From assembly GCF_900156525.1 (NCBI RefSeq), contig NZ_FTPS01000001.1, positions 682,001 to 746,000 on the forward strand: 64,000 nucleotides of DNA, given 5' to 3'. This stretch comes from Pontibaca methylaminivorans. GTDB lineage: Bacteria > Pseudomonadota > Alphaproteobacteria > Rhodobacterales > Rhodobacteraceae. Positions 1-64,000 of the stretch are shown in pieces. The first letter of the stretch is position 1. Each line of letters begins with the position of its first letter. The notes below the pieces were generated by a model. That model saw only the letters and a list, made by a program, of their open reading frames with translations, did not search any database and was not told the DNA's origin. The position numbers were made by a program, and so were the translations under genes.

Positions 1-371
1 GCCAGCATCTCCTTGGTCGAGGTCTTGCCGACGCTTCCCGTCACACCGATGACCTGCGCCCCCGACCGGGCACGTCCCGCGCGCCCCAGCGCCTCGAGCG
101 CCGCCTGCACGTCCTCCACGATCAGGAGCGGCGCCTCCGGCCCAATACCTTCGGGCACACGCGACACGAGCGCCGCGGCGGCCCCCCTCGCAAGCGCTTC
201 GGGCACGAAATCATGTCCGTCGCGGGCCGCACTGAGCGCAACGAAAAGGTCGCCCGCGACAAGGGTGCGCGTGTCGATGGACACCCCGCCCGCGCGCCAG
301 CACCCGGTCGAGCCGTCCTGCGCGCGCCCGCCCGTTGCCGCGGCCGCTTCGTCCGCGCGCCAGAGGCTCAT
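1..371 (-). CDS. murF: UDP-MurNAc-tripeptide--D-Ala-D-Ala ligase MurF (5' part)
   Basis: MurF adds D-Ala-D-Ala to UDP-MurNAc-tripeptide in the cytoplasm, the last nucleotide-stage step of peptidoglycan precursor synthesis. Only the first ~123 residues lie in the window; the gene continues past base 1. The visible part has the Mur ligase N-terminal domain and ends just after the ATP-binding motif GVTGSVGKTSTKEML (the Mur GTxGKT[ST] loop). The ATG overlaps the murE stop by 4 bp (ATGA), as expected in a translationally coupled dcw operon. Identity rests on the N-terminal motif and the gene order. Confidence 0.93.
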   Translation of the reverse strand, partial: MSLWRADEAAAATGGRAQDGSTGCWRAGGVSIDTRTLVAGDLFVALSAARDGHDFVPEALARGAAAALVSRVPEGIGPEAPLLIVEDVQAALEALGRAGRARSGAQVIGVTGSVGKTSTKEML

Positions 372-1852
372 GTGGGCCGCCCGTCGAGTGCGGCGACCGC
401 GATGCTGGCCTGTTCCGCATCGTCGAACGGCAACACCGTGTCGCCCACGATCTGGCCGCGTTCATGCCCCTTGCCGGCGATCAGCAGCGCATCCCCCGGG
501 CCGAGCGCATCGACCCCGCGCAGGATCGCCTCGGCGCGGTCGCCGACCTCGCTCGCGTCCGGCGCGCCCTCCATGATCGCGCGGCGGATCAGGGCCGGAT
601 CCTCGCTGCGCGGATTGTCGTCGGTCACGATCACCAGATCCGCGTTCTCCGCCGCTGCCCGACCCATGAGCGGCCGCTTGCCCGCGTCCCGGTCGCCGCC
701 GGCGCCGATGATTGCGATCAGCCGCCCCATCACATGCGGGCGCAGCGTGGCAAGCGCCGTCGCCACCGCCGCCGGGGTATGGGCATAATCGACGAAAACG
801 GTGCCGCCGTTGTCACGAACCGCCGCAAGCTCCATCCGCCCGTGCACGGTGACGAGTTCGGCAAGCGCGGCAAAGACCGGCTCGGGCTCTTCGCCGCAGG
901 CGATGGCCAGCCCGGCCGCAAGCAGCACGTTTTCGGCCTGGAACCCGCCGATCAGCGAAAGCCGCACCTGCACCGCCTTGTCCCCCCAGGAAAAGCGCAG
1001 ATCCTGCCCGCTCGCATCGAAACGCTGGCCGAGCAGGGCAAGGTCGCCCTCCTCGCGCCCCACGGTGATCACATTCACGCCCCGCGCCGCCGCGACCGCG
1101 CGCATCTCGCGCCCGTAGCGGTCCATGAGGTTGATCACGGCGGTGCCGTCCTCGGGCAGCAATTCCCCGAAAAGCCGGGCCTTGGCCGCGAAATAGGCAT
1201 CGAGGTTCGGGTGATAATCGAGGTGATCCTGCGAGAGGTTGGTAAACCCCGCCGCCCGCAACTGCACCCCGTCAAGGCGATGCTGAAGAAGGCCATGGCT
1301 CGACGCTTCCATCGCGGCGCGGGTCACGCCGGCACCCGCCGCCTCGGCCAGCACGCGATGAAGAGTGATCGGATCCGGCGTGGTATGCGCCAGCGGTGCG
1401 CTCCATGCGCCCTCGACGCCGGTCGTGCCGATGTTGATCGCCTCGCGGCCGAAGCGGGTCCAGATCTGGCGCAGGAAGCTCGTGACCGAGGTCTTGCCGT
1501 TGGTGCCGGTCACGGCGGCGATGACCGGGGGCTGGCGCCCGAACCAGAGCGCCGCGGTAAAGGCCAGCGCCTCGCGCGGGTGCCCGGTCACCACGAGCGC
1601 CGCCTCCGACGCGGCCAGTTCGGACTGGGCGATGCGCACCCCGGCGGGATCGGTCAGGATCGCCGCCGCCCCCATGCGCAGCGCGTATTGTATATAGCTG
1701 CCGCCATGCACCCGCGATCCGGGGAGCGCGGCGAAAAGATAGCCTTCGCGCACGTCCCGGCTGTCGAGCGCGATGCCGCGGATCAGCGGATCGCGGCCGC
1801 CGCGCGCGGTGAGGGCCAGCTGGCTCAGTGGTTTCGCCGGTATGTCCATCAT
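368..1852 (-). CDS. murE: UDP-MurNAc-L-Ala-D-Glu:meso-DAP ligase MurE
   Basis: Cytoplasmic ATP-dependent ligase that adds the third peptide residue to UDP-MurNAc-dipeptide. It is 494 aa, normal for the family. The ATP-binding loop GTNGKT is at residues 116-121. The C-terminal domain carries DDNPRSEDP, the DNPR signature that selects meso-diaminopimelate rather than lysine. The gene lies 24 bp after ftsI and its stop overlaps the murF start (ATGA), so it is a mid-operon gene of the dcw cluster. Confidence 0.97.
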   Translation of the reverse strand: MMDIPAKPLSQLALTARGGRDPLIRGIALDSRDVREGYLFAALPGSRVHGGSYIQYALRMGAAAILTDPAGVRIAQSELAASEAALVVTGHPREALAFTAALWFGRQPPVIAAVTGTNGKTSVTSFLRQIWTRFGREAINIGTTGVEGAWSAPLAHTTPDPITLHRVLAEAAGAGVTRAAMEASSHGLLQHRLDGVQLRAAGFTNLSQDHLDYHPNLDAYFAAKARLFGELLPEDGTAVINLMDRYGREMRAVAAARGVNVITVGREEGDLALLGQRFDASGQDLRFSWGDKAVQVRLSLIGGFQAENVLLAAGLAIACGEEPEPVFAALAELVTVHGRMELAAVRDNGGTVFVDYAHTPAAVATALATLRPHVMGRLIAIIGAGGDRDAGKRPLMGRAAAENADLVIVTDDNPRSEDPALIRRAIMEGAPDASEVGDRAEAILRGVDALGPGDALLIAGKGHERGQIVGDTVLPFDDAEQASIAVAALDGRPT

Positions 1853-1876
1853 CCACTCCGCCGCCGGATCAGCCCC

Positions 1877-3661
1877 TTACTGGGACGCAAGCGTTATAGC
1901 AAGGTCGCTCACCGGTTCAATCTCCGGCCGCAGCCCGAGCAGCGGCGCGATGCGGCGGATCATCTCGGCCGCGACCGGCACCGCCGTCCAGCCGGCGGTG
2001 CGGCGATCCTCGTCGGTCGAATTCTCGATCGGCTCGTCCAGCGTGACGATCAGGACATATTTCGGGTCATGGGCCGGAAAGATGCTGGCAAAGGTGGCGA
2101 TCACCTTGTCCTTGTAATAGCCGCCCTGGGGTTTGGGCTTGTCGGCGGTGCCGGTCTTGCCGCCGACGGCATAGCCCTCGACCTCGCCGAAGCTCGCGGT
2201 GCCTTCGCTGACCACCTTGCGCAGCATGGTGCGCGCCTGGCGGGCCGCCTGTTCGGAGATGATGCGCGGCCCGTGCTGGGGCCCGTCGCGCTTGAGAAGG
2301 GTCGGGCTGACGTAATGCCCGCCGTTGGCGATCATGGCATAACCGGCGGCAAGGTGCATCGGGCTGACCGAGAGGCCGTGACCATAGGAAATCGTCATGG
2401 TGGAAAGTTCCGACCATTTGGCGGGCCTGAGCGGCTTGCCGCCCCTCGCCTCGACGATCTCGAACCCGGTCGGGTCGAGAAAGCCCAGCTTGTCGAAGAA
2501 CTGCTGCTGGCGCTCGGCCCCGATCTTCTGCGCCAGCCGCGCGGTGCCGATATTCGACGACTTGACGATGATGTTGGTCACCGACAGCTCGTTGCCGTAA
2601 TTGCGGAAATCGCTGATGCGGAAACGCCCCCAGCGCAGCGGACCCTTGGTGTCGATGATCGTGTCGGGGCGCACGAGCCCGAGATCCAGCGCCTGCGCGA
2701 CGGTGAAGATCTTGAAGGTGGAGCCGAGTTCGTACACCCCCTGCACCGAGCGGTTGAACAGGGGGCTCACCGAAGGATCGAGCCCGCTGGTCGCGGGGCG
2801 CGGGCGGTCGTTCGGGTCGAAGTCGGGCAAGGAAACGACCGAGATCACCTCGCCGGTATGCACATCCATCAGGATCGAGGTCGCGCCCTTCGCGTTCATG
2901 AGCTTCATGCCGCCCGAAAGCACGCTTTCCGCCGCCGACTGGATCGTGAGATCGAGCGAAAGCTCGAGCGGGCGATCGCCGTTTCCGGGATCGCGCAGAT
3001 AGCCGTCGAACTGCCGCTCGACGCCGGCAACGCCGATCACCTCGGCCGCGTTCACGCCTTCGCGCCCGAAAGAGGCGCCGCCCAGCACATGGGCCGCAAG
3101 ATGGCCGTTCGGATAAAGGCGCATCTCGCGCGGGCCGAACAGCAGCCCCGGTTCGCCCAGATCATGCACCGCCTGCTGCTGTTCGGGACTGATGCGCTTC
3201 TTGATCCAGAGGAACTTGCGCGCGCCGGTGAAATCCTTGAGCAGGCGCTCCTTTTTCAGGTCGGGGAAGATCTCCGCCAGCCCTTCGGCGGCGGCGGCCG
3301 GATCCACCATCTGCGGCGGCTGGGCATAAAGCGAATGGGTCTCGAAATTGGTGGCGAGGATGCGCCCGTGCCGATCGACGATATCGGCGCGCTGGTTGAC
3401 GATGGTCGGCCCGGCGCGGCTGATGGCGGGTTCCGCCGCCTCGGATGTGGCCAGCATCCCCATCCGCCCGCCAACGGTGACGAAGGCGCAGAAGAAGAAC
3501 AGGCCAAGCACCAGCAGGCGCCCCTCCGCACGGGAGCGGGCTCGGTCCTGCATTTCGGCATGGCGCAGGCGGATGTTCTCGTGCTCGATCGCCTCGACAT
3601 TCTCGCCGCGGTCGCGGGCCGGAAGAACACGCGCCAGCGGGCGCAGGGGGATGCGGGTCAT
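1877..3661 (-). CDS. ftsI: Division-specific transpeptidase FtsI (PBP3)
   Basis: Inner-membrane class B penicillin-binding protein that cross-links septal peptidoglycan. It is 594 aa: a short basic cytoplasmic N-terminus, one membrane segment near residues 48-66, a PBP dimerisation domain, then the transpeptidase domain. All three active-site motifs are visible: STFK near residue 313, SSN near 367 and KTG near 500. The ATG overlaps the ftsL stop by 4 bp. It would act with FtsL, encoded immediately upstream, and FtsW, which is outside the window. Confidence 0.97.
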   Translation of the reverse strand: MTRIPLRPLARVLPARDRGENVEAIEHENIRLRHAEMQDRARSRAEGRLLVLGLFFFCAFVTVGGRMGMLATSEAAEPAISRAGPTIVNQRADIVDRHGRILATNFETHSLYAQPPQMVDPAAAAEGLAEIFPDLKKERLLKDFTGARKFLWIKKRISPEQQQAVHDLGEPGLLFGPREMRLYPNGHLAAHVLGGASFGREGVNAAEVIGVAGVERQFDGYLRDPGNGDRPLELSLDLTIQSAAESVLSGGMKLMNAKGATSILMDVHTGEVISVVSLPDFDPNDRPRPATSGLDPSVSPLFNRSVQGVYELGSTFKIFTVAQALDLGLVRPDTIIDTKGPLRWGRFRISDFRNYGNELSVTNIIVKSSNIGTARLAQKIGAERQQQFFDKLGFLDPTGFEIVEARGGKPLRPAKWSELSTMTISYGHGLSVSPMHLAAGYAMIANGGHYVSPTLLKRDGPQHGPRIISEQAARQARTMLRKVVSEGTASFGEVEGYAVGGKTGTADKPKPQGGYYKDKVIATFASIFPAHDPKYVLIVTLDEPIENSTDEDRRTAGWTAVPVAAEMIRRIAPLLGLRPEIEPVSDLAITLASQ

Positions 3662-4011
3662 GGAAAGGCCTCGTCATCTGGATTTGGCGGGAGTTCGGTC
3701 GGATCATCGACCTCGGGCACCGGCGGCGGCGGATAGGAGACCTCGTCAACGCGGCCGAACTGTTCCGAATCGAAGGGCAGCAGCCCGAGCCGGTCGAAAT
3801 TGATCTCGGCCAGTTCCATCAGCCGCGAGGGGCGGTTCAGATAGGCCCATTCGGCGCGCAGCACGCTCATGCGCAGGCGCGCCTCGCCGATCTGGCGTTG
3901 CAGTGAACGCGCCTCGCGCAGCGCCTGCTGGGTGGAATAGTTCTCGCGATAGGCCCAGAAGGCCAGCCCGAAGACCGCAAGCACGGTCAGCACATAGGAA
4001 AGCGCCCTCAT
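3658..4011 (-). CDS. ftsL: Cell division protein FtsL
   Basis: Small bitopic membrane protein of 117 aa, part of the FtsQLB divisome subcomplex. Residues ~4-20 form a single hydrophobic segment. A predicted coiled coil follows (residues ~28-70, rich in Leu/Arg/Glu), then a proline- and acid-rich tail. FtsL proteins diverge strongly in sequence, so the assignment rests on topology and on position between rsmH and ftsI, overlapping both by 4 bp. Confidence 0.88.
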
Positions 4012-5030
4012 CGCCCGCCCCTTTCCGCCGGACGCAGCACGGGCGGCATGGCGATGGCACGGGGATCGACCGGGCGGGCGGGGGCATCGGTCCGCCGGGC
4101 GATGCGCAGCCGCGCCGAACGCGCGCGGGGGTTTTCGGCAAGCTCCGCGGCGTCGGGCTTGATCGCCTTGCGGGGGTCGAGCGTGAACCCGGCCGGCTCG
4201 GCCTGTTCCTCCGGGGCGTGACGGCTGCCGCCACCGCCCTGCCCGGCGCGAAGCGCGAAAAACCGCTTCACCATCCGGTCCTCGAGCGAATGGAAGGTCA
4301 CGACCGCAAGCACCCCGCCGGGTTTCAGCACCCGTTCGGCCGCCATGAGCCCCTGGAACAGCTCCTCGTATTCGCGGTTCACGGCAATGCGCAGCGCCTG
4401 GAAGCTGCGCGTGGCGGGGCGCGCCTGTCCGGGCCTGGCGCGGGGCAGACAGGATTCGACGACGGCGGCCAGTTGCAGCGTGGTTTCGAGCGGCGCATCA
4501 CTGCGCGCCGTGACAATTGCACGGGCGATCCGGCGGGCGGCGCGTTCCTCGCCATAGAAATAAAGGATGTCGGCAAGCTCTGCCTCGCTTGCGCGATTGA
4601 CGAGGTCGGCGGCATCCGGCCCCTCGCCCGACATGCGCATGTCGAGCGGCCCCTCCCGCATGAAGGAAAAGCCGCGCTCCGACTGGTCGAGCTGCATCGA
4701 GGAAACGCCAAGGTCGAGCACCACACCGTCCAGCCCGACATCTTCGGCAACATGTTCGTCCATCTGCGAAAACAGCCCCTGGCGCAGCACCAGCCGCTCG
4801 CCGTAATCGCCGGCCCATGCGCGCGCCATCTCGAACACCATGGGGTCGCGGTCGAGCGCGATCACCTGTTCCGCACCTGCGTCCAGCAGCGCCCGCGTAT
4901 AGCCGCCCGCGCCGAATGTGCCGTCAAGCCAGACCCCCGTAACCGGTGCCGCGGCCTTCATCAGCGGGCGCAGCAGAACCGGAACATGCGGGACCGGAGC
5001 GGGCGCGGGTGGAGTGGGCGCAGGCACCAT
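4008..5030 (-). CDS. rsmH: 16S rRNA m4C1402 N4-methyltransferase RsmH (MraW)
   Basis: SAM-dependent methyltransferase that modifies C1402 in the 16S rRNA P-site. It is 340 aa. The N-terminal half shows HVPVLLRP, then the SAM-binding glycine loop [13 protein letters not shown], and LDRDP at the end of the second strand. The lid domain follows, then the conserved [16 protein letters not shown] block near residue 240. It lies 4 bp downstream of mraZ and overlaps ftsL. Linkage of rsmH to mraZ is near universal in dcw clusters. Confidence 0.96.
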
Positions 5031-5034
5031 CGGT

Positions 5035-5538
5035 TCACTCCTCCGGTGCGGCGTCGAGAAGTTCCAGCGGGTCGAAATCTTCGGGGAACGCGTCGAGCCA
5101 TTCCTCGGTGCGGGTCAGTTCCTCGGATTCATAGGTCTCGGGCTTCCAGATCTGGAAGGTGTCGCCCGCGGCAATGAAGAACGCCTCGCCCTCGAGCCCG
5201 ATCTTGGCCCGCAGCTTGGCCGGCAGGACGATGCGCCCGGTTTCGTCCACGTTGGTGGGAAAGGACTGCCCGTGAAACAGGCGCTGCAGCATCTTGCGCT
5301 GCATCGAGCCGCGCGGCATCCGGTCGATCTTTGCATCGACCTCCTCGATCGCCTCGATGGTGTAGCATTCAAGATAGGTGCGGCGGTGATCGCCATAGAC
5401 GATGACCAGTTCGGGGTTGAGCCCTTCGGTCCAGTTCGGGTCCGAGGCTTCGAGCACGCGGCGGAACATGGCCGGGATCGAAACCCGCCCCTTGCCGTCC
5501 ACCTTGTGCCGGCTTTCGCCCCTGAACCTGCGCCCCAA
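5035..5538 (-). CDS. mraZ: Transcriptional regulator MraZ, first gene of the dcw cluster (TTG start)
   Basis: MraZ is a ring-forming DNA-binding protein with two AbrB-like SpoVT domains that regulates its own dcw operon. The 167-aa product begins [21 protein letters not shown] and has a second module, [21 protein letters not shown], around residue 95. The conserved N-terminus leaves TTG (complement of 5536-5538) as the best start: there is no in-frame ATG or GTG before this block, and a GGAGG Shine-Dalgarno lies 10 nt upstream. A TTG start on an autoregulated first gene could keep expression low. Confidence 0.93.
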
Positions 5539-5585
5539 GTCGTCCTGCCCTCCGCCCCCGCATCAAACCCGCCCCTTGAAGGCGG

Positions 5586-5806
5586 AAACGGCGGGTTGAT
5601 CCGCTGCCACTGATCAACCCGCCGCCCTCGTCCCGCTTTGCGGGTGTCCGACTGCGCGCGCCACCTGGGGGGATGTCTGCTCGCTCGCGCGCCGGATCTC
5701 TTTGATCTGATGAAGCCGTTTGCCTGTATGAAACCTTGTTTTTCTTGTCGTTTGGTCCGGGGTACTGCGTCCCCGTGTGCTGTCGCCCTCATCCGATGGA
5801 CCAAGG
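5586..5806 (-). ncRNA. Candidate UpsM-like sRNA in the mraZ 5' leader
   Basis: In Rhodobacter sphaeroides the abundant sRNA UpsM (~206 nt) arises by partial termination in the mraZ 5' UTR. The same place here could encode a ~220-nt RNA. On the minus strand, a 5' stem TTGGTCC (5804-5798) pairs with GGACCAA (5758-5752) and encloses a GGGG/CCCC stem. A CCCGC-AAA-GCGGG hairpin lies near 5640. The 3' end is the 12-bp hairpin at 5590-5623. The exact 5' end is inferred. The call rests on synteny and fold, not on sequence alignment. Confidence 0.55.
5590..5623 (-). terminator. Perfect 12-bp hairpin between the leader RNA and mraZ (attenuator-like)
   Basis: GGCGGGTTGATC (5590-5601) is perfectly repeated in inverse as GATCAACCCGCC (5612-5623) around a 10-nt loop. 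Toward mraZ the stem is followed only by GTTTCC, a weak T-tract. That would suit incomplete termination that releases a leader RNA but lets some polymerases reach mraZ. The same half-motif recurs once more at 5561-5573 (CATCAAACCCGCC), so a protein operator is an alternative reading. Confidence 0.6.
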
Positions 5807-5818
5807 AATGGCACGGGA

Positions 5819-5850
5819 TTTCATGGTACGCAACTGTTTTTTCACGGTAC
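5819..5850 (-). promoter_or_regulatory. Two direct repeats GTACCRTGAAA upstream of the inferred mraZ/UpsM start
   Basis: On the plus strand TTTCATGGTAC (5819-5829) and TTTCACGGTAC (5840-5850) differ at one base and start 21 bp apart, two helical turns. They sit just upstream of the inferred 5' end of the leader RNA at ~5806. That places them where an activator or an extended promoter element would act on the dcw transcript. The binding protein is unknown. Confidence 0.4.
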
Positions 5851-5875
5851 CTGCTACTGGATGTTGTTAACCCTC

Positions 5876-5884
5876 TGTGGATAA
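5876..5884 (-). promoter_or_regulatory. Perfect DnaA box (TTATCCACA) in AT-rich DNA
   Basis: The minus strand reads TTATCCACA exactly, inside an AT-rich stretch (about 5830-6020) that also has two GTTAAC sites and ATTGATCATTATG. DnaA boxes occur both at origins and at DnaA-regulated promoters. With one perfect box and no dnaA, parA or hemE nearby, a regulatory role for dcw or the leader RNA is more likely than an origin. Confidence 0.45.
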
Positions 5885-5983
5885 CTCAACATATTGATCA
5901 TTATGCAACAGTATCGTCGCAGGCTTTAGTAAGGCGCACAAAGGAGATTGCTATATATTGTGATCGTTAACACAGAACTGTGA

Positions 5984-6012
5984 CTTTCCGTGAAAGGTCG
6001 AAAATTTTTTCT
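5984..6012 (+). terminator. Possible weak plus-strand terminator
   Basis: A short stem, GACTTTC-CGT-GAAAGGTC with one bulged G, is followed by GAAAA and then TTTTTT (6005-6010). Read on the plus strand this looks like a small Rho-independent terminator, yet no convincing plus-strand gene ends here. The reading frame ending at 5970 runs antisense to the leader RNA and has no coding character. A short unannotated plus-strand RNA is possible. Confidence 0.25.
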
Positions 6013-6076
6013 TTATTCCTCTTGCTTCGAGTTTGTTCCTGATTTGACCCCGCAGCGCCATCCGGCTTTTCGGCTC

Positions 6077-6129
6077 GAATCGGGGATCCGGGAGACGATT
6101 CGAGGATTTTTACGACCGTGATACGAATC
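6077..6129. promoter_or_regulatory. Cluster of three GANTC (CcrM) sites
   Basis: GAATC at 6077, GATTC at 6097 and GAATC at 6125 fall within 53 bp, the first two exactly 20 bp apart. GANTC is the CcrM methylation target of alphaproteobacteria, and clusters in promoters can make transcription methylation dependent through GcrA. The sites lie in the otherwise empty DNA between the mraZ leader and the DUF1127 gene. Confidence 0.3.
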
Positions 6130-6378
6130 CGGGCCATGCTTTCCCATGCCGAACCGCCCGTCCCATGGATCGCCATGCGCTTCCACCCCTTCGGGGCGGA
6201 AAGCACTCCCGTCGGGCCGCCCGCCCGGGCTGCGCGGCGGACCGGCCCTTCCCGACCCGGGCGACGCAAGAGAACCGCGGCACAGCGGCGGGTGAAACTC
6301 CCAGGAAAATTTGATGCCGCTGGGGAAAGTTTATTGCAACCATGCACTTGCTGCATAGCGGCATTGCCTTTCCGTCTA

Positions 6379-6406
6379 TTGTGCAGATGCAGCAAATCGC
6401 TATCTA
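6379..6406 (+). promoter_or_regulatory. Candidate promoter of the DUF1127/CcsR-like locus
   Basis: TTGTGC (6379-6384), a 16-bp spacer and TATCTA (6401-6406) form a plausible promoter ~45 bp before the DUF1127 start. In R. sphaeroides the equivalent locus is transcribed by RpoHI/RpoHII; I cannot tell by eye which sigma factor this element suits. Confidence 0.3.
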
Positions 6407-6450
6407 TCGGACACAACGAAGCCGCAACGAATAATGAAGAGGTGTCTAAA

Positions 6451-6669
6451 ATGAGCGATGCAACCTTCTCCGCCATCGGTGCCCGCGGCAATTCCGATCG
6501 CTCGGCAAACCCGTTCCGGGGCGTGATGCAATGGCTTGGCCGCATCGGCCGCTACCGGCAGACGCTGAATGCGCTTGCCGAACTGGACGATCGCGCGCTG
6601 CACGACCTGGGGCTCCAGCGCTCCTCGATCAAGAGCGTGGCCTACCAGGCCGCCTACGGCCGCCGCTGA
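6451..6669 (+). CDS. DUF1127 small protein, CcaF1-like
   Basis: A 72-aa basic protein. The C-terminal ~45 residues form the DUF1127 domain (WLGRIGRYRQTLNALAELDD, then LHDLGL, then KSVAYQAAYGRR). Small DUF1127 proteins are RNA-binding; R. sphaeroides CcaF1 (71 aa) modulates sRNA maturation and turnover and is co-transcribed with the CcsR1-4 sRNAs. Here too the gene is followed by hairpins with C-rich loops and a strong terminator. The ATG has an AAGAGG Shine-Dalgarno 9 nt upstream. I assign CcaF1-like status from domain, size and context. Confidence 0.85.
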   Translation: MSDATFSAIGARGNSDRSANPFRGVMQWLGRIGRYRQTLNALAELDDRALHDLGLQRSSIKSVAYQAAYGRR

Positions 6670-6740
6670 GCGAACCCCCGGGGTGAGCGCGGCGTTCCGA
6701 ACGCCCCGCCCCGGACCCCGCGCGAAACCGCGCTCATGAC

Positions 6741-7031
6741 CCTGATGCGGCGCCCGGGCGCCGACAGGACAACAGATAGAACACATCCGGCAAGGGTTCC
6801 TCCCTCCCTATCCATTGCCGGATGACGCGGAGAGCCGACCCTGTCCTCCTCCCAATCGCAGGGCGGTTCACAAGCGGCAGCATCCACCCTCCCGGATGCT
6901 GCCGCCAAATCCGCCGGACCGGCATGACAGGTCCACAAGCCGACACGAGGGCATTCCGCGGAACTTCTCCCTGCCGCCGGTCTGCCCATGGAAGACGGCA
7001 GCGCCTTTCTCCCGGGCGCTGCCGTTTTTTG
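6741..7031 (+). ncRNA. CcsR-like sRNA cluster (hairpins with CCTCCTCCC-type loops)
   Basis: Downstream of the DUF1127 gene lies a chain of hairpins. These are a palindrome GGCGCCCGGGCGCC (6749-6762); CATCCGGCAA/TTGCCGGATG (6784-6793/6815-6824) with a CCTCCCTCCC loop; CCCTG/CAGGG around an exact CCTCCTCCC (6845-6853); GCGGCAGCATCC/GGATGCTGCCGC (6874-6885/6894-6905) with loop ACCCTCCC; and the terminator stem with a TTTCTCCCG loop. R. sphaeroides CcsR1-4 lie at the same place and carry CCUCCUCCC in their loops, an anti-Shine-Dalgarno motif. Number and boundaries of mature sRNAs here are not resolvable by eye. Confidence 0.75.
6995..7031 (+). terminator. Strong Rho-independent terminator of the CcsR-like locus
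   Basis: ACGGCAGCGCC (6995-7005) pairs perfectly with GGCGCTGCCGT (7015-7025) around a 9-nt loop and runs into six Ts. It closes the DUF1127-sRNA transcript before the convergent uvrD gene. Confidence 0.9.
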
Positions 7032-7131
7032 TTTCCTGTTCCGGTTTATCGGTTTCCGGGTTTGTCGTTCCGTCATGCGCGCCGGAATGTTCCGCAACCG
7101 CGCATGACAGGGCCCGGAACGGCGCCGCCGT

Positions 7132-9489
7132 CTAGAACGGCACGTCCTCGCCTGCGCTCACATACCGCGCGACGACCTTCTTCGGCCCCGCCTTCTCGAA
7201 ATCGACCGAGAGCTTGTCGCCCTCGATCGCGGTGATCGGGCCATAGCCGAACTTCTGGTGAAACACCCGCTGCCCGACGACGAAGCTCCCCGCGGCCTCG
7301 AGGTCGAGCACCTGCCGTGCCCCCGGAGCATCGGCGCCGCCACGCACCTGCAGGCGCTGCTGCAGGCGCCGCCAGCCGGGCGAGTTGTACCCATCGGCCT
7401 GCGCCGCGCGATCGTCCAGGTCATGCTCCTGCGCCGGAGCGGTGTGCCCGGCCCCGACCCCGTGGCCTCCGTAAAGCCCGGGCGGTGTCAGCACCTCCAC
7501 ATGGGCCTCGGGCAGTTCGTCGATGAAGCGCGAGGGCATGGACGACTGCCACTGTCCGAAGACGCGGCGATTGCCGGCAAAGCTGATGGTGCAAAGTTCG
7601 CGCGCCCGGGTGATGCCGACATAGGCAAGGCGGCGCTCTTCCTCGAGCCCGGGAATGCCGCTTTCGTCCATGCTGCGCTGGCTCGGAAACAGCCCGTCCT
7701 CCCAGCCCGGCAGGAACACCGCCGGAAATTCGAGCCCCTTGGCCGCGTGCAGCGTCATGATCGAGACCCGCGCGGCGCCGTCGTTCTGGTCGTTGTCCAT
7801 GACCAGACTCACATGTTCCAGAAAGCCCTGCAGGTTTTCGAAGGCATCAAGCTGGTTCACCAGTTCCTTGAGGTTCTCGAGCCGCCCCGGCGCATCCGGC
7901 GACTTGTCGTTCTGCCACATCTCCGTATAGCCGGATTCGTCGAGGATGATGCCGGCAAGCTCCATATGCCCGGGCTCCCCCTCTCCGGCCATGCGCCCCC
8001 AGCGGGCAATATCGGCCGCGAGCCGCCCGAGCGCCGCGCTGCCCTTGCCCTTGATCATGCCCTGTTCGACCGCGATGCGCGCGCCCTCGAGCAGCGGCAC
8101 GTTGTGCTCGCGGGCGATGCCGCGGATCACCTGCCGGGCCTTGTCGCCCAGCCCGCGCTTCGGGGTGTTCACGATCCGCTCGAAGGCAAGGTCGTCCGCC
8201 GGGCTCATGACGATGCGGAAATAGGCCATGGCATCGCGGATCTCGAGCCGCTCGTAGAAGCGCGGGCCGCCGATCACGCGATATGGCAGACCGGTGGTCA
8301 GGAAACGATCCTCGAAGGCGCGCATCTGGTGGCTTGCCCGCACGAGAATGGCGATCTCGTCAAGGTCGAAGGGACGCATCCCGCGGGTGCCGCCCTGCAT
8401 CGATTCGATTTCCTCGCCGATCCAGCGCGCCTCCTCCTCGCCGTCCCAATGGCCGATCAGACGCAGCCGCTCGCCCGAGTCGAGTTCGGTCCAGAGCGTC
8501 TTGCCAAGCCGGGACTGGTTGCCGGCGATGACCGCGCTCGCGGCGGCGAGGATATGCGGCGTGCTGCGGTAGTTCTGTTCGAGCCGCACCACCCTCGCAC
8601 CCGGGAAATCCTTTTCGAACCGCAGGATGTTGCCCACCTCGGCGCCGCGCCAGCCATAGATGGACTGGTCGTCGTCACCGACGCAGCAGATGTTGTGATG
8701 CCCCCCCGCCAGCAGGCGCAGCCAGAGATACTGCGCGATGTTGGTGTCCTGATATTCGTCCACCAGTATATAGCGGAACCGGCGGCGATACTGTTCGAGC
8801 AGATCCTCATGGGTCTGAAAGATCGTCACCATGTGCAGCAGCAGGTCACCGAAATCGACTGCGTTCAGTTCGCGCAGGCGCGCCTGATACTGCGCATAGA
8901 GTTCGGGCCCGTGCCGGTTGAAGGCGCCGGCATCGGCGGCGGGCACCTTGTCCGGCGTGCAGGCGCGGTTCTTCCACGCGTCGATGATCCCGGCCAGATG
9001 CCGCGCGGGCCAGCGCTTTTCGTCGAACCCCGCCGCCTGCACCAGCTGGCGCAGCAGGCGCAGCTGGTCATCGGTATCGAGGATCGTGAAATTCGGCTTC
9101 AGCCCGACGAGTTCCGCATGACGCCGCAGCAGCCGGACACAGATCGCGTGAAACGTCCCGAGCCAGGGCATGCCCTCGACACCGTGGCCCAGCATCTCGG
9201 CGACGCGCTCCTTCATCTCGCGCGCGGCCTTGTTGGTGAAGGTCACGGCCAGGATTTCACCGGGACGCGCGCCCCCGGTGTTCAGCAGATGCACGATGCG
9301 CGCGGTCAGGGCGCGGGTCTTTCCCGTACCGGCCCCCGCGAGCATCAGCACCGGCCCCTCGAGCGTCTCGACCGCCTCGCGCTGCGCCGGGTTCAGCTGG
9401 TCAAGATAGGGCGCGGCCCGCGCGCCCATGGCCCGGGCGGAGAGCGGCAGGCCCCTGCTGTCTGCGGAATCGTCTGTCTTGTCCACCAT
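7132..9489 (-). CDS. uvrD: ATP-dependent DNA helicase UvrD/PcrA
   Basis: Superfamily 1A 3'-5' helicase for nucleotide-excision and mismatch repair; 785 aa, slightly long for the family. Visible motifs in order: Walker A AGAGTGKT at residues 51-58, DEYQDT (motif II), GDDDQSIYGWRGAE (motif III), QNYRST (motif IV) and TLHAAKGLEF (motif V), then GITRARE (motif VI). The C-terminal ~60 residues carry the Tudor-like FGYGPITAIEG segment typical of PcrA/UvrD. It is transcribed alone, convergent with the sRNA locus. Confidence 0.96.
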   Translation of the reverse strand: MVDKTDDSADSRGLPLSARAMGARAAPYLDQLNPAQREAVETLEGPVLMLAGAGTGKTRALTARIVHLLNTGGARPGEILAVTFTNKAAREMKERVAEMLGHGVEGMPWLGTFHAICVRLLRRHAELVGLKPNFTILDTDDQLRLLRQLVQAAGFDEKRWPARHLAGIIDAWKNRACTPDKVPAADAGAFNRHGPELYAQYQARLRELNAVDFGDLLLHMVTIFQTHEDLLEQYRRRFRYILVDEYQDTNIAQYLWLRLLAGGHHNICCVGDDDQSIYGWRGAEVGNILRFEKDFPGARVVRLEQNYRSTPHILAAASAVIAGNQSRLGKTLWTELDSGERLRLIGHWDGEEEARWIGEEIESMQGGTRGMRPFDLDEIAILVRASHQMRAFEDRFLTTGLPYRVIGGPRFYERLEIRDAMAYFRIVMSPADDLAFERIVNTPKRGLGDKARQVIRGIAREHNVPLLEGARIAVEQGMIKGKGSAALGRLAADIARWGRMAGEGEPGHMELAGIILDESGYTEMWQNDKSPDAPGRLENLKELVNQLDAFENLQGFLEHVSLVMDNDQNDGAARVSIMTLHAAKGLEFPAVFLPGWEDGLFPSQRSMDESGIPGLEEERRLAYVGITRARELCTISFAGNRRVFGQWQSSMPSRFIDELPEAHVEVLTPPGLYGGHGVGAGHTAPAQEHDLDDRAAQADGYNSPGWRRLQQRLQVRGGADAPGARQVLDLEAAGSFVVGQRVFHQKFGYGPITAIEGDKLSVDFEKAGPKKVVARYVSAGEDVPF

Positions 9490-9649
9490 GGTCGGGAACC
9501 TAATATGCCGGACCGCCGAAGGAAAGACGTGTTCGGCCTATGTTCCGCCGCCATGGCATATTCCCGCGCCGTTCCCCGCCGGCCCCGTGTTTCGGCCTTT
9601 CGGGTTTTTCCATTTTAAATCAACCGGATTCCGGCCCTGCGCAAGATTG

Positions 9650-9678
9650 TTGTTTTCACCGCGGAACTGCCGTAAACA
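9650..9678 (+). promoter_or_regulatory. Candidate pyc promoter
   Basis: TTGTTT (9650-9655), a 17-bp spacer and TAAACA (9673-9678) lie ~80 bp before the pyc start in the uvrD-pyc divergent gap. Match quality is moderate. Confidence 0.35.
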
Positions 9679-9755
9679 ACTTGCTGCCGGCCGACGGGCG
9701 ATTTACGTCATCTCCCAAACATCCTAGAACCCTGCCAAATCCTGGGGGAGCATTC

Positions 9756-12700
9756 ATGCCAGAATTCAAGAAAATCCTGATCGCCAACCGCGGCGAGATC
9801 GCCATCCGCGTCATGCGGGCCGTCAACGAGATGGGCAAGCGCACCGTCGCGGTCTATGCCGAGGAAGACAAGCTGGGGCTGCACCGCTTCAAGGCGGACG
9901 AAGCCTATCGCATCGGCGAGGGACTCGGCCCCGTGGCCGCCTATCTGTCGATTCCCGAGGTGATCCGCGTCGCCAAGGAAAGCGGCGCCGACGCGATCCA
10001 CCCGGGTTACGGGCTGTTGTCGGAAAACCCCGAATTCGTGGATGCCTGCGCCAAGAACGGAATCACCTTCATCGGCCCCCGCGCCGAAACCATGCGCGCC
10101 CTTGGCGACAAGGCCAGCGCCCGGCGCGTGGCGATCGAGGCCGGTGTGCCGGTGATCCCGGCGACCGAGGTTCTGGGCGACGACATGGACCTGATTCGCG
10201 CCCAGGCGGCCGAGATCGGCTATCCCCTGATGCTCAAGGCGTCCTGGGGCGGCGGCGGCCGCGGGATGCGGCCGATCATGGACGAATCCGAACTCGAGAC
10301 CAAGGTCCGGGAGGGCCGGCGCGAGGCCGAGGCCGCCTTCGGCAACGGCGAGGGCTATCTTGAAAAGATGATCACCCGCGCCCGCCACGTCGAGGTTCAG
10401 ATCCTCGGCGACCGCCAGGGCAACATCTATCACCTGTTTGAGCGCGACTGCTCGGTGCAGCGCCGCAACCAGAAGGTGGTCGAGCGCGCCCCGGCCCCCT
10501 ACCTGACCGAAGAACAGCGCGCCGAGGTCTGCGAACTTGGCCGCAAGATCTGCGCCGCGGTGAATTACGAATGCGCCGGCACGGTCGAGTTCCTGATGGA
10601 CATGGACACCGGCACGTTCCACTTCATCGAGGTGAACCCCCGCGTCCAGGTCGAACATACCGTCACCGAGGAAGTGACCGGCATCGACATCGTGCGCGCC
10701 CAGATCCTGATCGCCGAGGGCAAGACCCTCGCCGAGGCGACCGGCAAGGCGTCCCAGGCCGACATCCGGCTGAACGGCCACGCGCTGCAGACCCGCGTCA
10801 CCACCGAGGATCCGCAGAACAACTTCATTCCCGATTACGGCCGCCTGACCGCCTATCGCAGCGCGACCGGCATGGGGATCCGCCTTGATGGCGGCACCGC
10901 CTATGCCGGCGGCGTGATCACGCGCTATTACGACAGCCTGCTGACCAAGGTCACCGCCTGGGCGCCGACCCCCGAGATGGCGATCGCCCGCATGGACCGC
11001 GCGCTGCGCGAGTTCCGCATCCGCGGGGTGTCGACCAACATCGCCTTTGTCGAGAACCTGCTGAAGCACCCGACCTTCCTCAGCAACGAATACACCACCA
11101 AGTTCATCGACGAGACGCCCGAGCTGTTCCAGTTCTCGGCCCGCAAGGACCGCGGCACCAAGGTGCTGAACTATCTCGCCGACATCATCGTGAACGGCCA
11201 CCCCGAAACCAAGGGCCGCGTGCGGCCCTGTTCGGAGGTGGCCGAGCCGCGCCCGCCCGCACAGCGGGGCGAGCCGCAGATGGGCACGCGCAACCTGCTT
11301 GAACAGAAGGGGCCGCAGGCGGTCGCAGACTGGATGTCGGCGCAGCGCCAGGTTCTGGTCACCGACACCTCCATGCGCGATGCGCACCAGTCGCTGCTGG
11401 CGACGCGGATGCGCAGCATCGACATGATCCGGGTGGCCCCCGCCTATGCGGCGAACCTGCCCAACCTGTTCTCGATGGAGTGCTGGGGCGGCGCCACTTT
11501 CGACGTGGCCTATCGCTTCCTCCAGGAATGTCCGTGGCAGCGCCTGCGCGACCTGCGCGAGGCGATGCCGAACCTGATGACCCAGATGCTGCTGCGCGGC
11601 AGCAACGCGGTCGGCTACACCAACTATCCCGACAACGTGGTGCAGGAATTCGTGCGCCAGGCGGCCACCAGCGGCATCGACCTGTTCCGCGTCTTCGACA
11701 GCCTGAACTGGGTCGAGAACATGCGCGTCGCCATGGATGCGGTGCTGGAACAGAACAAGCTGCTCGAGGGGGCGGTGTGCTATACCGGCGACGTGCTCGA
11801 TCCCGACCGCGCCAAGTATGACCTGAAATACTACGTCGCGCGCGGCCGCGAACTGCGCGAGGCAGGGGCCCATATCCTCGGCCTGAAGGACATGGCCGGG
11901 CTGCTGAAGCCCCATGCCGCCAAGGTGCTGATCCGCACCCTGAAGGAAGAGGTCGGCCTGCCGATCCATCTGCACATGCACGATACTGCCGGGGTCGGCA
12001 TCGCGACCTATCTCGCCGCCGCCGAAGCGGGGGTCGATGCGGTCGATTGCGCCATGGACGCGCTCTCGGGCAACACCGCGCAGCCGACGCTCGGCTCGCT
12101 GGTCGAGGCCCTGCGCCACACCGACCGCGACACCGGGCTCGACATCACCGCGATCCGCGAGATCTCGGACTACTGGGAAGCGGTGCGCGGCCAGTATGCC
12201 GCCTTTGAGACCGGGCTGCAGTCGCCCTCTTCCGAGGTCTACCTGCACGAGATGCCGGGCGGCCAGTTCACCAACCTCAAGGCGCAGGCGCGCAGCCTCG
12301 GGCTCGAGGAACGCTGGCCCGAGATCGCCCGCACCTATGCGGACGTGAACCAGATGTTCGGCGATATCGTGAAGGTCACGCCGAGCTCGAAAGTCGTCGG
12401 CGACATGGCGCTGATGATGGTGAGCCAGGGGCTGACGCGCGAGCAGATCGAGGATCCCAAGGTGGATGTCTCCTTCCCCGATTCGGTCATCGACATGATG
12501 CGCGGCAATCTCGGCCAGCCGCCGGGTGGTTTCCCCGAAATGATCGTCAAGCGGGTGCTCAAGGGTGAAAAGCCCAATACCGACCGCCCCGGCAAGCACC
12601 TGCAGCCGGCTAACCTGGAGGCCCTGCGCGCCGAAGCCAGCGAAAAGCTGGGCGGGCAGGAGATTGACGACGAGGATCTGAACGGCTACATCATGTATCC

Positions 12701-13232
12701 GAAGGTGTTCGTCGACTACATGGAGCGGCACGAGCAATATGGTCCGGTGCGCAGCCTGCCGACCCGCGCCTTCTTCTACGGGATGGACCCGGGCCAGGAG
12801 ATTTCGGCCGAGATCGACCCCGGAAAGACGCTGGAAATCCGCTACCAGGCGCTGGGCGAGACCGACGAGAACGGCGAAGTCCGCGTGTTCTTCGAACTGA
12901 ACGGCCAGCCGCGGGTGATTCGTGTCGCCGACCACAAGGTGAAGGCAACGGCGGCTGCCCAGCCCAAGGCCGATCCGAACAACCCGGGCCATATCGGCGC
13001 GCCCATGCCGGGTGTCGTCGCCACGGTCGCGGTGGCCGCCGGGCAGGAGGTCATGGAAGGACAGCTTCTGCTGACCATCGAGGCCATGAAGATGGAAACC
13101 GGCCTGCACGCCGAGGCCGCGGGAACGGTCCGGGCCGTCCATGTGAGCCCCGGCACCCAGATCGACGCCAAGGATCTGCTGGTCGAGCTCGACACCACCA
13201 CGGGCGCCGGCAAGGACAGCGAAAAGGCGTGA
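9756..13232 (+). CDS. pyc: Pyruvate carboxylase
   Basis: Biotin enzyme that carboxylates pyruvate to oxaloacetate, the main anaplerotic step. It is 1158 aa, full length for the single-chain form. Order: biotin carboxylase N-domain (KKILIANRGEIAIRVMRA), ATP-grasp with the glycine-rich SWGGGGRGM loop, biotin carboxylase C-domain, carboxyltransferase domain starting near residue 530 (VTDTSMRDAHQSLLATRMR), PYC/OADA domain and the biotinyl domain with EAMKMET, biotin on Lys1112. The ATG at 9756 was chosen over an in-frame start ~72 codons upstream because the conserved N-terminus begins there and GGGGGAG precedes it by 5 nt. Confidence 0.97.
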   Translation: MPEFKKILIANRGEIAIRVMRAVNEMGKRTVAVYAEEDKLGLHRFKADEAYRIGEGLGPVAAYLSIPEVIRVAKESGADAIHPGYGLLSENPEFVDACAKNGITFIGPRAETMRALGDKASARRVAIEAGVPVIPATEVLGDDMDLIRAQAAEIGYPLMLKASWGGGGRGMRPIMDESELETKVREGRREAEAAFGNGEGYLEKMITRARHVEVQILGDRQGNIYHLFERDCSVQRRNQKVVERAPAPYLTEEQRAEVCELGRKICAAVNYECAGTVEFLMDMDTGTFHFIEVNPRVQVEHTVTEEVTGIDIVRAQILIAEGKTLAEATGKASQADIRLNGHALQTRVTTEDPQNNFIPDYGRLTAYRSATGMGIRLDGGTAYAGGVITRYYDSLLTKVTAWAPTPEMAIARMDRALREFRIRGVSTNIAFVENLLKHPTFLSNEYTTKFIDETPELFQFSARKDRGTKVLNYLADIIVNGHPETKGRVRPCSEVAEPRPPAQRGEPQMGTRNLLEQKGPQAVADWMSAQRQVLVTDTSMRDAHQSLLATRMRSIDMIRVAPAYAANLPNLFSMECWGGATFDVAYRFLQECPWQRLRDLREAMPNLMTQMLLRGSNAVGYTNYPDNVVQEFVRQAATSGIDLFRVFDSLNWVENMRVAMDAVLEQNKLLEGAVCYTGDVLDPDRAKYDLKYYVARGRELREAGAHILGLKDMAGLLKPHAAKVLIRTLKEEVGLPIHLHMHDTAGVGIATYLAAAEAGVDAVDCAMDALSGNTAQPTLGSLVEALRHTDRDTGLDITAIREISDYWEAVRGQYAAFETGLQSPSSEVYLHEMPGGQFTNLKAQARSLGLEERWPEIARTYADVNQMFGDIVKVTPSSKVVGDMALMMVSQGLTREQIEDPKVDVSFPDSVIDMMRGNLGQPPGGFPEMIVKRVLKGEKPNTDRPGKHLQPANLEALRAEASEKLGGQEIDDEDLNGYIMYPKVFVDYMERHEQYGPVRSLPTRAFFYGMDPGQEISAEIDPGKTLEIRYQALGETDENGEVRVFFELNGQPRVIRVADHKVKATAAAQPKADPNNPGHIGAPMPGVVATVAVAAGQEVMEGQLLLTIEAMKMETGLHAEAAGTVRAVHVSPGTQIDAKDLLVELDTTTGAGKDSEKA

Positions 13233-13260
13233 ACCAGACGGCGCCGCGGCCGTATCACCG

Positions 13261-13300
13261 GTGGAAAACCGACGCCCCGCCACGGGACTGAATTTTCCAC
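13261..13300 (+). terminator. Hairpin after pyc
   Basis: GTGGAAAA (13261-13268) and TTTTCCAC (13293-13300) are perfect inverted repeats just after the pyc stop. There is no following T-run, but the right arm is itself T-rich, so it may terminate or stabilise the pyc mRNA. Confidence 0.4.
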
Positions 13301-13329
13301 TTGCGGTTCGCGGCGCTTGTTTATATCTG
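13301..13329 (+). promoter_or_regulatory. Promoter of tRNA-Gly
   Basis: TTGCGG (13301-13306), 17 bp, then TATCTG (13324-13329), 16 bp before the mature tRNA 5' end. Position and spacing fit a stable-RNA promoter. Confidence 0.5.
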
Positions 13330-13345
13330 ACGGCACATAAGGAGC

Positions 13346-13420
13346 GCGGGCGTAGCTCAGGGGTAGAGCATTACCTTGCCAAGGTAAGGGTCGTGAGTTC
13401 GAATCTCATCGCCCGCTCCA
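13346..13420 (+). tRNA. tRNA-Gly (GCC)
   Basis: 75-nt cloverleaf with encoded CCA. The acceptor stem GCGGGCG pairs with CGCCCGC. The anticodon stem TTACC/GGTAA encloses TTGCCAA, anticodon GCC at 13378-13380. The T-arm contains GTTCGAAT. Reads the frequent glycine codons GGC and GGT. Confidence 0.97.
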
Positions 13421-13466
13421 GATTTCCGCAGACAGATCAGATGTTTCGGAATGCCGGCTTCCGGCA

Positions 13467-13495
13467 GCAAGGGCGCCCCGCGGGGCGCCCTGTTG
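13467..13495. terminator. GC-rich hairpin downstream of tRNA-Gly
   Basis: GGGCGCCCCG (13471-13480) is followed directly by its reverse complement CGGGGCGCCC (13481-13490), flanked by GCAA and TTGC. It sits between tRNA-Gly and the convergent GntR gene and can act in both directions, although the T-tract is poor. Confidence 0.5.
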
Positions 13496-13551
13496 CGTTG
13501 CGCCGCACGGCACGTCCCCCCGTTCGCCGCCCCGCCCCCACGGGGCCTGTG

Positions 13552-14217
13552 TCACCCGGTCAGCATCCGCAGCCCCTGGATCACGTCGGCCCGCACCGCA
13601 AGGCGCAGCCCCGGCTCGTCCCCCGCTTTCAGCGCGGCGACGATATGGCGATGATAGCGCGGCGCATCGTTGCGGCGCAGGCGCTCGTAAAGCGCGCGCA
13701 TGCTGGGGCCGAGCTGCAGCCAGACCGTCTCGGCCACGGCCAGCATGGCCGGCGCCTGCGCGCGCAGATAGAGCGTGCGGTGGAACTCGAGGTTGCTGCG
13801 GGTGAAGCCGACCGCATCGCGGCGCCGCGCCGCATCGGCAACGGTCTGGTCGATCGCGATCATCCGGTCGATCAGCGCGAGATGGGCGCGCGGCAACGCC
13901 CGGCTCGCCAGTTCGACCTCGATCAGGGCACGGAGCGCGGCAAGCTCCTCGATCCGCTCGGCGCCGGGCGCGGGCGTCGAAATCCGCCCCGAGGCCGAAA
14001 GCGTGAGCGCGCCTTCTGCCGCAAGCCGGCGCACGGCCTCGCGCGCGGGAGTCATCGACACCCTGTATCGCCGGCCGATGCCGCGCAGGGTGAACCCCTG
14101 GCCGGGCTCCATCTCGCCCCACATGATCGCCGCGCGCAGATTGCGATAGACGCGCTCATGCGCGGCGAGCCGGCCTTCCGCGCCCCGCACCGGGCCTGCC
14201 GCGCCGTCATCGTTCAT
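13552..14217 (-). CDS. GntR-family (FadR/FCD type) transcriptional regulator
   Basis: 221-aa DNA-binding regulator. Residues ~18-80 form the GntR winged helix (VYRNLRAAIMWGEMEPGQ, then YRVSMTPAREAVRRLAAEG). Residues ~90-215 are an FCD all-helical ligand domain, which usually senses a carboxylic acid through a bound metal. The ligand cannot be read from the sequence. Its ATG overlaps the stop of the upstream metallopeptidase gene by 4 bp (ATGA), so the two are co-translated, but the functional link is unclear. Confidence 0.88.
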   Translation of the reverse strand: MNDDGAAGPVRGAEGRLAAHERVYRNLRAAIMWGEMEPGQGFTLRGIGRRYRVSMTPAREAVRRLAAEGALTLSASGRISTPAPGAERIEELAALRALIEVELASRALPRAHLALIDRMIAIDQTVADAARRRDAVGFTRSNLEFHRTLYLRAQAPAMLAVAETVWLQLGPSMRALYERLRRNDAPRYHRHIVAALKAGDEPGLRLAVRADVIQGLRMLTG

Positions 14218-14906
14218 GATGGCGGCTCGAAACGGTAGCGGTGCAACTCGTGCCCGTTCACGCGCAGCCAGTCGCGCATATGGGCCCAGGGGCCGTGGAT
14301 GCGCTCGACCGCGGCCCAGAAGGCGCGCGAGTGATCCATATGCGCCAGATGCGCGACCTCATGCGCCGCGACATAGCGCAGAACCCCGGGCGGGGCGAAG
14401 ACGAGCCGCCAGGAGAACATCAGCGCGCCCTGCCACGAACAGGATCCCCAGCGCGAGCGCGTGTCGCGCAGCGTGATCCGCCCATAGGGCCGCCCCAGCG
14501 CCGCCGCATAATGGTCCGCGGCCGCGGTCAGCCGCTCGCGCGCCCGTTCCCGCAGCCAAGCCTGGAGCCGCGCCGGCGCCGCTGCTTCGGGAACGGCGAT
14601 CTGCCCGACCCCCGGCACCACGCCCCGGCCGGTGCCTGGCACGATCCGGTGCATTACTCCTTCAACAGGGATTTCGACCCCGATCGCGACCTGGACAAGA
14701 CCGGGCCGCCGCGCAAGGCTGCGCCGGATCCAGTCCTCGCGGCTGCGGGCGAAATCGAGCGCATCGGCCTTTGGCGCGCGCAACGGCAGGGTCAGGGTCA
14801 CCCGCCCGTCGATCCGCGAAACCCGTAGCGTGATGCGCCTTGCCCGGGCCGAACGGCGCAGGGTGATCGGCACCGGCGGAGAGCCCGGCAGAGAGTGTTG
14901 TTCCAT
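14214..14906 (-). CDS. YgjP/SprT-like zinc metallopeptidase (DUF45, M48-related)
   Basis: 230-aa cytoplasmic protein of the DUF45/YgjP family. The zinc motif HEVAH is at residues 182-186, with a distal DHS..FW segment, and the family signature RWGSC is at 152-156 (DTRSRWGSCSWQG). Start ATG at 14906 gives the usual family N-terminus; an in-frame ATG further upstream lies beyond the palindrome at 14922. Substrate is unknown. First gene of a two-gene unit with the GntR regulator, divergent from the FYDLN-type gene. Confidence 0.85.
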   Translation of the reverse strand: MEQHSLPGSPPVPITLRRSARARRITLRVSRIDGRVTLTLPLRAPKADALDFARSREDWIRRSLARRPGLVQVAIGVEIPVEGVMHRIVPGTGRGVVPGVGQIAVPEAAAPARLQAWLRERARERLTAAADHYAAALGRPYGRITLRDTRSRWGSCSWQGALMFSWRLVFAPPGVLRYVAAHEVAHLAHMDHSRAFWAAVERIHGPWAHMRDWLRVNGHELHRYRFEPPS

Positions 14907-14921
14907 GTGCGCTCCTGCGCT

Positions 14922-14938
14922 TGTCAAAGGCTTTGACA
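14922..14938. promoter_or_regulatory. 17-bp palindrome overlapping a -35 element in a divergent promoter
   Basis: TGTCAAAG-G-CTTTGACA is a perfect inverted repeat. The right arm contains TTGACA (14933-14938), a consensus -35 on the plus strand ~70 bp before the FYDLN-type gene; the left arm gives the same hexamer on the minus strand toward the metallopeptidase/GntR pair. It could be the autoregulatory operator of the GntR protein, though its 8+1+8 form is longer than typical FCD sites. Confidence 0.45.
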
Positions 14939-15005
14939 GTCCCAATCTCCTGTGGCACCTGACCGCAATCATCGACACGACTCAAGCATGATCGAGAGGA
15001 TTCCC

Positions 15006-15335
15006 ATGCCCAAGGAAGAATGGGGCGTCAAACGCGTTTGCCCGACCACCGGCAAGCGGTCCTACGATCTGAACCGCGATCCGATCGTCAGCCCCTATAC
15101 CGGCGAGGTGGTGGAACTGGACCTGACAAAGGGCCGCATGATCGCCGCCGACGCCGAAGACGCCGCCACGCTGAAATCCCGCAAGCGGGACACCGACGAC
15201 GAGGACGGCGCGGTTCTGGACGACGAGGACGAGGACAACGTCACCGTCGATCTGGACGACGACCTGCTCGAAGAAGACGATGACGATGTTTCGCTCGACG
15301 ACATCGCCGATGTCGCCAAGGAAGACGACGAATAA
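15006..15335 (+). CDS. TIGR02300/FYDLN-type acidic protein
   Basis: 109-aa protein of a small alphaproteobacterial family. The N-terminal half has the conserved WGVKRVCPTTGKRSYDLNRDP motif; the family's FYDLN reads SYDLN here. The C-terminal half (~residues 60-109) is almost entirely Asp/Glu, for example DDDLLEEDDDDVSLDD. The function of the family is unknown. A zinc-ribbon-like fold is unlikely because only one Cys is present. It lies immediately upstream of tRNA-Ala. Confidence 0.88.
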   Translation: MPKEEWGVKRVCPTTGKRSYDLNRDPIVSPYTGEVVELDLTKGRMIAADAEDAATLKSRKRDTDDEDGAVLDDEDEDNVTVDLDDDLLEEDDDDVSLDDIADVAKEDDE

Positions 15336-15386
15336 GCCGATACGCCCGCGCGGACGGGGGACAGGGGCGGAAAGCGGTTTTTCCTC

Positions 15387-15415
15387 TTGATCCCGCCCGG
15401 GGGAGCCCTTAGAGA
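15387..15415 (+). promoter_or_regulatory. Promoter of tRNA-Ala
   Basis: TTGATC (15387-15392), 17 bp, TAGAGA (15410-15415), 14 bp before the tRNA. Good spacing for a housekeeping promoter. Confidence 0.5.
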
Positions 15416-15429
15416 ACGGCACGGACAAG

Positions 15430-15505
<76 letters not shown>

Positions 15506-15608
15506 ATCCGCATCTGAAAAGCGCCGGGCAGATTTGCCGCTCTTGCCAGAGGATTTGCCTCTGACTAGGCAATTTGTGCCGAAGCGGGCGTTCGGAGCAA
15601 GGCCTTGA

Positions 15609-15737
15609 GGGCCGCGCCCGACCTTGGGAGGGCGCTCGTGGCATCAATGCTGAGAGTGACCGTATCGTGCGCAAACCGTTGGTTCGATGCAGAACGGCGC
15701 CCATGCGCCCTCCCGGGGGGAGGGTCGGGCGCGGCCC
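15609..15737. repeat. Nested long inverted repeat, possible dispersed intergenic element or structured RNA
   Basis: The ~395-bp gap between tRNA-Ala and the next gene has no coding frame of quality. It holds a strong nested inverted repeat: outer arms GGGCCGCGCCCGACC (15609-15623) and its complement (15723-15737), inner arms GGGAGGGCGC (15626-15635) and its complement (15705-15714). The inner ~70 nt also has a GCATC/GATGC pair. A CCCGGG-CAAG-CCCCGGG hairpin follows at once, and a TGACCGGTCA palindrome lies at 15760. The shape suggests a MITE-like or REP-like element; no second copy was seen in the window. Confidence 0.6.
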
Positions 15738-15900
15738 GGGCAAGCCCCGGGCGAGGCGGTGACCGGTCATCGTGATCTTTGCCAATCTTTGAAACGCACA
15801 GCCGGGTGCTGTTTTTCCTGTGACGGTTCATGCTGCTGCGGTCCGCGCTTCAGGCGCGCCTGACGGCCGCGCAGCCCCCTGTCAGACCCGAGGAAGGCCC

Positions 15901-16440
15901 ATGAGCGACCGTTTCTTCGTCGTGACGGGCGGCCCCGGTGCCGGCAAGACCAGCCTCATCGAGGAACTCGCCCGCCGCGGCTTCCACACGATCCCCGAAT
16001 CCGGCCGCGCGATCATTCAGGACGAAATGCGCCGGGGCGGCAGCGCCCTGCCCTGGGCTGATCGCACCGCCTTTGCCGAGAGGATGCTGCAGCGCGACCT
16101 GGACGCCTATCGCACTGCGCAGACCCGCACAGGGCCGGTGATCTTCGACCGGGGCGTTCCCGACATCCTCGGCTACCTGACGCTCTGCCGACTTCCGGTT
16201 CCGCCGCAACTCGCCGCAGCCGCCGAAACGGCCCGCTACAACCGCCGCGTTTTCCTGGCACCCTATTGGGACGACATCTTCACGCAGGACGCCGAGCGCA
16301 AGCAGAGCCGCGCCGAGGCCGAAGCGACCTGCGCGGCGATGCGCGCGACCTATGCCGCGCTCGGATACGACATCATGGAGCTGCCACGCGCAGATACCGC
16401 GCGGCGCGCCGACATCGTCGCGGCGCATCTGGAGTGCTGA
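15901..16440 (+). CDS. AAA_28-type small ATPase
   Basis: 179-aa P-loop protein with Walker A GGPGAGKTS at residues 10-18 next to the start, a RAIIQDEM segment and FDRGVPD (Walker-B-like, ~residues 82-88). This matches the AAA_28 family of predicted ATPases/nucleotide kinases, which resemble thymidylate-kinase-type folds. Substrate is not known. The ATG was chosen because the P-loop follows immediately; in-frame codons upstream extend into the repeat-rich gap. Confidence 0.8.
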   Translation: MSDRFFVVTGGPGAGKTSLIEELARRGFHTIPESGRAIIQDEMRRGGSALPWADRTAFAERMLQRDLDAYRTAQTRTGPVIFDRGVPDILGYLTLCRLPVPPQLAAAAETARYNRRVFLAPYWDDIFTQDAERKQSRAEAEATCAAMRATYAALGYDIMELPRADTARRADIVAAHLEC

Positions 16441-16939
16441 CGTAAAGCCATGCCGTCCGGCCGGGGTCATCCGCGGATACCGGGTCGGGCACCGGACACT
16501 TACCCGGAGGGCAAGCAACGGCAAGCGACCGCCGGGTTTGTCCCGTCGGCGGCGGGACTCCTCCATTTCCCACGCGGCCCCGACCGGGGCGGATTTAGTG
16601 TTTTACATGGGTATCCTGCTCGTTATTCTGTTGACGATCCACTGGAAAGTTCCCCATGCCTGACGGAGGCGTTGCGCCCGCACTCCCCTTTCCGAGAGAC
16701 AGCCGCCGGCAGAGCCGCTGCGGATCACGGCATCATTTTGAGCGCGGACGCGGTCACGAACACGATCACACCCCGGAAGACCGCCCAGCCATGCGAACCG
16801 GCCAGCGCCTGATTTCCGGCCGACCGGCGGCCGGCATGCTCGCCCCCCTTCCGTCCGGGCCGCCCCGCGCCGGTGCTGACAACCCGGCGCCGCCCGGGCG
16901 CCGCGGCCTCCGGCCGGGCTGATCGGAGACCGGCGCCGC
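16441..16939. other. Gene-poor 500-bp gap before kefB
   Basis: No frame here looks coding. An AT-richer patch near 16595-16650 contains TTGACG and an 18-codon hydrophobic frame (16606-16662, MGILLVILLTIHWKVPHA) with no Shine-Dalgarno. A GCGCC-GCCCGG-GCGCC hairpin lies near 16890. The kefB promoter probably lies in this gap. Confidence 0.4.
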
Positions 16940-18826
16940 GTGGAAATCTTTCTCTATCAGGCTTCGATCTACCTGGCGGCGGCGGTCATCGCGGTGCCCT
17001 TTGCGGCACGATTGGGGCTCGGCTCGGTGCTCGGCTACCTGGCAGCAGGCATCATCATCGGTCCGGTGCTCGGGCTGGTCGGCGCGGAAACCGAAGAGTT
17101 GCAGCATATCGCCGAATTCGGCGTGGTGATGATGCTGTTCCTGATCGGGCTCGAGATCGAGCCGCTCGCGCTCTGGAGCATGCGCCGGCGCATGTTCGGC
17201 CTTGGCGGTGCGCAGGTTCTGCTGACCGCGCTCGTGCTCATGGGCGCGGCGATGCTGCTTGGCCAGCCGTGGCAGACCGGGCTTGCGATCGGGCTGACGC
17301 TGGCGCTTTCCTCGACCGCGATCGTGCTCCAGACGCTTTCGGAAAAGGGGCTGATCCAGACCCGGGGCGGGCGATCCATCTTCGCGGTGCTGCTGATGCA
17401 GGATCTGGCGGTGATCCCGATCCTTGCACTGATGCCGCTGCTTGCGGTCGGCGCGCGGTCCGCCTCGCCCGAGCAGATCGCCGCCGAGGCACAGGAAAAG
17501 GCGTTCTCGATCGTGGACGGGCTGCCCGGCTGGGAGGTGACGCTGATCACCGCCGGGGCGATCGGGGCGGTGATCCTTTCCGGCATCTACCTCACGCGGC
17601 CCCTGTTTCGCTATATCCACGCCGCCAACCTGCGCGAGATGTATACCGCGCTGGCGCTGCTGATCGTGGTGGCGATATCGTTCCTGATGACGCTGGTCGG
17701 GCTTTCCCCGGCGCTCGGGGCATTTCTGGCCGGGGTGGTGCTGGCCAATACGGAATTCCGCCATGAACTGGAAAGCGACCTGAACCCGTTCAAGGGGCTG
17801 CTGCTCGGGCTGTTCTTCATCACCGTCGGCGCGGGAATGAATTTCAATGCCTTTTTCCAGGAAGCCGACAACCTGGTCGAACTCGCCCTGCTGGTGATCC
17901 TCGTCAAGGGAAGTGTGCTTTATCTGCTCGGGCGGCTTTCGGGGCTCAAGGGGCGCGACCGCTGGCTGTTCAGCCTGTCGCTGGCGCAGGCGGGGGAATT
18001 CGGCTTCGTGCTGGTCGCCTTTGCCGGACAGGTCGGGGTGTTTTCCGACCGGCTCGCGGATGAAATGCTGATGATCATCACACTCAGCATGCTGATCACG
18101 CCGCTTCTGTTCATCCTTTACAACGTGGTGTCGGCCCGGATCACCGACCCGAAGCGTGAACTGCCCCCCGACACCATCGACTTTCAGGCCGCGGTCATCA
18201 TCGCCGGGGTTGGCCGTTTCGGCCAGATCGTGAACCGGCTGGTGCGCGCAAGCGGCTTCCGCACCGTGGTGCTCGACAGCGACATGGACAAGATCCAGCT
18301 GATGCGCCGCTTCGGCTTCAAGGGATTCCTCGGCGATCCGACGCGCCCCGAACTGCTGGATGCCGCGGGGCTTGCCCGGGCGCGGGTGCTGGTCGCGGCC
18401 ATGGACGGGCGCGAAAAGATCACCCGTCTTGTCACCTATGCGCGGCGCCAGCGGCCCGACCTGCATATCATCGCCCGCGCCTATGACCGCTCGCACGCCT
18501 ATGAGCTTTACCGGGCCGGCGCCAATGACATCGTCCGCGAGATGTTCGATTCCTCCCTGCGGGCCGGGCGCTATGTGCTTGAAAACGTGGGCCTGACCGA
18601 ATTCGAGGCCGCAACGGCCGCCCGCACCTTTTCGGCTCACGACCGTCATGCGCTGCAGCAGCTTGCCGAGGTCTGGAACCCCGACATCCCGGCGACGCAG
18701 AACACCGCCTATATCGAACGCATGCGCGCCCTGCAGCAGGAACTGGAGACCGAGTTGCTCAATCAGGTGCGGGGAAAGGCCCCGCCGCCCGAGACACCGC
18801 CCGAACCGGCCCCCGAATCCGCCTGA
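16940..18826 (+). CDS. KefB/KefC-type K+/H+ antiporter with TrkA-N domain (GTG start)
   Basis: 628-aa inner-membrane CPA2 family protein. Residues ~1-385 form a Na+/H+ exchanger domain of about 12 segments, including the STAIVLQTL and FFITVGAGM motifs. Residues ~415-530 form a RCK/TrkA-N domain with the Rossmann loop AGVGRFGQIVNRL. Such proteins release K+ in exchange for H+ under electrophilic stress, gated by glutathione adducts. That role is plausible beside formaldehyde-producing pathways but is not shown here. The GTG at 16940 has GGAG 12 nt upstream. Convergent with cobT, with only 6 bp between the stops. Confidence 0.9.
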   Translation: MEIFLYQASIYLAAAVIAVPFAARLGLGSVLGYLAAGIIIGPVLGLVGAETEELQHIAEFGVVMMLFLIGLEIEPLALWSMRRRMFGLGGAQVLLTALVLMGAAMLLGQPWQTGLAIGLTLALSSTAIVLQTLSEKGLIQTRGGRSIFAVLLMQDLAVIPILALMPLLAVGARSASPEQIAAEAQEKAFSIVDGLPGWEVTLITAGAIGAVILSGIYLTRPLFRYIHAANLREMYTALALLIVVAISFLMTLVGLSPALGAFLAGVVLANTEFRHELESDLNPFKGLLLGLFFITVGAGMNFNAFFQEADNLVELALLVILVKGSVLYLLGRLSGLKGRDRWLFSLSLAQAGEFGFVLVAFAGQVGVFSDRLADEMLMIITLSMLITPLLFILYNVVSARITDPKRELPPDTIDFQAAVIIAGVGRFGQIVNRLVRASGFRTVVLDSDMDKIQLMRRFGFKGFLGDPTRPELLDAAGLARARVLVAAMDGREKITRLVTYARRQRPDLHIIARAYDRSHAYELYRAGANDIVREMFDSSLRAGRYVLENVGLTEFEAATAARTFSAHDRHALQQLAEVWNPDIPATQNTAYIERMRALQQELETELLNQVRGKAPPPETPPEPAPESA

Positions 18827-18832
18827 ACCGCC

Positions 18833-19864
18833 TCAGCCCGTGCTCACTCCGGCCTCGGCAAAGGTCGCCATGTGCGAATGGCACGCCAGCGCCCCGCGCA
18901 GGATCTGGATCGCAAGCGCCGCTCCCGACCCCTCGCCCAGCCGCAGGCCGAGCGCCAGCAGCGGTTTCTTCCCCAGCGCCTGCAGAAGCGCCGCATGTCC
19001 GGTCTCGGCGCTTTCGTGGCCGGCAAGCGCGTGGTCCAGCGCCGCCGCCTCGGTGCGCAGCAGGCAAAGCGCGGCCGAGCAGCAGATGAACCCGTCGAGC
19101 AGCACCGGAATCCGCAACTGCCGCGCGGCGCCGATCGCCCCCGCCGTGGCCGCGATTTCGCGCCCGCCGAGCCGGGCCAGAACGTCGAGCCCGTCGCGCA
19201 GCCCGTCCCGGTGGCGCGCGACACCCTCGGCCACCACCCGCGTCTTGATCGCAAGCCCCGCGTCATCGACCCCGGTGCCGCGCCCGGTCCAGTCACCGGC
19301 CTCACCGCCCAGCAGCGCATGGCAGATCGCCGCGGCGGCTGTGGTGTTCCCGATGCCCATCTCGCCCGCGACCAGCAGGTCGGCACCGGGATCGACCGCC
19401 TCCCAGCCGGCGTTCAGCGCGGCCAGGCAGTCGGCGTCGCTCATCGCCGGGCCTTGCGTGAAATCATCGGTCGGCCGGTCGAGTTCGAGCGCATGAATAT
19501 CCATCTGCGCCCCGGCCAGCGCGGCAAGCTGATTGATCGCGGCACCGCGGGCGCGGAAATTCGCAACCATCTGCTCCGTCACCTCCGGCGGAAAGGCCGA
19601 AACGCCCCGGGCGCAGACGCCGTGATTGCCCGCGAACACGAGGATCTGCGGCGCGCGGATGTCCGGCCGGGCCGAGCCGCGCCAGCCCGCATACCAGATC
19701 GCCAGATCCTCGAGCCGCCCGAGCGCACCCGGCGGCTTGGTCAGTTCGCGGTTGCGGTCGGCGGCTCCTGCGCGCGCCGAAAGATCGGGGCCCGGCGCAT
19801 CGGCAAGGCGCGCGCGAAATTCGTCCAGTCCGGAAAGCCGCTTCAGCATGGGGCGTGATTGCAT
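18833..19864 (-). CDS. cobT: Nicotinate-nucleotide--dimethylbenzimidazole phosphoribosyltransferase CobT
   Basis: Makes alpha-ribazole phosphate from nicotinate mononucleotide and dimethylbenzimidazole for the lower ligand of cobalamin. It is 343 aa, near the family norm. Conserved blocks: [19 protein letters not shown] at the N-terminus, [29 protein letters not shown], and near the C-terminus [12 protein letters not shown], whose Glu is the catalytic base in Salmonella CobT. An internal ATG at codon 6 is an alternative start. Its usual partner cobS is 12.5 kb away, also divergent. Confidence 0.96.
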
Positions 19865-19908
19865 CCGGCGGGCGCGTTCTGCAAGCCCTTCCTTCGCCGG
19901 GCGCGTTT

Positions 19909-20835
19909 TCAGCGCTGGACCGGGGCGGGCGCGCGTCGTTCCTCGTCAAGCCAGTGCACGAAAACATCACGGGCCTCGGCACAGATCTCGCGATCCGGGT
20001 GGCGGTCGGACTGGATCAGGTAATAGTCGAAGTTCTCCAGCACCGAAATGTCCGAAAGGCGCACGAGCCGCCCCTCGGCCAGGTCGGGCGCGATCATCGC
20101 CGGCGGGCAGAGCGCCACGCCCTGCCCCGCCAGCGCCGCCGCGCGCAGGAGGTTGAAATCCTCGAACACCGGCCCGGGAAGGCGCTCCGGCAGCGGCAGG
20201 CCGGCGCGCTCGAACCAGAGCTGCCAGCCCGACAGGTCGGTGTCGTGCAAAAGGCCGATCTCGAGAAACTGCTCGGTCGAAAGCGGCGCCGACGATTCCT
20301 TCAGGATCGCGGGGCTGCACACCGGAAAGCTGGTTCCCGACAGGAACTGCCCCGCCCGCAACCCCAGCCCGCCCGGTTTCACATCGGAAAAGACCAGCGC
20401 GAGATCGACCATGTTGAAGTCGATCTGCTGGCCGTGATGGGCATAGACCACCCGCAACTGGACATCGGGATGCAGCCCGTGGAACCGCGGCAGGCGGGGA
20501 ATCAGCCAGCAGACCGCAACCGAGGGAATCGCCGCCACGACCAGCGCATCGGGGCGCGCCTGCCGCCGCGTGCGCCGGCAGGCGGTCTCGATGTCGTCGA
20601 ACGCCAGCGTGAGTTCGCGCGCGAGCGTCTCGCCCCAGGGCTGCAGTTTCGGCCGGCCGCCGCTGCGGTCGAAAAGCGGCACTCCGAACCATTCCTCCAG
20701 ATGACGAATCTGATGGCTGACAGCCGATTGCGTGACGAAGAGCGCCTCGGAGGCGGCCCGGAAACTGCCGTGACGCGCGACGGCCTCGAAGGCCCGCAAG
20801 GCGTTCAGAGGGGTCTGGGACACGGCTCTCCCCAT
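19909..20835 (-). CDS. LysR-type regulator divergent from creatinase (GcvA-like)
   Basis: 308-aa LTTR. Residues ~8-67 form the HTH ([34 protein letters not shown] in part), then a periplasmic-binding-like effector domain. HTH and spacing resemble GcvA-type regulators. The ATG at 20835 gives the standard LTTR N-terminus; a frame open further upstream would run into the divergent promoter. Position next to creatinase suggests it controls creatinine/creatine use, with a product or substrate as co-inducer. Ends only 44 bp before the cobT start. Confidence 0.88.
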
Positions 20836-20854
20836 GAGAAAAACTAAAGCATCG

Positions 20855-20868
20855 GATGATTTATCATC
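20855..20868. promoter_or_regulatory. Candidate LysR operator between the regulator and creatinase
   Basis: GATGAT-TT-ATCATC, a perfect 14-bp palindrome, is centred in the 92-bp divergent gap. LTTRs bind short inverted repeats in such gaps, usually T-N11-A; this one begins 20 bp from the regulator's ATG. Confidence 0.4.
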
Positions 20869-20927
20869 GTTTGACCCAAGGTCAGTCAACCCACATTCTT
20901 CATCGGCAACCATCGGAGGAGCCCGTC

Positions 20928-22151
20928 ATGAGCGAGCGTGAAAGACTTCAGAACTACGTCGGCAACGGCGAAAAAGTGAAGCCGACCTTCTCGGCCGCCG
21001 AGATGCAGCGGCGTCAGGATGCGATCCGCGCCTATATGGCACAGGAAAATATCGACGCGGCGCTGTTTACTTCCTATCATTGCGTTAACTATTATTCCGA
21101 CTTCCTCTACTGCTATTTCGGCCGCCGCTACGGTCTCGTGATCGACCACGACAAGGCGACCTCGATCAGCGCCGGCATCGACGGCGGCCAGCCTTGGCGG
21201 CGCACCTTCGGCGACAACATCACCTATACCGACTGGCAGAAGGACAACTACTTCTATGCGGTGCGCCAGCTTGTCGGCGGCGCCAAGCGCATCGGGATCG
21301 AGTTCGATCACATCAACCTCGACACGATGGACCTGCTGAAAAAGGAATTCCCCGGCGTCGAATTCGTGGACATCGCCGCCGCCTCCATGCGCCAGCGGTT
21401 CATCAAGTCGCCCGAGGAAATCGCCCATATCACCGAGATGACGCGGATCGCCGACCTGGGCGGCGCCGCCTGCGTCGAGGCGATCGCGGTCGGTGTACCG
21501 GAACATGAGGTCGCCCTGCATTCGACCCAGACCATGGTGCGCGAAATCGCCAGAACCTGGCCCCATGGCGAACTCATGGATACCTGGACCTGGTTCCAGT
21601 CGGGCATCAACACCGATGGCGCGCACAACCCCGTCACCTCGCGCAAGATCGAGCGCGGCGATATCCTGTCGCTGAACTGCTTTCCGATGGCCGCCGGCTA
21701 TTATGTGGCGCTCGAGCGCACGCTTTTCGCCGAAGAGGCCAGCGACGAGCATATCCGCCTGTGGAACATCAACTGCGAAGTGCATGACCGCGGCAAGGAG
21801 CTGCTGGTTCCCGGCAACAAGTGCTCGGACATCGCCAAGGAACTGAACGAGATCTACGCCAAGCACGATCTGCTGCAATATCGCAGCTTCGGCTACGGCC
21901 ACAGCTTTGGTGTGCTCTGCCACTACTACGGACGCGAGGCAGGGCTCGAACTGCGCGAGGACTGCGAAACCGTGCTGGAGCCCGGAATGGTCATCTCGAT
22001 GGAGCCGATGATCACCATCCCCGAAGGCCAGCCGGGCGCCGGTGGCTATCGCGAGCACGATATCCTCGTGATCACCGATGACAACAACAAGGGCAATCGC
22101 AACATCACCGGATTCCCCTACGGTCCCGATCATCTGATCGTCAGGAAATGA
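20928..22151 (+). CDS. Creatinase (creatine amidinohydrolase)
   Basis: Hydrolyses creatine to sarcosine and urea (EC 3.5.3.3). It is 407 aa with the pita-bread (M24-like) fold, which in creatinase works without metal. It closely resembles known creatinases: TSYHCVNYYSDFLYCYFGR, ISAGIDGGQPWRRTFG, ELMDTWTWFQSGINTDGAHN (the His corresponds to catalytic His232 of Pseudomonas putida creatinase) and GYGHSFGVLCHYYGREAGLE. ATG at 20928 follows GGAGGA by 7 nt. First gene of the creatinine block and followed by its own terminator. Confidence 0.95.
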   Translation: MSERERLQNYVGNGEKVKPTFSAAEMQRRQDAIRAYMAQENIDAALFTSYHCVNYYSDFLYCYFGRRYGLVIDHDKATSISAGIDGGQPWRRTFGDNITYTDWQKDNYFYAVRQLVGGAKRIGIEFDHINLDTMDLLKKEFPGVEFVDIAAASMRQRFIKSPEEIAHITEMTRIADLGGAACVEAIAVGVPEHEVALHSTQTMVREIARTWPHGELMDTWTWFQSGINTDGAHNPVTSRKIERGDILSLNCFPMAAGYYVALERTLFAEEASDEHIRLWNINCEVHDRGKELLVPGNKCSDIAKELNEIYAKHDLLQYRSFGYGHSFGVLCHYYGREAGLELREDCETVLEPGMVISMEPMITIPEGQPGAGGYREHDILVITDDNNKGNRNITGFPYGPDHLIVRK

Positions 22152-22155
22152 CACG

Positions 22156-22188
22156 AAGGACGGGCGGCCATGGCCGCCCGTCCTTTTC
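22156..22188 (+). terminator. Terminator after creatinase
   Basis: A perfect 30-nt palindrome (arms 22156-22170 and 22171-22185, AAGGACGGGCGGCCA and complement) is followed by TTC. It lies 4 bp after the stop codon and separates creatinase from the permease gene. Confidence 0.85.
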
Positions 22189-22301
22189 ATAAAGGCTGCC
22201 GCTGCGGGTGGGGGAGCACCTGCACGGCCAGCACAGACAGCGTCCTGCTTCTTTCAGCAGGCAGCCCGGGTCCGGAAGCAATCAGCAGGGAGGCTGGTTT
22301 C

Positions 22302-23681
22302 ATGGAATACGGCACAACAAAAATTCCCGCGAAAGGCCGGACCTACGGGTTCTTCGACCTGACCGTGACCTGGTTCGGTTCGGGCGTGAACACGGGATCC
22401 TGGTTCTTCGGCGGCATGGCCGCGGCGATCGGGATGGGGTTCGTCATGCGATACAGCCTCATCTATCTGCCGTTGCTGATGATCCCCTGGGCCATGGTCG
22501 GCTGGATCGCCTGGCGCCACGGGGCCTCGACGGTGACCTCGACCATTCCGGCGCTCGGGGTGAAGGGGGCACGGCTTGCCGGGATCGGCGAATTCTTCGG
22601 GATGATCGGCTGGCCCAGCATCAACACCTTCATCGCCGCGATTTCGCTCACCTATGTGTTCGGGCAGATGTTCGGCTGGCCGACCTACGGGCAGGAGGGC
22701 GCGCTCTGGCCGCTGATGCTCGGGATCCTGATCACGGCGGTCACGCAGGGCGTGATCGTGGTCATCGGCCATCATGCGATCAAGTACCTGGAATGGATCG
22801 CGGTCGTCCTGCTGATCATACTCGGCATCTGGGAAACAGTCGTGGTGCTCCAGCACTGGGACATCCGCGAGATCATGAGCGTCGAGATGCCCGCCGCCCA
22901 GCACAGCACCGCCTTCTACTTCGATCTGGCCTTCGGCTTCTGCTGGGGCTGGGCGATGATCGGCGATTTCGGCCGTTTCGCCAGGCGGCCCGGCGGCGCC
23001 ACCGTCGGGAGCTGGCTCGGTGTCAATCTCGGACAGGGCTGGTTCATGCTGGTCGGCGCGGTCGGCGTGATCGGCGTGGTGCTGGATACCGGCATCTATG
23101 ACCCGAACGCATCGGATCCGAGCTCGATCATCGCATCGCTCGGGCTTGGCACGGTGGCGTTCCTCGTGGTGTTCTTCGCCACCGTCAGCACCAACGTGAC
23201 CGTGCTTTACGGTGCCGGGATGGGGCTGATCGGGGCCGCGCGCCCGACCTCGCCGCGCCGGATGCTGCTGTTCATCGCCATCCTGCAACTGATCATGTGC
23301 TTCATCCCGCTCGCCTTCGAGCAGTTCGTCAGCTATTTCCAGTTCTTCCTCGGCATCATCGGCGGCATCTTCCTGCCCATGTGGACGCTGGTGGTCCTCG
23401 ACTATTTCGTGGTCCGCAAGCGCCGCGTGAGCGATGACGACCTCTATGCAGAGGAAAACCCCGACGGCACCACCCGCAGCCGCCTTGGCGACTGGAACCT
23501 GGCCGGCTGGATCTCGGCCATTATCGGGCTCGGCACCTTCTACACGCTGAACTACGGGCTGACCGACATCGCGGCCACCACGACCGCCGCCTTTCCGGCG
23601 ATCGCGATCACGGCGGTCAGCTATCTGTTCCTGACGCTGGTGGCCGGGCTGGGCCGCGAGACGCGCCTCTCTGCCGCCTGA
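22302..23681 (+). CDS. NCS1/CodB-type permease, probable creatinine or creatine importer
   Basis: 459-aa integral membrane protein with ~12 hydrophobic segments and NCS1 features (FFDLTVTWFGSGVNTGSWFF near the N-terminus, FDLAFGFCWGWAMIGDFGRF in the middle). The NCS1 family carries cytosine, hydantoin, allantoin and similar ring compounds by cation symport. Creatinine is a cyclic ureide-like ring, and the gene is flanked by creatinase and creatininase, so creatinine uptake is the best inference. ATG at 22302 is preceded by GGGAGG. Confidence 0.85.
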   Translation: MEYGTTKIPAKGRTYGFFDLTVTWFGSGVNTGSWFFGGMAAAIGMGFVMRYSLIYLPLLMIPWAMVGWIAWRHGASTVTSTIPALGVKGARLAGIGEFFGMIGWPSINTFIAAISLTYVFGQMFGWPTYGQEGALWPLMLGILITAVTQGVIVVIGHHAIKYLEWIAVVLLIILGIWETVVVLQHWDIREIMSVEMPAAQHSTAFYFDLAFGFCWGWAMIGDFGRFARRPGGATVGSWLGVNLGQGWFMLVGAVGVIGVVLDTGIYDPNASDPSSIIASLGLGTVAFLVVFFATVSTNVTVLYGAGMGLIGAARPTSPRRMLLFIAILQLIMCFIPLAFEQFVSYFQFFLGIIGGIFLPMWTLVVLDYFVVRKRRVSDDDLYAEENPDGTTRSRLGDWNLAGWISAIIGLGTFYTLNYGLTDIAATTTAAFPAIAITAVSYLFLTLVAGLGRETRLSAA

Positions 23682-23749
23682 CCGGCAAGACCGCGGGCGG
23701 CGCGCATCCCCCGCCGCCGCCCGCACCGCTTCCAACGGAGTTTCTGGCA

Positions 23750-24526
23750 ATGGAAAAGACCCGCATATCCGAACTGGCCTGGCCCGAATACGCGCAGCGC
23801 GTCAGGGATGGCGCCATGGTGCTGATCCCTGTCGGCGCACTCGAACAGCACGGGCCGCACATGAGCATGAACCCCGACGTGCTGCTGCCGACGGCGATCT
23901 CGGAACGGGTCGCCGCCAATATCGGCGGGCTGGTCGCCCCGGCGCTGGTATACGGCTACAAGTCACAACAGCAGAGCGGCGGCGGCAACCACCTGCCGGG
24001 CACGACAAGCCTTGACGGCAACACCATGATCAACGTGGTGCGCGACGTCCTGCGCGAGCTTGCGCGCCACGGGGTGCGCCGCGTCACCCTGGTGAACGGG
24101 CATTACGAAAATTCCATGTTCCTGACCGAGGGCGTCGATCTCGCCATCCGCGAACTCGGCTGGAGCGGGGTCCACGATTTCCGCTGCGTGATCCTGTCCT
24201 ACTGGGATTTCATCGACGAAACGACCATCCGCGCGATCTATGCCGACGATTTCCCCGGCTGGGCCGTCGAACACGGCGGGGTGCTCGAGACCTCGCTCAT
24301 GCTGCACCTGCACCCGCATCTGGTGAACATGGATCTGGTCGAAGACCACCCGCCGGCGGAATTTCCGCCCTATGACCATTTCCCCGTCAAGCCCGAGCTC
24401 ACCCCCGCCTCGGGCTGTCTTTCGTCGGCACGGCGGGCCACGGCGGAATACGGGGAACTGCTGCTCCGGGTCGCGGTGGAGGGAATCTCCACGGCGCTCG
24501 GAACGGCTTTTGATCCGGCCACCTGA
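23750..24526 (+). CDS. Creatininase (creatinine amidohydrolase)
   Basis: Opens the creatinine ring to creatine (EC 3.5.2.10), reversibly. It is 258 aa, like the Pseudomonas putida enzyme. Metal ligands are visible: Glu and His in PVGALEQHGPHM, Asp in MNPDVLLPTA, and His/Glu in LVNGHYENSMF. Further family blocks are YGYKSQQQSGGGNHLPGTTS and EHGGVLETSLMLHLHP. Start ATG follows a GGAG 9-12 nt upstream. It acts immediately before creatinase in the pathway. Confidence 0.95.
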   Translation: MEKTRISELAWPEYAQRVRDGAMVLIPVGALEQHGPHMSMNPDVLLPTAISERVAANIGGLVAPALVYGYKSQQQSGGGNHLPGTTSLDGNTMINVVRDVLRELARHGVRRVTLVNGHYENSMFLTEGVDLAIRELGWSGVHDFRCVILSYWDFIDETTIRAIYADDFPGWAVEHGGVLETSLMLHLHPHLVNMDLVEDHPPAEFPPYDHFPVKPELTPASGCLSSARRATAEYGELLLRVAVEGISTALGTAFDPAT

Positions 24527-24610
24527 CGCTGCCGGCGGCACCCGTCCGCCGGCATTTCCATGTTCAGCGCCGGCAGGAGGAGCCGGCGCGCCTTACCCCG
24601 GGAGGGTTCC

Positions 24611-25930
24611 ATGACCAACACCACCGCCGACCCCGGCCATATTCCTGCCCCCGAAGAGGTGCAGGCCGGCGTCGTGAAGAAAGTTCTCGGCGCAAGTTTC
24701 CTCGGCAACTTCGTCGAGTGGTTCGATTACGCATCCTATGGCTATCTCGCCACGGCGATCGCGGTCGCGTTCTTTCCCAACCGCGACCCGCAGGCGGCGC
24801 TGATGGCGACCTTTGCGGTTTTCGCCATCTCCTTCGTGGTGCGCCCGGTCGGCGGCATCATCTGGGGGCTGATCGGCGACCGGCTGGGGCGGCGCACGGC
24901 GCTGTCGTGGTCGATCCTCATCATGTCGGGCGCGACCACGCTGATCGCCTTCCTGCCAAGCTATCAGAGCATCGGCATCTGGGCGCCGATCCTGCTGCTC
25001 CTGCTGCGCATCGTCCAGGGCTTTTCCGCCTCGGGCGAATATGCGGGCGCGGCGGCTTTCATCTCGGAATACTCGCCCCCGAACAAACGCGGGCTTTACA
25101 CCAGCATGGTTCCGGCCTCGACCGCGACCGGGCTGCTGGCGGGGTCGCTCATGTCGGCGGCGCTCTACTGGCTGCTGAGCGATGCGCAGATGCATTCCTT
25201 CGGCTGGCGCCTGCCCTTCCTGCTGGCCTTCCCGCTCGGCATCGTCGGGCTTTATATCCGGCTCAAGCTCGAGGATACGCCGAAGTTCCGCGAACTCGAG
25301 GCCGAACAGCAGGTTGAACGCACCCCGATCCGCGACCTGTTCACCTTCCATCGCCGCGAGGTCATCATCGCCTTTGGCGTGACCTGCCTGAACGCGGTCG
25401 GCTTCTACCTGATCCTCAGCTACATGCCGACCTACCTGTCCGAGGAACTGGGCATGGAGCACGCGGTCTCGACCCTTGCGACCAGCGTTTCGCTCATCAC
25501 CTATATCTTCCTGATCTTCCTGATGGGCCGGCTTTCGGACATCTTCGGGCGCAAGACGGCGCTGATTACCGCCTCGGTGCTGTTCATCCTGCTGACCGTG
25601 CCGCTGTTCCGAATGCTGGACGGCATGGGTTTCGCCATGGTCATCCTGATCCAGATCGCCTTCGGCGCCTTGCTCACCATCAATGACGGAACGCTCGCGA
25701 CCTTCCTGACCGAGCTTTTCCCGACCAAGGTGCGGTTCTCGGGCTTTGCCTTCAGCTTCAACAGCGCGAACGCCCTGTTCGGCGGCACCGCCCCCTTCAT
25801 GGCGACCTGGCTGATCGGGCTGTCCGGCAGCAAGCTCGCGCCGGCCTGGTATCTCGTGGCGGCGGCTGTGGTCGCGCTGATCGCCATGCTGATGGCGACG
25901 GAAACGGCGGGCAAGCCGCTCAAGGACTGA
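24611..25930 (+). CDS. MFS transporter, metabolite:H+ symporter (MHS/ProP-like) family
   Basis: 439-aa, 12-segment MFS protein. Family signatures: ASFLGNFVEWFDYASYGYLA near residue 30, GGIIWGLIGDRLGRRTAL (loop 2-3 motif), LRIVQGFSASGEYAGAAAFI and GRLSDIFGRKTAL. MHS proteins take up betaines, proline, citrate or related zwitterions. Context suggests creatine, sarcosine or a related N-methyl compound. The block has two different importers, so they probably serve different intermediates. Strong Shine-Dalgarno GGGAGGG. Confidence 0.85.
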   Translation: MTNTTADPGHIPAPEEVQAGVVKKVLGASFLGNFVEWFDYASYGYLATAIAVAFFPNRDPQAALMATFAVFAISFVVRPVGGIIWGLIGDRLGRRTALSWSILIMSGATTLIAFLPSYQSIGIWAPILLLLLRIVQGFSASGEYAGAAAFISEYSPPNKRGLYTSMVPASTATGLLAGSLMSAALYWLLSDAQMHSFGWRLPFLLAFPLGIVGLYIRLKLEDTPKFRELEAEQQVERTPIRDLFTFHRREVIIAFGVTCLNAVGFYLILSYMPTYLSEELGMEHAVSTLATSVSLITYIFLIFLMGRLSDIFGRKTALITASVLFILLTVPLFRMLDGMGFAMVILIQIAFGALLTINDGTLATFLTELFPTKVRFSGFAFSFNSANALFGGTAPFMATWLIGLSGSKLAPAWYLVAAAVVALIAMLMATETAGKPLKD

Positions 25931-25953
25931 GCGCTCCCACACCGCCGTTTCAG

Positions 25954-25985
25954 CATCGCCCGCGCCCCTCCCCGCGCGGGCGATG
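25954..25985. terminator. Bidirectional hairpin between convergent genes
   Basis: CATCGCCCGCGC (25954-25965) and GCGCGGGCGATG (25974-25985) form a 12-bp stem with an 8-nt loop between the MFS gene and the convergent AraC-type gene. Confidence 0.65.
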
Positions 25986-25999
25986 TCATTTCGGACGGG

Positions 26000-27001
26000 T
26001 CATTCCGGCAGGACGTCGCCCAGCGAATTGCGCCAGGTGTCGGGCGTGACCCCCATCTGCTGGCGGAACACGCGGATCAGGTGCGACGCATCGCAAAACC
26101 CGGTCTGAAGCGCGATCTCGCCGATGGTGCGGGTCGAACGGGCCAGCAGCAGCCGCACCTGCGACAGCCGCACCCGCAGGAAGGCCTCGGCCGGGGAAAT
26201 CCCGAGCGCCGCCGCGAAATGACGTTCGAGCTTGCGCCGGCTCACCCCGAGCCGCTCGGCCACGGCGCCGACTCCCGGCGGGGCGTCCATGCTCTGCTGC
26301 AGGATCAGCAGCGCGCGGCGCACCAGCGGATCATGGGTCTTGAGTTCGAGCGGCAGGCCCGGCTGGGGATCGTCCGCCGCCATGGCCTCGTCGATGATCA
26401 TGATATGCAGGCTTTTCTGCGCCACCGCCCGCCCCATGTGCCGGTCGATCAGGAACGCCGCGAGATGGGCCGAACTCGCGCCCCCCGAACAGGTCAGCCG
26501 GTCGCGGTCCACCACGTAAATCTGGTCGGACACCGGCAGGATGCCCTCGAACTGTTCAAGGAAATCGTCGTGATGGAACCAGCTCACGCAGCAGCGATAC
26601 CCCTGCATGAGCCCCGCCCGGTGCAGGATGAAGGCGCCGGTGCAGACCCCGACCAGCGGCACCCGGGCCGCGGCGGCGCGGTGCAGGAATGCGGCGTATT
26701 CCGGGGCGAGATGTTCGATTTCGTCGATCAGCCCGCCAACGATGACGATGTAATCGAACCGCTCGGGGTCTCCCAGCGCCTCGTCGGGCGTGACGGCGAT
26801 GCCGCAGCTTGACCGGACCGGCTCGGGCGTGACCGAAAGCACGCGCCAGCTGCAATGGATCGGGCGCGACCGGTCCCCCTCGTCGGCGGCCAGGCGGAGC
26901 ATATCGACGAAATTTGCAAAGGCCGAGAGCGTGAACCGGCGGGCAAGGACGAACCCGACACGCAGCCGGGGAGTCGCGGTGGATGATGTCAACGCGGACA
27001 T
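26000..27001 (-). CDS. GATase1-like/AraC-family transcriptional regulator (GlxA/SouR-GbdR type)
   Basis: 333 aa: residues ~13-195 are a DJ-1/PfpI-like class I amidotransferase-type sensor domain (VGFVLARRFTLSAFANFVDML, GVCTGAFILHRAGL), residues ~220-330 an AraC helix-turn-helix pair (VGAVAERLGVSRRKLERHF, IGEIALQTGFCDASHLIRVF). Relatives such as GbdR, SouR and CdhR of Pseudomonas sense glycine betaine, sarcosine or carnitine. It is divergent from soxBDAG with ~100 bp between starts, so sarcosine-responsive activation of soxBDAG is the leading hypothesis. Confidence 0.88.
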   Translation of the reverse strand: MSALTSSTATPRLRVGFVLARRFTLSAFANFVDMLRLAADEGDRSRPIHCSWRVLSVTPEPVRSSCGIAVTPDEALGDPERFDYIVIVGGLIDEIEHLAPEYAAFLHRAAAARVPLVGVCTGAFILHRAGLMQGYRCCVSWFHHDDFLEQFEGILPVSDQIYVVDRDRLTCSGGASSAHLAAFLIDRHMGRAVAQKSLHIMIIDEAMAADDPQPGLPLELKTHDPLVRRALLILQQSMDAPPGVGAVAERLGVSRRKLERHFAAALGISPAEAFLRVRLSQVRLLLARSTRTIGEIALQTGFCDASHLIRVFRQQMGVTPDTWRNSLGDVLPE

Positions 27002-27104
27002 GGCGCGATCCTAACACGAATCTGGCGCAACCCTACAGTTATCGCAGCGTTAACCCGTGTTATTGCCATGGGCAACACCCCCATTTTCCGCCGAGGACGT
27101 CGCC

Positions 27105-28358
27105 ATGACTCGATTCTCCGCCCTGATGCTGCTCAAGAACGCGCTGACCGGCCACAAGAACTGGGAGCCGCAATGGCCGGACAGCCAGCCCAAGGCCGAA
27201 TATGACGTCGTGATCGTCGGTGCCGGCGGGCACGGGCTCGGCGCGGCGCACTACCTGGCGACCGAACACGGCATCACCAATGTCGCGGTGCTGGAAAAGG
27301 GCTGGCTCGGCGGCGGCAACACCGGGCGCAACACCACCATCATCCGCTCGAACTATCTTTATGACGAAAGCTCGCGGCTTTACGATCATGCGCTCGACCT
27401 CTGGCAGGATCTGAGCCAGAAGCTGAACTACAACGTCATGTATTCCAACCGCGGCGTGATGATGCTGGCGCATAACGTGAACGACGTGCAGTCGTTCCAG
27501 CGCCATATCCACTCGAACCGGCTGAACGGGGTCGACAACCGCTGGCTGACCAGGGAAGAAGCCAAGGAATACTGCCCGCCGCTCAACATCTCGCCCGATG
27601 CGCGCTATCCGGTGATGGGGGCCGCGCTGCAGAAACGCGCCGGCACCGCGCGCCATGACGCGGTGGCCTGGGGCTATGCCCGGTCGGCCGCGTCGCGGGG
27701 CGTGGACATCATCCAGAACTGCCCGGTGACGGCGATCCGGCGCGACGCAAACGGCGCTGTGATGGGAGTCGAAACGGCCAGGGGTTTCATCCGCGCGAAG
27801 AAGGTCGCGGTCTCGGTCGCGGGCTACACCAGCGTGCTGATGGATACGGCGGGCGTCAGGATGCCGCTGGAAAGCTTCCCGCTTCAGGCGCTGGTCAGCG
27901 AACCGGTCAAGCCGATCTTCCCCTGCGTGGTGATGTCGAACACGGTGCACGCCTATATCAGCCAGTCCGACAAGGGCGAACTGGTGATCGGGTCCGGCAC
28001 CGACCAGTATACCAGCTATTCCCAGCGCGGCGGGCTGCCCCTGATCGAACACACCGTCGCTGCCATCTGCGAGGTGTTCCCGATCTTCAACCGCATGCGG
28101 ATGCTGCGCAAATGGGGCGGCATCGTCGATGTCACCCCCGACCGCTCGGCGATCCTGGGCAAGACCCCGGTGCCGGGGCTCTATGTCAACTGCGGCTGGG
28201 GCACGGGCGGGTTCAAGGCGACGCCGGGGGCCGCGCATCTGCTGGCCTGGACCGTCGCCAAAGACGAACCGCACCCGATCAACGCACCCTTCACGCTCGA
28301 GCGCTTCACCACCGGCCGGCTGATCGACGAGGCCGCCGCCGCCGCCGTGGCACACTGA
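27105..28358 (+). CDS. soxB: Sarcosine oxidase beta subunit SoxB
   Basis: Catalytic subunit of heterotetrameric sarcosine oxidase, which demethylates sarcosine to glycine with FAD and covalent FMN. It is 417 aa. The FAD Rossmann motif VVIVGAGGHGLGAAHYLA is near residue 36 and WLGGGNTGRNTTIIRSNYL follows. The His in TARHDAVAWGYARS (~residue 183) matches the covalent-FMN histidine. The C-terminus has GRIVDVTPDRS-like GGIVDVTPDRSAILGKTP and GWGTGGFKATPGA. ATG follows GAGGA by 9 nt. Start of the soxBDAG operon. Confidence 0.96.
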   Translation: MTRFSALMLLKNALTGHKNWEPQWPDSQPKAEYDVVIVGAGGHGLGAAHYLATEHGITNVAVLEKGWLGGGNTGRNTTIIRSNYLYDESSRLYDHALDLWQDLSQKLNYNVMYSNRGVMMLAHNVNDVQSFQRHIHSNRLNGVDNRWLTREEAKEYCPPLNISPDARYPVMGAALQKRAGTARHDAVAWGYARSAASRGVDIIQNCPVTAIRRDANGAVMGVETARGFIRAKKVAVSVAGYTSVLMDTAGVRMPLESFPLQALVSEPVKPIFPCVVMSNTVHAYISQSDKGELVIGSGTDQYTSYSQRGGLPLIEHTVAAICEVFPIFNRMRMLRKWGGIVDVTPDRSAILGKTPVPGLYVNCGWGTGGFKATPGAAHLLAWTVAKDEPHPINAPFTLERFTTGRLIDEAAAAAVAH

Positions 28359-28368
28359 GGACGACACC

Positions 28369-28668
28369 ATGCTGATGATCCATTGCCCCTATTGCGACGA
28401 GACTCTGCCCGAGCTCGAATTCGCCTATGCCGGCGAGGCCCATATCGTCCGCCCCGCCGATCCCTCGACGCTCACGGACGAGGAATGGCGCGACTTTCTC
28501 TTCATCCGCACCAACGCGCGGGGCACCCATTACGAGCGCTGGCGCCATGTCCATGGCTGCGCACGGTTCTTCAACGCGGTGCGCGACACGGTGAGCGACA
28601 AGTTTCTGATGACCTACAAGGCGGGCGAGCCGCGCCCGGATCTGAGCGACGTGGAGGCCGGGACATGA
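28369..28668 (+). CDS. soxD: Sarcosine oxidase delta subunit SoxD
   Basis: Small zinc-binding structural subunit, 99 aa. Zinc ligands are visible in IHCPYCDE at residues 5-9 and in the C-terminal VHGCARFFNAVRD segment. It is 10 bp from soxB and its stop overlaps the soxA start by 4 bp, the normal B-D-A-G order. Confidence 0.95.
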   Translation: MLMIHCPYCDETLPELEFAYAGEAHIVRPADPSTLTDEEWRDFLFIRTNARGTHYERWRHVHGCARFFNAVRDTVSDKFLMTYKAGEPRPDLSDVEAGT

Positions 28669-31664
28669 GCCGTTTTCGCATCAAGGGAAAGGGGCGCGTC
28701 GATCACGCGGCGCCGGTCTCGTTCAGCTTTGACGGGCGTGAATACCGCGGGCTGCGCGGCGACACGGTCGCCTCGGCCCTGCTCGCGAACGGGGTGCACC
28801 TCATGGGGCGGTCGTTCAAGTATCATCGTCCGCGCGGGGCCATCAGCGCCGGTGCGGACGAGCCGAACGCGCTTATCGGCACGAGCCGGGGCGCGAAAAG
28901 CAACGGCCGTTTCGAGCCGAACACGCGCACGACCATGCAGGAACTGCGCGAGGGGCTCGTGACCGAAAGCCAGAACAAATGGCCGAGCCTGTCTTTCGAC
29001 GTCGGCGCGGTCAACGACAGCGCCTATATGCTGTTCTCGGCCGGGTTCTACTACAAGACCTTCATGTGGCCGAAAAGCTTCTGGGACAAGGTCTATGAGC
29101 CCTTCATCCGCCAGGCGGCGGGCCTTGGGAAATCGCCCGAGGTGCCCGACCCCGACAGCTATGGTTCGCGCTATCTTTACACCGACGTGCTGGTGATCGG
29201 CGGCGGTGCGGCGGGCATCAGCGCGGCCCATGCGGCGGCAACAGCCGGGGCGCGGGTCACGCTCATTGATGAAAACGCCGAGATGGGCGGCGCGCTGCTC
29301 TCGGACCCGGCGCTGCGCATCAACGGCGAGGAAAGCTGGGGCTGGCTCGCCGCGCGGCTCGCGGAGCTGCGCGAGCTTGGCGCGAAGATCATGACCCGCA
29401 CCACGGCGATCGGCTATTATCACCAGAACATGGTCGGGCTTTGCGAGCGTGTGACCGACCACCTCGACAACCCGCCCGCAGGGTCCGCGCGCGAACGCAT
29501 GTGGCGGGTGCGGGCAAAACATGTGGTGCTGGCGCAGGGCGCGCTGGAAAAGCCGCTGGTGTTCGACGGCAACGACCGCCCCGGCGTCATGCTGGCCGGC
29601 AGCGCCCAGACCTACCTGCACCGTTTCGGCGTGCGCGTCGGCGACAGGCCGGCGGTGCTCACGAGCCATGACAGCGCCTGGTATGCGGCCTTCGACCTTT
29701 CGGACAGCGGCAGCAAGGTCGCGGCCATCGTCGATCTGCGCCGCGATATCCGCGAGGATCTGCTGGCCGGTGCCCGCAAGCGCGGCATCGAGGTTCTGAC
29801 CGGCCACACCGCGACCAGCACGTCGGGGCGGCTGCGCATCAAATCCGTGCGGGTGAACCCGGTGCAGAACGGGCGCGTCGGCGCGGGGCGCAGCATCGCC
29901 TGCGACTGCCTGCTGATGTCGGGCGGCTGGACCCCGTCGCTGCATCTGTTCTCGCACACCAGGGGCGGTCTGGTCTGGGACGACGAACACCAGACCTTCC
30001 TGCCCGACCGCAAGACCGAAGCCTGCGAGATCGCCGGCGCCGGACGCGGGCTCTGGGGCTACGGCGTGGCGATCCGGGACGGCAGCGCCGCAGGCGCGGC
30101 CGCGGCCGTGGCGATCGGGCTCGAAGGTTCCGCCGGCAGCTTCACGGTGGAAAACGACCGCCCCGGCACCGGCGAGGCGCAGAAAGAGCTTCCCACCGAT
30201 CGCAGCCCGGGCAAGGCGCGCGCCTTCATCGACTATCAGAACGACGTGACCGCCAAGGACATCCGCCTTGCCGTGCGCGAGGGCATGCGCTCGATCGAGC
30301 ATGTGAAACGCTATACCACGAACGGGATGGCGACCGATCAGGGCAAGATGTCGAACATCAACGGGCTGATGATCGCCGCCGATGCGCTGTCGAAATCGCC
30401 GCCCGAAGTGGGGCTGACCACCTTTCGCCCGCCCTATACACCGACCAGTTTCGGTGCCTTCTGCGGCTTCATGCGGGGCGAGACCTTCATCCTGACCCGC
30501 AAGACCCCGATCGACCCCTGGGCCGAACGGAACGGCGCCGTGTTCGAGCCGGTGGCGCAGTGGCGGCGTGCCTGGTATTTCCCGAAGGACGGGGAAACCA
30601 TGGATCAGGCGGTGGCCCGCGAATGCCGCGCGACGCGCGAATCGCTTGGCATGTTCGATGCCTCGACGCTCGGCAAGATCGAGGTGAACGGCCCCGATGC
30701 GGCCGAGTTCATGAACCGCATGTACACGAACCCCTGGACCAAGCTGCAGCCGGGCCGCTGCCGTTACGGGCTTTTGCTGGGCGAGGATGGCTATATCCGC
30801 GACGACGGGGTGATCGGGCGCATGGCCGAGGACCGCTTCCACGTCACCACCACCACCGGCGGCGCGGCGAGCGTTCTGAACCTGATGGAGGACTACCTTC
30901 AGACCGAATGGCCCGATCTTGACGTGTGGCTGACCTCGACCACCGAACAGTGGGCGACCATCGCGCTGAACGGGCCCAATGCGCGCAAGCTGCTTGAACC
31001 GCTGGTCGAGGGGATCGACATCGGCGATGACGCCTTCCCGCACATGTCGGTGGCCGATTGCAAGGTGGCCGGGATCCCGGCGCGGCTGTTCCGGCTCAGT
31101 TTCACCGGCGAACTCGGCTTCGAGGTGAACGTGCCGGCAAGTCGCGGACTCGAGCTTTGGGAGGCGCTGCTGGAGGCCGGCAGACCCTACAACATCTGCC
31201 CCTATGGCACCGAGACCATGCACGTCCTGCGCGCCGAAAAGGGTTACATCATCATCGGTCAGGACACCGACGGCACGGTCACGCCCGAAGACGCCGGCAT
31301 CGGCTGGGCCATCGGCAGGAAGAAGCCCGATTTCGTCGGCAAGCGCTCGCTCGCGCGGCCCGATCTCGTGGCCAAGGGGCGCAAGCAACTGGTCGGCCTG
31401 CTGACCGAGGACAATTCGCGCCTCGAGGAAGGGGCGCAGATCGTGCTCGACCCGCATCAGTCGATTCCGATGAAGATGGTCGGACACGTGACCTCGTCCT
31501 ACGATTCGACGGCGCTCGGGCGGCCGATCGCCATGGCGCTTGTCGCCGGCGGCCATGACCGCATGGGCGAAATCGTCCACATCCCGATGCCGGAGCGCAC
31601 GATCCGGGCCCGCGTCACATCGCCGGTGTTCTACGACCCCGACGGCCAGCGGCTGAAACTCTGA
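28665..31664 (+). CDS. soxA: Sarcosine oxidase alpha subunit SoxA
   Basis: Large subunit that binds NAD+ and tetrahydrofolate and captures the methyl-derived carbon as 5,10-methylene-THF. It is 999 aa. It has an N-terminal Fer2_4-like domain (residues ~15-100, SFSFDGREYRGLRGDTVASA), a nucleotide-binding domain with LVIGGGAAGISAAHAAATAG near residue 175, and a C-terminal aminomethyltransferase (GcvT) fold from ~residue 600 with ESLGMFDASTLGKIEV and SFTGELGFEVNVPA. Full length, ATG overlapping the soxD stop. Confidence 0.96.
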   Translation: MSRFRIKGKGRVDHAAPVSFSFDGREYRGLRGDTVASALLANGVHLMGRSFKYHRPRGAISAGADEPNALIGTSRGAKSNGRFEPNTRTTMQELREGLVTESQNKWPSLSFDVGAVNDSAYMLFSAGFYYKTFMWPKSFWDKVYEPFIRQAAGLGKSPEVPDPDSYGSRYLYTDVLVIGGGAAGISAAHAAATAGARVTLIDENAEMGGALLSDPALRINGEESWGWLAARLAELRELGAKIMTRTTAIGYYHQNMVGLCERVTDHLDNPPAGSARERMWRVRAKHVVLAQGALEKPLVFDGNDRPGVMLAGSAQTYLHRFGVRVGDRPAVLTSHDSAWYAAFDLSDSGSKVAAIVDLRRDIREDLLAGARKRGIEVLTGHTATSTSGRLRIKSVRVNPVQNGRVGAGRSIACDCLLMSGGWTPSLHLFSHTRGGLVWDDEHQTFLPDRKTEACEIAGAGRGLWGYGVAIRDGSAAGAAAAVAIGLEGSAGSFTVENDRPGTGEAQKELPTDRSPGKARAFIDYQNDVTAKDIRLAVREGMRSIEHVKRYTTNGMATDQGKMSNINGLMIAADALSKSPPEVGLTTFRPPYTPTSFGAFCGFMRGETFILTRKTPIDPWAERNGAVFEPVAQWRRAWYFPKDGETMDQAVARECRATRESLGMFDASTLGKIEVNGPDAAEFMNRMYTNPWTKLQPGRCRYGLLLGEDGYIRDDGVIGRMAEDRFHVTTTTGGAASVLNLMEDYLQTEWPDLDVWLTSTTEQWATIALNGPNARKLLEPLVEGIDIGDDAFPHMSVADCKVAGIPARLFRLSFTGELGFEVNVPASRGLELWEALLEAGRPYNICPYGTETMHVLRAEKGYIIIGQDTDGTVTPEDAGIGWAIGRKKPDFVGKRSLARPDLVAKGRKQLVGLLTEDNSRLEEGAQIVLDPHQSIPMKMVGHVTSSYDSTALGRPIAMALVAGGHDRMGEIVHIPMPERTIRARVTSPVFYDPDGQRLKL

Positions 31665-31674
31665 GGAGACCGAG

Positions 31675-32193
31675 ATGGCACAGCAAAACCAGGATACCGC
31701 CGGCGTGACGATCGAGGACATGGCACCGCAGGCGCGGTTCTCGCTACGGGTTCGCCCCGAACAGCGCGCGGCACTCGCCGCCGTGCTCGGGCTCGATCTG
31801 CCCGAACGGATCGGCACGCGCGCCAGTGCCGAAGCGGGCGAGGCGCTTTGCCTCGGGCCGGACGAATGGCTGGTCATTGCCCGCGACGGCGCGGCACTGA
31901 CGCAAGCCGCCCGGGCAAGCGACATTCCCCACAGCCTCAGCGACATCAGCGACCGCGAAATCAGCCTGCGCCTTTCGGGGCCGGGGGTGCTTGACCTGCT
32001 GTCCGCAGGCTGCCCCCGCGACCTGGCCTCGATCCCCCCGGGCGGCGGCGCGCGCACCCTCTTTGAAAGCGCAACCGTGGTGCTGTGGCGCGACGGAGAG
32101 ACCGATTTCCGCATGGACATCTGGCGCAGCTTCACCCCGCAGGTGCGCTCGGTCCTCGAACAGGCCCGCATCGACATCGCCGCCGGTCTTTAA
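31675..32193 (+). CDS. soxG: Sarcosine oxidase gamma subunit SoxG
   Basis: Last subunit of heterotetrameric sarcosine oxidase, 172 aa, with a GcvT-like fold related to the SoxA C-terminus. Typical blocks: LCLGPDEWLVI, DISDREISLRLSGPGVLDLL and FRMDIWRSFTPQV. It starts 10 bp after soxA with a GGAGA Shine-Dalgarno. No purU or glyA follows, although these are often linked to sox operons elsewhere. Confidence 0.93.
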   Translation: MAQQNQDTAGVTIEDMAPQARFSLRVRPEQRAALAAVLGLDLPERIGTRASAEAGEALCLGPDEWLVIARDGAALTQAARASDIPHSLSDISDREISLRLSGPGVLDLLSAGCPRDLASIPPGGGARTLFESATVVLWRDGETDFRMDIWRSFTPQVRSVLEQARIDIAAGL

Positions 32194-32255
32194 GAGCAAA
32201 AAAAGCCGACGGACATGGCGCGGACGAGGCAGCGCGCCACTCGGAAAGGGCAGGC

Positions 32256-32283
32256 AAAAGGGGCACCGATGGTGCCCCTTTTT
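32256..32283. terminator. Terminator closing the sox operon
   Basis: AAAAGGGGCACC (32256-32267), loop GAT, GGTGCCCCTTTTT (32271-32283): a perfect stem with a T-run on the plus strand and A-run upstream, so potentially bidirectional. It marks the right end of the creatinine/sarcosine block, 87 bp before cobS. Confidence 0.9.
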
Positions 32284-32370
32284 CGTTCGGGGCGGAATTC
32301 GCTCTGGACGGCGGCGCGGCAAGCGGCTTGAACCGGAAGCGCGCATTCCCTGACGCGAGCGACCGGCCCC

Positions 32371-33144
32371 ATGACCGCCAGACCGAACGATACCGCCCTG
32401 ATCCGACCGCGCGACGCCCTTGTCGTGCTCCTGCTGCTGACGCGCCTGCCCCTGCCGGCGCAGCCCGATGCCGCTTTCGGCCGGCAGGCGCAGGCGGTCT
32501 GGGCCTTTCCGCTTGCCGGGGTGCTGATCGGCCTGATCGCCGGCGCGGCGGGGGCGCTCGCGCTCGGGCTCGGGTTGCCGGCACCGGTCGCGGCGGCGCT
32601 GATGCTTGCCGCGCAGATCATGGTGACCGGCGCAATGCACGAGGACGGGCTTGCCGACAGCGCCGACGGGCTCTGGGGTGGCCAGACCGCCGAGCGGCGC
32701 CTTGCCATCATGCGCGACAGCCATATCGGGAGTTACGGCGTGCTTGCGCTTATCCTGGCGCTTGCGCTGCGGGGGATCGCGCTGTCGGCGCTGATCGCCG
32801 CCGGGCAGGTCTGGGCCGCACCTTTCGCGGCGGCGGTGCTTTCGCGCGCCATGTTGGCGGTGCTGATGGCCGCCCTGCCCCATGCGCGCCGCGACGGGCT
32901 GGCGCATGGCGTCGGTCGCCCGGGAGCGGCACCGGCGCTGATCGCGCTGCTGCTTGCGCTGCTTGTCGTGCTGCCGGTGAGCGGGAGCGGCGCGTTGATT
33001 GCCGCGCTGGCCGCTGCCGTGCCGCTGATCGGGTTCGGCCTGCTGGCCCGGGCGCGGATCGGCGGGCAAAGCGGCGACATCCTTGGCGCCGGCCAGCAGA
33101 TTGCCGAAATCGCCGTGCTGCTTGCCCTGCTTGCGCTGTCCTGA
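32371..33144 (+). CDS. cobS: Adenosylcobinamide-GDP ribazoletransferase CobS
   Basis: Inner-membrane cobalamin synthase that joins adenosylcobinamide-GDP and alpha-ribazole. It is 257 aa with ~6 membrane segments and the CDP-alcohol-phosphotransferase-like acidic motif MHEDGLADSADGLWGG near residue 90. Its ATG lies ~90 bp after the sox terminator, facing away from cobT. cobT and cobS are commonly neighbours, so their separation here is notable. Confidence 0.93.
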   Translation: MTARPNDTALIRPRDALVVLLLLTRLPLPAQPDAAFGRQAQAVWAFPLAGVLIGLIAGAAGALALGLGLPAPVAAALMLAAQIMVTGAMHEDGLADSADGLWGGQTAERRLAIMRDSHIGSYGVLALILALALRGIALSALIAAGQVWAAPFAAAVLSRAMLAVLMAALPHARRDGLAHGVGRPGAAPALIALLLALLVVLPVSGSGALIAALAAAVPLIGFGLLARARIGGQSGDILGAGQQIAEIAVLLALLALS

Positions 33145-33174
33145 CCGAACATCCTGACCCGGCCAGAACGCAAG

Positions 33175-33212
33175 AAAACGGCCGCGCTCCGAAGCGGAGG
33201 CACGGCCGTTTC
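33175..33212 (-). terminator. Terminator of carD (and cobS)
   Basis: AACGGCCG (33177-33184) pairs with CGGCCGTT (33203-33210), enclosing CTCCG-AAG-CGGAG. On the minus strand the stem runs into TTTTCTT, a good T-tract for carD transcripts; cobS from the other side gets GTTTCCGTT. Confidence 0.8.
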
Positions 33213-33247
33213 CGTTATTCGGCCCCGGTCACCCCGAAGCCGGCCGA

Positions 33248-33757
33248 TCAGGCGGCGCGCGAGGTCAGCACATCGCCCACGCGCTGGGCGGCCTGTTCCT
33301 CGTCGGCGCCGCTCACCGCCGCCACTTCGCGGGTCAGACGTTCGAGCGCCGCTTCGTAAAGCTGGCGTTCGGAATAGCTCTGCTCGCGCTGATCGTCGTT
33401 GCGATGCAGGTCGCGCACCACTTCGGCGATCGAGATCAGATCGCCCGAGTTGATCTTCTGTTCGTATTCCTGCGCCCGGCGCGACCACATGGCCCGCTTG
33501 ACCCGGGCCTTGCCCTTCAGCGTGTTCATCGCCTTGTCGATCATGGCCGGGCTCGAAAGCGAACGCATCCCGATATCCGCGGCCTTGTTGGTCGGCACCC
33601 GCAGCGTCATCTTGTCCTTTTCGAACGAGATGACGAAAAGCTCGAGCTTCAGCCCGGCAACCTCCTGCTCCTCGATCGAGATGATCTGCCCGACTCCGTG
33701 CGCCGGATAGACGACATAATCATTGGGACGAAATTCCGCTTCTTTTGCCTTCGACAT
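33248..33757 (-). CDS. carD: CarD/CdnL-family RNA polymerase-binding regulator
   Basis: 169-aa regulator that binds RNA polymerase beta and stabilises open complexes; in Rhodobacter CarD offsets the lack of T at promoter -7. An N-terminal RNAP-interaction domain (FRPNDYVVYPAHGVGQIISI) is followed by a helical DNA-binding domain (KARVKRAMWSRRAQEYEQKI, LISIAEVVRDLHR). ATG at 33757 begins the conserved MSKAKEAEFRPNDY; an upstream in-frame start would add 11 residues. Shine-Dalgarno AAGGGA 7-8 nt upstream. Confidence 0.93.
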   Translation of the reverse strand: MSKAKEAEFRPNDYVVYPAHGVGQIISIEEQEVAGLKLELFVISFEKDKMTLRVPTNKAADIGMRSLSSPAMIDKAMNTLKGKARVKRAMWSRRAQEYEQKINSGDLISIAEVVRDLHRNDDQREQSYSERQLYEAALERLTREVAAVSGADEEQAAQRVGDVLTSRAA

Positions 33758-34008
33758 TCGGTTTCCCTTCGCTGCCAACCGGTCGGACAACGCACCTTAC
33801 AACGCACAAGCAGCCCCCAAGGCAAAATCGTTGCCTCAAGCAGCTGCGACTGTGATGCACAAGATTCAGAGCGCAATCCCGCGCCCGGCGCTGATCCGAC
33901 GAGAACCATCATTCAACGAGAAGTATAACATAAAAACCGCCTCGTCGGAAGCATTCAATCCGACGGGATCAGGGTGCCCCCAGGGGCGGCCCGCGCAGTC
34001 ATGACGGG

Positions 34009-34347
34009 TCAGCCGCCCTCGCCCGGATTCTCGGAAAAGTATTTCTCGAGCTTGCCGCTTTCGCCGTCGCGTTCCTCGGCCTCGGGGAGCGGATCCTTCT
34101 TGCTGACGATCACCGGCCAGAGTTCGGCATATTTGCGGTTGAACTCCACCCATTTGTCCATGTCGGGCTCGGTATCGGGAAAGATCGCCTCGGCCGGGCA
34201 TTCGGGTTCGCAGACTCCGCAGTCGATACATTCGTCGGGATGGATCACCAGCATGTTCTCGCCCTCGTAAAAGCAATCCACGGGGCAGACCTCGACGCAG
34301 TCGGTATATTTGCACGCGATGCAGTTGTCAGCGACGATATATGTCAT
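34009..34347 (-). CDS. fdxA: Ferredoxin FdxA, [3Fe-4S][4Fe-4S] type
   Basis: 112-aa electron carrier. The N-terminal cysteine pattern [21 protein letters not shown] and the second cluster [16 protein letters not shown] match seven-iron ferredoxins; the missing second-position ligand of cluster one is typical. The acidic C-terminal extension (~residues 80-112) is common in alphaproteobacterial FdxA. Monocistronic by spacing. Partner enzymes are unknown. Confidence 0.94.
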
Positions 34348-34552
34348 GGGAGACTTTCCGTTTCACTTCTGCTGCCTAGCTAATTGCCTCGTCCGCGCTC
34401 TGCAAGCGCCGCCGGCCAATCAAGACCAGAAGTCGCATCCCGGCTGCGGGATTGGCCTGGTTTCCCCTGCGCCCGCCGGCCCGAGGCTGACCGTTCCGGC
34501 CGCTTCCCGAAATTCGCGCCGCGCCCCGCCACCCGGCCCGAAGGCGGGCGAA

Positions 34553-34858
34553 TCAGGACGCCGGCCCGGGCTCCGGCACCGGAAGGGGCGAGAGCAGCTC
34601 GAACAAGGCGCGCGCCTCCTCGGCCGGGCCGCGGCGCAGACCGGGCGCGACCACGCGCACCACGACCACCTGCCGTCCCCGCGGAAAGGTCAGCACATCG
34701 CCTTCGCCGACCTGCTGCGCCGGCTTGGTGATTCGCTCGCTGTTCAGCCGCACAAGCCCCTCGCGGACCGCCTTTCCGGCAAGGCTGCGGGTGCGGAAGA
34801 ACCTCGCATGCCAGAGCCACTTGTCGATGCGCAGCTTGCCGGCAGCCGGATCGGCCAC
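34553..34858 (-). CDS. S4-domain RNA-binding protein, Hsp15 (HslR)-like (GTG start)
   Basis: 101-aa protein with an N-terminal S4 domain (LRIDKWLWHARFFRTRSLAGKAV, LVRLNSERITKPAQQVGEGD). Hsp15 binds stalled 50S-nascent chain complexes in E. coli, so a ribosome-rescue role is likely. GTG (complement of 34856-34858) starts one base after the helicase stop codon, which implies translational coupling. The C-terminal ~25 residues are divergent. Confidence 0.88.
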   Translation of the reverse strand: MADPAAGKLRIDKWLWHARFFRTRSLAGKAVREGLVRLNSERITKPAQQVGEGDVLTFPRGRQVVVVRVVAPGLRRGPAEEARALFELLSPLPVPEPGPAS

Positions 34859-34859
34859 G

Positions 34860-37800
34860 TCAGCGATTGTCCCGCAAAGCCATCAGCGCCTCGGCAAAGG
34901 GATTGTCCGGGTCGATCTTCTTGTCGCGCCGGGGCGGTTCGGCGGAATACTTGCGCGCCGCGCCATCCTGTTTCCCATCGGCCTTGCCGTCCGGCTTTCG
35001 CCCGCGCCCCTTGGCGGCGGCACCCTTGCCGCGTCCCCGCTCGCGCCCCTGACCGCTGTCGTCGCGCCGGCCGCGGTTGCGTTCCGCCCCCTTGTCGCGC
35101 GCGCCACCGCCGCCCCCCCGGGCCGGGCGCGAACGCCGCCGGGTAAAGGTGAAGAACACCTCGGTTTCGGGCTGGGTCGCTTCGCCGCGCGCCGCGGCAG
35201 CATCATTGGCCGGACCTTCACCAGAGTCCTCATCGGCTTCCTCGGGCAGATCGCCCATGGCCACATCGACCGGGGCCGAATCCTCGCGCAGCGCGGCATC
35301 GGCGGCCGCGCCAACCGGCACCTCGCCTTCGCTGACCGTCGGAATGTGGGAGCCGACCTCGATCCCCTCCCGTCCCTCGTCGATGCTCGGCGCGATGCCC
35401 TCGTCGGCAAGCGTTGCCGCCTCGGGCAGGCTGTCGGCGGCAGCGGGGGGCGGCCCGGCGTCGGGCGCGACCGGGGCCGCTTCGGCGCCGCGATCCATCA
35501 CCGGGCGATCATCCGCGTCGGGTTCGGCCGGTTCGGCGGATTCGGCACCGTCGCCCGCCGCAGGCGCGGCCGGTTCCTCCTCCCCGGCGGGCGCCGGCTT
35601 TTCGCGCAGGCGCTCGCCGCGTTCGGCGTGGTAGCCGAGCCCCTGCATCAGGTCCGCGAACTGTTCGAGCGTCATGCCCGTGATCGACAGCATATCGGCG
35701 CTGGCCTCGAAACCGGCGCGCCCGTCTTCCGCGCGCAGCATGTCCGCCAGCCGCTCCAGCATGTCGATACGGATCGCGCGGGATCCGGCGGCATAATAGC
35801 CGCACATGGTATGATAGCCTTCCGGCACGTTCCCCGCCTCGGGGATCGTCACGAGCCCCGGCGGCGGCGCCTCGGGAAATTCATCGAGCCCCTGTGCCAG
35901 CCCCCAGAGCACGAGCCGCAGCCGCGTCGGCGCCGGCTTGAGCAGAAGCGGCATGAAGATCGTGAACTGACCGAAGCGCACCCCGTGCTTGCGAAGGGCC
36001 CCCCGGGCGTCCTGATCGAGGTCGCGCACCTCGTTGGCTACGCCCGCGCGGGGCAGGATGCCGAACGCCTCGACCATGCGGAAGGCAAAGCCGCGGGCAA
36101 GACCGGTCAGGCTTTCGTCGCGCTGGAGCAGAAGCAGCGGCTCGAACAGCGCGGCGATCTTGCGGTCGATGAAATGCTGCAGCCGGCGCTGCACCTTCTC
36201 GACGATCTCGGGGCCGGCCTCGTCATCGACAAAGGCCACGGCCTGCGGCCGGAGCGGATCCGCCCCCGCGACCAGCTTTCCGACCGCCGCATCGCCCCAC
36301 ATGAGCCCGCCCTGATCGGTAAAGTCGATCTCGGTATCGGGGCTGTTGTAGAAGCGGTCCGCCCGGAGCTGGAACTGCGGCCCGAGCGCCTGGAGCGCCG
36401 CCGACTTCACCGTCTTGTCGCCGATGCCGCCCTGGTTGCCGCCGCCGGCATTGCCCTCGCGGTCCGGTGAAAAGCGGAACCCGCTCAGCCGACCGACATA
36501 TTCGCCCTCGACGGTCACTTCACCCTTGTCGTTCACTTCGGCCAAGAGGGCCTCCTTCTGCTTGAGCAGGCGCAGCAGCACCGACGTGCGCCGATCCACG
36601 AAACGTTGCGTCAGACGCGCATGCAGCGCATCCGACACCCTGTCTTCTACCGCGCGGGTTTCTTCACGCCAATGCTTTTCGTCACGGGTCCAGCCCCGCC
36701 GCTGCGCCACATAGGTCCATGTGCGGATATGCGCCAGCCGCCGGCTCAGCGTATCTATGTTCCCGTCGGTCCGGTCGATCTGCCGGATCTGGCGGGCCAG
36801 CCAGTCGTCGGCCAGCGCCCCGCGTTCATGCAGGCTGTTGAAGACAACCCCGAGCAGCGCCGCATGTTCCCCGTGGCTGATGCCGCGGAAATCGGGAATG
36901 CGGCACACATCCCAGAGCAGCCGCACCGACTGCGGATCGCTGGCGCGCGCGGCGACCTCGGCCTGCCCGGCAAGCGCCTTCAGCGCCCTCAGGTCGTCGG
37001 CCTCGCGGGCGCGGGTCAGGGATTCGTGCTGCGGCGCCGCCTCGAGCGAGGCGACAAGCTGCTCGGGGCTGCCGAAGCGCAGCGCTGCGCTGCGCCAGTT
37101 CAGCCGCCGGAGCGGGGTGAAGCGGTGATCCATGATCGCCTGCGCCACGCTGTCGTCCAGCGCATGGGCCTCGCCCGTGACGCCGAAGGTGCCGTCCGAC
37201 ATGCCGCGCCCGGCCCGGCCGGCGATCTGCGCAAGCTCATCCGCCGCAAGCGGGCGCATCCGCCGCCCGTCGAACTTGGTCAGCGAAAAGAACGCCACAT
37301 GGTCGATGTCGAGGTTGAGCCCCATGCCGATCGCATCGGTCGCGACCAGGTAATCCACCTCGCCGTTCTGGTAAAGCGCGACCTGCGCGTTGCGCGTGCG
37401 CGGGCTCAGCGCGCCCATGACCACCGCCGCACCGCCCTTCTGGCGGCGGATCAGTTCGGCGATGCCATAGACATGTTCGACCGAAAACCCGACGATGGCG
37501 CTGCGCGGCGGCAGGCGCGACAGCTTTTTCGCCCCGGTATAGAAAAGCTGCGACATGCGTTCGCGATGCAGGAACTGCGCCTCGGGAACCAGCGCCGCGA
37601 TGGGGCCGCGCATGGTGTCCGACCCGAGAAACAGCGTCTCGTGATGCCCCCGCGCCCGCAGCAGCCGGTCGGTGAAGACATGGCCGCGCTCGGGATCGGC
37701 GCAAAGCTGGATTTCATCCACGGCGACGAAATCGGTGCCGAGCCCTTCGGGCATCGCCTCGACCGTGCAGACCCAGTATTGCGTGCGCGGCGGCACGATG

Positions 37801-37997
37801 CGTTCCTCGCCGGTGACGAGCGCCACGACCGAGGGGCCCCGGATCGCGACGATCCGGTCATAGACCTCGCGCGCCAGAAGCCGCAGCGGCAGGCCGATCA
37901 CGCCGCTGCGATAGCCCAGCATCCGCTCGATCGCGTAATGGGTCTTGCCGGTATTGGTCGGGCCGAGCACGGCCAGAACACGCGTTGCCCCGTTCAT
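34860..37997 (-). CDS. Suv3-like DExH RNA helicase with long disordered C-terminal tail
   Basis: 1045-aa superfamily 2 helicase related to mitochondrial Suv3, which works with RNA-degrading enzymes. Walker A GPTNTGKTH at residues 12-20, VDEIQLCADPERGHVFTDR (motif II), then SLTKFDGRRMRPL and QIAGRAGRG (motif VI). About residues 820-1045 look disordered: an acidic Pro/Ala/Glu stretch, then an Arg/Gly-rich basic segment (RGGGGGARDKG, RGRGKGAAAKGRGRK) suited to RNA binding. ATG at 37997. Co-transcribed with the S4 gene, which supports an RNA-processing role. Confidence 0.9.
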   Translation of the reverse strand: MNGATRVLAVLGPTNTGKTHYAIERMLGYRSGVIGLPLRLLAREVYDRIVAIRGPSVVALVTGEERIVPPRTQYWVCTVEAMPEGLGTDFVAVDEIQLCADPERGHVFTDRLLRARGHHETLFLGSDTMRGPIAALVPEAQFLHRERMSQLFYTGAKKLSRLPPRSAIVGFSVEHVYGIAELIRRQKGGAAVVMGALSPRTRNAQVALYQNGEVDYLVATDAIGMGLNLDIDHVAFFSLTKFDGRRMRPLAADELAQIAGRAGRGMSDGTFGVTGEAHALDDSVAQAIMDHRFTPLRRLNWRSAALRFGSPEQLVASLEAAPQHESLTRAREADDLRALKALAGQAEVAARASDPQSVRLLWDVCRIPDFRGISHGEHAALLGVVFNSLHERGALADDWLARQIRQIDRTDGNIDTLSRRLAHIRTWTYVAQRRGWTRDEKHWREETRAVEDRVSDALHARLTQRFVDRRTSVLLRLLKQKEALLAEVNDKGEVTVEGEYVGRLSGFRFSPDREGNAGGGNQGGIGDKTVKSAALQALGPQFQLRADRFYNSPDTEIDFTDQGGLMWGDAAVGKLVAGADPLRPQAVAFVDDEAGPEIVEKVQRRLQHFIDRKIAALFEPLLLLQRDESLTGLARGFAFRMVEAFGILPRAGVANEVRDLDQDARGALRKHGVRFGQFTIFMPLLLKPAPTRLRLVLWGLAQGLDEFPEAPPPGLVTIPEAGNVPEGYHTMCGYYAAGSRAIRIDMLERLADMLRAEDGRAGFEASADMLSITGMTLEQFADLMQGLGYHAERGERLREKPAPAGEEEPAAPAAGDGAESAEPAEPDADDRPVMDRGAEAAPVAPDAGPPPAAADSLPEAATLADEGIAPSIDEGREGIEVGSHIPTVSEGEVPVGAAADAALREDSAPVDVAMGDLPEEADEDSGEGPANDAAAARGEATQPETEVFFTFTRRRSRPARGGGGGARDKGAERNRGRRDDSGQGRERGRGKGAAAKGRGRKPDGKADGKQDGAARKYSAEPPRRDKKIDPDNPFAEALMALRDNR

Positions 37998-38051
37998 GAT
38001 GCCGATCCGACCACCTTTCCCGCCGATTCCCGTTCCTGACGGGTGGCGAAG

Positions 38052-38636
38052 TCAAAGCTCCCGGCTGCCGACCGCCTGCTGGAGACGCCGGACCGCCGCC
38101 GCGATATGGGCATCCTGCGGTGCGATCGCCTGCGCCCGCCGATATGCCCGCAGGGCAGGCGCCTTGTCGCCAAGCTCTTCCAGGATCATGCCCAGACCGT
38201 AGATTGCGCGGTAGTTCGACGGATTCAAGGCCAGCGCGCGTTCCAGGTCGGACAGCGCCGGGCCGAACCGCCCGGCCTCGAACCAGGCCGAGGCCCGCAG
38301 GTGCCACCCTTCGGCAAAATCGGGCGCGTGATCGGTGAGCGCGCCCAGATGGTCGAGCGCGGCCCCCGCATCGCCGGTTTCGAGGGCGCGGCGGCCGCGT
38401 TCGAGCAGGAGATCCATGGCGGGCGATCCGCTCCGCGACCAGATGGCCTGCAGCCGCGCCTCGATCTGCGGCGCCCGTTCGGCATCGGCCTCGGCCAGTT
38501 CGGCAAGCAGCGCCGCCTCGTCAGCTGCATCCGCGCCGCCCTGCGCCGGCTGCGCGAGGCCCGAAGGTGGGGAAAACATGACTATGGCCGCCAGTGCCGC
38601 GAGGATAAGTTTGATGTTCGGGCCCTTCGTACTCAT
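38052..38636 (-). CDS. Exported tetratricopeptide-repeat protein
   Basis: 194 aa with an N-terminal signal-like segment (KLILAALAAIVMFSPPSGLAQ) and at least three TPR units in residues ~70-185 (ALETGDAGAALDHLGALTDH, PSNYRAIYGLGMILEELGD). Probably periplasmic, a protein-protein adaptor. ATG at 38636 chosen so that the signal peptide is near the N-terminus; an upstream in-frame ATG would add 17 residues. No pathway is implied by context. Confidence 0.8.
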   Translation of the reverse strand: MSTKGPNIKLILAALAAIVMFSPPSGLAQPAQGGADAADEAALLAELAEADAERAPQIEARLQAIWSRSGSPAMDLLLERGRRALETGDAGAALDHLGALTDHAPDFAEGWHLRASAWFEAGRFGPALSDLERALALNPSNYRAIYGLGMILEELGDKAPALRAYRRAQAIAPQDAHIAAAVRRLQQAVGSREL

Positions 38637-38732
38637 ATCGGTGCCCAGTGTAACGCCGCAGGCGGTGGTTTCCAACGGGTTCGGCATCACTCGCCACCGA
38701 TCCGGCACATCCGACAGACAGAAGGGACCAAG

Positions 38733-39023
38733 ATGAGTGAATTTCTGAACGCCGCGGCCGCGAATCTGAACGACCGCGTGGCCGCCGGCGCCTTCGACGG
38801 CAGCGCCCGCTTCGACATCGAAGGCGAGGGCAGCCTCATTCTCGATGCAGAGGGCGCCCGCATCGCCGACGAACCGGCCGATGTCACGCTTTCGGCCGAC
38901 AGCGACACGTTCCGCGCCCTGTTCGACGGCGATCTCGACCCGACCAGCGCCTTCATGTCCGGCAAGCTGAAGATCGACGGCGACATGGGCAAGGCGATGC
39001 AACTGGCGGCGCTCATCTCCTGA
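38733..39023 (+). CDS. SCP2 sterol-binding domain protein
   Basis: 96-aa single-domain SCP2 protein (VAAGAFDGSARFDIEGEGSL, ADVTLSADSDTFRALFDGDL, SGKLKIDGDMGKAMQLAAL). Such proteins bind hydrophobic ligands; the bacterial ligand is unknown. AAGGGA Shine-Dalgarno. It is 7 bp from the downstream lysophospholipase-like gene, so a lipid-related unit is plausible. Confidence 0.9.
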   Translation: MSEFLNAAAANLNDRVAAGAFDGSARFDIEGEGSLILDAEGARIADEPADVTLSADSDTFRALFDGDLDPTSAFMSGKLKIDGDMGKAMQLAALIS

Positions 39024-39030
39024 CCCGGCC

Positions 39031-39987
39031 ATGACGCCACGCCCGACCGATCCTGCCCCCTATCTGACCGACATGCCGGGGACGCAGCCGGCCGGTGAGG
39101 CATTCTGGCTGCGGACCGCCGACGGCTTGCGCATCCGCGTCGCGGTCTGGCGCCCGGCGCAGCCCCGGGGAACCGTGCTGCTGCTGCCCGGGCGGACCGA
39201 ATATATCGAGAAGTACGCCGCCACCGCCGACGGCTTCCGGGAACGGGGGCTGGCCACGCTGGTGATCGACTGGCGCGGCCAGGGCCTGTCCGAGCGGCTC
39301 CTGCCGGAGCGGCGGCTCGGCCATGTGGAGCGATTCGCGGATTACCAGCATGACCTCGCGGCGGCACTGCTGTTTGCCCATGAACAGCATCTGCCCCTGC
39401 CCTGGCACCTGCTTGCCCATTCCATGGGGGGCGCGATCGGCCTGCGCGCGCTGATGGACGGGCTCGCGGTGCAGAGCTGTGCCTTCACCGGGCCGATGTG
39501 GGGCATCGCCATGCCCGCCATGCTGCATGCCTTCGCCTGCGCCCTGACCCGCGCCGCGTCCCTTGCCGGGCTCGATCACCGGCGCGCCCCGGGCACGGCG
39601 CTGCCGCCCTATGTCGAGCGCCACGCCTTTGCCGACAACACCCTGACCTCGGATCCCGAAATCTATGCGATGCTGCGCGCGCATGTCGCCGCCCATCCCG
39701 AGCTCGGCATCGGGGGGCCAAGCCTGCGCTGGCTGCGCGAGGCGCTTTGCGAATGCCGCGGCCTGCGCGCGCGCCCCTCGCCCCGCATTCCCTGCCGCGT
39801 CTTCTGCGGCGAGGAGGAGCGCATCATCGACCGTGCCGCCGTGACCGAGCGGATGCGGCGCTGGCCCGGCGGCGCGCTCGAGGTGATGGCGGGCGGGCGG
39901 CATGAACTCCTGGTCGAGCGCCCGCAGATCCGCGCGCCCCTGCTCGACCGGCTCAGTGCCCTGTTTTCCGGCGCCCCCGACCCCTGA
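39031..39987 (+). CDS. Alpha/beta hydrolase, lysophospholipase (PldB)-like
   Basis: 318 aa with the alpha/beta hydrolase fold. The oxyanion region is TVLLLPGRTEYIEKYAATAD, followed by VIDWRGQGLS. The nucleophile elbow is LAHSMGGAIGLRAL (Ser near residue 133) and a late GGRHELLVERP supplies the catalytic His. This is the hydrolase_4/PldB type that acts on monoacyl lipids. Coupled to the SCP2 gene. Substrate not proven. Confidence 0.87.
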   Translation: MTPRPTDPAPYLTDMPGTQPAGEAFWLRTADGLRIRVAVWRPAQPRGTVLLLPGRTEYIEKYAATADGFRERGLATLVIDWRGQGLSERLLPERRLGHVERFADYQHDLAAALLFAHEQHLPLPWHLLAHSMGGAIGLRALMDGLAVQSCAFTGPMWGIAMPAMLHAFACALTRAASLAGLDHRRAPGTALPPYVERHAFADNTLTSDPEIYAMLRAHVAAHPELGIGGPSLRWLREALCECRGLRARPSPRIPCRVFCGEEERIIDRAAVTERMRRWPGGALEVMAGGRHELLVERPQIRAPLLDRLSALFSGAPDP

Positions 39988-40096
39988 GTCCCGATCCCGA
40001 TCCGCGCCGCCTGCCACGATGCCCGCACGCGGCCGCCTTGTGCGGAACGGATCATGGGCCTAGATGTAGCGGCACCATTCATGTCCCGAGGTTTCC

Positions 40097-41917
40097 ATGC
40101 TGCACCAGTCCCGCCCCTTCCGCGACGCCCAGGCCGATACCGGCGCACATCCATCAGGCGACCTTCCGGAATGGAATCTGGACGATCTCTACAGCGGCGA
40201 GGATGCGCCCGAACTCAAGCGCGATCTCGACTGGCTGGAAAAGGCCTGCGCAAGCTTCGCCGCCGATTACGAGGGCCGGCTGGCCGAACTCGACGCGGCC
40301 GGGCTTCTGGACTGCATCCTGCGCAACGAACGCATCGACGCGGTGGCGGGGCGCATCATGTCCTATGCGGGCCTGCGCCACTACCAGCAGACCACCGACG
40401 GAAAGCGCGCGAAGTTCCTCTCCGACTGTCAGGAAAAGATCACCAACTACACCACGCCGCTCGTGTTCTTCACGCTCGAACTGAACCGGCTGGACGACAC
40501 CTTCCTGACCGAACGCTTCGCCGCGAATGCCGATCTCGCCCGCTACAAGCCGGTATTCGACCGCATCCGCAAGCTGAAACCCTATCAGCTCAGCGACGAA
40601 CTCGAACGCTTCCTGCACGATCTCGGCGTGACCGGCGACGCCTGGGAGCGGCTGTTCGACGAAACCATCGCCGGCCTCGAATTCGAGGTCGATGGCGAGA
40701 CGCTCAACATCGAGGGCGCGCTGAACCTGCTGACCGAACAGGACCGGTCCCGTCGCGAAGCCGGGGCGCGTGCCATCGCCCGCGTGCTGCAGGCGAATAT
40801 CCGCACCTTCGCGCGGGTGCACAACACCCAGGCCAAGGAAAAGGAAGTGATCGACCGCTGGCGCGGCATGCCGACCGCCCAGACCGCGCGCCACCTTGCC
40901 AATGACGTCGAACCCGAGGTGGTCGAGGCGCTGCGCGAAGCGGTGGTCGCCGCCTATCCGCGGCTCAGCCACCGCTACTATCAGCTGAAGGCCCGCTGGC
41001 TCGGGCTCGACCGCATGGAGATCTGGGACCGCAACGCCCCCCTGCCGATGGAGGCCCCCCGCAGCATCGCCTGGACCGAGGCCCGTGACACCGTGCTCGC
41101 CGCCTACTCGTCCTTCGATCCCCGCATGGCGGACCTTGCGCAGCCCTTTTTCGACAAGGGCTGGATCGACGCGGCGGTCAAACCGGGCAAGGCCCCCGGC
41201 GCCTTCGCCCATCCGACGGTGACCGATGTGCACCCCTATGTGATGCTGAACTACCTCGGCAAGCCGCGCGACGTGATGACGCTCGCCCATGAACTCGGCC
41301 ACGGGGTGCATCAGCGGCTCGCCGCGGGCCAGGGCGAACTGCTCTCGGCCACCCCGCTCACCCTTGCCGAGACCGCGAGCGTCTTCGGCGAGATGCTGAC
41401 CTTCCGCCGCCTGCTCGACAACGCCCGGGACGAGGCGGAACGCAAGGTGCTTCTGGCCGGCAAGGTCGAGGACATGATCAACACCGTGGTGCGCCAGATC
41501 GCCTTCTACGACTTCGAGTGCAAGCTCCACGCGGCGCGGCGCCAGGGCGAACTCACTCCCGACGACATCAACGCGCTCTGGATGAGCGTGCAGGCCGAAA
41601 GCCTCGGCCCCGCCTTCAGCTACATGGACGGTTACGAAACCTTCTGGAGCTATATCCCCCACTTCATCCACTCGCCCTTCTACGTCTATGCCTATGCTTT
41701 CGGCGACGGGCTCGTGAACGCGCTCTATTCGGTCTATGCCGAGGGCGCGCCCGGTTTCCAGGACAAGTATTTCGACATGCTGAAGGCCGGCGGCTCGAAG
41801 CACCACAAGGAACTGCTCGCCCCGTTCGGGCTCGACGCCTCGGATCCGCGCTTCTGGGACAAGGGGCTCGGCATGATCGCCGGAATGATCGACGATCTCG
41901 AAGCCATGGAAAGCTGA
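40097..41917 (+). CDS. pepF: M3 family oligoendopeptidase F
   Basis: 606-aa cytoplasmic zinc oligopeptidase. The M3 motif HELGHGVHQRLAAGQGELLS (HExGH, near residue 397) and the following ETASVFGE with the third ligand Glu are present, as are SPFYVYAYAFGDGLVNALYS and FGLDASDP near the C-terminus. Full length for the pepF/M3 group. Recycles peptides of 7-17 residues. The small membrane-protein gene that follows overlaps its stop codon. Confidence 0.93.
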   Translation: MLHQSRPFRDAQADTGAHPSGDLPEWNLDDLYSGEDAPELKRDLDWLEKACASFAADYEGRLAELDAAGLLDCILRNERIDAVAGRIMSYAGLRHYQQTTDGKRAKFLSDCQEKITNYTTPLVFFTLELNRLDDTFLTERFAANADLARYKPVFDRIRKLKPYQLSDELERFLHDLGVTGDAWERLFDETIAGLEFEVDGETLNIEGALNLLTEQDRSRREAGARAIARVLQANIRTFARVHNTQAKEKEVIDRWRGMPTAQTARHLANDVEPEVVEALREAVVAAYPRLSHRYYQLKARWLGLDRMEIWDRNAPLPMEAPRSIAWTEARDTVLAAYSSFDPRMADLAQPFFDKGWIDAAVKPGKAPGAFAHPTVTDVHPYVMLNYLGKPRDVMTLAHELGHGVHQRLAAGQGELLSATPLTLAETASVFGEMLTFRRLLDNARDEAERKVLLAGKVEDMINTVVRQIAFYDFECKLHAARRQGELTPDDINALWMSVQAESLGPAFSYMDGYETFWSYIPHFIHSPFYVYAYAFGDGLVNALYSVYAEGAPGFQDKYFDMLKAGGSKHHKELLAPFGLDASDPRFWDKGLGMIAGMIDDLEAMES

Positions 41918-42168
41918 CGGCCATCGGCAACCAACCCGGCCAGCGCCTCGGCCAGGGCTTTCGCAAGCGCCTGCGCCGCTTCCGGGCCTGGGTGCGCCTG
42001 CGCGTGCCGCGCGGGCTGCGCGCCCTGCTCGGGCTGCTGCTGGTCGTCCTCGGCCTGTTCGGCTTCCTGCCGGTGCTCGGCTTCTGGATGATCCCGCTCG
42101 GCATCGCCATCGCCGCGATCGACCTGCGCCCGCTCTGGCGGCGCTGGCGTGGCGGACCCCGCCGCTGA
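41914..42168 (+). CDS. Small membrane protein, probable CTG or GTG start
   Basis: A basic ~84-aa product with no ATG in frame. An Arg-rich N-terminus (GFRKRLRRFRAWVRLRVPRG) is followed by one or two hydrophobic spans (ALLGLLLVVLGLFGFLPVLG, MIPLGIAIAAIDL) and a short basic tail. CTG at 41914 would overlap the pepF stop as CTGA; GTG at 41992 or 42004 are shorter alternatives that keep the membrane part. The pattern resembles small PGPGW-like membrane proteins found in this family. Function unknown. Confidence 0.6.
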   Translation: MTAIGNQPGQRLGQGFRKRLRRFRAWVRLRVPRGLRALLGLLLVVLGLFGFLPVLGFWMIPLGIAIAAIDLRPLWRRWRGGPRR

Positions 42169-42187
42169 TCCGCACGGTCGTCCGGCC

Positions 42188-42256
42188 TTCTTCTGGCAGA
42201 AATATCCCGGGGGTGAATTGGCCGCAGGCCAAGAGGGGGCAGCGCCCCCTGCCTCG
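42188..42256. repeat. Dispersed repeat, copy 1 (TTCTTCTGGC..AAATATCCC)
   Basis: The core TTCTTCTGGCAGAAATATCCC-type segment (42188-42208, quoted in part) is followed by GGGGGTGAATTGGCCG, a GGCCGCAGGCC hairpin and GGGGGCAGCGCCCCC. A second core copy is at 45598-45619. Both lie just after a small gene. From memory, similar segments recur in many Rhodobacteraceae intergenic regions. They may be mRNA 3' elements or nucleoid sites. Confidence 0.6.
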
Positions 42257-42282
42257 CTCCGCAACTTTTCCTGACGAGCGCT

Positions 42283-42555
42283 TCAGCGCAGCTGGCTGTC
42301 CTTGCTGGCGCGCCGGTTGATGCCGCCGCGGTCGCTGACGCGGCCATCGCGCTCCTGCTGGCATTCGATGCACAGCTTCACCCCCGGCAGCGCATGGCGG
42401 CGCTGTTCGGGGATCGGCTCCTCGCATTCCGCGCAATGGGTGCGGCTCTCGCCGACCTGGCGCTCTTGCTGCGCGCGCATCCGCGCCAGTTCGTCCGATA
42501 TCGACGCTTCGATCTGTTCGTTCACGGCGCCATCGCGCGCCCAGCCCACTGCCAT
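42283..42555 (-). CDS. DksA/TraR-family C4 zinc-finger protein (short form)
   Basis: 90-aa protein. A helical N-terminal half (IEASISDELARMRAQQERQ) precedes a zinc finger HCAECEEPIPEQRRHALPG with LCIEC, giving Cys ligands C-x2-C and C-x2-C. Short TraR-like proteins bind the RNA polymerase secondary channel; the coiled coil here is too short for full DksA activity, so a modified role is likely. Excellent Shine-Dalgarno GAGGAGG. Confidence 0.88.
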   Translation of the reverse strand: MAVGWARDGAVNEQIEASISDELARMRAQQERQVGESRTHCAECEEPIPEQRRHALPGVKLCIECQQERDGRVSDRGGINRRASKDSQLR

Positions 42556-42698
42556 GTTTTCCTCCTCGCCACGCCGGTTCCGATCCGGCCCGACCGGGCC
42601 TCCGACAGGAAAGACCCTGCTCCAAGGATGGGCAGGGTCGCTCCGCTTTGCAAGACCGCCGTTGCCGGCGGCCGGCTGTCAGGGTCGATCGGGGCTGA

Positions 42699-43595
42699 TC
42701 AGGCTTCGGCCATCATACCCTTCTCGCGGGCAAGATCGCGCATCTTCTTCTGGAGCTTCTCGAAGGCGCGCACCTCGATCTGGCGGATGCGCTCGCGGCT
42801 CACGTCATATTGCCCGCTCAGTTCCTCGAGCGTCAGCGGCTCGTCGCTCAGGCGGCGCTTGACAAGGATATCCTTCTCCCGGTCGTTCAGAACCTCCATC
42901 GCCTCAAGCATCAGCTCGCGCCGCGTTTCCATCTCGTCGCGCTCGGCATAATCGGCCGCCTGGTCCGCATCGTCGTCGGTCAGCCAGTCCTGCCATTCGA
43001 GCGCACCTTCGCTGTCCGCGCCCACCGTCGCGTTGAGCGAGGCATCCCCGCCGCTCATGCGCCGGTTCATGCTGACCACCTCGGCCTCGGTCACTCCGAG
43101 ATCCTCGGCGATCTGCTTCACGTTGTCGGGGTGCATGTCCCCCTCTTCCAGCGCACCGATCCGGGCCTTGGCCTTGCGCAGGTTGAAGAACAGCTTCTTC
43201 TGCGCGCTGGTCGTGCCGAGCTTCACCATCGACCAGGAGCGCAGCACATATTCCTGGATCGAGGCCCGGATCCACCACATCGCATAGGTCGCAAGCCGGA
43301 AGCCCTTTTCGGGATCGAACCGCTTCACCGCCTGCATGAGGCCCACGTTCGCCTCCGAGATCACCTCGGCCTGCGGCAGCCCGTAGCCGCGATAGCCCAT
43401 GGCGATCTTGGCCGCGAGCCGGAGATGCGACGTCACCATCTTGTGCGCCGCCTCGATGTCGTTTTCCTCGACCCAGCGCTTGGCCAGCATGTATTCCTCT
43501 TCCGGCTCGAGCAGCGGAAACTTGCGGATTTCCTGCATGTACCGGTTCAGCCCGCCTTCGGGCGTCGGCGCCGGCAGATTTGCGTAATTCGCCAT
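42699..43595 (-). CDS. rpoH: RNA polymerase heat-shock sigma factor RpoH (sigma-32)
   Basis: 298-aa group 3 sigma factor. Region 2 has YRGYGLPQAEVISEANVGLM and FRLATYAMWWIRASIQEYV; the RpoH box QKKLFFNLRK follows; region 4 ends LEELSGQYDVSRERIRQIEV. It most resembles RpoHI of Rhodobacter. ATG at 43595 was chosen over an in-frame TTG just before it because GGGGGG is 7 nt upstream. It would direct heat-shock genes and, by analogy, the ccaF1/CcsR-like locus at 6.4 kb. Confidence 0.96.
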   Translation of the reverse strand: MANYANLPAPTPEGGLNRYMQEIRKFPLLEPEEEYMLAKRWVEENDIEAAHKMVTSHLRLAAKIAMGYRGYGLPQAEVISEANVGLMQAVKRFDPEKGFRLATYAMWWIRASIQEYVLRSWSMVKLGTTSAQKKLFFNLRKAKARIGALEEGDMHPDNVKQIAEDLGVTEAEVVSMNRRMSGGDASLNATVGADSEGALEWQDWLTDDDADQAADYAERDEMETRRELMLEAMEVLNDREKDILVKRRLSDEPLTLEELSGQYDVSRERIRQIEVRAFEKLQKKMRDLAREKGMMAEA

Positions 43596-43642
43596 CAATA
43601 GTCCCCCCTTCGGATTTCAGGGCAGGTTTTACCACTTAACAT

Positions 43643-43672
43643 ACTATATGCGTCAGGTTTCGTCGCATTCAA
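43643..43672 (-). promoter_or_regulatory. Candidate rpoH promoter
   Basis: On the minus strand TTGAAT (43672-43667), 18 bp, TATAGT (43648-43643), about 48 bp before the rpoH start codon. The -10 is close to the sigma-70 consensus. A conserved RpoE-type element was not seen. Confidence 0.5.
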
Positions 43673-43779
43673 TACACAATCAGGTTACGGACACGTCAAA
43701 CGGGCCCGACCGGCAGCACCGTCGCGCCGCTTCTCCAGGGGATTTCCGCAAAGAACGGCGGGCGGAACGCCGCGCCCGT

Positions 43780-44811
43780 TCAGGGATGAACGCGCAGCGC
43801 CGCAACCAGGTCCGCCATATCGGGCGGCAGCGGGGCATCAAAGCGCATCTCCCGTCCGGTCACGGGATGATCAAAGCCAAGCCGCGCCGCATGCAGCGCC
43901 TGACGCGGAAACCCGCCGGCCATGGCCACCGCCGCCGGGTCGAGCGCCCGCGCCGTGAGCCGCCGCTGCCCGCCGTAAACCGGATCGCCGATCAGCCCAT
44001 GGCCGCAATGCGCCAGATGAACGCGGATCTGATGGGTGCGCCCGGTCTCGAGCCGGCAGGCCAGCAGCGCCGCCACCGGCGGCACCCCGAACGCCTCGAT
44101 CACCCGCACCCGCGTCACCGCATGGCGCCCGCCCTCGAAACGGACAGCCTGCTTCTGCCGCTCGGCCGGATGGCGCGCAAGCTGGGTGGTGATGCAAAGC
44201 GTATCGCCCGGCTCGAAGGACACCCCGCGGATGCCGCGCAGCCGGGGATCGCCCGCATCCGGCACGCCGTAACAGAGCGCACGATACTCGCGCTCCACCC
44301 GATGCGCGGCGAACTGCGCGGCAAGCCCATGATGCGCCGCGTCGGTCTTGGCCACGACCAGAAGCCCGCTCGTATCCTTGTCGAGCCGATGCACGATTCC
44401 CGGCCGCCTGACCCCGCCGACACCCGAGAGATCCGCGCCGAAATGATGCAGCAGCGCATTCACCAGCGTGCCCTCGCGCGATCCGGGCGCGGGATGCACG
44501 ACCATGCCCGCCGGCTTGTCGATCACCGCGATATCGGCATCCTCGTGAATGACGCAAAGCGCGATGGGCTCCGGGGCGATCACGCTCTCCGCCGCCTCCT
44601 GCAGGGTGATATCGACCTCCGCCCCCGCAGTCGGGCGCAGCCGCGCATCGCGCACCACCTGCCCGTCCAACCGGACCGCCCCGTCCGCCAGCAGCCGCGC
44701 AAGCCGCGTGCGCGAAAGCGCCGCCGTCTCTGGCACATCGCGGGCAAGCGCCTTATCAAGGCGCGGCGGCGGATCCTCCGCGATGATGAACCTGACGCGA
44801 CGGACAGCCAT
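43780..44811 (-). CDS. rluD: 23S rRNA pseudouridine synthase RluD
   Basis: 343 aa: an N-terminal S4 domain (PRLDKALARDVPETAALSRT) and a RluA-type catalytic domain with the signature GIVHRLDKDTSGLLVVAKTD, in which Asp is catalytic, plus LETGRTHQIRVHLAHCGHGL. RluD modifies helix 69 of 23S rRNA; RluC is an alternative, but the S4-linked form and motif fit RluD best. ATG at 44811 overlaps the ATG of the divergent DUF6476 gene (CATG on both strands), so the two genes cannot both have a conventional upstream leader. Confidence 0.93.
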   Translation of the reverse strand: MAVRRVRFIIAEDPPPRLDKALARDVPETAALSRTRLARLLADGAVRLDGQVVRDARLRPTAGAEVDITLQEAAESVIAPEPIALCVIHEDADIAVIDKPAGMVVHPAPGSREGTLVNALLHHFGADLSGVGGVRRPGIVHRLDKDTSGLLVVAKTDAAHHGLAAQFAAHRVEREYRALCYGVPDAGDPRLRGIRGVSFEPGDTLCITTQLARHPAERQKQAVRFEGGRHAVTRVRVIEAFGVPPVAALLACRLETGRTHQIRVHLAHCGHGLIGDPVYGGQRRLTARALDPAAVAMAGGFPRQALHAARLGFDHPVTGREMRFDAPLPPDMADLVAALRVHP

Positions 44812-45112
44812 GACGCCCTCCCCGGATGCCACGGAAGAGCCCGCCAACCTGCGCTTCCTGCGCCGGCTGGTCACGACCCTCGCCGCGGTAATGATCGTCG
44901 GGCTTGTAATCGTGATCGTGCTGCTTGTCATCCGCCTCTCGACTCCTGCCGCCGTGCCCGCCCTGCCCGACACGATCACCCTGCCCGAGGGCGCCTCGGC
45001 GCAGGCCGTGACCATCGGGGCGGACTGGTATGGCGTGGTGACCGATGACGGCCGCTTCCTGATCTTCGACCGCACAAGCGGTGCCCTGCGCCAGAGCGTG
45101 ACGCTGGACTGA
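44810..45112 (+). CDS. DUF6476 single-span membrane protein
   Basis: 100 aa: short acidic N-terminus, LRFLRRLVTTLAAVMIVGLV, then a long hydrophobic span (residues ~15-45) and a C-terminal domain ending FLIFDRTSGALRQSVTL. This matches the DUF6476 family of Rhodobacteraceae, function unknown. Two in-frame ATGs at 44783 and 44786 lie inside rluD; the ATG at 44810 matches the family's N-terminus best but shares its bases with the rluD start. Confidence 0.8.
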   Translation: MTPSPDATEEPANLRFLRRLVTTLAAVMIVGLVIVIVLLVIRLSTPAAVPALPDTITLPEGASAQAVTIGADWYGVVTDDGRFLIFDRTSGALRQSVTLD

Positions 45113-45168
45113 GGCCACGGAACGCGGACACGCCCGGGCACCACAGAAAGACGAGGGATATCCGGAAC

Positions 45169-45245
45169 TGGTACCGCCTCCCCGGCTTGAACGGGGGACC
45201 TCTGGATCCACAATCCAGCGCTCTAACCAACTGAGCTAAGGCGGC
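45169..45245 (-). tRNA. tRNA-His (GTG), alphaproteobacterial type without G-1
   Basis: 77-nt cloverleaf with encoded CCA. The acceptor GCCGCCT pairs with AGGCGGT, making the first pair G1-U72, and the discriminator is A73. The anticodon loop TTGTGGA holds GTG (complement of 45209-45211). The base before G1 is T, so G-1 is not encoded. G1-U72 with A73 is the known alphaproteobacterial departure from the G-1:C73 identity element. Confidence 0.96.
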
Positions 45246-45255
45246 ACGCGCCCGC

Positions 45256-45284
45256 GATGTAGCGGCGGCCTGCCTCGATTGCAA
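45256..45284 (-). promoter_or_regulatory. Promoter of tRNA-His
   Basis: Minus strand TTGCAA (45284-45279), 17 bp, TACATC (45261-45256), 10 bp before the tRNA 5' end. Confidence 0.5.
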
Positions 45285-45356
45285 GGGCTTTCCCCACCGC
45301 GCTTGCGCTTCCATGCGCCAGGCGATAGCAGGACCGGCGAATTCAGGAGACCGGCC

Positions 45357-45551
45357 ATGGGCATCAATACCGAGAGCGACATCGTCGCCAACCTGCAGAT
45401 CGGCCCGACCGACAAGGGCATGGTGCGGCTGTTCGTCGAAGCCGGCGAGATCGAGATCCCGATGGATTTCGAACCCGAAGAGGCCGAGGAAATCGCCGAG
45501 GAAATCCGCGCCGCCGCGCAAAGCGCCCGGACCCGCAAGACCAGGGGCTGA
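45357..45551 (+). CDS. DUF6324 small protein
   Basis: 64-aa acidic protein (MGINTESDIVANLQIGPTDK, MVRLFVEAGEIEIPMDFEPE) ending in a helical Glu/Ala stretch and a basic RTRKTRG tail. It matches the DUF6324 family of Rhodobacteraceae, function unknown. ATG preceded by AGGAGA. Next to tRNA-His and the second copy of the dispersed repeat. Confidence 0.85.
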   Translation: MGINTESDIVANLQIGPTDKGMVRLFVEAGEIEIPMDFEPEEAEEIAEEIRAAAQSARTRKTRG

Positions 45552-45597
45552 CCGCGCCGCCGGTTCTGCACCCGACCGGGCAATCGCGCGGCAGGGT

Positions 45598-45681
45598 TTC
45601 TTCTGGCCGGAAATATCCCCGCCGGAGGCCCCCGCCGCCGCAACCCGCGGCACCAGGGGGAATTAAGCCCCCGCCCGGGGG
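45598..45681. repeat. Dispersed repeat, copy 2, with terminator-like hairpin
   Basis: TTCTTCTGGCCGGAAATATC (45598-45617) repeats the core of the element at 42188; the arms TTCTGGCC/GG..AA form a short palindrome. It ends with CCCCC-GCC-CGGGGGG around 45668-45681, which could terminate DUF6324 transcripts. Confidence 0.55.
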
Positions 45682-45751
45682 GATCCCGCGCGCCGATCTT
45701 CCGGCCGATCCCCGCACCACCCCTTGCCGCGGCGCCGCCGGCTGCCTATCT

Positions 45752-45880
45752 GTCTCGGCGTGGCGGGTTCTGCCCTTCGCGTGCGGCTGCATTCCAGTGG
45801 CCTTAAGCAACTCCGAGGGAGCTGGCTCTGTTCGGATCCTGGTCCGATTACCCGGCGCCCACCTGTACATACAGGTCCTC
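45752..45880 (+). ncRNA. Unassigned structured intergenic RNA candidate
   Basis: The 45552-45949 gap has no coding frame. Part of it folds well: GCGTGGCGGGT (45758-45768) pairs imperfectly with ACCCGGCGCCC (45850-45860); inside, CCGA/TCGG encloses GAG-CTGG-CTC (~45814-45834). A single-stranded-looking segment GGCCTTAAGCAACTC precedes that hairpin. The closing stem, internal bubble and terminal hairpin recall 6S RNA, and CCTTAA occurs in E. coli 6S RNA, but the length is short and the match is not established. Confidence 0.25.
45861..45876. promoter_or_regulatory. 16-bp palindrome ACCTGTA-CA-TACAGGT
   Basis: Perfect 7+2+7 inverted repeat 74 bp beyond the 3' end of mxaX. It is close to the size of a homodimer operator, but no divergent promoter is obvious here; it may instead be part of the RNA fold proposed for this gap. 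Confidence 0.35.
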
Positions 45881-45949
45881 GGGAATCATCGCCCCACGGT
45901 TGCCGGCGGTCCCGTCACATGTCCGCCCGCGCCGAAGCAGGGGCGGCGC

Positions 45950-46663
45950 TCACATCTCCTCGAAATAACGGATGCCCTTGACCACCAGGTCGGCCAGATT
46001 CGATGCCCCGAGCTTTTCCCGCAGGGCAAAGCTCACGTTCGAGACGGTCTTGTAGCTGATACAGGCGCGGTTCGCGATCTCGCGATAGGGCAATCCGTCG
46101 GCGATCATGCCGAGGATCTCCTCCTCCCGCGGCGTCAGCCGGGAGCGGCGGCTCGCACCGCCCGACACGTTCATGAGCGCGATCTGCGTGGCCAGGCGGC
46201 TTTCGACGAAATTCCCCCCCGCAAGAACCTCGCTCAGCGCGGTCAGGATCTCTTCGGGGGGCGAATCCTTGTTGATGATCCCGTTCGCCCCCGCATGCAG
46301 GGCGCGGCGCGCGAGAACCGGGCTGCGATGCATGGTAAAGACGAGAATCGGCAGTTGCGCGTCCGAGCGCCGCAGGCGGCGGATCAGCTTGATGCCGGCG
46401 ATCTTGTCCTCGCCGAGGGTCAGGTCGATCACCATCAGATCGGGCCGGTCGCGGCGCCAGGCGCGCCAGCCCTCGAGCGCGGTGGTGGCCGAGACGATCT
46501 CGCAGGGGAGCCGGGCGCGGATGATGCGCCCCCAGCCCTCCACCACCACCGGATGGTCGTCGATGACGACGATGCGCTTGAGCGGCGCGGAGCCCGCCCG
46601 GGTTCCGGTTCCGCTCCCGGCACCGGTCTGGACATCGGTTTCGGCTTCGGCTTCGGCGATCAT
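45950..46663 (-). CDS. mxaX: NarL/FixJ-type response regulator MxaX
   Basis: 237 aa. Receiver domain (RIVVIDDHPVVVEGWGRII; phospho-Asp in DLMVIDLTLG; Lys in GIINKDS) and a C-terminal LuxR HTH (LTPREEEILGMIADGLPYRE, ISYKTVSNVSFALREKLGAS). In Paracoccus denitrificans mxaX, with mxaY and mxaZ, is needed for mxaF expression. ATG at 46663 overlaps the mxaY stop (ATGA) and gives the shortest leader; in-frame ATGs at 46678 and 46711 would overlap mxaY further. The ~30 residues before the receiver are Ala/Glu/Gly/Thr-rich. Confidence 0.88.
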   Translation of the reverse strand: MIAEAEAETDVQTGAGSGTGTRAGSAPLKRIVVIDDHPVVVEGWGRIIRARLPCEIVSATTALEGWRAWRRDRPDLMVIDLTLGEDKIAGIKLIRRLRRSDAQLPILVFTMHRSPVLARRALHAGANGIINKDSPPEEILTALSEVLAGGNFVESRLATQIALMNVSGGASRRSRLTPREEEILGMIADGLPYREIANRACISYKTVSNVSFALREKLGASNLADLVVKGIRYFEEM

Positions 46664-48138
46664 GGCAGGAACAGGCATTGGAAGGGCATCCTCAGTTCGG
46701 TTATGGTCCATGCCCCGTCGCGGCAGGGGGCGACATAGGTGGCGCCGAGCGCGCGGGCGCGGTCGCGGATTCCGATCAGTCCGTAACCGTGCCGGACCGG
46801 AGCAGTCGGGGGGCCGCAGCCGTCATCGCTGACCCGCACCACGATCTGCGACACGCAGCCGGCATCGGACCCGTGGCCGGGGCTGCGCCGGATTTCCCCG
46901 CCCGGCCCGGGGCCATGTTCGGTGCGCAGGCTCACGCGGATGTTCCCCGCTTTCCCGTGACGCACGGCATTCAGCAGGCTTTCGCGCACGAAACGATAGA
47001 TCGAGAGTTCGGAAAGCTCGTCCGAGTCGAGCACGCACTCCCCGGTCAGGCGGATGTTCACATCGGGCGCGATCTCGGAAAACTGCGCGATCAGTTCACC
47101 AAGCAGTTCGGTCAGCGACCCGTAACCCAGCAGCATCGGCCGCAGGGTGTTGATGGCGTCGCGGGCGCTGTCGCGCACCGCATGGGCGTGAATCTCGGTC
47201 GCGCGCAGCGCCTCGTCAAGCTGCCCGCGCCCCGCGCCGTTCACGCTCTGCACCGCATCGCGGGCCTCGGCCAGCGCCGCGTTCAGGGCAAACAGCCGCG
47301 GCCCCATCTCGTCATGCAGATCCGAGGCGATCTTGGCCCGTTCGGCTTCCGAAAGGGTCAGCAGGCGGGTCTGCAGCAGGTCGTTCTCGCGATGCTCCGC
47401 CTGCAGATGGGTCGCAAGGTCGTTGACCCCCCGCGCGAGGGCGGAAAATTCGGTCAGGCAGTCATCCGGGGCGCGGCAGCTCATGTCGCCGCGGCGCACC
47501 GCCGCCAGCGCGTCGAGCAGCCGCCGCAGCCGCCGCAGGATCAGCCGGTTGACCGCCACGATCAGCCCGACCACCCCGAACACCGCCATGACCAGCATGG
47601 GCACGACCAGGCGAAAATTGTTCCAAAGCTCCGTGATCCGCGCACTCGGGTCCGAAACGATCAGCACGTTGCTGGGAAGATTGGGGTGCGGAACCTGAAT
47701 CTGGTCCATCTGCAGCGGCGGGCGCAGCAGCGCATCGAACCATTCGGGCACCTCGGGCGAGGACAGCACGCTGCCCACCGCCGGCGGCGCGGCGCGCGCG
47801 ATGCGCCCCGGAAAGACGATATCGACCGCCACATGCGGCATGGCGCCGATTTCCTCGGCCACCCGCGTTGCCTCGCGGATCATCTGATGCGCGTCATGGG
47901 TAAAGGTCATCCGCTGCGCCGCCGCCTGCCGCGCGGCATGAAAGGCTGCCGCGGTTTCCGCCTCGATCGAACGGCGCGCGTTCAGCATGAGAACCGCCAT
48001 CACCGCACCGCAGAGCGCAAGCCCGCCGAGAACGGAAAACGCGGTCGCCAGCCCGTTCAGCGACAGCCGCCGCTGCGGCACCAGCACCGCGATCCAGCGG
48101 ATGATGTCCAGACCGAAACGGTCTTCGACATGAATCAC
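46660..48138 (-). CDS. mxaY: Membrane sensor histidine kinase MxaY
   Basis: 492 aa, HisKA_3/NarX-class kinase. Two membrane spans (residues ~28-50 and ~178-198) flank a ~125-residue periplasmic region; a HAMP-like linker follows; the phospho-acceptor segment is KIASDLHDEMGPRL; the ATPase has N-box ESLLNAVRHG, SDDGCGPP and GYGLIGIRDRARALGA. It would phosphorylate MxaX in response to a methylotrophy signal, possibly methanol or formaldehyde; the ligand is unknown. Overlaps mxaZ and mxaX by 4 bp each. Confidence 0.9.
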   Translation of the reverse strand: MIHVEDRFGLDIIRWIAVLVPQRRLSLNGLATAFSVLGGLALCGAVMAVLMLNARRSIEAETAAAFHAARQAAAQRMTFTHDAHQMIREATRVAEEIGAMPHVAVDIVFPGRIARAAPPAVGSVLSSPEVPEWFDALLRPPLQMDQIQVPHPNLPSNVLIVSDPSARITELWNNFRLVVPMLVMAVFGVVGLIVAVNRLILRRLRRLLDALAAVRRGDMSCRAPDDCLTEFSALARGVNDLATHLQAEHRENDLLQTRLLTLSEAERAKIASDLHDEMGPRLFALNAALAEARDAVQSVNGAGRGQLDEALRATEIHAHAVRDSARDAINTLRPMLLGYGSLTELLGELIAQFSEIAPDVNIRLTGECVLDSDELSELSIYRFVRESLLNAVRHGKAGNIRVSLRTEHGPGPGGEIRRSPGHGSDAGCVSQIVVRVSDDGCGPPTAPVRHGYGLIGIRDRARALGATYVAPCRDGAWTITELRMPFQCLFLP

Positions 48139-48632
48139 GATCCTTCCCCGGTCGCCATCGCCACCGCCTCCGCATGGTTGCGCCCCTGCCGGCGCTGGAC
48201 GCGATAAAGCTGGATCACCGCGGCGAGGCTGTCCTCGGCCCGGTGCCGGTCGGATGCGAGATCATCGAGCAACTGACGCAGGCCCAGCCCCGGCCCGTCG
48301 TTGCGTTCGATCTCGCGCCAGAGCTGCAGCACGCGATTGGCGATCATGCGCGGGCTCTCGCTGTAGTCGTCGCCCAGCCGCCGGAAACCCGGTGCGAGAT
48401 CGTCACCGGCGGCCCCGCTGCGGCGCGCGAGAAAGACGAGAGGCGCCTCGGATTCCTCCACCCGCAGCCAGTCGTCGCCCCGCTCCGCCTCCGGCTCGCT
48501 GATGGCGGCGGTGCCGGGCTCGCTTTCTCCCGCGAGCGTCTCGTCCTCGTCCTCATAGCAGCCCGGCAGCATCAGCATCATGACCAGACCCACGGCCATG
48601 ACCCAGTTGCCACCGGAGATTTCCTGACGCAT
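48135..48632 (-). CDS. mxaZ: MxaZ-like lipoprotein, first gene of the mxaZYX unit
   Basis: 165 aa. A hydrophobic segment ending LMLPGC fits a lipoprotein signal peptide with Cys near residue 25, followed by an acidic stretch and a helical C-terminal half ([20 protein letters not shown]). Named from position: P. denitrificans has mxaZ before mxaY, divergent from mxaF. Little is known of the protein's role; a periplasmic accessory to MxaY is possible. ATG 48632 preferred to a TTG seven codons upstream. Confidence 0.7.
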
Positions 48633-48737
48633 GCCTCTGCCCCGCTGCGACAATGATTCGCGTTCATACTATAGCAGCGGTCTGGCAAAGAGCCCGGACA
48701 TGACCTCGGGATTCGGCGGTTTCAAGCGGAAATGGCC

Positions 48738-48814
48738 GGATTTCGCCCTCTTCCCCTTTCTCTTTCCCCGGCAATCCGGGGCATTTCCCCCCTGCGGGAT
48801 GGGACATTTGCCCC
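48738..48814. promoter_or_regulatory. Repeated GG-n-CATTT-n-CCCC motifs in the mxaZ-mxaF divergent region
   Basis: The 352-bp gap between mxaZ and mxaF has no gene. It holds GGGCATTTCCCC (48779-48790) and GGACATTTGCCCC (48802-48814), the CATTT cores 23 bp apart, and a weaker GGATTTCGCCC near 48738. An AAGACA hexamer is at 48839-48844; that sequence is a -35-like element in Methylobacterium mxa promoters, but no matching -10 at 16-18 bp is clear. The repeats are candidates for MxaX binding. Confidence 0.4.
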
Positions 48815-48984
48815 GTGCAATTCGAGGCGCATCGCCCAAAGACAGCCTTCCCCACTCTATGCTCCAATCAGGCTGCGCAGGACCGCTGCCGGCAGGGCAC
48901 CGGTCAAGATGCAGGATTGCGCCGACCGGGAGGGGGGAGACTTCGGTCCGGTTCCGGGACGGCGCAGCAACGGGAGAGGATCAT

Positions 48985-50889
48985 ATGAAAATGACACTTC
49001 GCAAGGCGATGTTGCGTGCTTCGCCGCTGACCTTGCTCAGCGCGGTGGTGGTGGGCACGCTCGGGCTGCAGCCGGCACAGGCGAATGACAAGCTGATCGA
49101 GCTGGCCGAGGATCCGGCGAACTGGGTCATGCCCGGGCGCGACTATGACGAGCGCAACTATTCCGTGATGGACGAGATCAACAAGGAGAACGTCGGTTCG
49201 CTGCGTCCGGCCTGGTCCTTCTCGACCGGGGTGCTGCACGGCCACGAGGGCACGCCGCTGGTGGTCGATGGCAAGATGTATGTCCACACGCCGTTCCCCA
49301 ACACCGTCTTTGCGCTCGATCTGGACGATCCGGGCCGGATCCTGTGGCAGAACAAGCCGCAGCAGGATCCGACCGCGCGCACCGTGGCCTGCTGTGACGT
49401 GGTGAACCGGGGCCTGGCCTACTGGCCCGGGGATGACGACATGGGGCCGCTGATCTTCCGCACCCAGCTTGACGGGCATATCGCCGCGCTCGACGCCGAA
49501 ACCGGCAAGACCGTCTGGATGATGGAAAATGCCGACATCAGGGTCGGCGCGACCCTGACCATCGCCCCCTATATCATCCGGGACATGGTGATCGTCGGCA
49601 GTTCCGGCGCAGAGCTCGGCGTGCGCGGCTATGTCACCGCCTATGACGTCAAGACCGGCGAAAAGCGCTGGCGCGCCTATGCTACCGGCCCCGATGAAGA
49701 GCTTCTCCTGGCCGAGGACTTCAACGAGCCGAACCCGCATTACGGCCAGTTCAACCTCGGCACCGAGACCTGGGAAGGCGACGCCTGGAAGATCGGCGGC
49801 GGCACCAACTGGGGCTGGTATGCCTATGACCCCGACGAGGACATGTTCTATTACGGGTCCGGCAACCCCTCGCCCTGGAACGAGACCATGCGGCCCGGCG
49901 ACAACAAGTGGACCATGGCGATCTGGGGCCGCGATGCCGAAACCGGCGAGGCCAAGTTCGCCTACCAGAAGACCCCGCATGACGAATGGGACTATGCCGG
50001 CGTCAACGTGATGATGCTGTCCGAGCAGGAGGACGCCGAGGGCAACACGCGCAAGCTGCTGACCCACCCGGACCGCAACGGCATCATCTATACGCTCGAC
50101 CGCACCAACGGCGACCTGATTTCGGCCGACAAGATGGACGATACGGTCAACTGGGTGAAGGAGGTGCAACTGGATACCGGGCTGCCGGTGCGCGATCCCG
50201 AGTTCGGCACCCGCATGGACCACAAGGCCCGCGACATCTGCCCGGGCGCCATGGGGTATCACAACCAGGGCCACGACAGCTATGACCCCGACCGCAAGCT
50301 GTTCATGCTGGGGATCAACCACATCTGCATGGACTGGGAACCGTTCATGCTGCCCTACCGCGCCGGCCAGTATTTCGTTGGCGCCACGCTCAACATGTAT
50401 CCCGGCCCCAAGGGCGACCGGCAGAACGGTCTCGGCCTCGGCCAGATCAAGGCCTACAACGCCATCAGCGGCGAAATGGCCTGGGAGAAGATGGAGCGCT
50501 TTGCCGTCTGGGGCGGCACCATGGCGACCGCCGGCGGGCTGACCTTCTACGGCACGCTCGACGGGTTCATCAAGGCGCGCGACAGCGACACGGGCGAACT
50601 GCTGTGGAAGTACAAGCTGCCCTCGGGCGTGGTCGGCCATCCGATGACCTATACCCATGACGACCGCCAGTATGTCGCCATCTACTACGGTGTCGGCGGC
50701 TGGGCCGGTGTCGGGCTGGTGTTCGACCTCGAGGATCCGACCGCGGGCCTTGGTGCCGTGGGCGCCTTCCGCCGTCTGCAGGAATTCACCCAGATGGGTG
50801 GCGGCGTGATGGTGTTCTCGCTCGACGGCGAAAGCCCCTACACCGACGACGTCAATCTCGGCGAATACGCGGACGACGACGAAGCCTGA
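48985..50889 (+). CDS. mxaF: PQQ-dependent methanol dehydrogenase large subunit MxaF (calcium type)
   Basis: Periplasmic quinoprotein that oxidises methanol to formaldehyde. It is 634 aa with a signal peptide (residues ~1-33, cleaved after AQA) and an eight-blade PQQ propeller. The vicinal disulfide Cys136-Cys137 (TVACCDVV) is present. The catalytic Asp lies in [10 protein letters not shown]: the position two after it is Ala, whereas lanthanide XoxF enzymes have Asp (DYD), so this is MxaF. mxaI downstream agrees. ATG 48985 follows GGGAGAGGA; a longer in-frame extension lacks support. Confidence 0.97.
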
Positions 50890-50901
50890 TGATCGAGGGA
50901 C

Positions 50902-50934
50902 GCACCGGGCGGCGCATCCTGCCTCGCCCGGTGC
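50902..50934 (+). terminator. Intercistronic hairpin between mxaF and mxaJ
   Basis: GCACCGGGC (50902-50910) and GCCCGGTGC (50926-50934) form a 9-bp stem 13 bp after the mxaF stop with no T-run. It more likely stabilises the abundant mxaF message or attenuates downstream genes than ends transcription. Confidence 0.5.
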
Positions 50935-51010
50935 CGTTCGCGAGAACGGGTGACGTTCGGAAAGTGACGGAAAAAGACATGACAGTCAGAGATATGACGG
51001 AGCAAGCGAC

Positions 51011-51865
51011 ATGAGCACGAGACTTTCGTGCCTGCTGGGCAGCGCGGCACTGGCCCTTACGACGACAGCGGTTGCGGCCCAGGATGCCGAAGACAGCCTG
51101 CGCGTCTGCGCCTCGACCGATGATGCCCCCTATTCGACCGCCGATCGGGACGGGTTCGAGAACCGCATCGCCGAGGTCATCGCCGACGAGGCCGGGATGA
51201 CGCTCGAACTGGTGATGATCGACCAGCCCGGAATCTTCCTGTTCCGCGACGGTATCGACGCCGGCACCTGCGATGTGCTGATGGGCGTCGACGAAAACGA
51301 CGACCGGCTTCTGGTCAGCGAACCCTATTACCGGTCCGGCTATGCCTTCGTCAGCCGCGAGGACCGCGACTTTCAGGGCGAGAAATGGGAGGACGTGGAC
51401 CAGGAGGGATATGAGACCTTCGCCTATCGCTACTACACCCCGGCCGAAACCATCCTGAAATATACCGGCCGCTACGAATACAACCTTGTCTACCAGGCAT
51501 CGCTGACCAATTTCACCGACCGGCGCAACCAGTACACCCAGGTTCCCGCCCGGCTCGTGGTGAGCGAGGTCGCGGACGGCAATGCCGATCTCGGCATCAT
51601 CTTCGCCCCCGACGCGGGACGCTATGTGCGCGATTCCCGCACCCCGCTCAGGATGACGCTGATCACCAATGACATCGAACGGTCGGACGGGGTGATCATC
51701 CCGCTGCAGTTCAACCAGGCGGTCGGCGTATCGAAGGACCGGCCCGGGATCCTGGAAACCGTGCAGGATGCGCTGAACAGCGGACAGGACCGGATCGAAG
51801 CCATCCTCGACGAGGAAGGCATCCCCACCCTGCCGCTGGACAAGACAGACAAGGACGAGAAATGA
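51011..51865 (+). CDS. mxaJ: MxaJ, periplasmic binding-protein-like partner of methanol dehydrogenase
   Basis: 284 aa with a signal peptide (cleaved after VAA, ~residue 23) and a solute-binding-protein type 3 fold ([40 protein letters not shown]). MxaJ is needed for active methanol dehydrogenase; it probably helps PQQ or calcium insertion or stabilises MxaF. Second gene of mxaFJGI; its stop overlaps the mxaG start by 4 bp. Confidence 0.92.
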
Positions 51866-52395
51866 GAAAACTATCGCTGGCAGTTGCGGCTTTCGCGCTC
51901 GGCACCACCGCGGCCATTGCCGAGCAGCAGTTCTATCACACCACCGAAGGCACCCCGCTGGATCTCGATCTGGCCAGGGAAGAAGGGCGCGACACCGAGG
52001 CCGTCAAGGAATTCCTCGACACCGGGGTCAACATCTATGTCGAGGATCCCGAAGTCCTTCCCGAGGGCGAAGACCTGTACCTGACCATGTGCTCGGGCTG
52101 TCACGGCCATTACGGCGAGGGCAAGATCGGCCCCGGCCTGAATGACGCCTACATGAGCTACAGAAGCAACGAAACCGATGTCGGGCTGTTCTCGACCATC
52201 TTCGGCGGCGCGTCGGGCCAGATGGGGCCGAACTACAGCACCCTGACGCTGGACGAGATCCTCAAGGTCATGGCCTGGGTGCGTCATCTCTATGTCGAGG
52301 ATCCGGCCGATGCCGTCTGGCTGACCCCGGAACAGCGCGAGGAATTCACACCATTCGACCCGGATGCGGACGGCGGTGGCGACAGCGAGGAGTAA
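51862..52395 (+). CDS. mxaG: Cytochrome cL (MxaG), electron acceptor of methanol dehydrogenase
   Basis: 177-aa periplasmic c-type cytochrome with signal peptide (cleaved after AIA). One heme site CSGCH at residues 77-81, axial Met in [11 protein letters not shown] and a long acidic C-terminus typical of cytochrome cL. It takes electrons from MxaFI and passes them to a class I cytochrome c and an oxidase, not encoded here. Confidence 0.94.
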
Positions 52396-52450
52396 CCACC
52401 CCGGCCCGTTCCGGCCAAAGCGGCTCAACATGGAGAAGGAGGAGACGACC

Positions 52451-52762
52451 ATGAAACTGACACTGCTCGGCATTGCTGCTGCCGTTGCGCTGGCGACACC
52501 GGCGCTTGCCTATGACGGCACCAACTGCAAGGCGCCCGGAAACTGCTGGGAGCCGAAACCGGACTATCCCGAAACGGTCGAGGGCTCGAAATACGACCCC
52601 CAGCACGACCCGGCCGAAGTCTCGAAACAGGGTGATTCACTGGCCGCCATGGACGAACGCAACCAGTGGCGGATCTGGAACATGAAACAGACCGGCGATT
52701 TCGTCTATGACGTGAACAAGATCCCGGACTACGAGGAAGGCTCCGCCCCGCCGAGCCAGTGA
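52451..52762 (+). CDS. mxaI: Methanol dehydrogenase small subunit MxaI
   Basis: 103 aa with a signal peptide ending ALA. The mature part starts YDGTNCKAPGNCWEPKPDYP (disulfide Cys pair) and runs through KYDPQHDPAEVSKQGDSLAA to a helical lysine/arginine-poor tail. MxaI wraps MxaF in an alpha2beta2 enzyme and occurs only with calcium MxaF, not XoxF. The Shine-Dalgarno AAGGAGGAG is near perfect, which fits very high expression. Confidence 0.95.
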   Translation: MKLTLLGIAAAVALATPALAYDGTNCKAPGNCWEPKPDYPETVEGSKYDPQHDPAEVSKQGDSLAAMDERNQWRIWNMKQTGDFVYDVNKIPDYEEGSAPPSQ

Positions 52763-52902
52763 TCGCGGCCCCGCGGGATCGCCCCTGAAACAGGCAGTCC
52801 ACGAGGTTCGTGCCGTGCGCGTCATGCGCTCCCCCGGCGCAACGCCTCCCCCTGGCGGCGTGTGCGGCACGGACCCTGCCCTTTGCGGAAGACGAACAAT
52901 TC
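52763..52902 (+). other. Structured spacer between mxaI and mxaR
   Basis: The 140-bp spacer holds CGCGG-CC-CCGCG right after the mxaI stop and a larger stem GTGCCG/CGGCAC (about 52810-52870) containing smaller hairpins such as GGCG-CAAC-GCC. It separates the highly expressed mxaFJGI from the accessory genes and may set their lower level. Confidence 0.45.
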
Positions 52903-53934
52903 ATGTCGGACAAGGACGACCCGGCCACCGATGACTGGCGGCAGCGCTTTCGCGCGGCCGAAGCCGAACTCGGGCACATCATTCTCGGCCAGCAGCGGGT
53001 GATCCGCCTGCTGCTGCTTTCGGTGCTGGCGCGCGGCCATGTGCTTCTGGCCGGGGATGTCGGCACCGGCAAGACGACGCTCCTGCGGGCCATGGCGCGG
53101 GCACTCGGCGGCCCCTTTGCCCGCATCGAGGGCACGGTCGATCTGCTGCCCAGCGACCTGATCTATGACGCCCATCTCGACGACCAGGGCCGCCCCCTGA
53201 TCGAGCCGGGGCCGGTGTTGTCGCGGGGCGAAGACCTTGCCGTTTTCTTCTTCAACGAAATCAACCGCGCCCGGCCGCAGGTTCATGCCCTGCTGCTGCG
53301 GCTGATGGCCGAGCAGAGCCTCACCGCCTTTCGCCGCGAACACCGCTTTCCCCATCTCCAGGTCTTTGCCGACCGCAACCAGATCGAGCGGGACGAGACC
53401 TTCGAACTGCCGGCCGCCGCCCGCGACCGGTTCATGTTGGAAATCGAGGTCGGGCTGCCGCAGACGCGCGAGGACCGCATCGCGCTTGCCTTCGACACCC
53501 GCTTTCACGACACCGACAGCCTGATTTCCCATGTCACCGAAGGGTCGCTGCCCTATCGCGGGCTGAACGGGCTGGCGCGCGAGGTTCAGGACCGGGTGCA
53601 TGCAAGCGAGGCGCTGCAGCGCTACGTGTTCGACCTTTGCGATGCGCTGCGCGACCCCGGGGCAGCGGGGCTTTCGATCGAGGGCGCCGACGCGGAGCGG
53701 CTTGTGCGCGGGGGCGTCAGCCCGCGCGGCATGCAGTCGCTCGTGCGCGTGGCCCGCGCCGCCGCCTGGATCGAGGGGCGCGACATGGTGCTGCCGCAGG
53801 ACGTGCGCGCGGTGTTCCAGCCGGTCATGGCCCATCGCACGTTCCTCAATCCCGCCTATGAACCGCGCCGGGAGCTTCTGGTTCCGGCGCTGATCTCCGC
53901 CGCGTTCGACGCGATCCCGGTTCCGGCGCAATGA
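52903..53934 (+). CDS. mxaR: MoxR-type AAA+ ATPase MxaR
   Basis: 343 aa. Walker A GDVGTGKTTL near residue 51, Walker B VFFFNEINRARPQVHALLL, sensor and lid regions to residue ~300. MoxR ATPases act as chaperones for metalloenzyme assembly together with von Willebrand (vWA) proteins; here the vWA partners are MxaC and MxaL. Required for calcium insertion or assembly of methanol dehydrogenase. First of six overlapping genes R-S-A-C-K-L. Confidence 0.93.
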   Translation: MSDKDDPATDDWRQRFRAAEAELGHIILGQQRVIRLLLLSVLARGHVLLAGDVGTGKTTLLRAMARALGGPFARIEGTVDLLPSDLIYDAHLDDQGRPLIEPGPVLSRGEDLAVFFFNEINRARPQVHALLLRLMAEQSLTAFRREHRFPHLQVFADRNQIERDETFELPAAARDRFMLEIEVGLPQTREDRIALAFDTRFHDTDSLISHVTEGSLPYRGLNGLAREVQDRVHASEALQRYVFDLCDALRDPGAAGLSIEGADAERLVRGGVSPRGMQSLVRVARAAAWIEGRDMVLPQDVRAVFQPVMAHRTFLNPAYEPRRELLVPALISAAFDAIPVPAQ

Positions 53935-54803
53935 CCGCCGGGGGGGAAGAACTTTATCTGTTCGACGCGCTCGCCTGGCGGCTTGGCCGGCGCCAGCCGG
54001 GCCAGCACGAGGGCGCGCATCGCGGGCGGATGCGCGGCAGCGGCGATTCATTCGCCGACATCGCGCCGCTGCTCGCCTATCCCGATCCGCGCCGGCTGGA
54101 CATACGCCGCTCGCTCACCGATCCTTTCGGCGGCTTTTTCGTGCGCCGTTTCGAGCGCCGCACCGACATCGCCCTGCATATCCTGCTGGACGGATCGGCC
54201 TCGCTCGGGGCGGGGGCGGCGTCGGACCGTCAGGGGCTGGCGGCGCTGCTCGCGGGGGGGCTCGCGCAGGCCGCGCGCCGGGGTGGCGACCGTGCCGCGA
54301 TACAGGTCATCGGCGGCGAGCAGGTGCTGTTCGAGGCGCCCGCGACCCGCCGCCCGGGCCTGGGCGAGGAACTCCGCGCCGGAATCAATGCGCTGCAGCC
54401 CGCAGGCCGGGGCACGGCGGGGCTCATCCGTGCGGCGGAGGCCCTGCCGCTGCGGCGCGTGCTGGTGGCGCTCGTGTCAGATTTCGATCACGGGGCGGAT
54501 GAACTCGACCACTTGCTCGGCGCGCTGACACCGCGCCCGGTCCTGCCGTTCTGGCTGCGCGACAGCGGTCTGGAAAACCCGCCGGGCCGGCCCGGCCTCG
54601 CCGAGGCACGCGACCCCGAGACCGGGCGCCGCCACACCGTCATCACGGGCCGCAAATGGGCCGCCCGCCAGCAGGAGGCCGCGCGGGAGCGCCGCCGCGA
54701 CCTGCGCCGTGTGTTCTCGAACCACGGGCTGCGCGCGGTCGAGATCCGCGACAGCATCGACATCGACCACCTGGTCGCGGCGCTTGGCGAGGGGCTGCCA
54801 TGA
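53931..54803 (+). CDS. mxaS: MxaS, DUF58-family protein
   Basis: 290 aa. DUF58 core with DIRRSLTDPFGGFFVRRFER and ALHILLDGSASLGAGAASD (vWA-like segment). DUF58 proteins pair with MoxR ATPases. Cytoplasmic by sequence. The start overlaps mxaR and the stop overlaps mxaA (ATGA both sides). Role: assembly factor for methanol dehydrogenase, mechanism unknown. Confidence 0.9.
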   Translation: MTAGGEELYLFDALAWRLGRRQPGQHEGAHRGRMRGSGDSFADIAPLLAYPDPRRLDIRRSLTDPFGGFFVRRFERRTDIALHILLDGSASLGAGAASDRQGLAALLAGGLAQAARRGGDRAAIQVIGGEQVLFEAPATRRPGLGEELRAGINALQPAGRGTAGLIRAAEALPLRRVLVALVSDFDHGADELDHLLGALTPRPVLPFWLRDSGLENPPGRPGLAEARDPETGRRHTVITGRKWAARQQEAARERRRDLRRVFSNHGLRAVEIRDSIDIDHLVAALGEGLP

Positions 54804-55630
54804 AATGGCTGATGGTCCTTGCCCTGCTGCCGCTTCCGGCCCTTGCCCAGCCCGTGATCGAGGCCGAAAATCCGCGTCATCATGGCTGGTGGCTGGGCGA
54901 TGAGCTGATCCAGCGCCTGCATGTCCCCCTGCCCGAGGGGGTCATGATCGAAAGCGCGAGCCTGCCGCGCCCGCGCGCTGTGGATTACTGGCTCGACCTG
55001 CGCGAGGTGACGACCCGGAGGACCGAAAACGGCGTCGATGTGACGCTGCGCTGGCAGAATTTCTATGCGGCGATGGAACCCAAGCTGCGCGAAGTGCCGC
55101 CCTCGCCGATCCGCCTGTCCGACGGCACGGAAACGACGCTCCCCGGCTTTGAATTCGTCACCTCGCCGATCCATCCGATCATGATGCGGCCCGGCCCGGA
55201 CGAAATGATGCCCGATCCCGTCTATCGCCTGATCGACGCGCGCCCGAACCGGATCGGGCTGGCGCTCATGGCGCTCGTGTTCGTGCTGACGCTCGCGGTT
55301 CTGGCCTGGCATCAGGCATGGTGGCCCTTTCATGCCCGCCCGGCGCGCCCCTTTACCCGTGCCGCGCGGCAGATGGGCCGGGCGAATGACGCGGGCGCGC
55401 AGCGCCGGCTGCTGCATCGTGCCTTCGACGCCGCGTTCGGGCGGGTGCTGATCGGGGCGGACCTGCCCCGGTTTCTGGCCGCGCGGCCCGAATTCCGCCC
55501 GCTCGAGGATCGGCTGGCAACGTTCTTCCACGACTCGGATGCCGCCTTCTTCGGCGCCGGACAGCAGGTCACGGGCGAGGCGCCCACGCTCGCCCGTGAC
55601 CTCTCGCGCATCGAGCGGGGGCAGCGATGA
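54800..55630 (+). CDS. mxaA: MxaA, membrane-anchored assembly protein
   Basis: 276 aa with a signal peptide (cleaved after LAQ), a ~135-residue periplasmic domain (WWLGDELIQRLHVPLPEGV) and one membrane span near residues 153-173, followed by a cytoplasmic tail. Associated with calcium insertion into MxaF. Identity relies on order between mxaS and mxaC and on the topology typical of MxaA. Confidence 0.86.
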   Translation: MKWLMVLALLPLPALAQPVIEAENPRHHGWWLGDELIQRLHVPLPEGVMIESASLPRPRAVDYWLDLREVTTRRTENGVDVTLRWQNFYAAMEPKLREVPPSPIRLSDGTETTLPGFEFVTSPIHPIMMRPGPDEMMPDPVYRLIDARPNRIGLALMALVFVLTLAVLAWHQAWWPFHARPARPFTRAARQMGRANDAGAQRRLLHRAFDAAFGRVLIGADLPRFLAARPEFRPLEDRLATFFHDSDAAFFGAGQQVTGEAPTLARDLSRIERGQR

Positions 55631-56640
55631 TCGCCTTCGGCCTGCCGCAGATGCTGTTCGCCCTGCCCCTCGCGCTGTTGCCGCTGGTCGCGCGCTGGCT
55701 GCGGGCGTCGGATGTGCCGCGGCTCGACCTGCGCCCCGCCGACCAGGCATCCGGTATCATCGACCGGGCGCTGACCGGTTCCGGGATGCTGGCGATCGCG
55801 GCGCTGGTTACAGGGCTGGCCGATCCCCATCTTGCAGGCGGCACGGTCAGCTATCGCGGCAAGGGCACGAACCTTGTGCTGCTGATCGACCGCTCGGCCA
55901 GCATGGACGACACCTTTGCCGGGCTCCGCCCGGATGGCGAGAACGAAAGCAAATCGGTCGCGGCGCGGCGGATCCTGCAGGATTTCATTGCCGAACGCCC
56001 GGACGACCGCATCGGCATTGCCGCCTTTTCGACCTCGCCCATGCAGCTTTTGCCGATGACCACCGACCGCGCCGCGATCCGCGCCACGATCGACGCCCAG
56101 GGCGAACGGGGCCTGTCGCAGACCGATGTGGGGCGCGGGCTCGCGCTCGCCATGGACATGATGCAGGATGCCTCGATGCTTGGCTCGCGCGCGGTGGTCA
56201 TGGTCTCGGACGGGGCCGCCGTCATCGCCCGCGAGGTGCAGGAACAACTGCGGGAGATGGCGCTTGAACAGCAGGTGAACCTTTACTGGCTTTATCTGCG
56301 CAGCGCCGGCGACAAGAGCATCTTCGACAAGGGCAAGCCCGGCGAACCCGACACGCCGCAGGCACGGCCCGAACGCCACCTGCACCTGTTCCTGCAGCGG
56401 CTGGGCGTGCCCTACCGCGCCTTCGAGGCCGAGGATTCCGAAGCGGTCCAGCAGGCGGTGGACGAGATCGGCAAGCTCGAGGCCAAGCCGATCCTGACCG
56501 AGCACAGCGTGCCGCGCCGCGATCTCGACTGGATGTTCTATCTGGTGGCGGCGCTCGCGGCGGCGGGGCTTACGCTCGCGCGCTGGGTCGAACGCCCGTT
56601 TGCGCCGCGCCGCCCCGAACCGCTCATGAGGTCGCGATGA
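55627..56640 (+). CDS. mxaC: MxaC, von Willebrand factor A protein
   Basis: 337 aa. Two N-terminal spans, a vWA domain with MIDAS DRSASMDD near residue 90 (LVLLIDRSASMDDTFAGLRP), MVSDGAAV later, and a C-terminal membrane span near residue 300. Works with MxaR in methanol dehydrogenase maturation. Overlaps mxaA and mxaK. Confidence 0.88.
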   Translation: MIAFGLPQMLFALPLALLPLVARWLRASDVPRLDLRPADQASGIIDRALTGSGMLAIAALVTGLADPHLAGGTVSYRGKGTNLVLLIDRSASMDDTFAGLRPDGENESKSVAARRILQDFIAERPDDRIGIAAFSTSPMQLLPMTTDRAAIRATIDAQGERGLSQTDVGRGLALAMDMMQDASMLGSRAVVMVSDGAAVIAREVQEQLREMALEQQVNLYWLYLRSAGDKSIFDKGKPGEPDTPQARPERHLHLFLQRLGVPYRAFEAEDSEAVQQAVDEIGKLEAKPILTEHSVPRRDLDWMFYLVAALAAAGLTLARWVERPFAPRRPEPLMRSR

Positions 56641-57188
56641 GACGTCTGGCGCTGATCCTGATGCTTCTGATCCTGCTCGCTTCGGGCGCCGGAATCGCAT
56701 GGTTCGCCCATGGAGCCTGGGGCGACTGGCGCGACAATTCCGACATCCGCGCCATGGCGGCCGGGCGGCAGGCGGTGCCGCGCGAGAATGCCGATGCGCG
56801 GGCGATTCAGGGGCGCGTGCTGTACCTTGCACATCGCGACCTGCTGACCGAGGCGCTCGAGGTGCTGCCGCTGCTGAGCGATGCGCCCCCCGCGCTTCTG
56901 GCCGAAGCACGATATGCGATCGGCAATTCGCGGCTGCGCGGCGCCTTCGTGACGCTTGAAACCGGAATCATCGACGACGCCACCCCCGAGGTGAACCTTG
57001 CCAAGTCCGCCTATCGCGCGGCGCTGCGGGCCAGACCCGGGGACTGGAACGCCAAGCTCAACCTCGAACTGGCCATGCGGCTGGTCCGCGACCTTCCCCG
57101 CCCCGAAGCCGAGGGCGAGAGCGACCCCGACACGCGCCCGCGCCGGCTCTGGACCGATGTGCCGGGGATGCCGCGGGGTGGCCCGTGA
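56637..57188 (+). CDS. mxaK: MxaK, single-span accessory protein
   Basis: 183 aa: N-terminal membrane anchor (ALILMLLILLASGAGIAWFA) and a helical, TPR-like periplasmic region (LLTEALEVLPLLSDAPPALL, NLAKSAYRAALRARPGDWNA). Position between mxaC and mxaL gives the name. Function within assembly is not defined. Confidence 0.85.
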   Translation: MRRLALILMLLILLASGAGIAWFAHGAWGDWRDNSDIRAMAAGRQAVPRENADARAIQGRVLYLAHRDLLTEALEVLPLLSDAPPALLAEARYAIGNSRLRGAFVTLETGIIDDATPEVNLAKSAYRAALRARPGDWNAKLNLELAMRLVRDLPRPEAEGESDPDTRPRRLWTDVPGMPRGGP

Positions 57189-58123
57189 TGCGCCGGATCC
57201 TGCCGCCGCTGATCGTGACCGCGCTGGCGCTGCTTGCCGCCTTCCGCCCCGGATTCCTGCGCGAACAGCGGGTGAGCGACGCGCTGGTGATCGTGGACAT
57301 CACCCGTTCGATGAACGTGCGCGACATGGGCGGGGAATCGCGGCTCGATTACACGCGCCGCGCCATGCGCGACTGGATCGCCACCCGCCCCTGCGGCAGC
57401 CGGATCGGGCTTGGCGTGTTCACCGAACGCCGCAGCCTGACCCTGTTCGAGCCGATCGAGGTCTGCGAGAGCTTTGCCGCGATCGAGGGTGCGCTGTTCG
57501 GGGTCGACTGGCGCATGGCCTGGGATGGCGACAGCATGATCTCGAAGGGGCTGAACTACGCGGTGGAGCGGGCGGCGGAGCTCGACGTGCCGCTGATCTT
57601 CATCACCGAGGGGCAGGAATCGCCGCCGCTGCCCTATTCCGGCGCCGACCCGTTCCGGGGCGACAGTCCCGGCGGGCTCGTGCTTGGCGCCGGCGGCGAT
57701 ACGCCGGCACCGATCCCCTTTTACGATGACCTCGGGCGCGAGGTCGGATTCTACGGACCCGAGGATGTGCAGCACGCCCCGGCCCGGATCGGCCCGGCGC
57801 CCGAGGACGCATCCGAGCGCCCCGGCTATCACCCCCGCAACAACCCCTATGGCGAATCCGATCTGGAGGGGTCCGAGCATCTGTCCGAACTGCGCATGTC
57901 CTACCTTCAGGACCTGGCGCAGGAACGCGGGCTCGGTTTTCTGCGCGTCGATGCCGGCACGGCAGCGATCGACCGCGCCCTGGCCGAAAACGCACCGCAG
58001 CACCTGGTTCGCGCAAGGCAAAGCCTCTCGCCGCCCGTCGCCCTGGCGGCGCTGATCCTGCTGGTCGCGGCCTGGGTGCCGGCGCTTACGCTGCCGCGGC
58101 TCCGCCGGCAGGCGCCGGCATGA
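57185..58123 (+). CDS. mxaL: MxaL, von Willebrand factor A protein
   Basis: 312 aa. N-terminal span, vWA MIDAS in VIVDITRSMNVRDMGGESRL near residue 40 and a C-terminal span near residue 290. Second vWA partner of the MoxR-type ATPase. Last gene of the mxa operon here: mxaD, which follows mxaL in P. denitrificans, is absent and a LysR gene comes next. Confidence 0.87.
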   Translation: MMRRILPPLIVTALALLAAFRPGFLREQRVSDALVIVDITRSMNVRDMGGESRLDYTRRAMRDWIATRPCGSRIGLGVFTERRSLTLFEPIEVCESFAAIEGALFGVDWRMAWDGDSMISKGLNYAVERAAELDVPLIFITEGQESPPLPYSGADPFRGDSPGGLVLGAGGDTPAPIPFYDDLGREVGFYGPEDVQHAPARIGPAPEDASERPGYHPRNNPYGESDLEGSEHLSELRMSYLQDLAQERGLGFLRVDAGTAAIDRALAENAPQHLVRARQSLSPPVALAALILLVAAWVPALTLPRLRRQAPA

Positions 58124-58236
58124 CCCGGCCGATGCCACCCCGCGAGGCGAGCCGCGCGGATCGGGTCGCGCAATCGCCCGGTGCCGCCCCGTCGGGAAGG
58201 CCGGGCCGGAGGCCGGAAAGGAAGAGGCAGAAGGCA

Positions 58237-59265
58237 ATGGATGATCGCAACGAGGCCGATACGGACGACGCTGCATTCGGCCAGAGCATGATCTCGGGCG
58301 GGGGCGTCACGCTTCGGCGACTTCAGATTTTCATCGTGGTCGCCTATTGCGAGACCCTGACCCGGGCGGCAAAGCAGCTTGGCCTTGCGCAGCCGTCGCT
58401 GTCGCAGCAGATTTCGGCGCTGGAACAGGCGCTCGGGATGCAGCTTTTCGACCGCCGCTCGAACCGGATGGAACTGACCGGCGAGGGGCACAAGGCGCTC
58501 GCGCTGGCCGAACGGGTGCTGAACAGCATGCAGGCGCTCGAGGACGGGGTTCGCGCCATCGGTTCGGGCGCGCGCCAGACGATCCGGGTGGCGGGGCTGA
58601 GCTCGGTCCTGCGGGTGCTGCTGCCGCCCGCGCTCGAGGCGATGCCGGGCGCGACCACGGGACTTGATTTCGACATTCACGAAAGCGCGCCGGCCGATGT
58701 GCTTGATCTGCTTTACGGCCGGCATGTGAGCCTCGGGCTCGTGGCCTCGGAATCGATCGAGGCGCCGCCCGCCGGATTCCAGATGGTGCCGATCATGACC
58801 GATCCGCTGGTGCTGGCGGTGCCCGGGCATCTTGACCTTGCGGGAATGCGCGACCCGGCCGAGGACCTTTGCGCCGATGACCTCGCGCTGCTTCATCGCA
58901 CCGTGCAGTTCGTCTTTGGAACGCGCACCGGCGACGGGGTGCGCGAATGGTACGGCCGCGCCCTGCCCCGCAGCCGGATGCTGGCACAGGTGCGCAGCTA
59001 TGAAAGCGCGCTCGCGCTCGTGCAGCAGGGGCTCGGCATCTGCGTCGTGCCGGTGCTCGCCACGAGGCTCGGCGGCAGGGTGGCCGAGAACCTCCGCCTT
59101 TACCGGACCGGGCTCGAACCGCGCCACATCGTTGCGATCCTTCCGTCGCAATATCTGCACAACCCGACCTATTCGGCCCTGATCGAGGCGCTCCAGCGCG
59201 CGGCCGGGCGTCTTTCGGGGGCGCCCCTGCATGATTGCCCGCCGTTCATCGGGGCCGCGTTATAG
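58237..59265 (+). CDS. LysR-type regulator between mxa and pqq
   Basis: 342 aa from ATG 58237. The HTH is near residues 22-80 (VTLRRLQIFIVVAYCETLTR, LAQPSLSQQISALEQALGM), then an effector domain. An upstream ATG at 58120 overlaps the mxaL stop as ATGA and would add a 39-residue Pro/Arg-rich leader; coupling supports it, protein composition supports 58237. It may read through from mxa and regulate pqqA, which starts ~100 bp downstream. The ligand is unknown. Confidence 0.83.
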   Translation: MDDRNEADTDDAAFGQSMISGGGVTLRRLQIFIVVAYCETLTRAAKQLGLAQPSLSQQISALEQALGMQLFDRRSNRMELTGEGHKALALAERVLNSMQALEDGVRAIGSGARQTIRVAGLSSVLRVLLPPALEAMPGATTGLDFDIHESAPADVLDLLYGRHVSLGLVASESIEAPPAGFQMVPIMTDPLVLAVPGHLDLAGMRDPAEDLCADDLALLHRTVQFVFGTRTGDGVREWYGRALPRSRMLAQVRSYESALALVQQGLGICVVPVLATRLGGRVAENLRLYRTGLEPRHIVAILPSQYLHNPTYSALIEALQRAAGRLSGAPLHDCPPFIGAAL

Positions 59266-59314
59266 GCAAACCCTATGGGAGCGATAGATGGACATTGGAC
59301 AGGGGTGCCATACC

Positions 59315-59343
59315 TTGAACACTGCAGCACAGCGCTGTTCATA
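59315..59343 (+). promoter_or_regulatory. Candidate pqqA promoter with internal palindrome
   Basis: TTGAAC (59315-59320), 17 bp, TTCATA (59338-59343), 23 bp before the pqqA start codon. The spacer contains the palindrome ACAGCGCTGT (59329-59338), a possible operator for the adjacent LysR protein or another regulator. Confidence 0.4.
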
Positions 59344-59366
59344 TCATCAGAACGGGAGAAATCACC

Positions 59367-59447
59367 ATGGCATGGAATGCCCCCAAGATCGAAGAAATGC
59401 CGGTCGGCATGGAAATCAACATGTACTCCTGCGCCAAGCAGAAGTGA
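59367..59447 (+). CDS. pqqA: PqqA, precursor peptide of PQQ
   Basis: A 26-residue peptide whose Glu16 and Tyr20 (segment MEINMYSCAKQK) form the E-x3-Y pair that is cross-linked and becomes PQQ. N-terminus MAWNAPKIEEMPVGMEI matches PqqA peptides. It is short enough to be missed by gene finders. ATG preceded by GGGAGAA. Followed 40 bp later by pqqB. Confidence 0.96.
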   Translation: MAWNAPKIEEMPVGMEINMYSCAKQK

Positions 59448-59487
59448 TTTCCGACCTTCGCCCGCCTGAGGCCGGGGACCGCCGGAC

Positions 59488-60423
59488 ATGCTGAAGGTGA
59501 TCGTTCTCGGCGTGGCGGCGGGCGGAGGGATTCCGCAGTGGAACTGCAACTGCCCGGGCTGCCGGGCAGCACGCGAAAGGCCGGAGCTTGCGGGAACGCA
59601 GGCTTCGATCGCGGTCAGCGCCGACGGGCGCAACTGGTTTCTGGTGAACGCATCGCCGGATATTCGCCAGCAGATCAACCGCACCCCGGCGCTTTTTCCG
59701 GCCGAGGGCACGGTCCGGCACAGTCCGATCACTGGCGTGATCCTGACCAACGGCGAGATCGACGCGATCACCGGGTTGCTGTCGCTGCGCGAAGGGTCGC
59801 CCTTTACCATCTACGGCCACCGGCGGGTGCTTGACGGGCTTGCCGGGAACAACGTCTTCAACGTGCTGAAGCCTGAACTCGTCCCCCGCGTCGCGATCAG
59901 GGCCGACACGGATTTCGAACCGCTCCTGCCGGACGGCAGCCCTTCGGGCCTTCTGGTCACGCCTTATGAGGTGCCCGGAAAACCCGCCTGGTATCTGGAG
60001 GAAACCGCGAGGGCGACCGCCGAGGTGCTGGAATATACGCCGGGTGATACGCTCGGCCTTCATATCCGGGAACGGGGCAGCGAGCGCGGTTTTCACTTCA
60101 TCGCCGCCTGTGGCGGCATGACCGGAGAACTGGCCGAGAGAATCCGGGGAACCCCGCTTCTGTTCTTCGATGGCACGCTCTGGAAGGATGACGAGATGGT
60201 GTCGGCCGGGCTCAGCCACAAGACGGGGCGAAGCATGGGCCATGTCCCGATGACGGGCGAGAGCGGCGCGATCAACGCGCTGGCCGGGCTCGGGATAGGG
60301 CGCAAGATGTTCGTCCACATCAACAATTCGAACCCCGCGCTGCGGCCCGAGAGCCCCGAGCGCCGCCGCCTCGAAGCTGCGGGCTGGCATATCCCCCACG
60401 AGGGAGAGGAGATCACCCTGTGA
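59488..60423 (+). CDS. pqqB: PqqB, metallo-beta-lactamase-fold PQQ biosynthesis protein
   Basis: 311 aa. N-terminus VIVLGVAAGGGIPQWNCNCP with the CxCxxC zinc-binding pattern, and later LTNGEIDAITGLLSLREG. PqqB hydroxylates the glutamyl-tyrosine intermediate before PqqC. Stop overlaps the GTG of pqqC. Confidence 0.96.
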   Translation: MLKVIVLGVAAGGGIPQWNCNCPGCRAARERPELAGTQASIAVSADGRNWFLVNASPDIRQQINRTPALFPAEGTVRHSPITGVILTNGEIDAITGLLSLREGSPFTIYGHRRVLDGLAGNNVFNVLKPELVPRVAIRADTDFEPLLPDGSPSGLLVTPYEVPGKPAWYLEETARATAEVLEYTPGDTLGLHIRERGSERGFHFIAACGGMTGELAERIRGTPLLFFDGTLWKDDEMVSAGLSHKTGRSMGHVPMTGESGAINALAGLGIGRKMFVHINNSNPALRPESPERRRLEAAGWHIPHEGEEITL

Positions 60424-61193
60424 GCACCGCCGAAGAGTTTTCCGCAACCGGATCCGCAACCGAAGCGCCGCTCATGGATGCCGAGGCGCTCGAGCGGCGG
60501 CTGCGCGAAATCGGGGCCGCGCGCTATCACAACCTCCACCCGTTTCACGACCTGCTGCACGGCGGCAAGCTGAACCGGGGGCAGGTGCAGGCCTGGGCGC
60601 TGAACCGCTACTATTACCAAAGCTCGATCCCGATCAAGGATGCGGTGGTGCTTTCGCGTTTCCGCGACCGCGAGACCCGGGTCGAGTGGCGCCACCGGAT
60701 CGAGGATCACGACGGCGACCGCGGCTCCGAGGGCGGCATCGAACGCTGGCTGAAGCTCACGACCGGGCTCGGCCTCGACCCCGATTATGTCCGCTCGACC
60801 GAAGGGATCCTGCCGGCGACGCGCTTTGCGGTCGATGCCTATGTGAATTTCGTGCGCGACCATTCCCCGCTCGAGGCGATCGCGTCCTCGCTCACCGAGC
60901 TTTTCGCGCCGACGATCCATGAACAGCGGATCGCCGGGATGCTCGAGCATTACGATTTCATCAATCCCGATGTCATGGTCTATTTCCGGCGCCGGCTTGA
61001 ACAGGCGCCCCGCGATGCGAATTTCGCCCTGAACTATGTCAAGGCCCATGCCACGACCCCACAGATGCGCGAGGACGTCTGCAAGGCGCTGATCTTCAAG
61101 ACAAATGTGCTCTGGGTGCAGCTTGACGCGCTGTATCATGCCTATGTCTCGGGCTTTCCGCCGCCCGGTGCCTTCGTTCCCGCGGAACACTGA
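60420..61193 (+). CDS. pqqC: PqqC, pyrroloquinoline-quinone synthase (GTG start)
   Basis: 257-aa cofactorless oxidase that performs the final ring closure and eight-electron oxidation (EC 1.3.3.11). Conserved AARYHNLHPFHDLLHGGKLN, YYQSSIPIKDAVVLSR, RHRIEDHDGD-like WRHRIEDHDGDRGSEGGIER and LTELFAPTIHEQRIAGMLEH. GTG at 60420 overlaps the pqqB stop (GTGA). The N-terminus is ~20 residues longer than the core; an internal ATG exists near codon 19. Confidence 0.96.
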   Translation: MSTAEEFSATGSATEAPLMDAEALERRLREIGAARYHNLHPFHDLLHGGKLNRGQVQAWALNRYYYQSSIPIKDAVVLSRFRDRETRVEWRHRIEDHDGDRGSEGGIERWLKLTTGLGLDPDYVRSTEGILPATRFAVDAYVNFVRDHSPLEAIASSLTELFAPTIHEQRIAGMLEHYDFINPDVMVYFRRRLEQAPRDANFALNYVKAHATTPQMREDVCKALIFKTNVLWVQLDALYHAYVSGFPPPGAFVPAEH

Positions 61194-61206
61194 AAGGGGG
61201 TCCGGG

Positions 61207-61521
61207 ATGACAGCCAGAGCGCCGAAATTCAGCATAACCCCGGAAAGCCGCCCGGTGCTGCCGCGCTATGTGACGCTGAAACACGACCGGATGCGCGAAC
61301 GCTGGCTGCTGCTGGCGCCCGAGCGGATTCTCATCCCCGACGACATCGCGGTCGAGGTGCTGAAGCTCTGCGACGGCAGGGCGACGGTGCAGGATCTCGT
61401 CGTCACGCTCGCGGCCCGCTACAGCGCGCCCGAAAGCACGATCATGCAGGACGTGACCCATATGCTGCAGGGGCTTGCCGACAAGGGTTTCCTTGTCGAA
61501 ACGAAGGAGGTCGCATCATGA
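61207..61521 (+). CDS. pqqD: PqqD, PqqA chaperone
   Basis: 104-aa RRE-domain protein that binds PqqA and delivers it to PqqE. Conserved LPRYVTLKHDRMRERWLLLA, LIPDDIAVEVLKLCDG and FLVE at the end. ATG 61207 lies 13 bp after pqqC with GGGGG before it. Stop overlaps pqqE (ATGA). Confidence 0.95.
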   Translation: MTARAPKFSITPESRPVLPRYVTLKHDRMRERWLLLAPERILIPDDIAVEVLKLCDGRATVQDLVVTLAARYSAPESTIMQDVTHMLQGLADKGFLVETKEVAS

Positions 61522-62717
61522 CCGAGAACCGGCCCGGAAGCATCGAACCGGACAAATCCTCCCCCTACGGCCTGCCGCTTTCGGTTCTGGCCGAGATCAC
61601 CCATCGCTGTCCGCTGCAGTGCCCCTATTGCTCGAACCCGGTCGAACTCGAACGTGCGAAAGGCGAACTCACCACCGAGGAATGGCACCGCGTGCTCGGG
61701 GAACTGGCCGATATGGGCGTGCTTCAGATCCATTTTTCGGGCGGCGAGCCCACCGCGCGCAAGGATCTGGTCGACCTCGTGCAGCGCGCGACCGATGTGG
61801 GGCTTTATTCCAACCTCATCACCTCGGCGGTGCTGCTTGGCCGCGAGCGGCTGAAGGCGCTTTACGATGCGGGGCTCAGCCATGTGCAGATCAGCTTTCA
61901 GGGCAGCGAGGATGCGCTCGCGAACCGCATCGGCGGCTACAGGCGGGGCCATCAGAAAAAGCTCGAGGCGGCGCGCTGGACCCGCGAGGTCGGGCTGCCG
62001 CTTACCGTGAATGCGGTGATGCACCGCCAGAACCTGCACCAGCTTCCCGACATGATCGACATGGCGGTCGAACTGGATGCCGCCCGGCTCGAGGTCGCCA
62101 ATGTGCAGTATTACGGCTGGGCGCTGAAGAATCGCGCTGCCCTGATGCCGACCTATCGCCAGCTTGAAGAAACCACCCGCATCGTCGAAGAGGCCCGCGA
62201 GCGCCTCGCCGGCATACTGGAAATCGACTATGTGATTCCCGATTACTATGCCAAGCGGCCCAAGAAATGCATGGGCGGCTGGGGTCGGCAGTTCTTCAAC
62301 ATCTCGCCCTCGGGCAAGGTTCTGCCCTGTCACGCGGCCGAAACCATCACCGGCCTCCGCTTCGATTCGGTGCGCGACCACTCATTGGCCTGGATCTGGG
62401 ACAATTCTCCTGCCTTCAACCTTTATCGCGGCACCGACTGGATGCCCGAGCCCTGCCGCAGTTGTCCGATGAAGGAAGAGGATTACGGCGGCTGCCGCTG
62501 CCAGGCATTCGCCCTTACGGGAAATGCCGCCAGCACCGACCCGGCCTGCGAACTTTCGCCCCTGCACGAAGAGATTTTCGCCATGGCCGCCGAAGAGGCC
62601 GAGGGCGAACAGAACCGTTTCGTCTATCGCAATTTCGTCGGTGGAACGCCCGAACGGGATCCCGCCGCCGATGCGCCCGCCGCGCAGACCCCGGCAACGG
62701 AGAAGGAAAATACCTGA
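61518..62717 (+). CDS. pqqE: PqqE, radical-SAM PqqA cross-linking enzyme
   Basis: 399 aa. The radical-SAM cluster CxxxCxxC is Cys31/35/38 (HRCPLQCPYCSNP), with FSGGEPTARKDL next. The C-terminal SPASM part carries KKCMGGWGR, PCHAAETITG, PCRSCPMKEEDYGGCRCQAF. Forms the C-C bond between Glu16 and Tyr20 of PqqA, assisted by PqqD. The last ~30 residues are a Pro/Ala/Glu tail. Confidence 0.96.
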   Translation: MTENRPGSIEPDKSSPYGLPLSVLAEITHRCPLQCPYCSNPVELERAKGELTTEEWHRVLGELADMGVLQIHFSGGEPTARKDLVDLVQRATDVGLYSNLITSAVLLGRERLKALYDAGLSHVQISFQGSEDALANRIGGYRRGHQKKLEAARWTREVGLPLTVNAVMHRQNLHQLPDMIDMAVELDAARLEVANVQYYGWALKNRAALMPTYRQLEETTRIVEEARERLAGILEIDYVIPDYYAKRPKKCMGGWGRQFFNISPSGKVLPCHAAETITGLRFDSVRDHSLAWIWDNSPAFNLYRGTDWMPEPCRSCPMKEEDYGGCRCQAFALTGNAASTDPACELSPLHEEIFAMAAEEAEGEQNRFVYRNFVGGTPERDPAADAPAAQTPATEKENT

Positions 62718-62724
62718 CGACAGC

Positions 62725-63696
62725 ATGAAGCCGGCCCCGGGCCCGGGGCTCCTGAGCGCCGGACACGTTCCGGTCGGCGAGGGGCATGACATCTATGTCG
62801 AAACATCGGGCGATCCCGGCGGGGTGCCGGTCGTTTTTCTGCATGGCGGCCCGGGCAGCGGCTTTCGCGCCGAACAGCGCCGGCTGTTTCCCCCGGATGC
62901 CTTTCTCGTGATGTTCGACCAGCGCGGCGCCGGACAGAGCCGCCCGGCACGCAGCCGGATCGACAACACCACCGTTCACCTGATCGCCGACATGGAACAT
63001 CTGCGCGACCGTCTCGGCATCCGGCGCTGGATCGTGACCGGCGGTTCCTGGGGGGCGACGCTTGCGCTGGCCTATGCCGAACGCCATGCCGAGCGCGTCG
63101 CGGGGCTGGTGCTGCGCTCGGTGTTCCTCGGCACCCGGCAGGAACTGGACACCGCCTTCCTGCACAACCCGGCGCTGTTTCACCCGGACCTGCATCGCGA
63201 CTTTCTGGCGCTGCTGCCACCATCCGAACGCGGTGATCCGCTGCCCGCCTACTGGGCGCGCATCCTCGGGCCGGACATGGCCGAAAGCCGCCGCTTTGCC
63301 CATGCCTGGCACGACACCGAGCGGATCCTTTCGGTCATCGCGCCAGCGCAAGCGCGGCTGGACCCGGCGGCGCTGAACGATCCAGCCCGCCCCCTGCCCG
63401 CGACGCCCTTCATGGAGGCGCATTATTTCAGCCACGGCTGTTTTCTGGACCACCGCCCGCTGCTTGAGAACGCCGCTGCGCTGCATGGCATTCCGGGAAT
63501 CCTCATCCAGGCGCGCCACGACCTGCTGTGCCCGCCCGCGACCTCCCATGCGCTGGCCGCGCGCTGGCCGGACGCCGAAATCCGCCATGTGGAGCAGGCC
63601 GGCCATTCGGTGAGCGACGGCGCGACGGCGGAGGCGCTCAAAGCGGCCATTCGCGACATGTCAGCCCGCATCGTGACTGCCCCTGCTGTGCCATGA
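62725..63696 (+). CDS. Prolyl aminopeptidase-like S33 hydrolase linked to pqq
   Basis: 323-aa alpha/beta hydrolase of the proline iminopeptidase group: VVFLHGGPGSGFRAEQRRLF (oxyanion HGGPG), MFDQRGAGQSRPA, nucleophile elbow VTGGSWGATLALAYAERH (GGSWG), and a late His in VEQAGHSVSDG. It starts 7 bp after pqqE and overlaps the M16C gene, so it belongs to the pqq operon. Trimming of PqqA or of its leader fragments is plausible, since PqqA has Pro at positions 6 and 12. Confidence 0.85.
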   Translation: MKPAPGPGLLSAGHVPVGEGHDIYVETSGDPGGVPVVFLHGGPGSGFRAEQRRLFPPDAFLVMFDQRGAGQSRPARSRIDNTTVHLIADMEHLRDRLGIRRWIVTGGSWGATLALAYAERHAERVAGLVLRSVFLGTRQELDTAFLHNPALFHPDLHRDFLALLPPSERGDPLPAYWARILGPDMAESRRFAHAWHDTERILSVIAPAQARLDPAALNDPARPLPATPFMEAHYFSHGCFLDHRPLLENAAALHGIPGILIQARHDLLCPPATSHALAARWPDAEIRHVEQAGHSVSDGATAEALKAAIRDMSARIVTAPAVP

Positions 63697-64000
63697 CCCG
63701 CACCGCCCATCCGGGGTTTGCCGGGATCGAGCGGCGCGACCTGCCCGAGATCGGGGCGCGCGCCCTGCACCTGCGCCATATCCGCACCGGCGCGGATGTG
63801 ATCTTTCTGCAGGACGGCGACAGCACCCGGAGCATCGCCATCGCCCTGCGCACCCGACCCGAGGATTCCAGCGGCGTCGCCCATGTGCTGGAACACTGCG
63901 TGCTTTCTGGATCGCGCGCCTATCCGGGCGCCCAGCCCTTTGCAGACCTGCTGAAAACTTCGCTCCACAGCCATCTGAACGCCGCGACATTTCCCGATTT
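63693..64000 (+). CDS. M16C presequence-protease-like metallopeptidase (5' part)
   Basis: Only the first ~102 residues are in the window; the gene runs past 64000. The inverted zinc motif HxxEH is visible as HVLEHCVLSGSRAYP (His64, Glu67, His68), followed by FADLLKTSLHSHLNAATFPD, which matches PreP-like M16C proteases rather than the paired M16B PqqF/PqqG enzymes. Starts by ATGA overlap with the S33 hydrolase. As the last visible gene of the pqq operon it is a candidate PqqA-processing protease. Confidence 0.85.
   Translation, partial: MTRTAHPGFAGIERRDLPEIGARALHLRHIRTGADVIFLQDGDSTRSIAIALRTRPEDSSGVAHVLEHCVLSGSRAYPGAQPFADLLKTSLHSHLNAATFPD

Follow-up and report, generated by a model that had tools for sequence, protein, structure and literature searches.

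The pqq operon of Pontibaca methylaminivorans raises the question of which peptidases free the finished piece from the PqqA peptide. In the established pathway, PqqE acting with PqqD cross-links Glu16 of PqqA to Tyr20, and the cutting that releases the product is poorly understood. The window, by which we mean the whole stretch of 64,000 nucleotides analysed here (C1:682001-746000 of the genome, G000), ends with a seven-gene block in which pqqABCDE (59367-62717) is joined by an S33 and an M16C peptidase gene (Table 1). These two enzymes are good candidates for the release, and on balance we favour the view that they form a cytosolic PqqA-maturation module of a pqq operon lineage. The proposal builds on observed gene content, linkage, clades and active-site and pocket residues and on predicted folds, and from these we infer location, substrate, order of cuts and specificity.

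Table 1. Features of the pqq region, with positions in the window
Feature	Position	Strand	Evidence
LysR-type regulator 5' of pqqA; start uncertain, frame open from 58120	58237..59265	+	LysR-family models
pqqA, 26-aa precursor MAWNAPKIEEMPVGMEINMYSCAKQK (Glu16, Tyr20)	59367..59447	+	Pfam PqqA 37.9 bits; TIGR02107 45.6 bits
pqqB	59488..60423	+	TIGR02108 365.6 bits
pqqC	60420..61193	+	TIGR02111 368.1 bits
pqqD	61207..61521	+	TIGR03859 65.8 bits
pqqE, radical SAM PqqA cross-linking enzyme	61518..62717	+	TIGR02109 599.1 bits
S33 prolyl-aminopeptidase-family hydrolase, operon-linked clade, altered S1 pocket	62725..63696	+	TIGR01249, 1qtr match, model, tree, key residues
M16C presequence-protease-like gene, 5' part in window	63693..64000	+	2fge match, Pfam, active-site residues, model

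All five Pqq proteins exceeded their NCBIfam cut-offs in a profile search (20 bits for PqqA, 245 for PqqB, 240 for PqqC, 46 for PqqD and 381.35 for PqqE). The pqqE stop ends at 62717 and the S33 ATG begins at 62725, leaving a 7-nt gap, and the ATGA at 63693-63696 is common to the S33 stop and the M16C start. These coordinates confirm the layout given in a preliminary description of this DNA, and its identification of pqqABCDE, S33 and M16C was borne out by the NCBIfam, Pfam and structure-sequence matches. We completed the M16C gene from the same genome; in full it (G000:C1:745693-748443, or L001:7694-10444) encodes 916 amino acids and ends 2,443 nt past the window. A methanol dehydrogenase cluster lies directly 5' of the pqq operon. 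By tblastn, a LysR-type gene also stood 5' of pqq in four of seven related loci (L040, L047, L142 and L159), with no match at E <= 1e-8 in L048, L082 and L233.

The nearest solved relative of the M16C protein by sequence was the Arabidopsis zinc metalloprotease 2fge (PreP; E 3.4e-94). The protein scored above the Pfam cut-offs for Peptidase_M16, Peptidase_M16_C and PreP_C, the last with 59.7 bits against a cut-off of 27. M16C_assoc remained below its cut-off (13.1 versus 25.3 bits), and exceeded it in the full-length orthologues of L040, L047 and L048 and in the G928 protein (L248). The AlphaFold model (pLDDT 86.5) also matched 2fge best, with a TMq of 0.89 over 994 aligned columns at 26% identity. 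Since the model aligns to PreP despite the low M16C_assoc score, the protein appears to be PreP-like with a divergent linker region. The same divergence, and not the absence of an M16C enzyme, explains why M16C_assoc found no match when used as a probe on the protein's own genome. The zinc site HVLEH, the distal Glu157 and the R766/Y772 pair all fell in columns invariant over 16 sequences, giving the HxxEH...E zinc site and the C-half R/Y pair of the family in a single chain of ~100 kDa. In L248, the zinc motif is HILEH; an HGFEH near its N-terminus is a chance match. The model for PqqF, an M16A enzyme (TIGR02110), had no match to the protein at E <= 0.1. Fold, HxxEH, distal Glu and R/Y pair are thus held in common with PreP (2fge, 4l3t), whereas the window protein is bacterial, adjoins pqq and shares 26% identity with 2fge in the fold match. 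Its earlier naming as a single-chain presequence-protease-type M16C therefore stands, on the PreP match, the Pfam scores and a complete active site.

The S33 protein exceeded the TIGR01249 cut-off for prolyl aminopeptidases by a small margin (263.7 bits; cut-off 259.75), compared with 410.5 bits for a canonical paralogue encoded at G000:C1:1280658-1281563 of the same genome. Its nearest solved structure by sequence was 1qtr (E 2.3e-63), and its AlphaFold model (pLDDT 92.0) best matched the solved structures 1wm1 and 1qtr, with TMq values of 0.84-0.85. The catalytic triad (S108, D266, H294) and the amine-binding E199 and E231 are present. The triad and both Glu residues that bind the N-terminus were conserved in all 15 operon-linked alphaproteobacterial S33 proteins, which keep Ser113, Asp268, His296, Glu204, Glu232, Phe139, Phe236 and Cys271 in 1qtr numbering. 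Phe139, Tyr149 and Glu204 are described as important for substrate recognition, and Phe236 as a further pocket residue, in excerpts of PMC9147577. Position 149 in the operon-linked proteins was Ala in ten, Gly in four and Val in one (n=15), versus Phe in 16 and Tyr in four of the canonical enzymes (n=20); this residue table was built without L261, a long-branch pqq neighbour, and L298, which is divergent and lies away from pqq. Compared with the prolyl aminopeptidase of Serratia marcescens (1qtr/1wm1; S33.001), the window protein shares the fold, triad, Glu204, Glu232, Phe139, Phe236 and Cys271, but has Thr in place of Trp148 and, at its position 144, Ala in place of Tyr149. It therefore lacks the aromatic S1 pocket for proline (Tyr149 or equivalent). 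Because the catalytic and amine-binding residues are kept while position 149 is opened, the operon-linked S33 has probably remained an aminopeptidase, one with more space in its S1 site. The S33 proteins near pqq in more distant genomes had a different change, Glu232 to Gln, in five of the five compared (the sixth, L261, was left out).

The preliminary description had linked S33 to the removal of two prolines that precede Glu16 in PqqA. The window PqqA does have two prolines before Glu16, and PqqA of P. salina, Limimaricola and L233 has one. Among six S33-linked PqqA sequences, Pro12 was present in three (window, L047 and L048) and absent in L040, L082 and L233. Both S33-less relatives, L142 and L159, carry Pro12 and two prolines before Glu16. 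With Pro12 unconserved and Tyr149 replaced in 15 of 15 enzymes, the proline argument failed, and we rejected proline removal as the driver of the linkage.

Pontibaca salina had the same seven-gene order with the ATGA overlap, at 43% identity to the window for M16C, 68% for S33 and 79% for PqqE. The third genus member, G117, gave no M16C match and no PqqE above the cut-off, nor any at E <= 1e-60. Both pqqE-bearing Pontibaca species have a divergent second S33 besides the canonical one; the pqqE-less species has the canonical enzyme only. We scanned a collection of 84,980 species with two M16C proteins as queries and considered the best 80 of 424 relatives. Four of these 80 adjoined pqqABCDE-S33, namely the three best-scoring (P. 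salina, Roseitranquillus and Rubellimicrobium) and that of Limimaricola, which is cut by a contig end and shows 44% identity over the part present. The M16C gene is inverted in Roseitranquillus and Rubellimicrobium, tail to tail with S33, yet remains adjacent. The next best full-length relative among the 80 (L088) had no pqq gene or S33 in a 20.8-kb stretch. Because the linkage recurs in other genera and S33 and M16C each form a clade, the adjacency is more than chance. The co-occurrence of S33 and M16C with pqq, which the preliminary description had proposed to survey, held at five loci, those of the window, P. salina, Limimaricola, Roseitranquillus and Rubellimicrobium, but S33 also occurs without M16C.

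Phylogenetic trees were compared for S33, PqqE and M16C. The 15 operon-linked S33 proteins, from Rhodobacterales and from another family, f171, formed one clade (support 100/100), apart from the canonical enzymes, of which 21 rows entered the first tree and 20 the second (L261 and L298 were in the first only). The S33 proteins near pqq in more distant genomes formed another group, and that of a Sphingomonas plasmid was of the canonical type, so the S33-pqq linkage arose more than once. One PqqE clade (100/99) held all 15 S33-linked operons and two S33-less ones, G263 and G094. Our reading is that S33 may belong to one pqq operon lineage and have been lost in these two, the deciding branch order being weakly supported. 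The five pqq-linked M16C proteins also formed one clade (99/99), and those of G1142 and G1037 fell in another; a second M16C tree used 21 of 35 proteins and omitted the contig-cut L082. The operons nearest to the two Pontibaca operons were Limimaricola by S33 (98/93), Roseitranquillus by PqqE (99/95) and Rubellimicrobium by M16C (97/95, with Limimaricola left out). This disagreement gives no support to inheritance as one fixed unit; gene-by-gene exchange or an artefact is possible. The M16C protein of G928 grouped among gammaproteobacterial PreP, which suggests that M16C and pqq became linked a second time, independently, although the branch is long.

Surveys of wider samples placed these operons among many without the two genes. 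PqqE exceeded the cut-off in 72 of 292 genomes of the order sample, and M16C was found in one, that of the window itself. The other 71 pqqE loci showed no S33 or M16C in the stretches examined, two of which (L189 and L200) have less than 200 nt after pqqE. The family sample (394 genomes, about one per genus, P. salina left out) gave M16C in four: the own genome, G1048, G1142 and G1037. The coordinates in G1048 coincide with the Roseitranquillus locus, with pqqE nearby; no pqqE was found in G1142 or in G1037, a genome 74% complete. Three of 385 genomes of the class sample had M16C, the two besides the own genome being distant. PqqE was detected at E <= 1e-100 in 71 of 398 genomes of the phylum sample, from which 69 loci of 67 further genomes were examined. 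For 29 of the 69, flanks were only 1.5 kb, so that farther neighbours would have escaped notice there, and one small extra pqqE contig of G783 was left out.

S33 was present in 16 of these 67 further genomes and absent from the examined stretches of 51. It lay directly after pqqE in ten f171 genomes (PqqE identity 73-77%) and in G994. It was near pqq in five others, immediately divergent from pqqB in four of them. An eleventh f171 genome with pqqE, G748, had a more distant PqqE (59% identity) with no S33 nearby. M16C-like matches occurred at two pqq loci of the phylum sample: L248 of G928, whose different M16C gene is just upstream of pqqB, and a weak one in L242 (24%). In L202, L203, L205 and L224, an M16-like gene followed pqqE at about 0.1 kb, where pqqF would be expected, which indicates that the phylum survey detects such neighbours. 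In GC-rich loci our own gene caller chose antisense frames, and gene content rests on other evidence. S33 is thus the wider partner at pqq loci, present without M16C, and most pqq loci examined had neither. The close operons G263 and G094 lacked both genes locally, and neither genome had an M16C match at E <= 1e-20. Neither gene is therefore required for PQQ in general.

The maturation module that we favour would work as follows. M16C, a single-chain peptide-degrading chamber, would stand in for PqqF or PqqFG as the endopeptidase, cleaving the 26-residue cross-linked PqqA both before and after its cross-link. S33, an aminopeptidase presumably broadened by its opened S1 pocket, would trim away what remains ahead of Glu16 and possibly also the linker preceding Tyr20. 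The released cross-linked diamino acid would then pass to PqqB and PqqC. Where an operon has no M16C nearby, as in the ten f171 genomes, S33 may trim after another endopeptidase.

Several observations favour such a module. The gene order and ATGA overlap persisted in P. salina despite the low M16C identity; the pqq-linked proteins form clades; the extra S33 occurs only in the pqqE-bearing Pontibaca species; and the G928 locus points to M16C joining pqq a second time. The M16C active site is complete, and the N-termini of S33 and M16C are non-hydrophobic. At 26 residues, PqqA is also below the 65-residue limit of PreP given in excerpts of PMC12731061, which supports cutting of PqqA by M16C. Against the module stand the 71 order-sample loci and 51 of 67 phylum-sample genomes without S33, and the absence of both genes from G263 and G094. 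Moreover, the operon S33 of the ten f171 genomes was their sole TIGR01249 match at E <= 1e-30; it could serve general metabolism there, which weakens the case for a dedicated role. The suggestion in the preliminary description of an alternative PqqA-processing set gains support from these results, with its function predicted from sequence.

Only tentatively would we go further, to a dedicated aminopeptidase that evolved in the S33 clade from a prolyl aminopeptidase by opening of S1 and finishes release of the Glu-Tyr diamino acid. M16C would have been recruited to pqq at least twice, in Rhodobacterales and in the G928 lineage, as a substitute for PqqF, and the two would together complete a cytosolic maturation set. 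We know of no enzyme assigned to the exopeptidase step in PQQ release.

Known systems solve the cutting step differently. PqqF and PqqG of Methylorubrum extorquens form an M16B heterodimer. Excerpts of three papers assign them to cutting PqqA (PMC10906245, PMC8602642, PMC7391723), and a table excerpted from the last lists pqqFG (tags 2330/2331) away from pqqBCDE (1748-1750). M. extorquens has two genes off the operon, whereas the Pontibaca block has one M16C chain within it and an S33 partner. The Pseudomonas operon follows a similar logic, with the metallopeptidase PqqF on one side of pqqABCDE and a serine peptidase of the alpha/beta-hydrolase type on the other. In excerpts of PMC12997753 the flanking genes are PqqF and a dispensable prolyl-oligopeptidase-family gene. 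Sources differ on their families: Serratia PqqF is classed as M16A in passages of PMC12731061, and both Pseudomonas genes are called S9 in those of PMC10467086. We take the Pseudomonas operon to have M16A and S9 where the Pontibaca block has M16C and S33. TldD/TldE of Gluconobacter, an alternative protease that differs by family from S33 and M16C, is absent from the seven-gene block; it has been implicated in PQQ supply (PMC8602642, in excerpt). For an aminopeptidase contribution there is a precedent in the M. extorquens leucyl aminopeptidase, whose mutant was slow and lagging on methanol with lanthanum, and for which the authors named PQQ processing as one possible role in the excerpted text (PMC7391723).

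The open-licence literature yielded no paper that joins S33 or M16C to PQQ (subscription papers could differ), and the excerpted M16 review (PMC12731061) treats PqqF as M16A and does not join M16C to PQQ in those passages. The route had been called seemingly undescribed, and this agrees with what we found. The PQQ peptidase groups named in excerpts of PMC10531626 are PqqF, PqqL, dipeptidyl/acylaminoacyl peptidase and TldD; S33-type genes recurring at pqq in several lineages point to an exopeptidase step outside these groups. One operon with candidates for both endopeptidase and aminopeptidase, beside methanol dehydrogenase, makes Glu-Tyr release directly testable.

A general protease elsewhere in the genome, an M16B pair or TldD/TldE, might instead make the main cuts in PqqA and leave S33 and M16C accessory or redundant; we consider this unlikely, though far from negligible. 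A PqqFG-like M16B pair is indeed encoded at G000:C1:1919726-1922403 as two adjacent half-length M16 genes in the PqqFG-type layout (L044:5727-7079, with HxxEH, and 7076-8404). A related pair (48-49% identity in the active subunit, 40-42% in the partner) occurs in two genomes in which pqqC and pqqD are fused, as listed for M. extorquens in excerpts of PMC7391723. The 71 other pqqE loci without S33 or M16C nearby also imply other solutions in the family, and in Pseudomonas, where PqqF is listed as (periplasmic), the prolyl-oligopeptidase-family gene beside pqqE is dispensable (PMC12997753, in excerpt). However, of the 34 genomes tested, 33 had a strong match to the active M16B subunit (E <= 1e-55), and 15 of those 33 had no PqqE above the cut-off (G117, G001-G005 and G007-G015). 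In the remaining genome, G094, which carries pqqE, the sole match was a distant homologue. The pair is therefore not tied to PQQ.

Localisation also bears on this alternative. In all three Pontibaca genomes, each M16B subunit has a hydrophobic, signal-like stretch at its N-terminus. The active subunit also has one in five other genomes of the family (G002, G004, G005, G116 and G180) and in one f171 genome, unlike that of the two fused-pqqCD genomes. Peak N-terminal hydrophobicity was 1.68-2.75 in the signal-like active subunits, 0.91 and 1.51 (the latter past residue 40) in the fused-pqqCD genomes, and 0.88 and 0.40 in the window S33 and M16C, neither of which is hydrophobic. By this hydrophobicity reading, the M16B pair is probably exported here, and the operon S33 and M16C probably work where PqqA is made. 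Location alone does not decide the matter, since P. putida PqqF is itself listed as (periplasmic) in excerpts of PMC12997753, and an exported M16 enzyme may act in the pathway. The preliminary description had named pqqFG encoded elsewhere as evidence against its route: a related M16B pair does exist, so the objection holds in part, although the pair carries export-signal-like N-termini and occurs as well in genomes without a detected pqqE. By eye, a lone M16 gene of the genome adjoins a likely threonine synthase.

It is improbable, to a greater degree, that S33 and M16C serve salvage, making no productive cuts and clearing the leader, linker and tail fragments after excision, which might otherwise build up or compete for PqqD and PqqE. 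Passages of PMC12731061 have PreP-type M16C enzymes degrading spent presequences, those of PMC9147577 have S33 prolyl aminopeptidases acting on peptide N-termini, and the opened S33 pocket fits general trimming. Salvage alone, however, would not predict recurrent linkage to pqqE, and Pontibaca already has a canonical prolyl aminopeptidase for that purpose. That the two genes play no part in PQQ formation, as chance neighbours or passengers of a mobile methylotrophy block, is very hard to credit: the operon does directly follow the methanol dehydrogenase cluster, and G117, without M16C or a detected pqqE (above the cut-off), indicates gain or loss of the block, but the linkage survives deep divergence and M16C inversion, and other S33 and M16C branches recur at pqq in other lineages; on this recurrence we rejected chance neighbours.

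By tblastn, M16C matched only four plasmid records, distantly and in part (25% covered), and we rejected a recent plasmid origin of M16C on these matches. S33 matched 12 records at E <= 1e-60. Two of the 12 were examined, one from Qingshengfaniella, with pip near nusA and infB and no pqq in the stretch around it, and one from Sphingomonas, with pip beside pqqE; on the Sphingomonas psychrotolerans plasmid, the annotated pip overlaps the pqqE end. An f171 S33 matched 55 records.

Within the window's pqq lineage, the C-terminal tail of PqqA was shared between loci with and without an S33 gene. PqqA of the window ended in Tyr-(Ser/Ala)-Cys-Ala-basic, as did PqqA of the related S33-linked loci (L040, L047, L048, L082 and L233) and of two relatives lacking S33 (L142 and L159). 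The comparison set comprised 25 other PqqA sequences, one of which was L142 itself; all 24 remaining sequences had Pro at two residues past Tyr20 and an acidic tail. Judged from these sequences, the type of tail goes with pqq lineage rather than with whether an M16C gene is present.

A PreP-like M16C gene also adjoined pqq in G928, a genome from another family, and its product fell on a different M16C branch. The M16C-pqq linkage thus seems to have had two separate origins. In G094, which carries pqqE, the genome search found no M16C and, in place of the M16B pair, only a distant homologue; no S33 gene was found near pqq.

In distant genomes, divergent S33 genes adjoined pqqB (loci L254, L261, L265 and L267), followed pqqE (L262) or lay 2.8 kb away (L263). 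Glu232 (1qtr numbering), one of the two N-terminus-binding Glu residues, was replaced by Gln in the five of these six proteins that were compared (L254, L262, L263, L265 and L267). L265 also had an apparent S9 peptidase gene 3' of pqqE. A canonical-type pip overlapped the end of pqqE in the pqqABCDE operon of the Sphingomonas psychrotolerans plasmid NZ_CP024924.1 (L323), which was typed as conjugative.

Signal-like N-termini were present on the PqqFG-like M16B pairs of the Rhodobacteraceae examined, including the pair in the window's own genome, and of one genome from another family (f171); they were absent from the pairs of two genomes with fused pqqCD (L309 and L310). The cellular location of this family may differ among lineages.

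Within the methanol dehydrogenase cluster of the window, the cut-offs of the methanol/ethanol-family PQQ dehydrogenase, MoxJ and MoxG models were exceeded. By eye, MoxR-like and vWA genes come after the MxaI-like gene. The strain is apparently able to oxidise methanol.

Coordinates of the features discussed
Feature	Location	Remark
PreP-like M16C gene	L248:279-3164 (G928)	immediately 5' of pqqB
PqqFG-like M16B pair	L044:5727-8404	
Methanol dehydrogenase cluster	window 48985-58123	upstream of LysR and pqq genes
MxaI-like small protein	window 52430-52762	by-eye resemblance
pqqA	window 59367-59447
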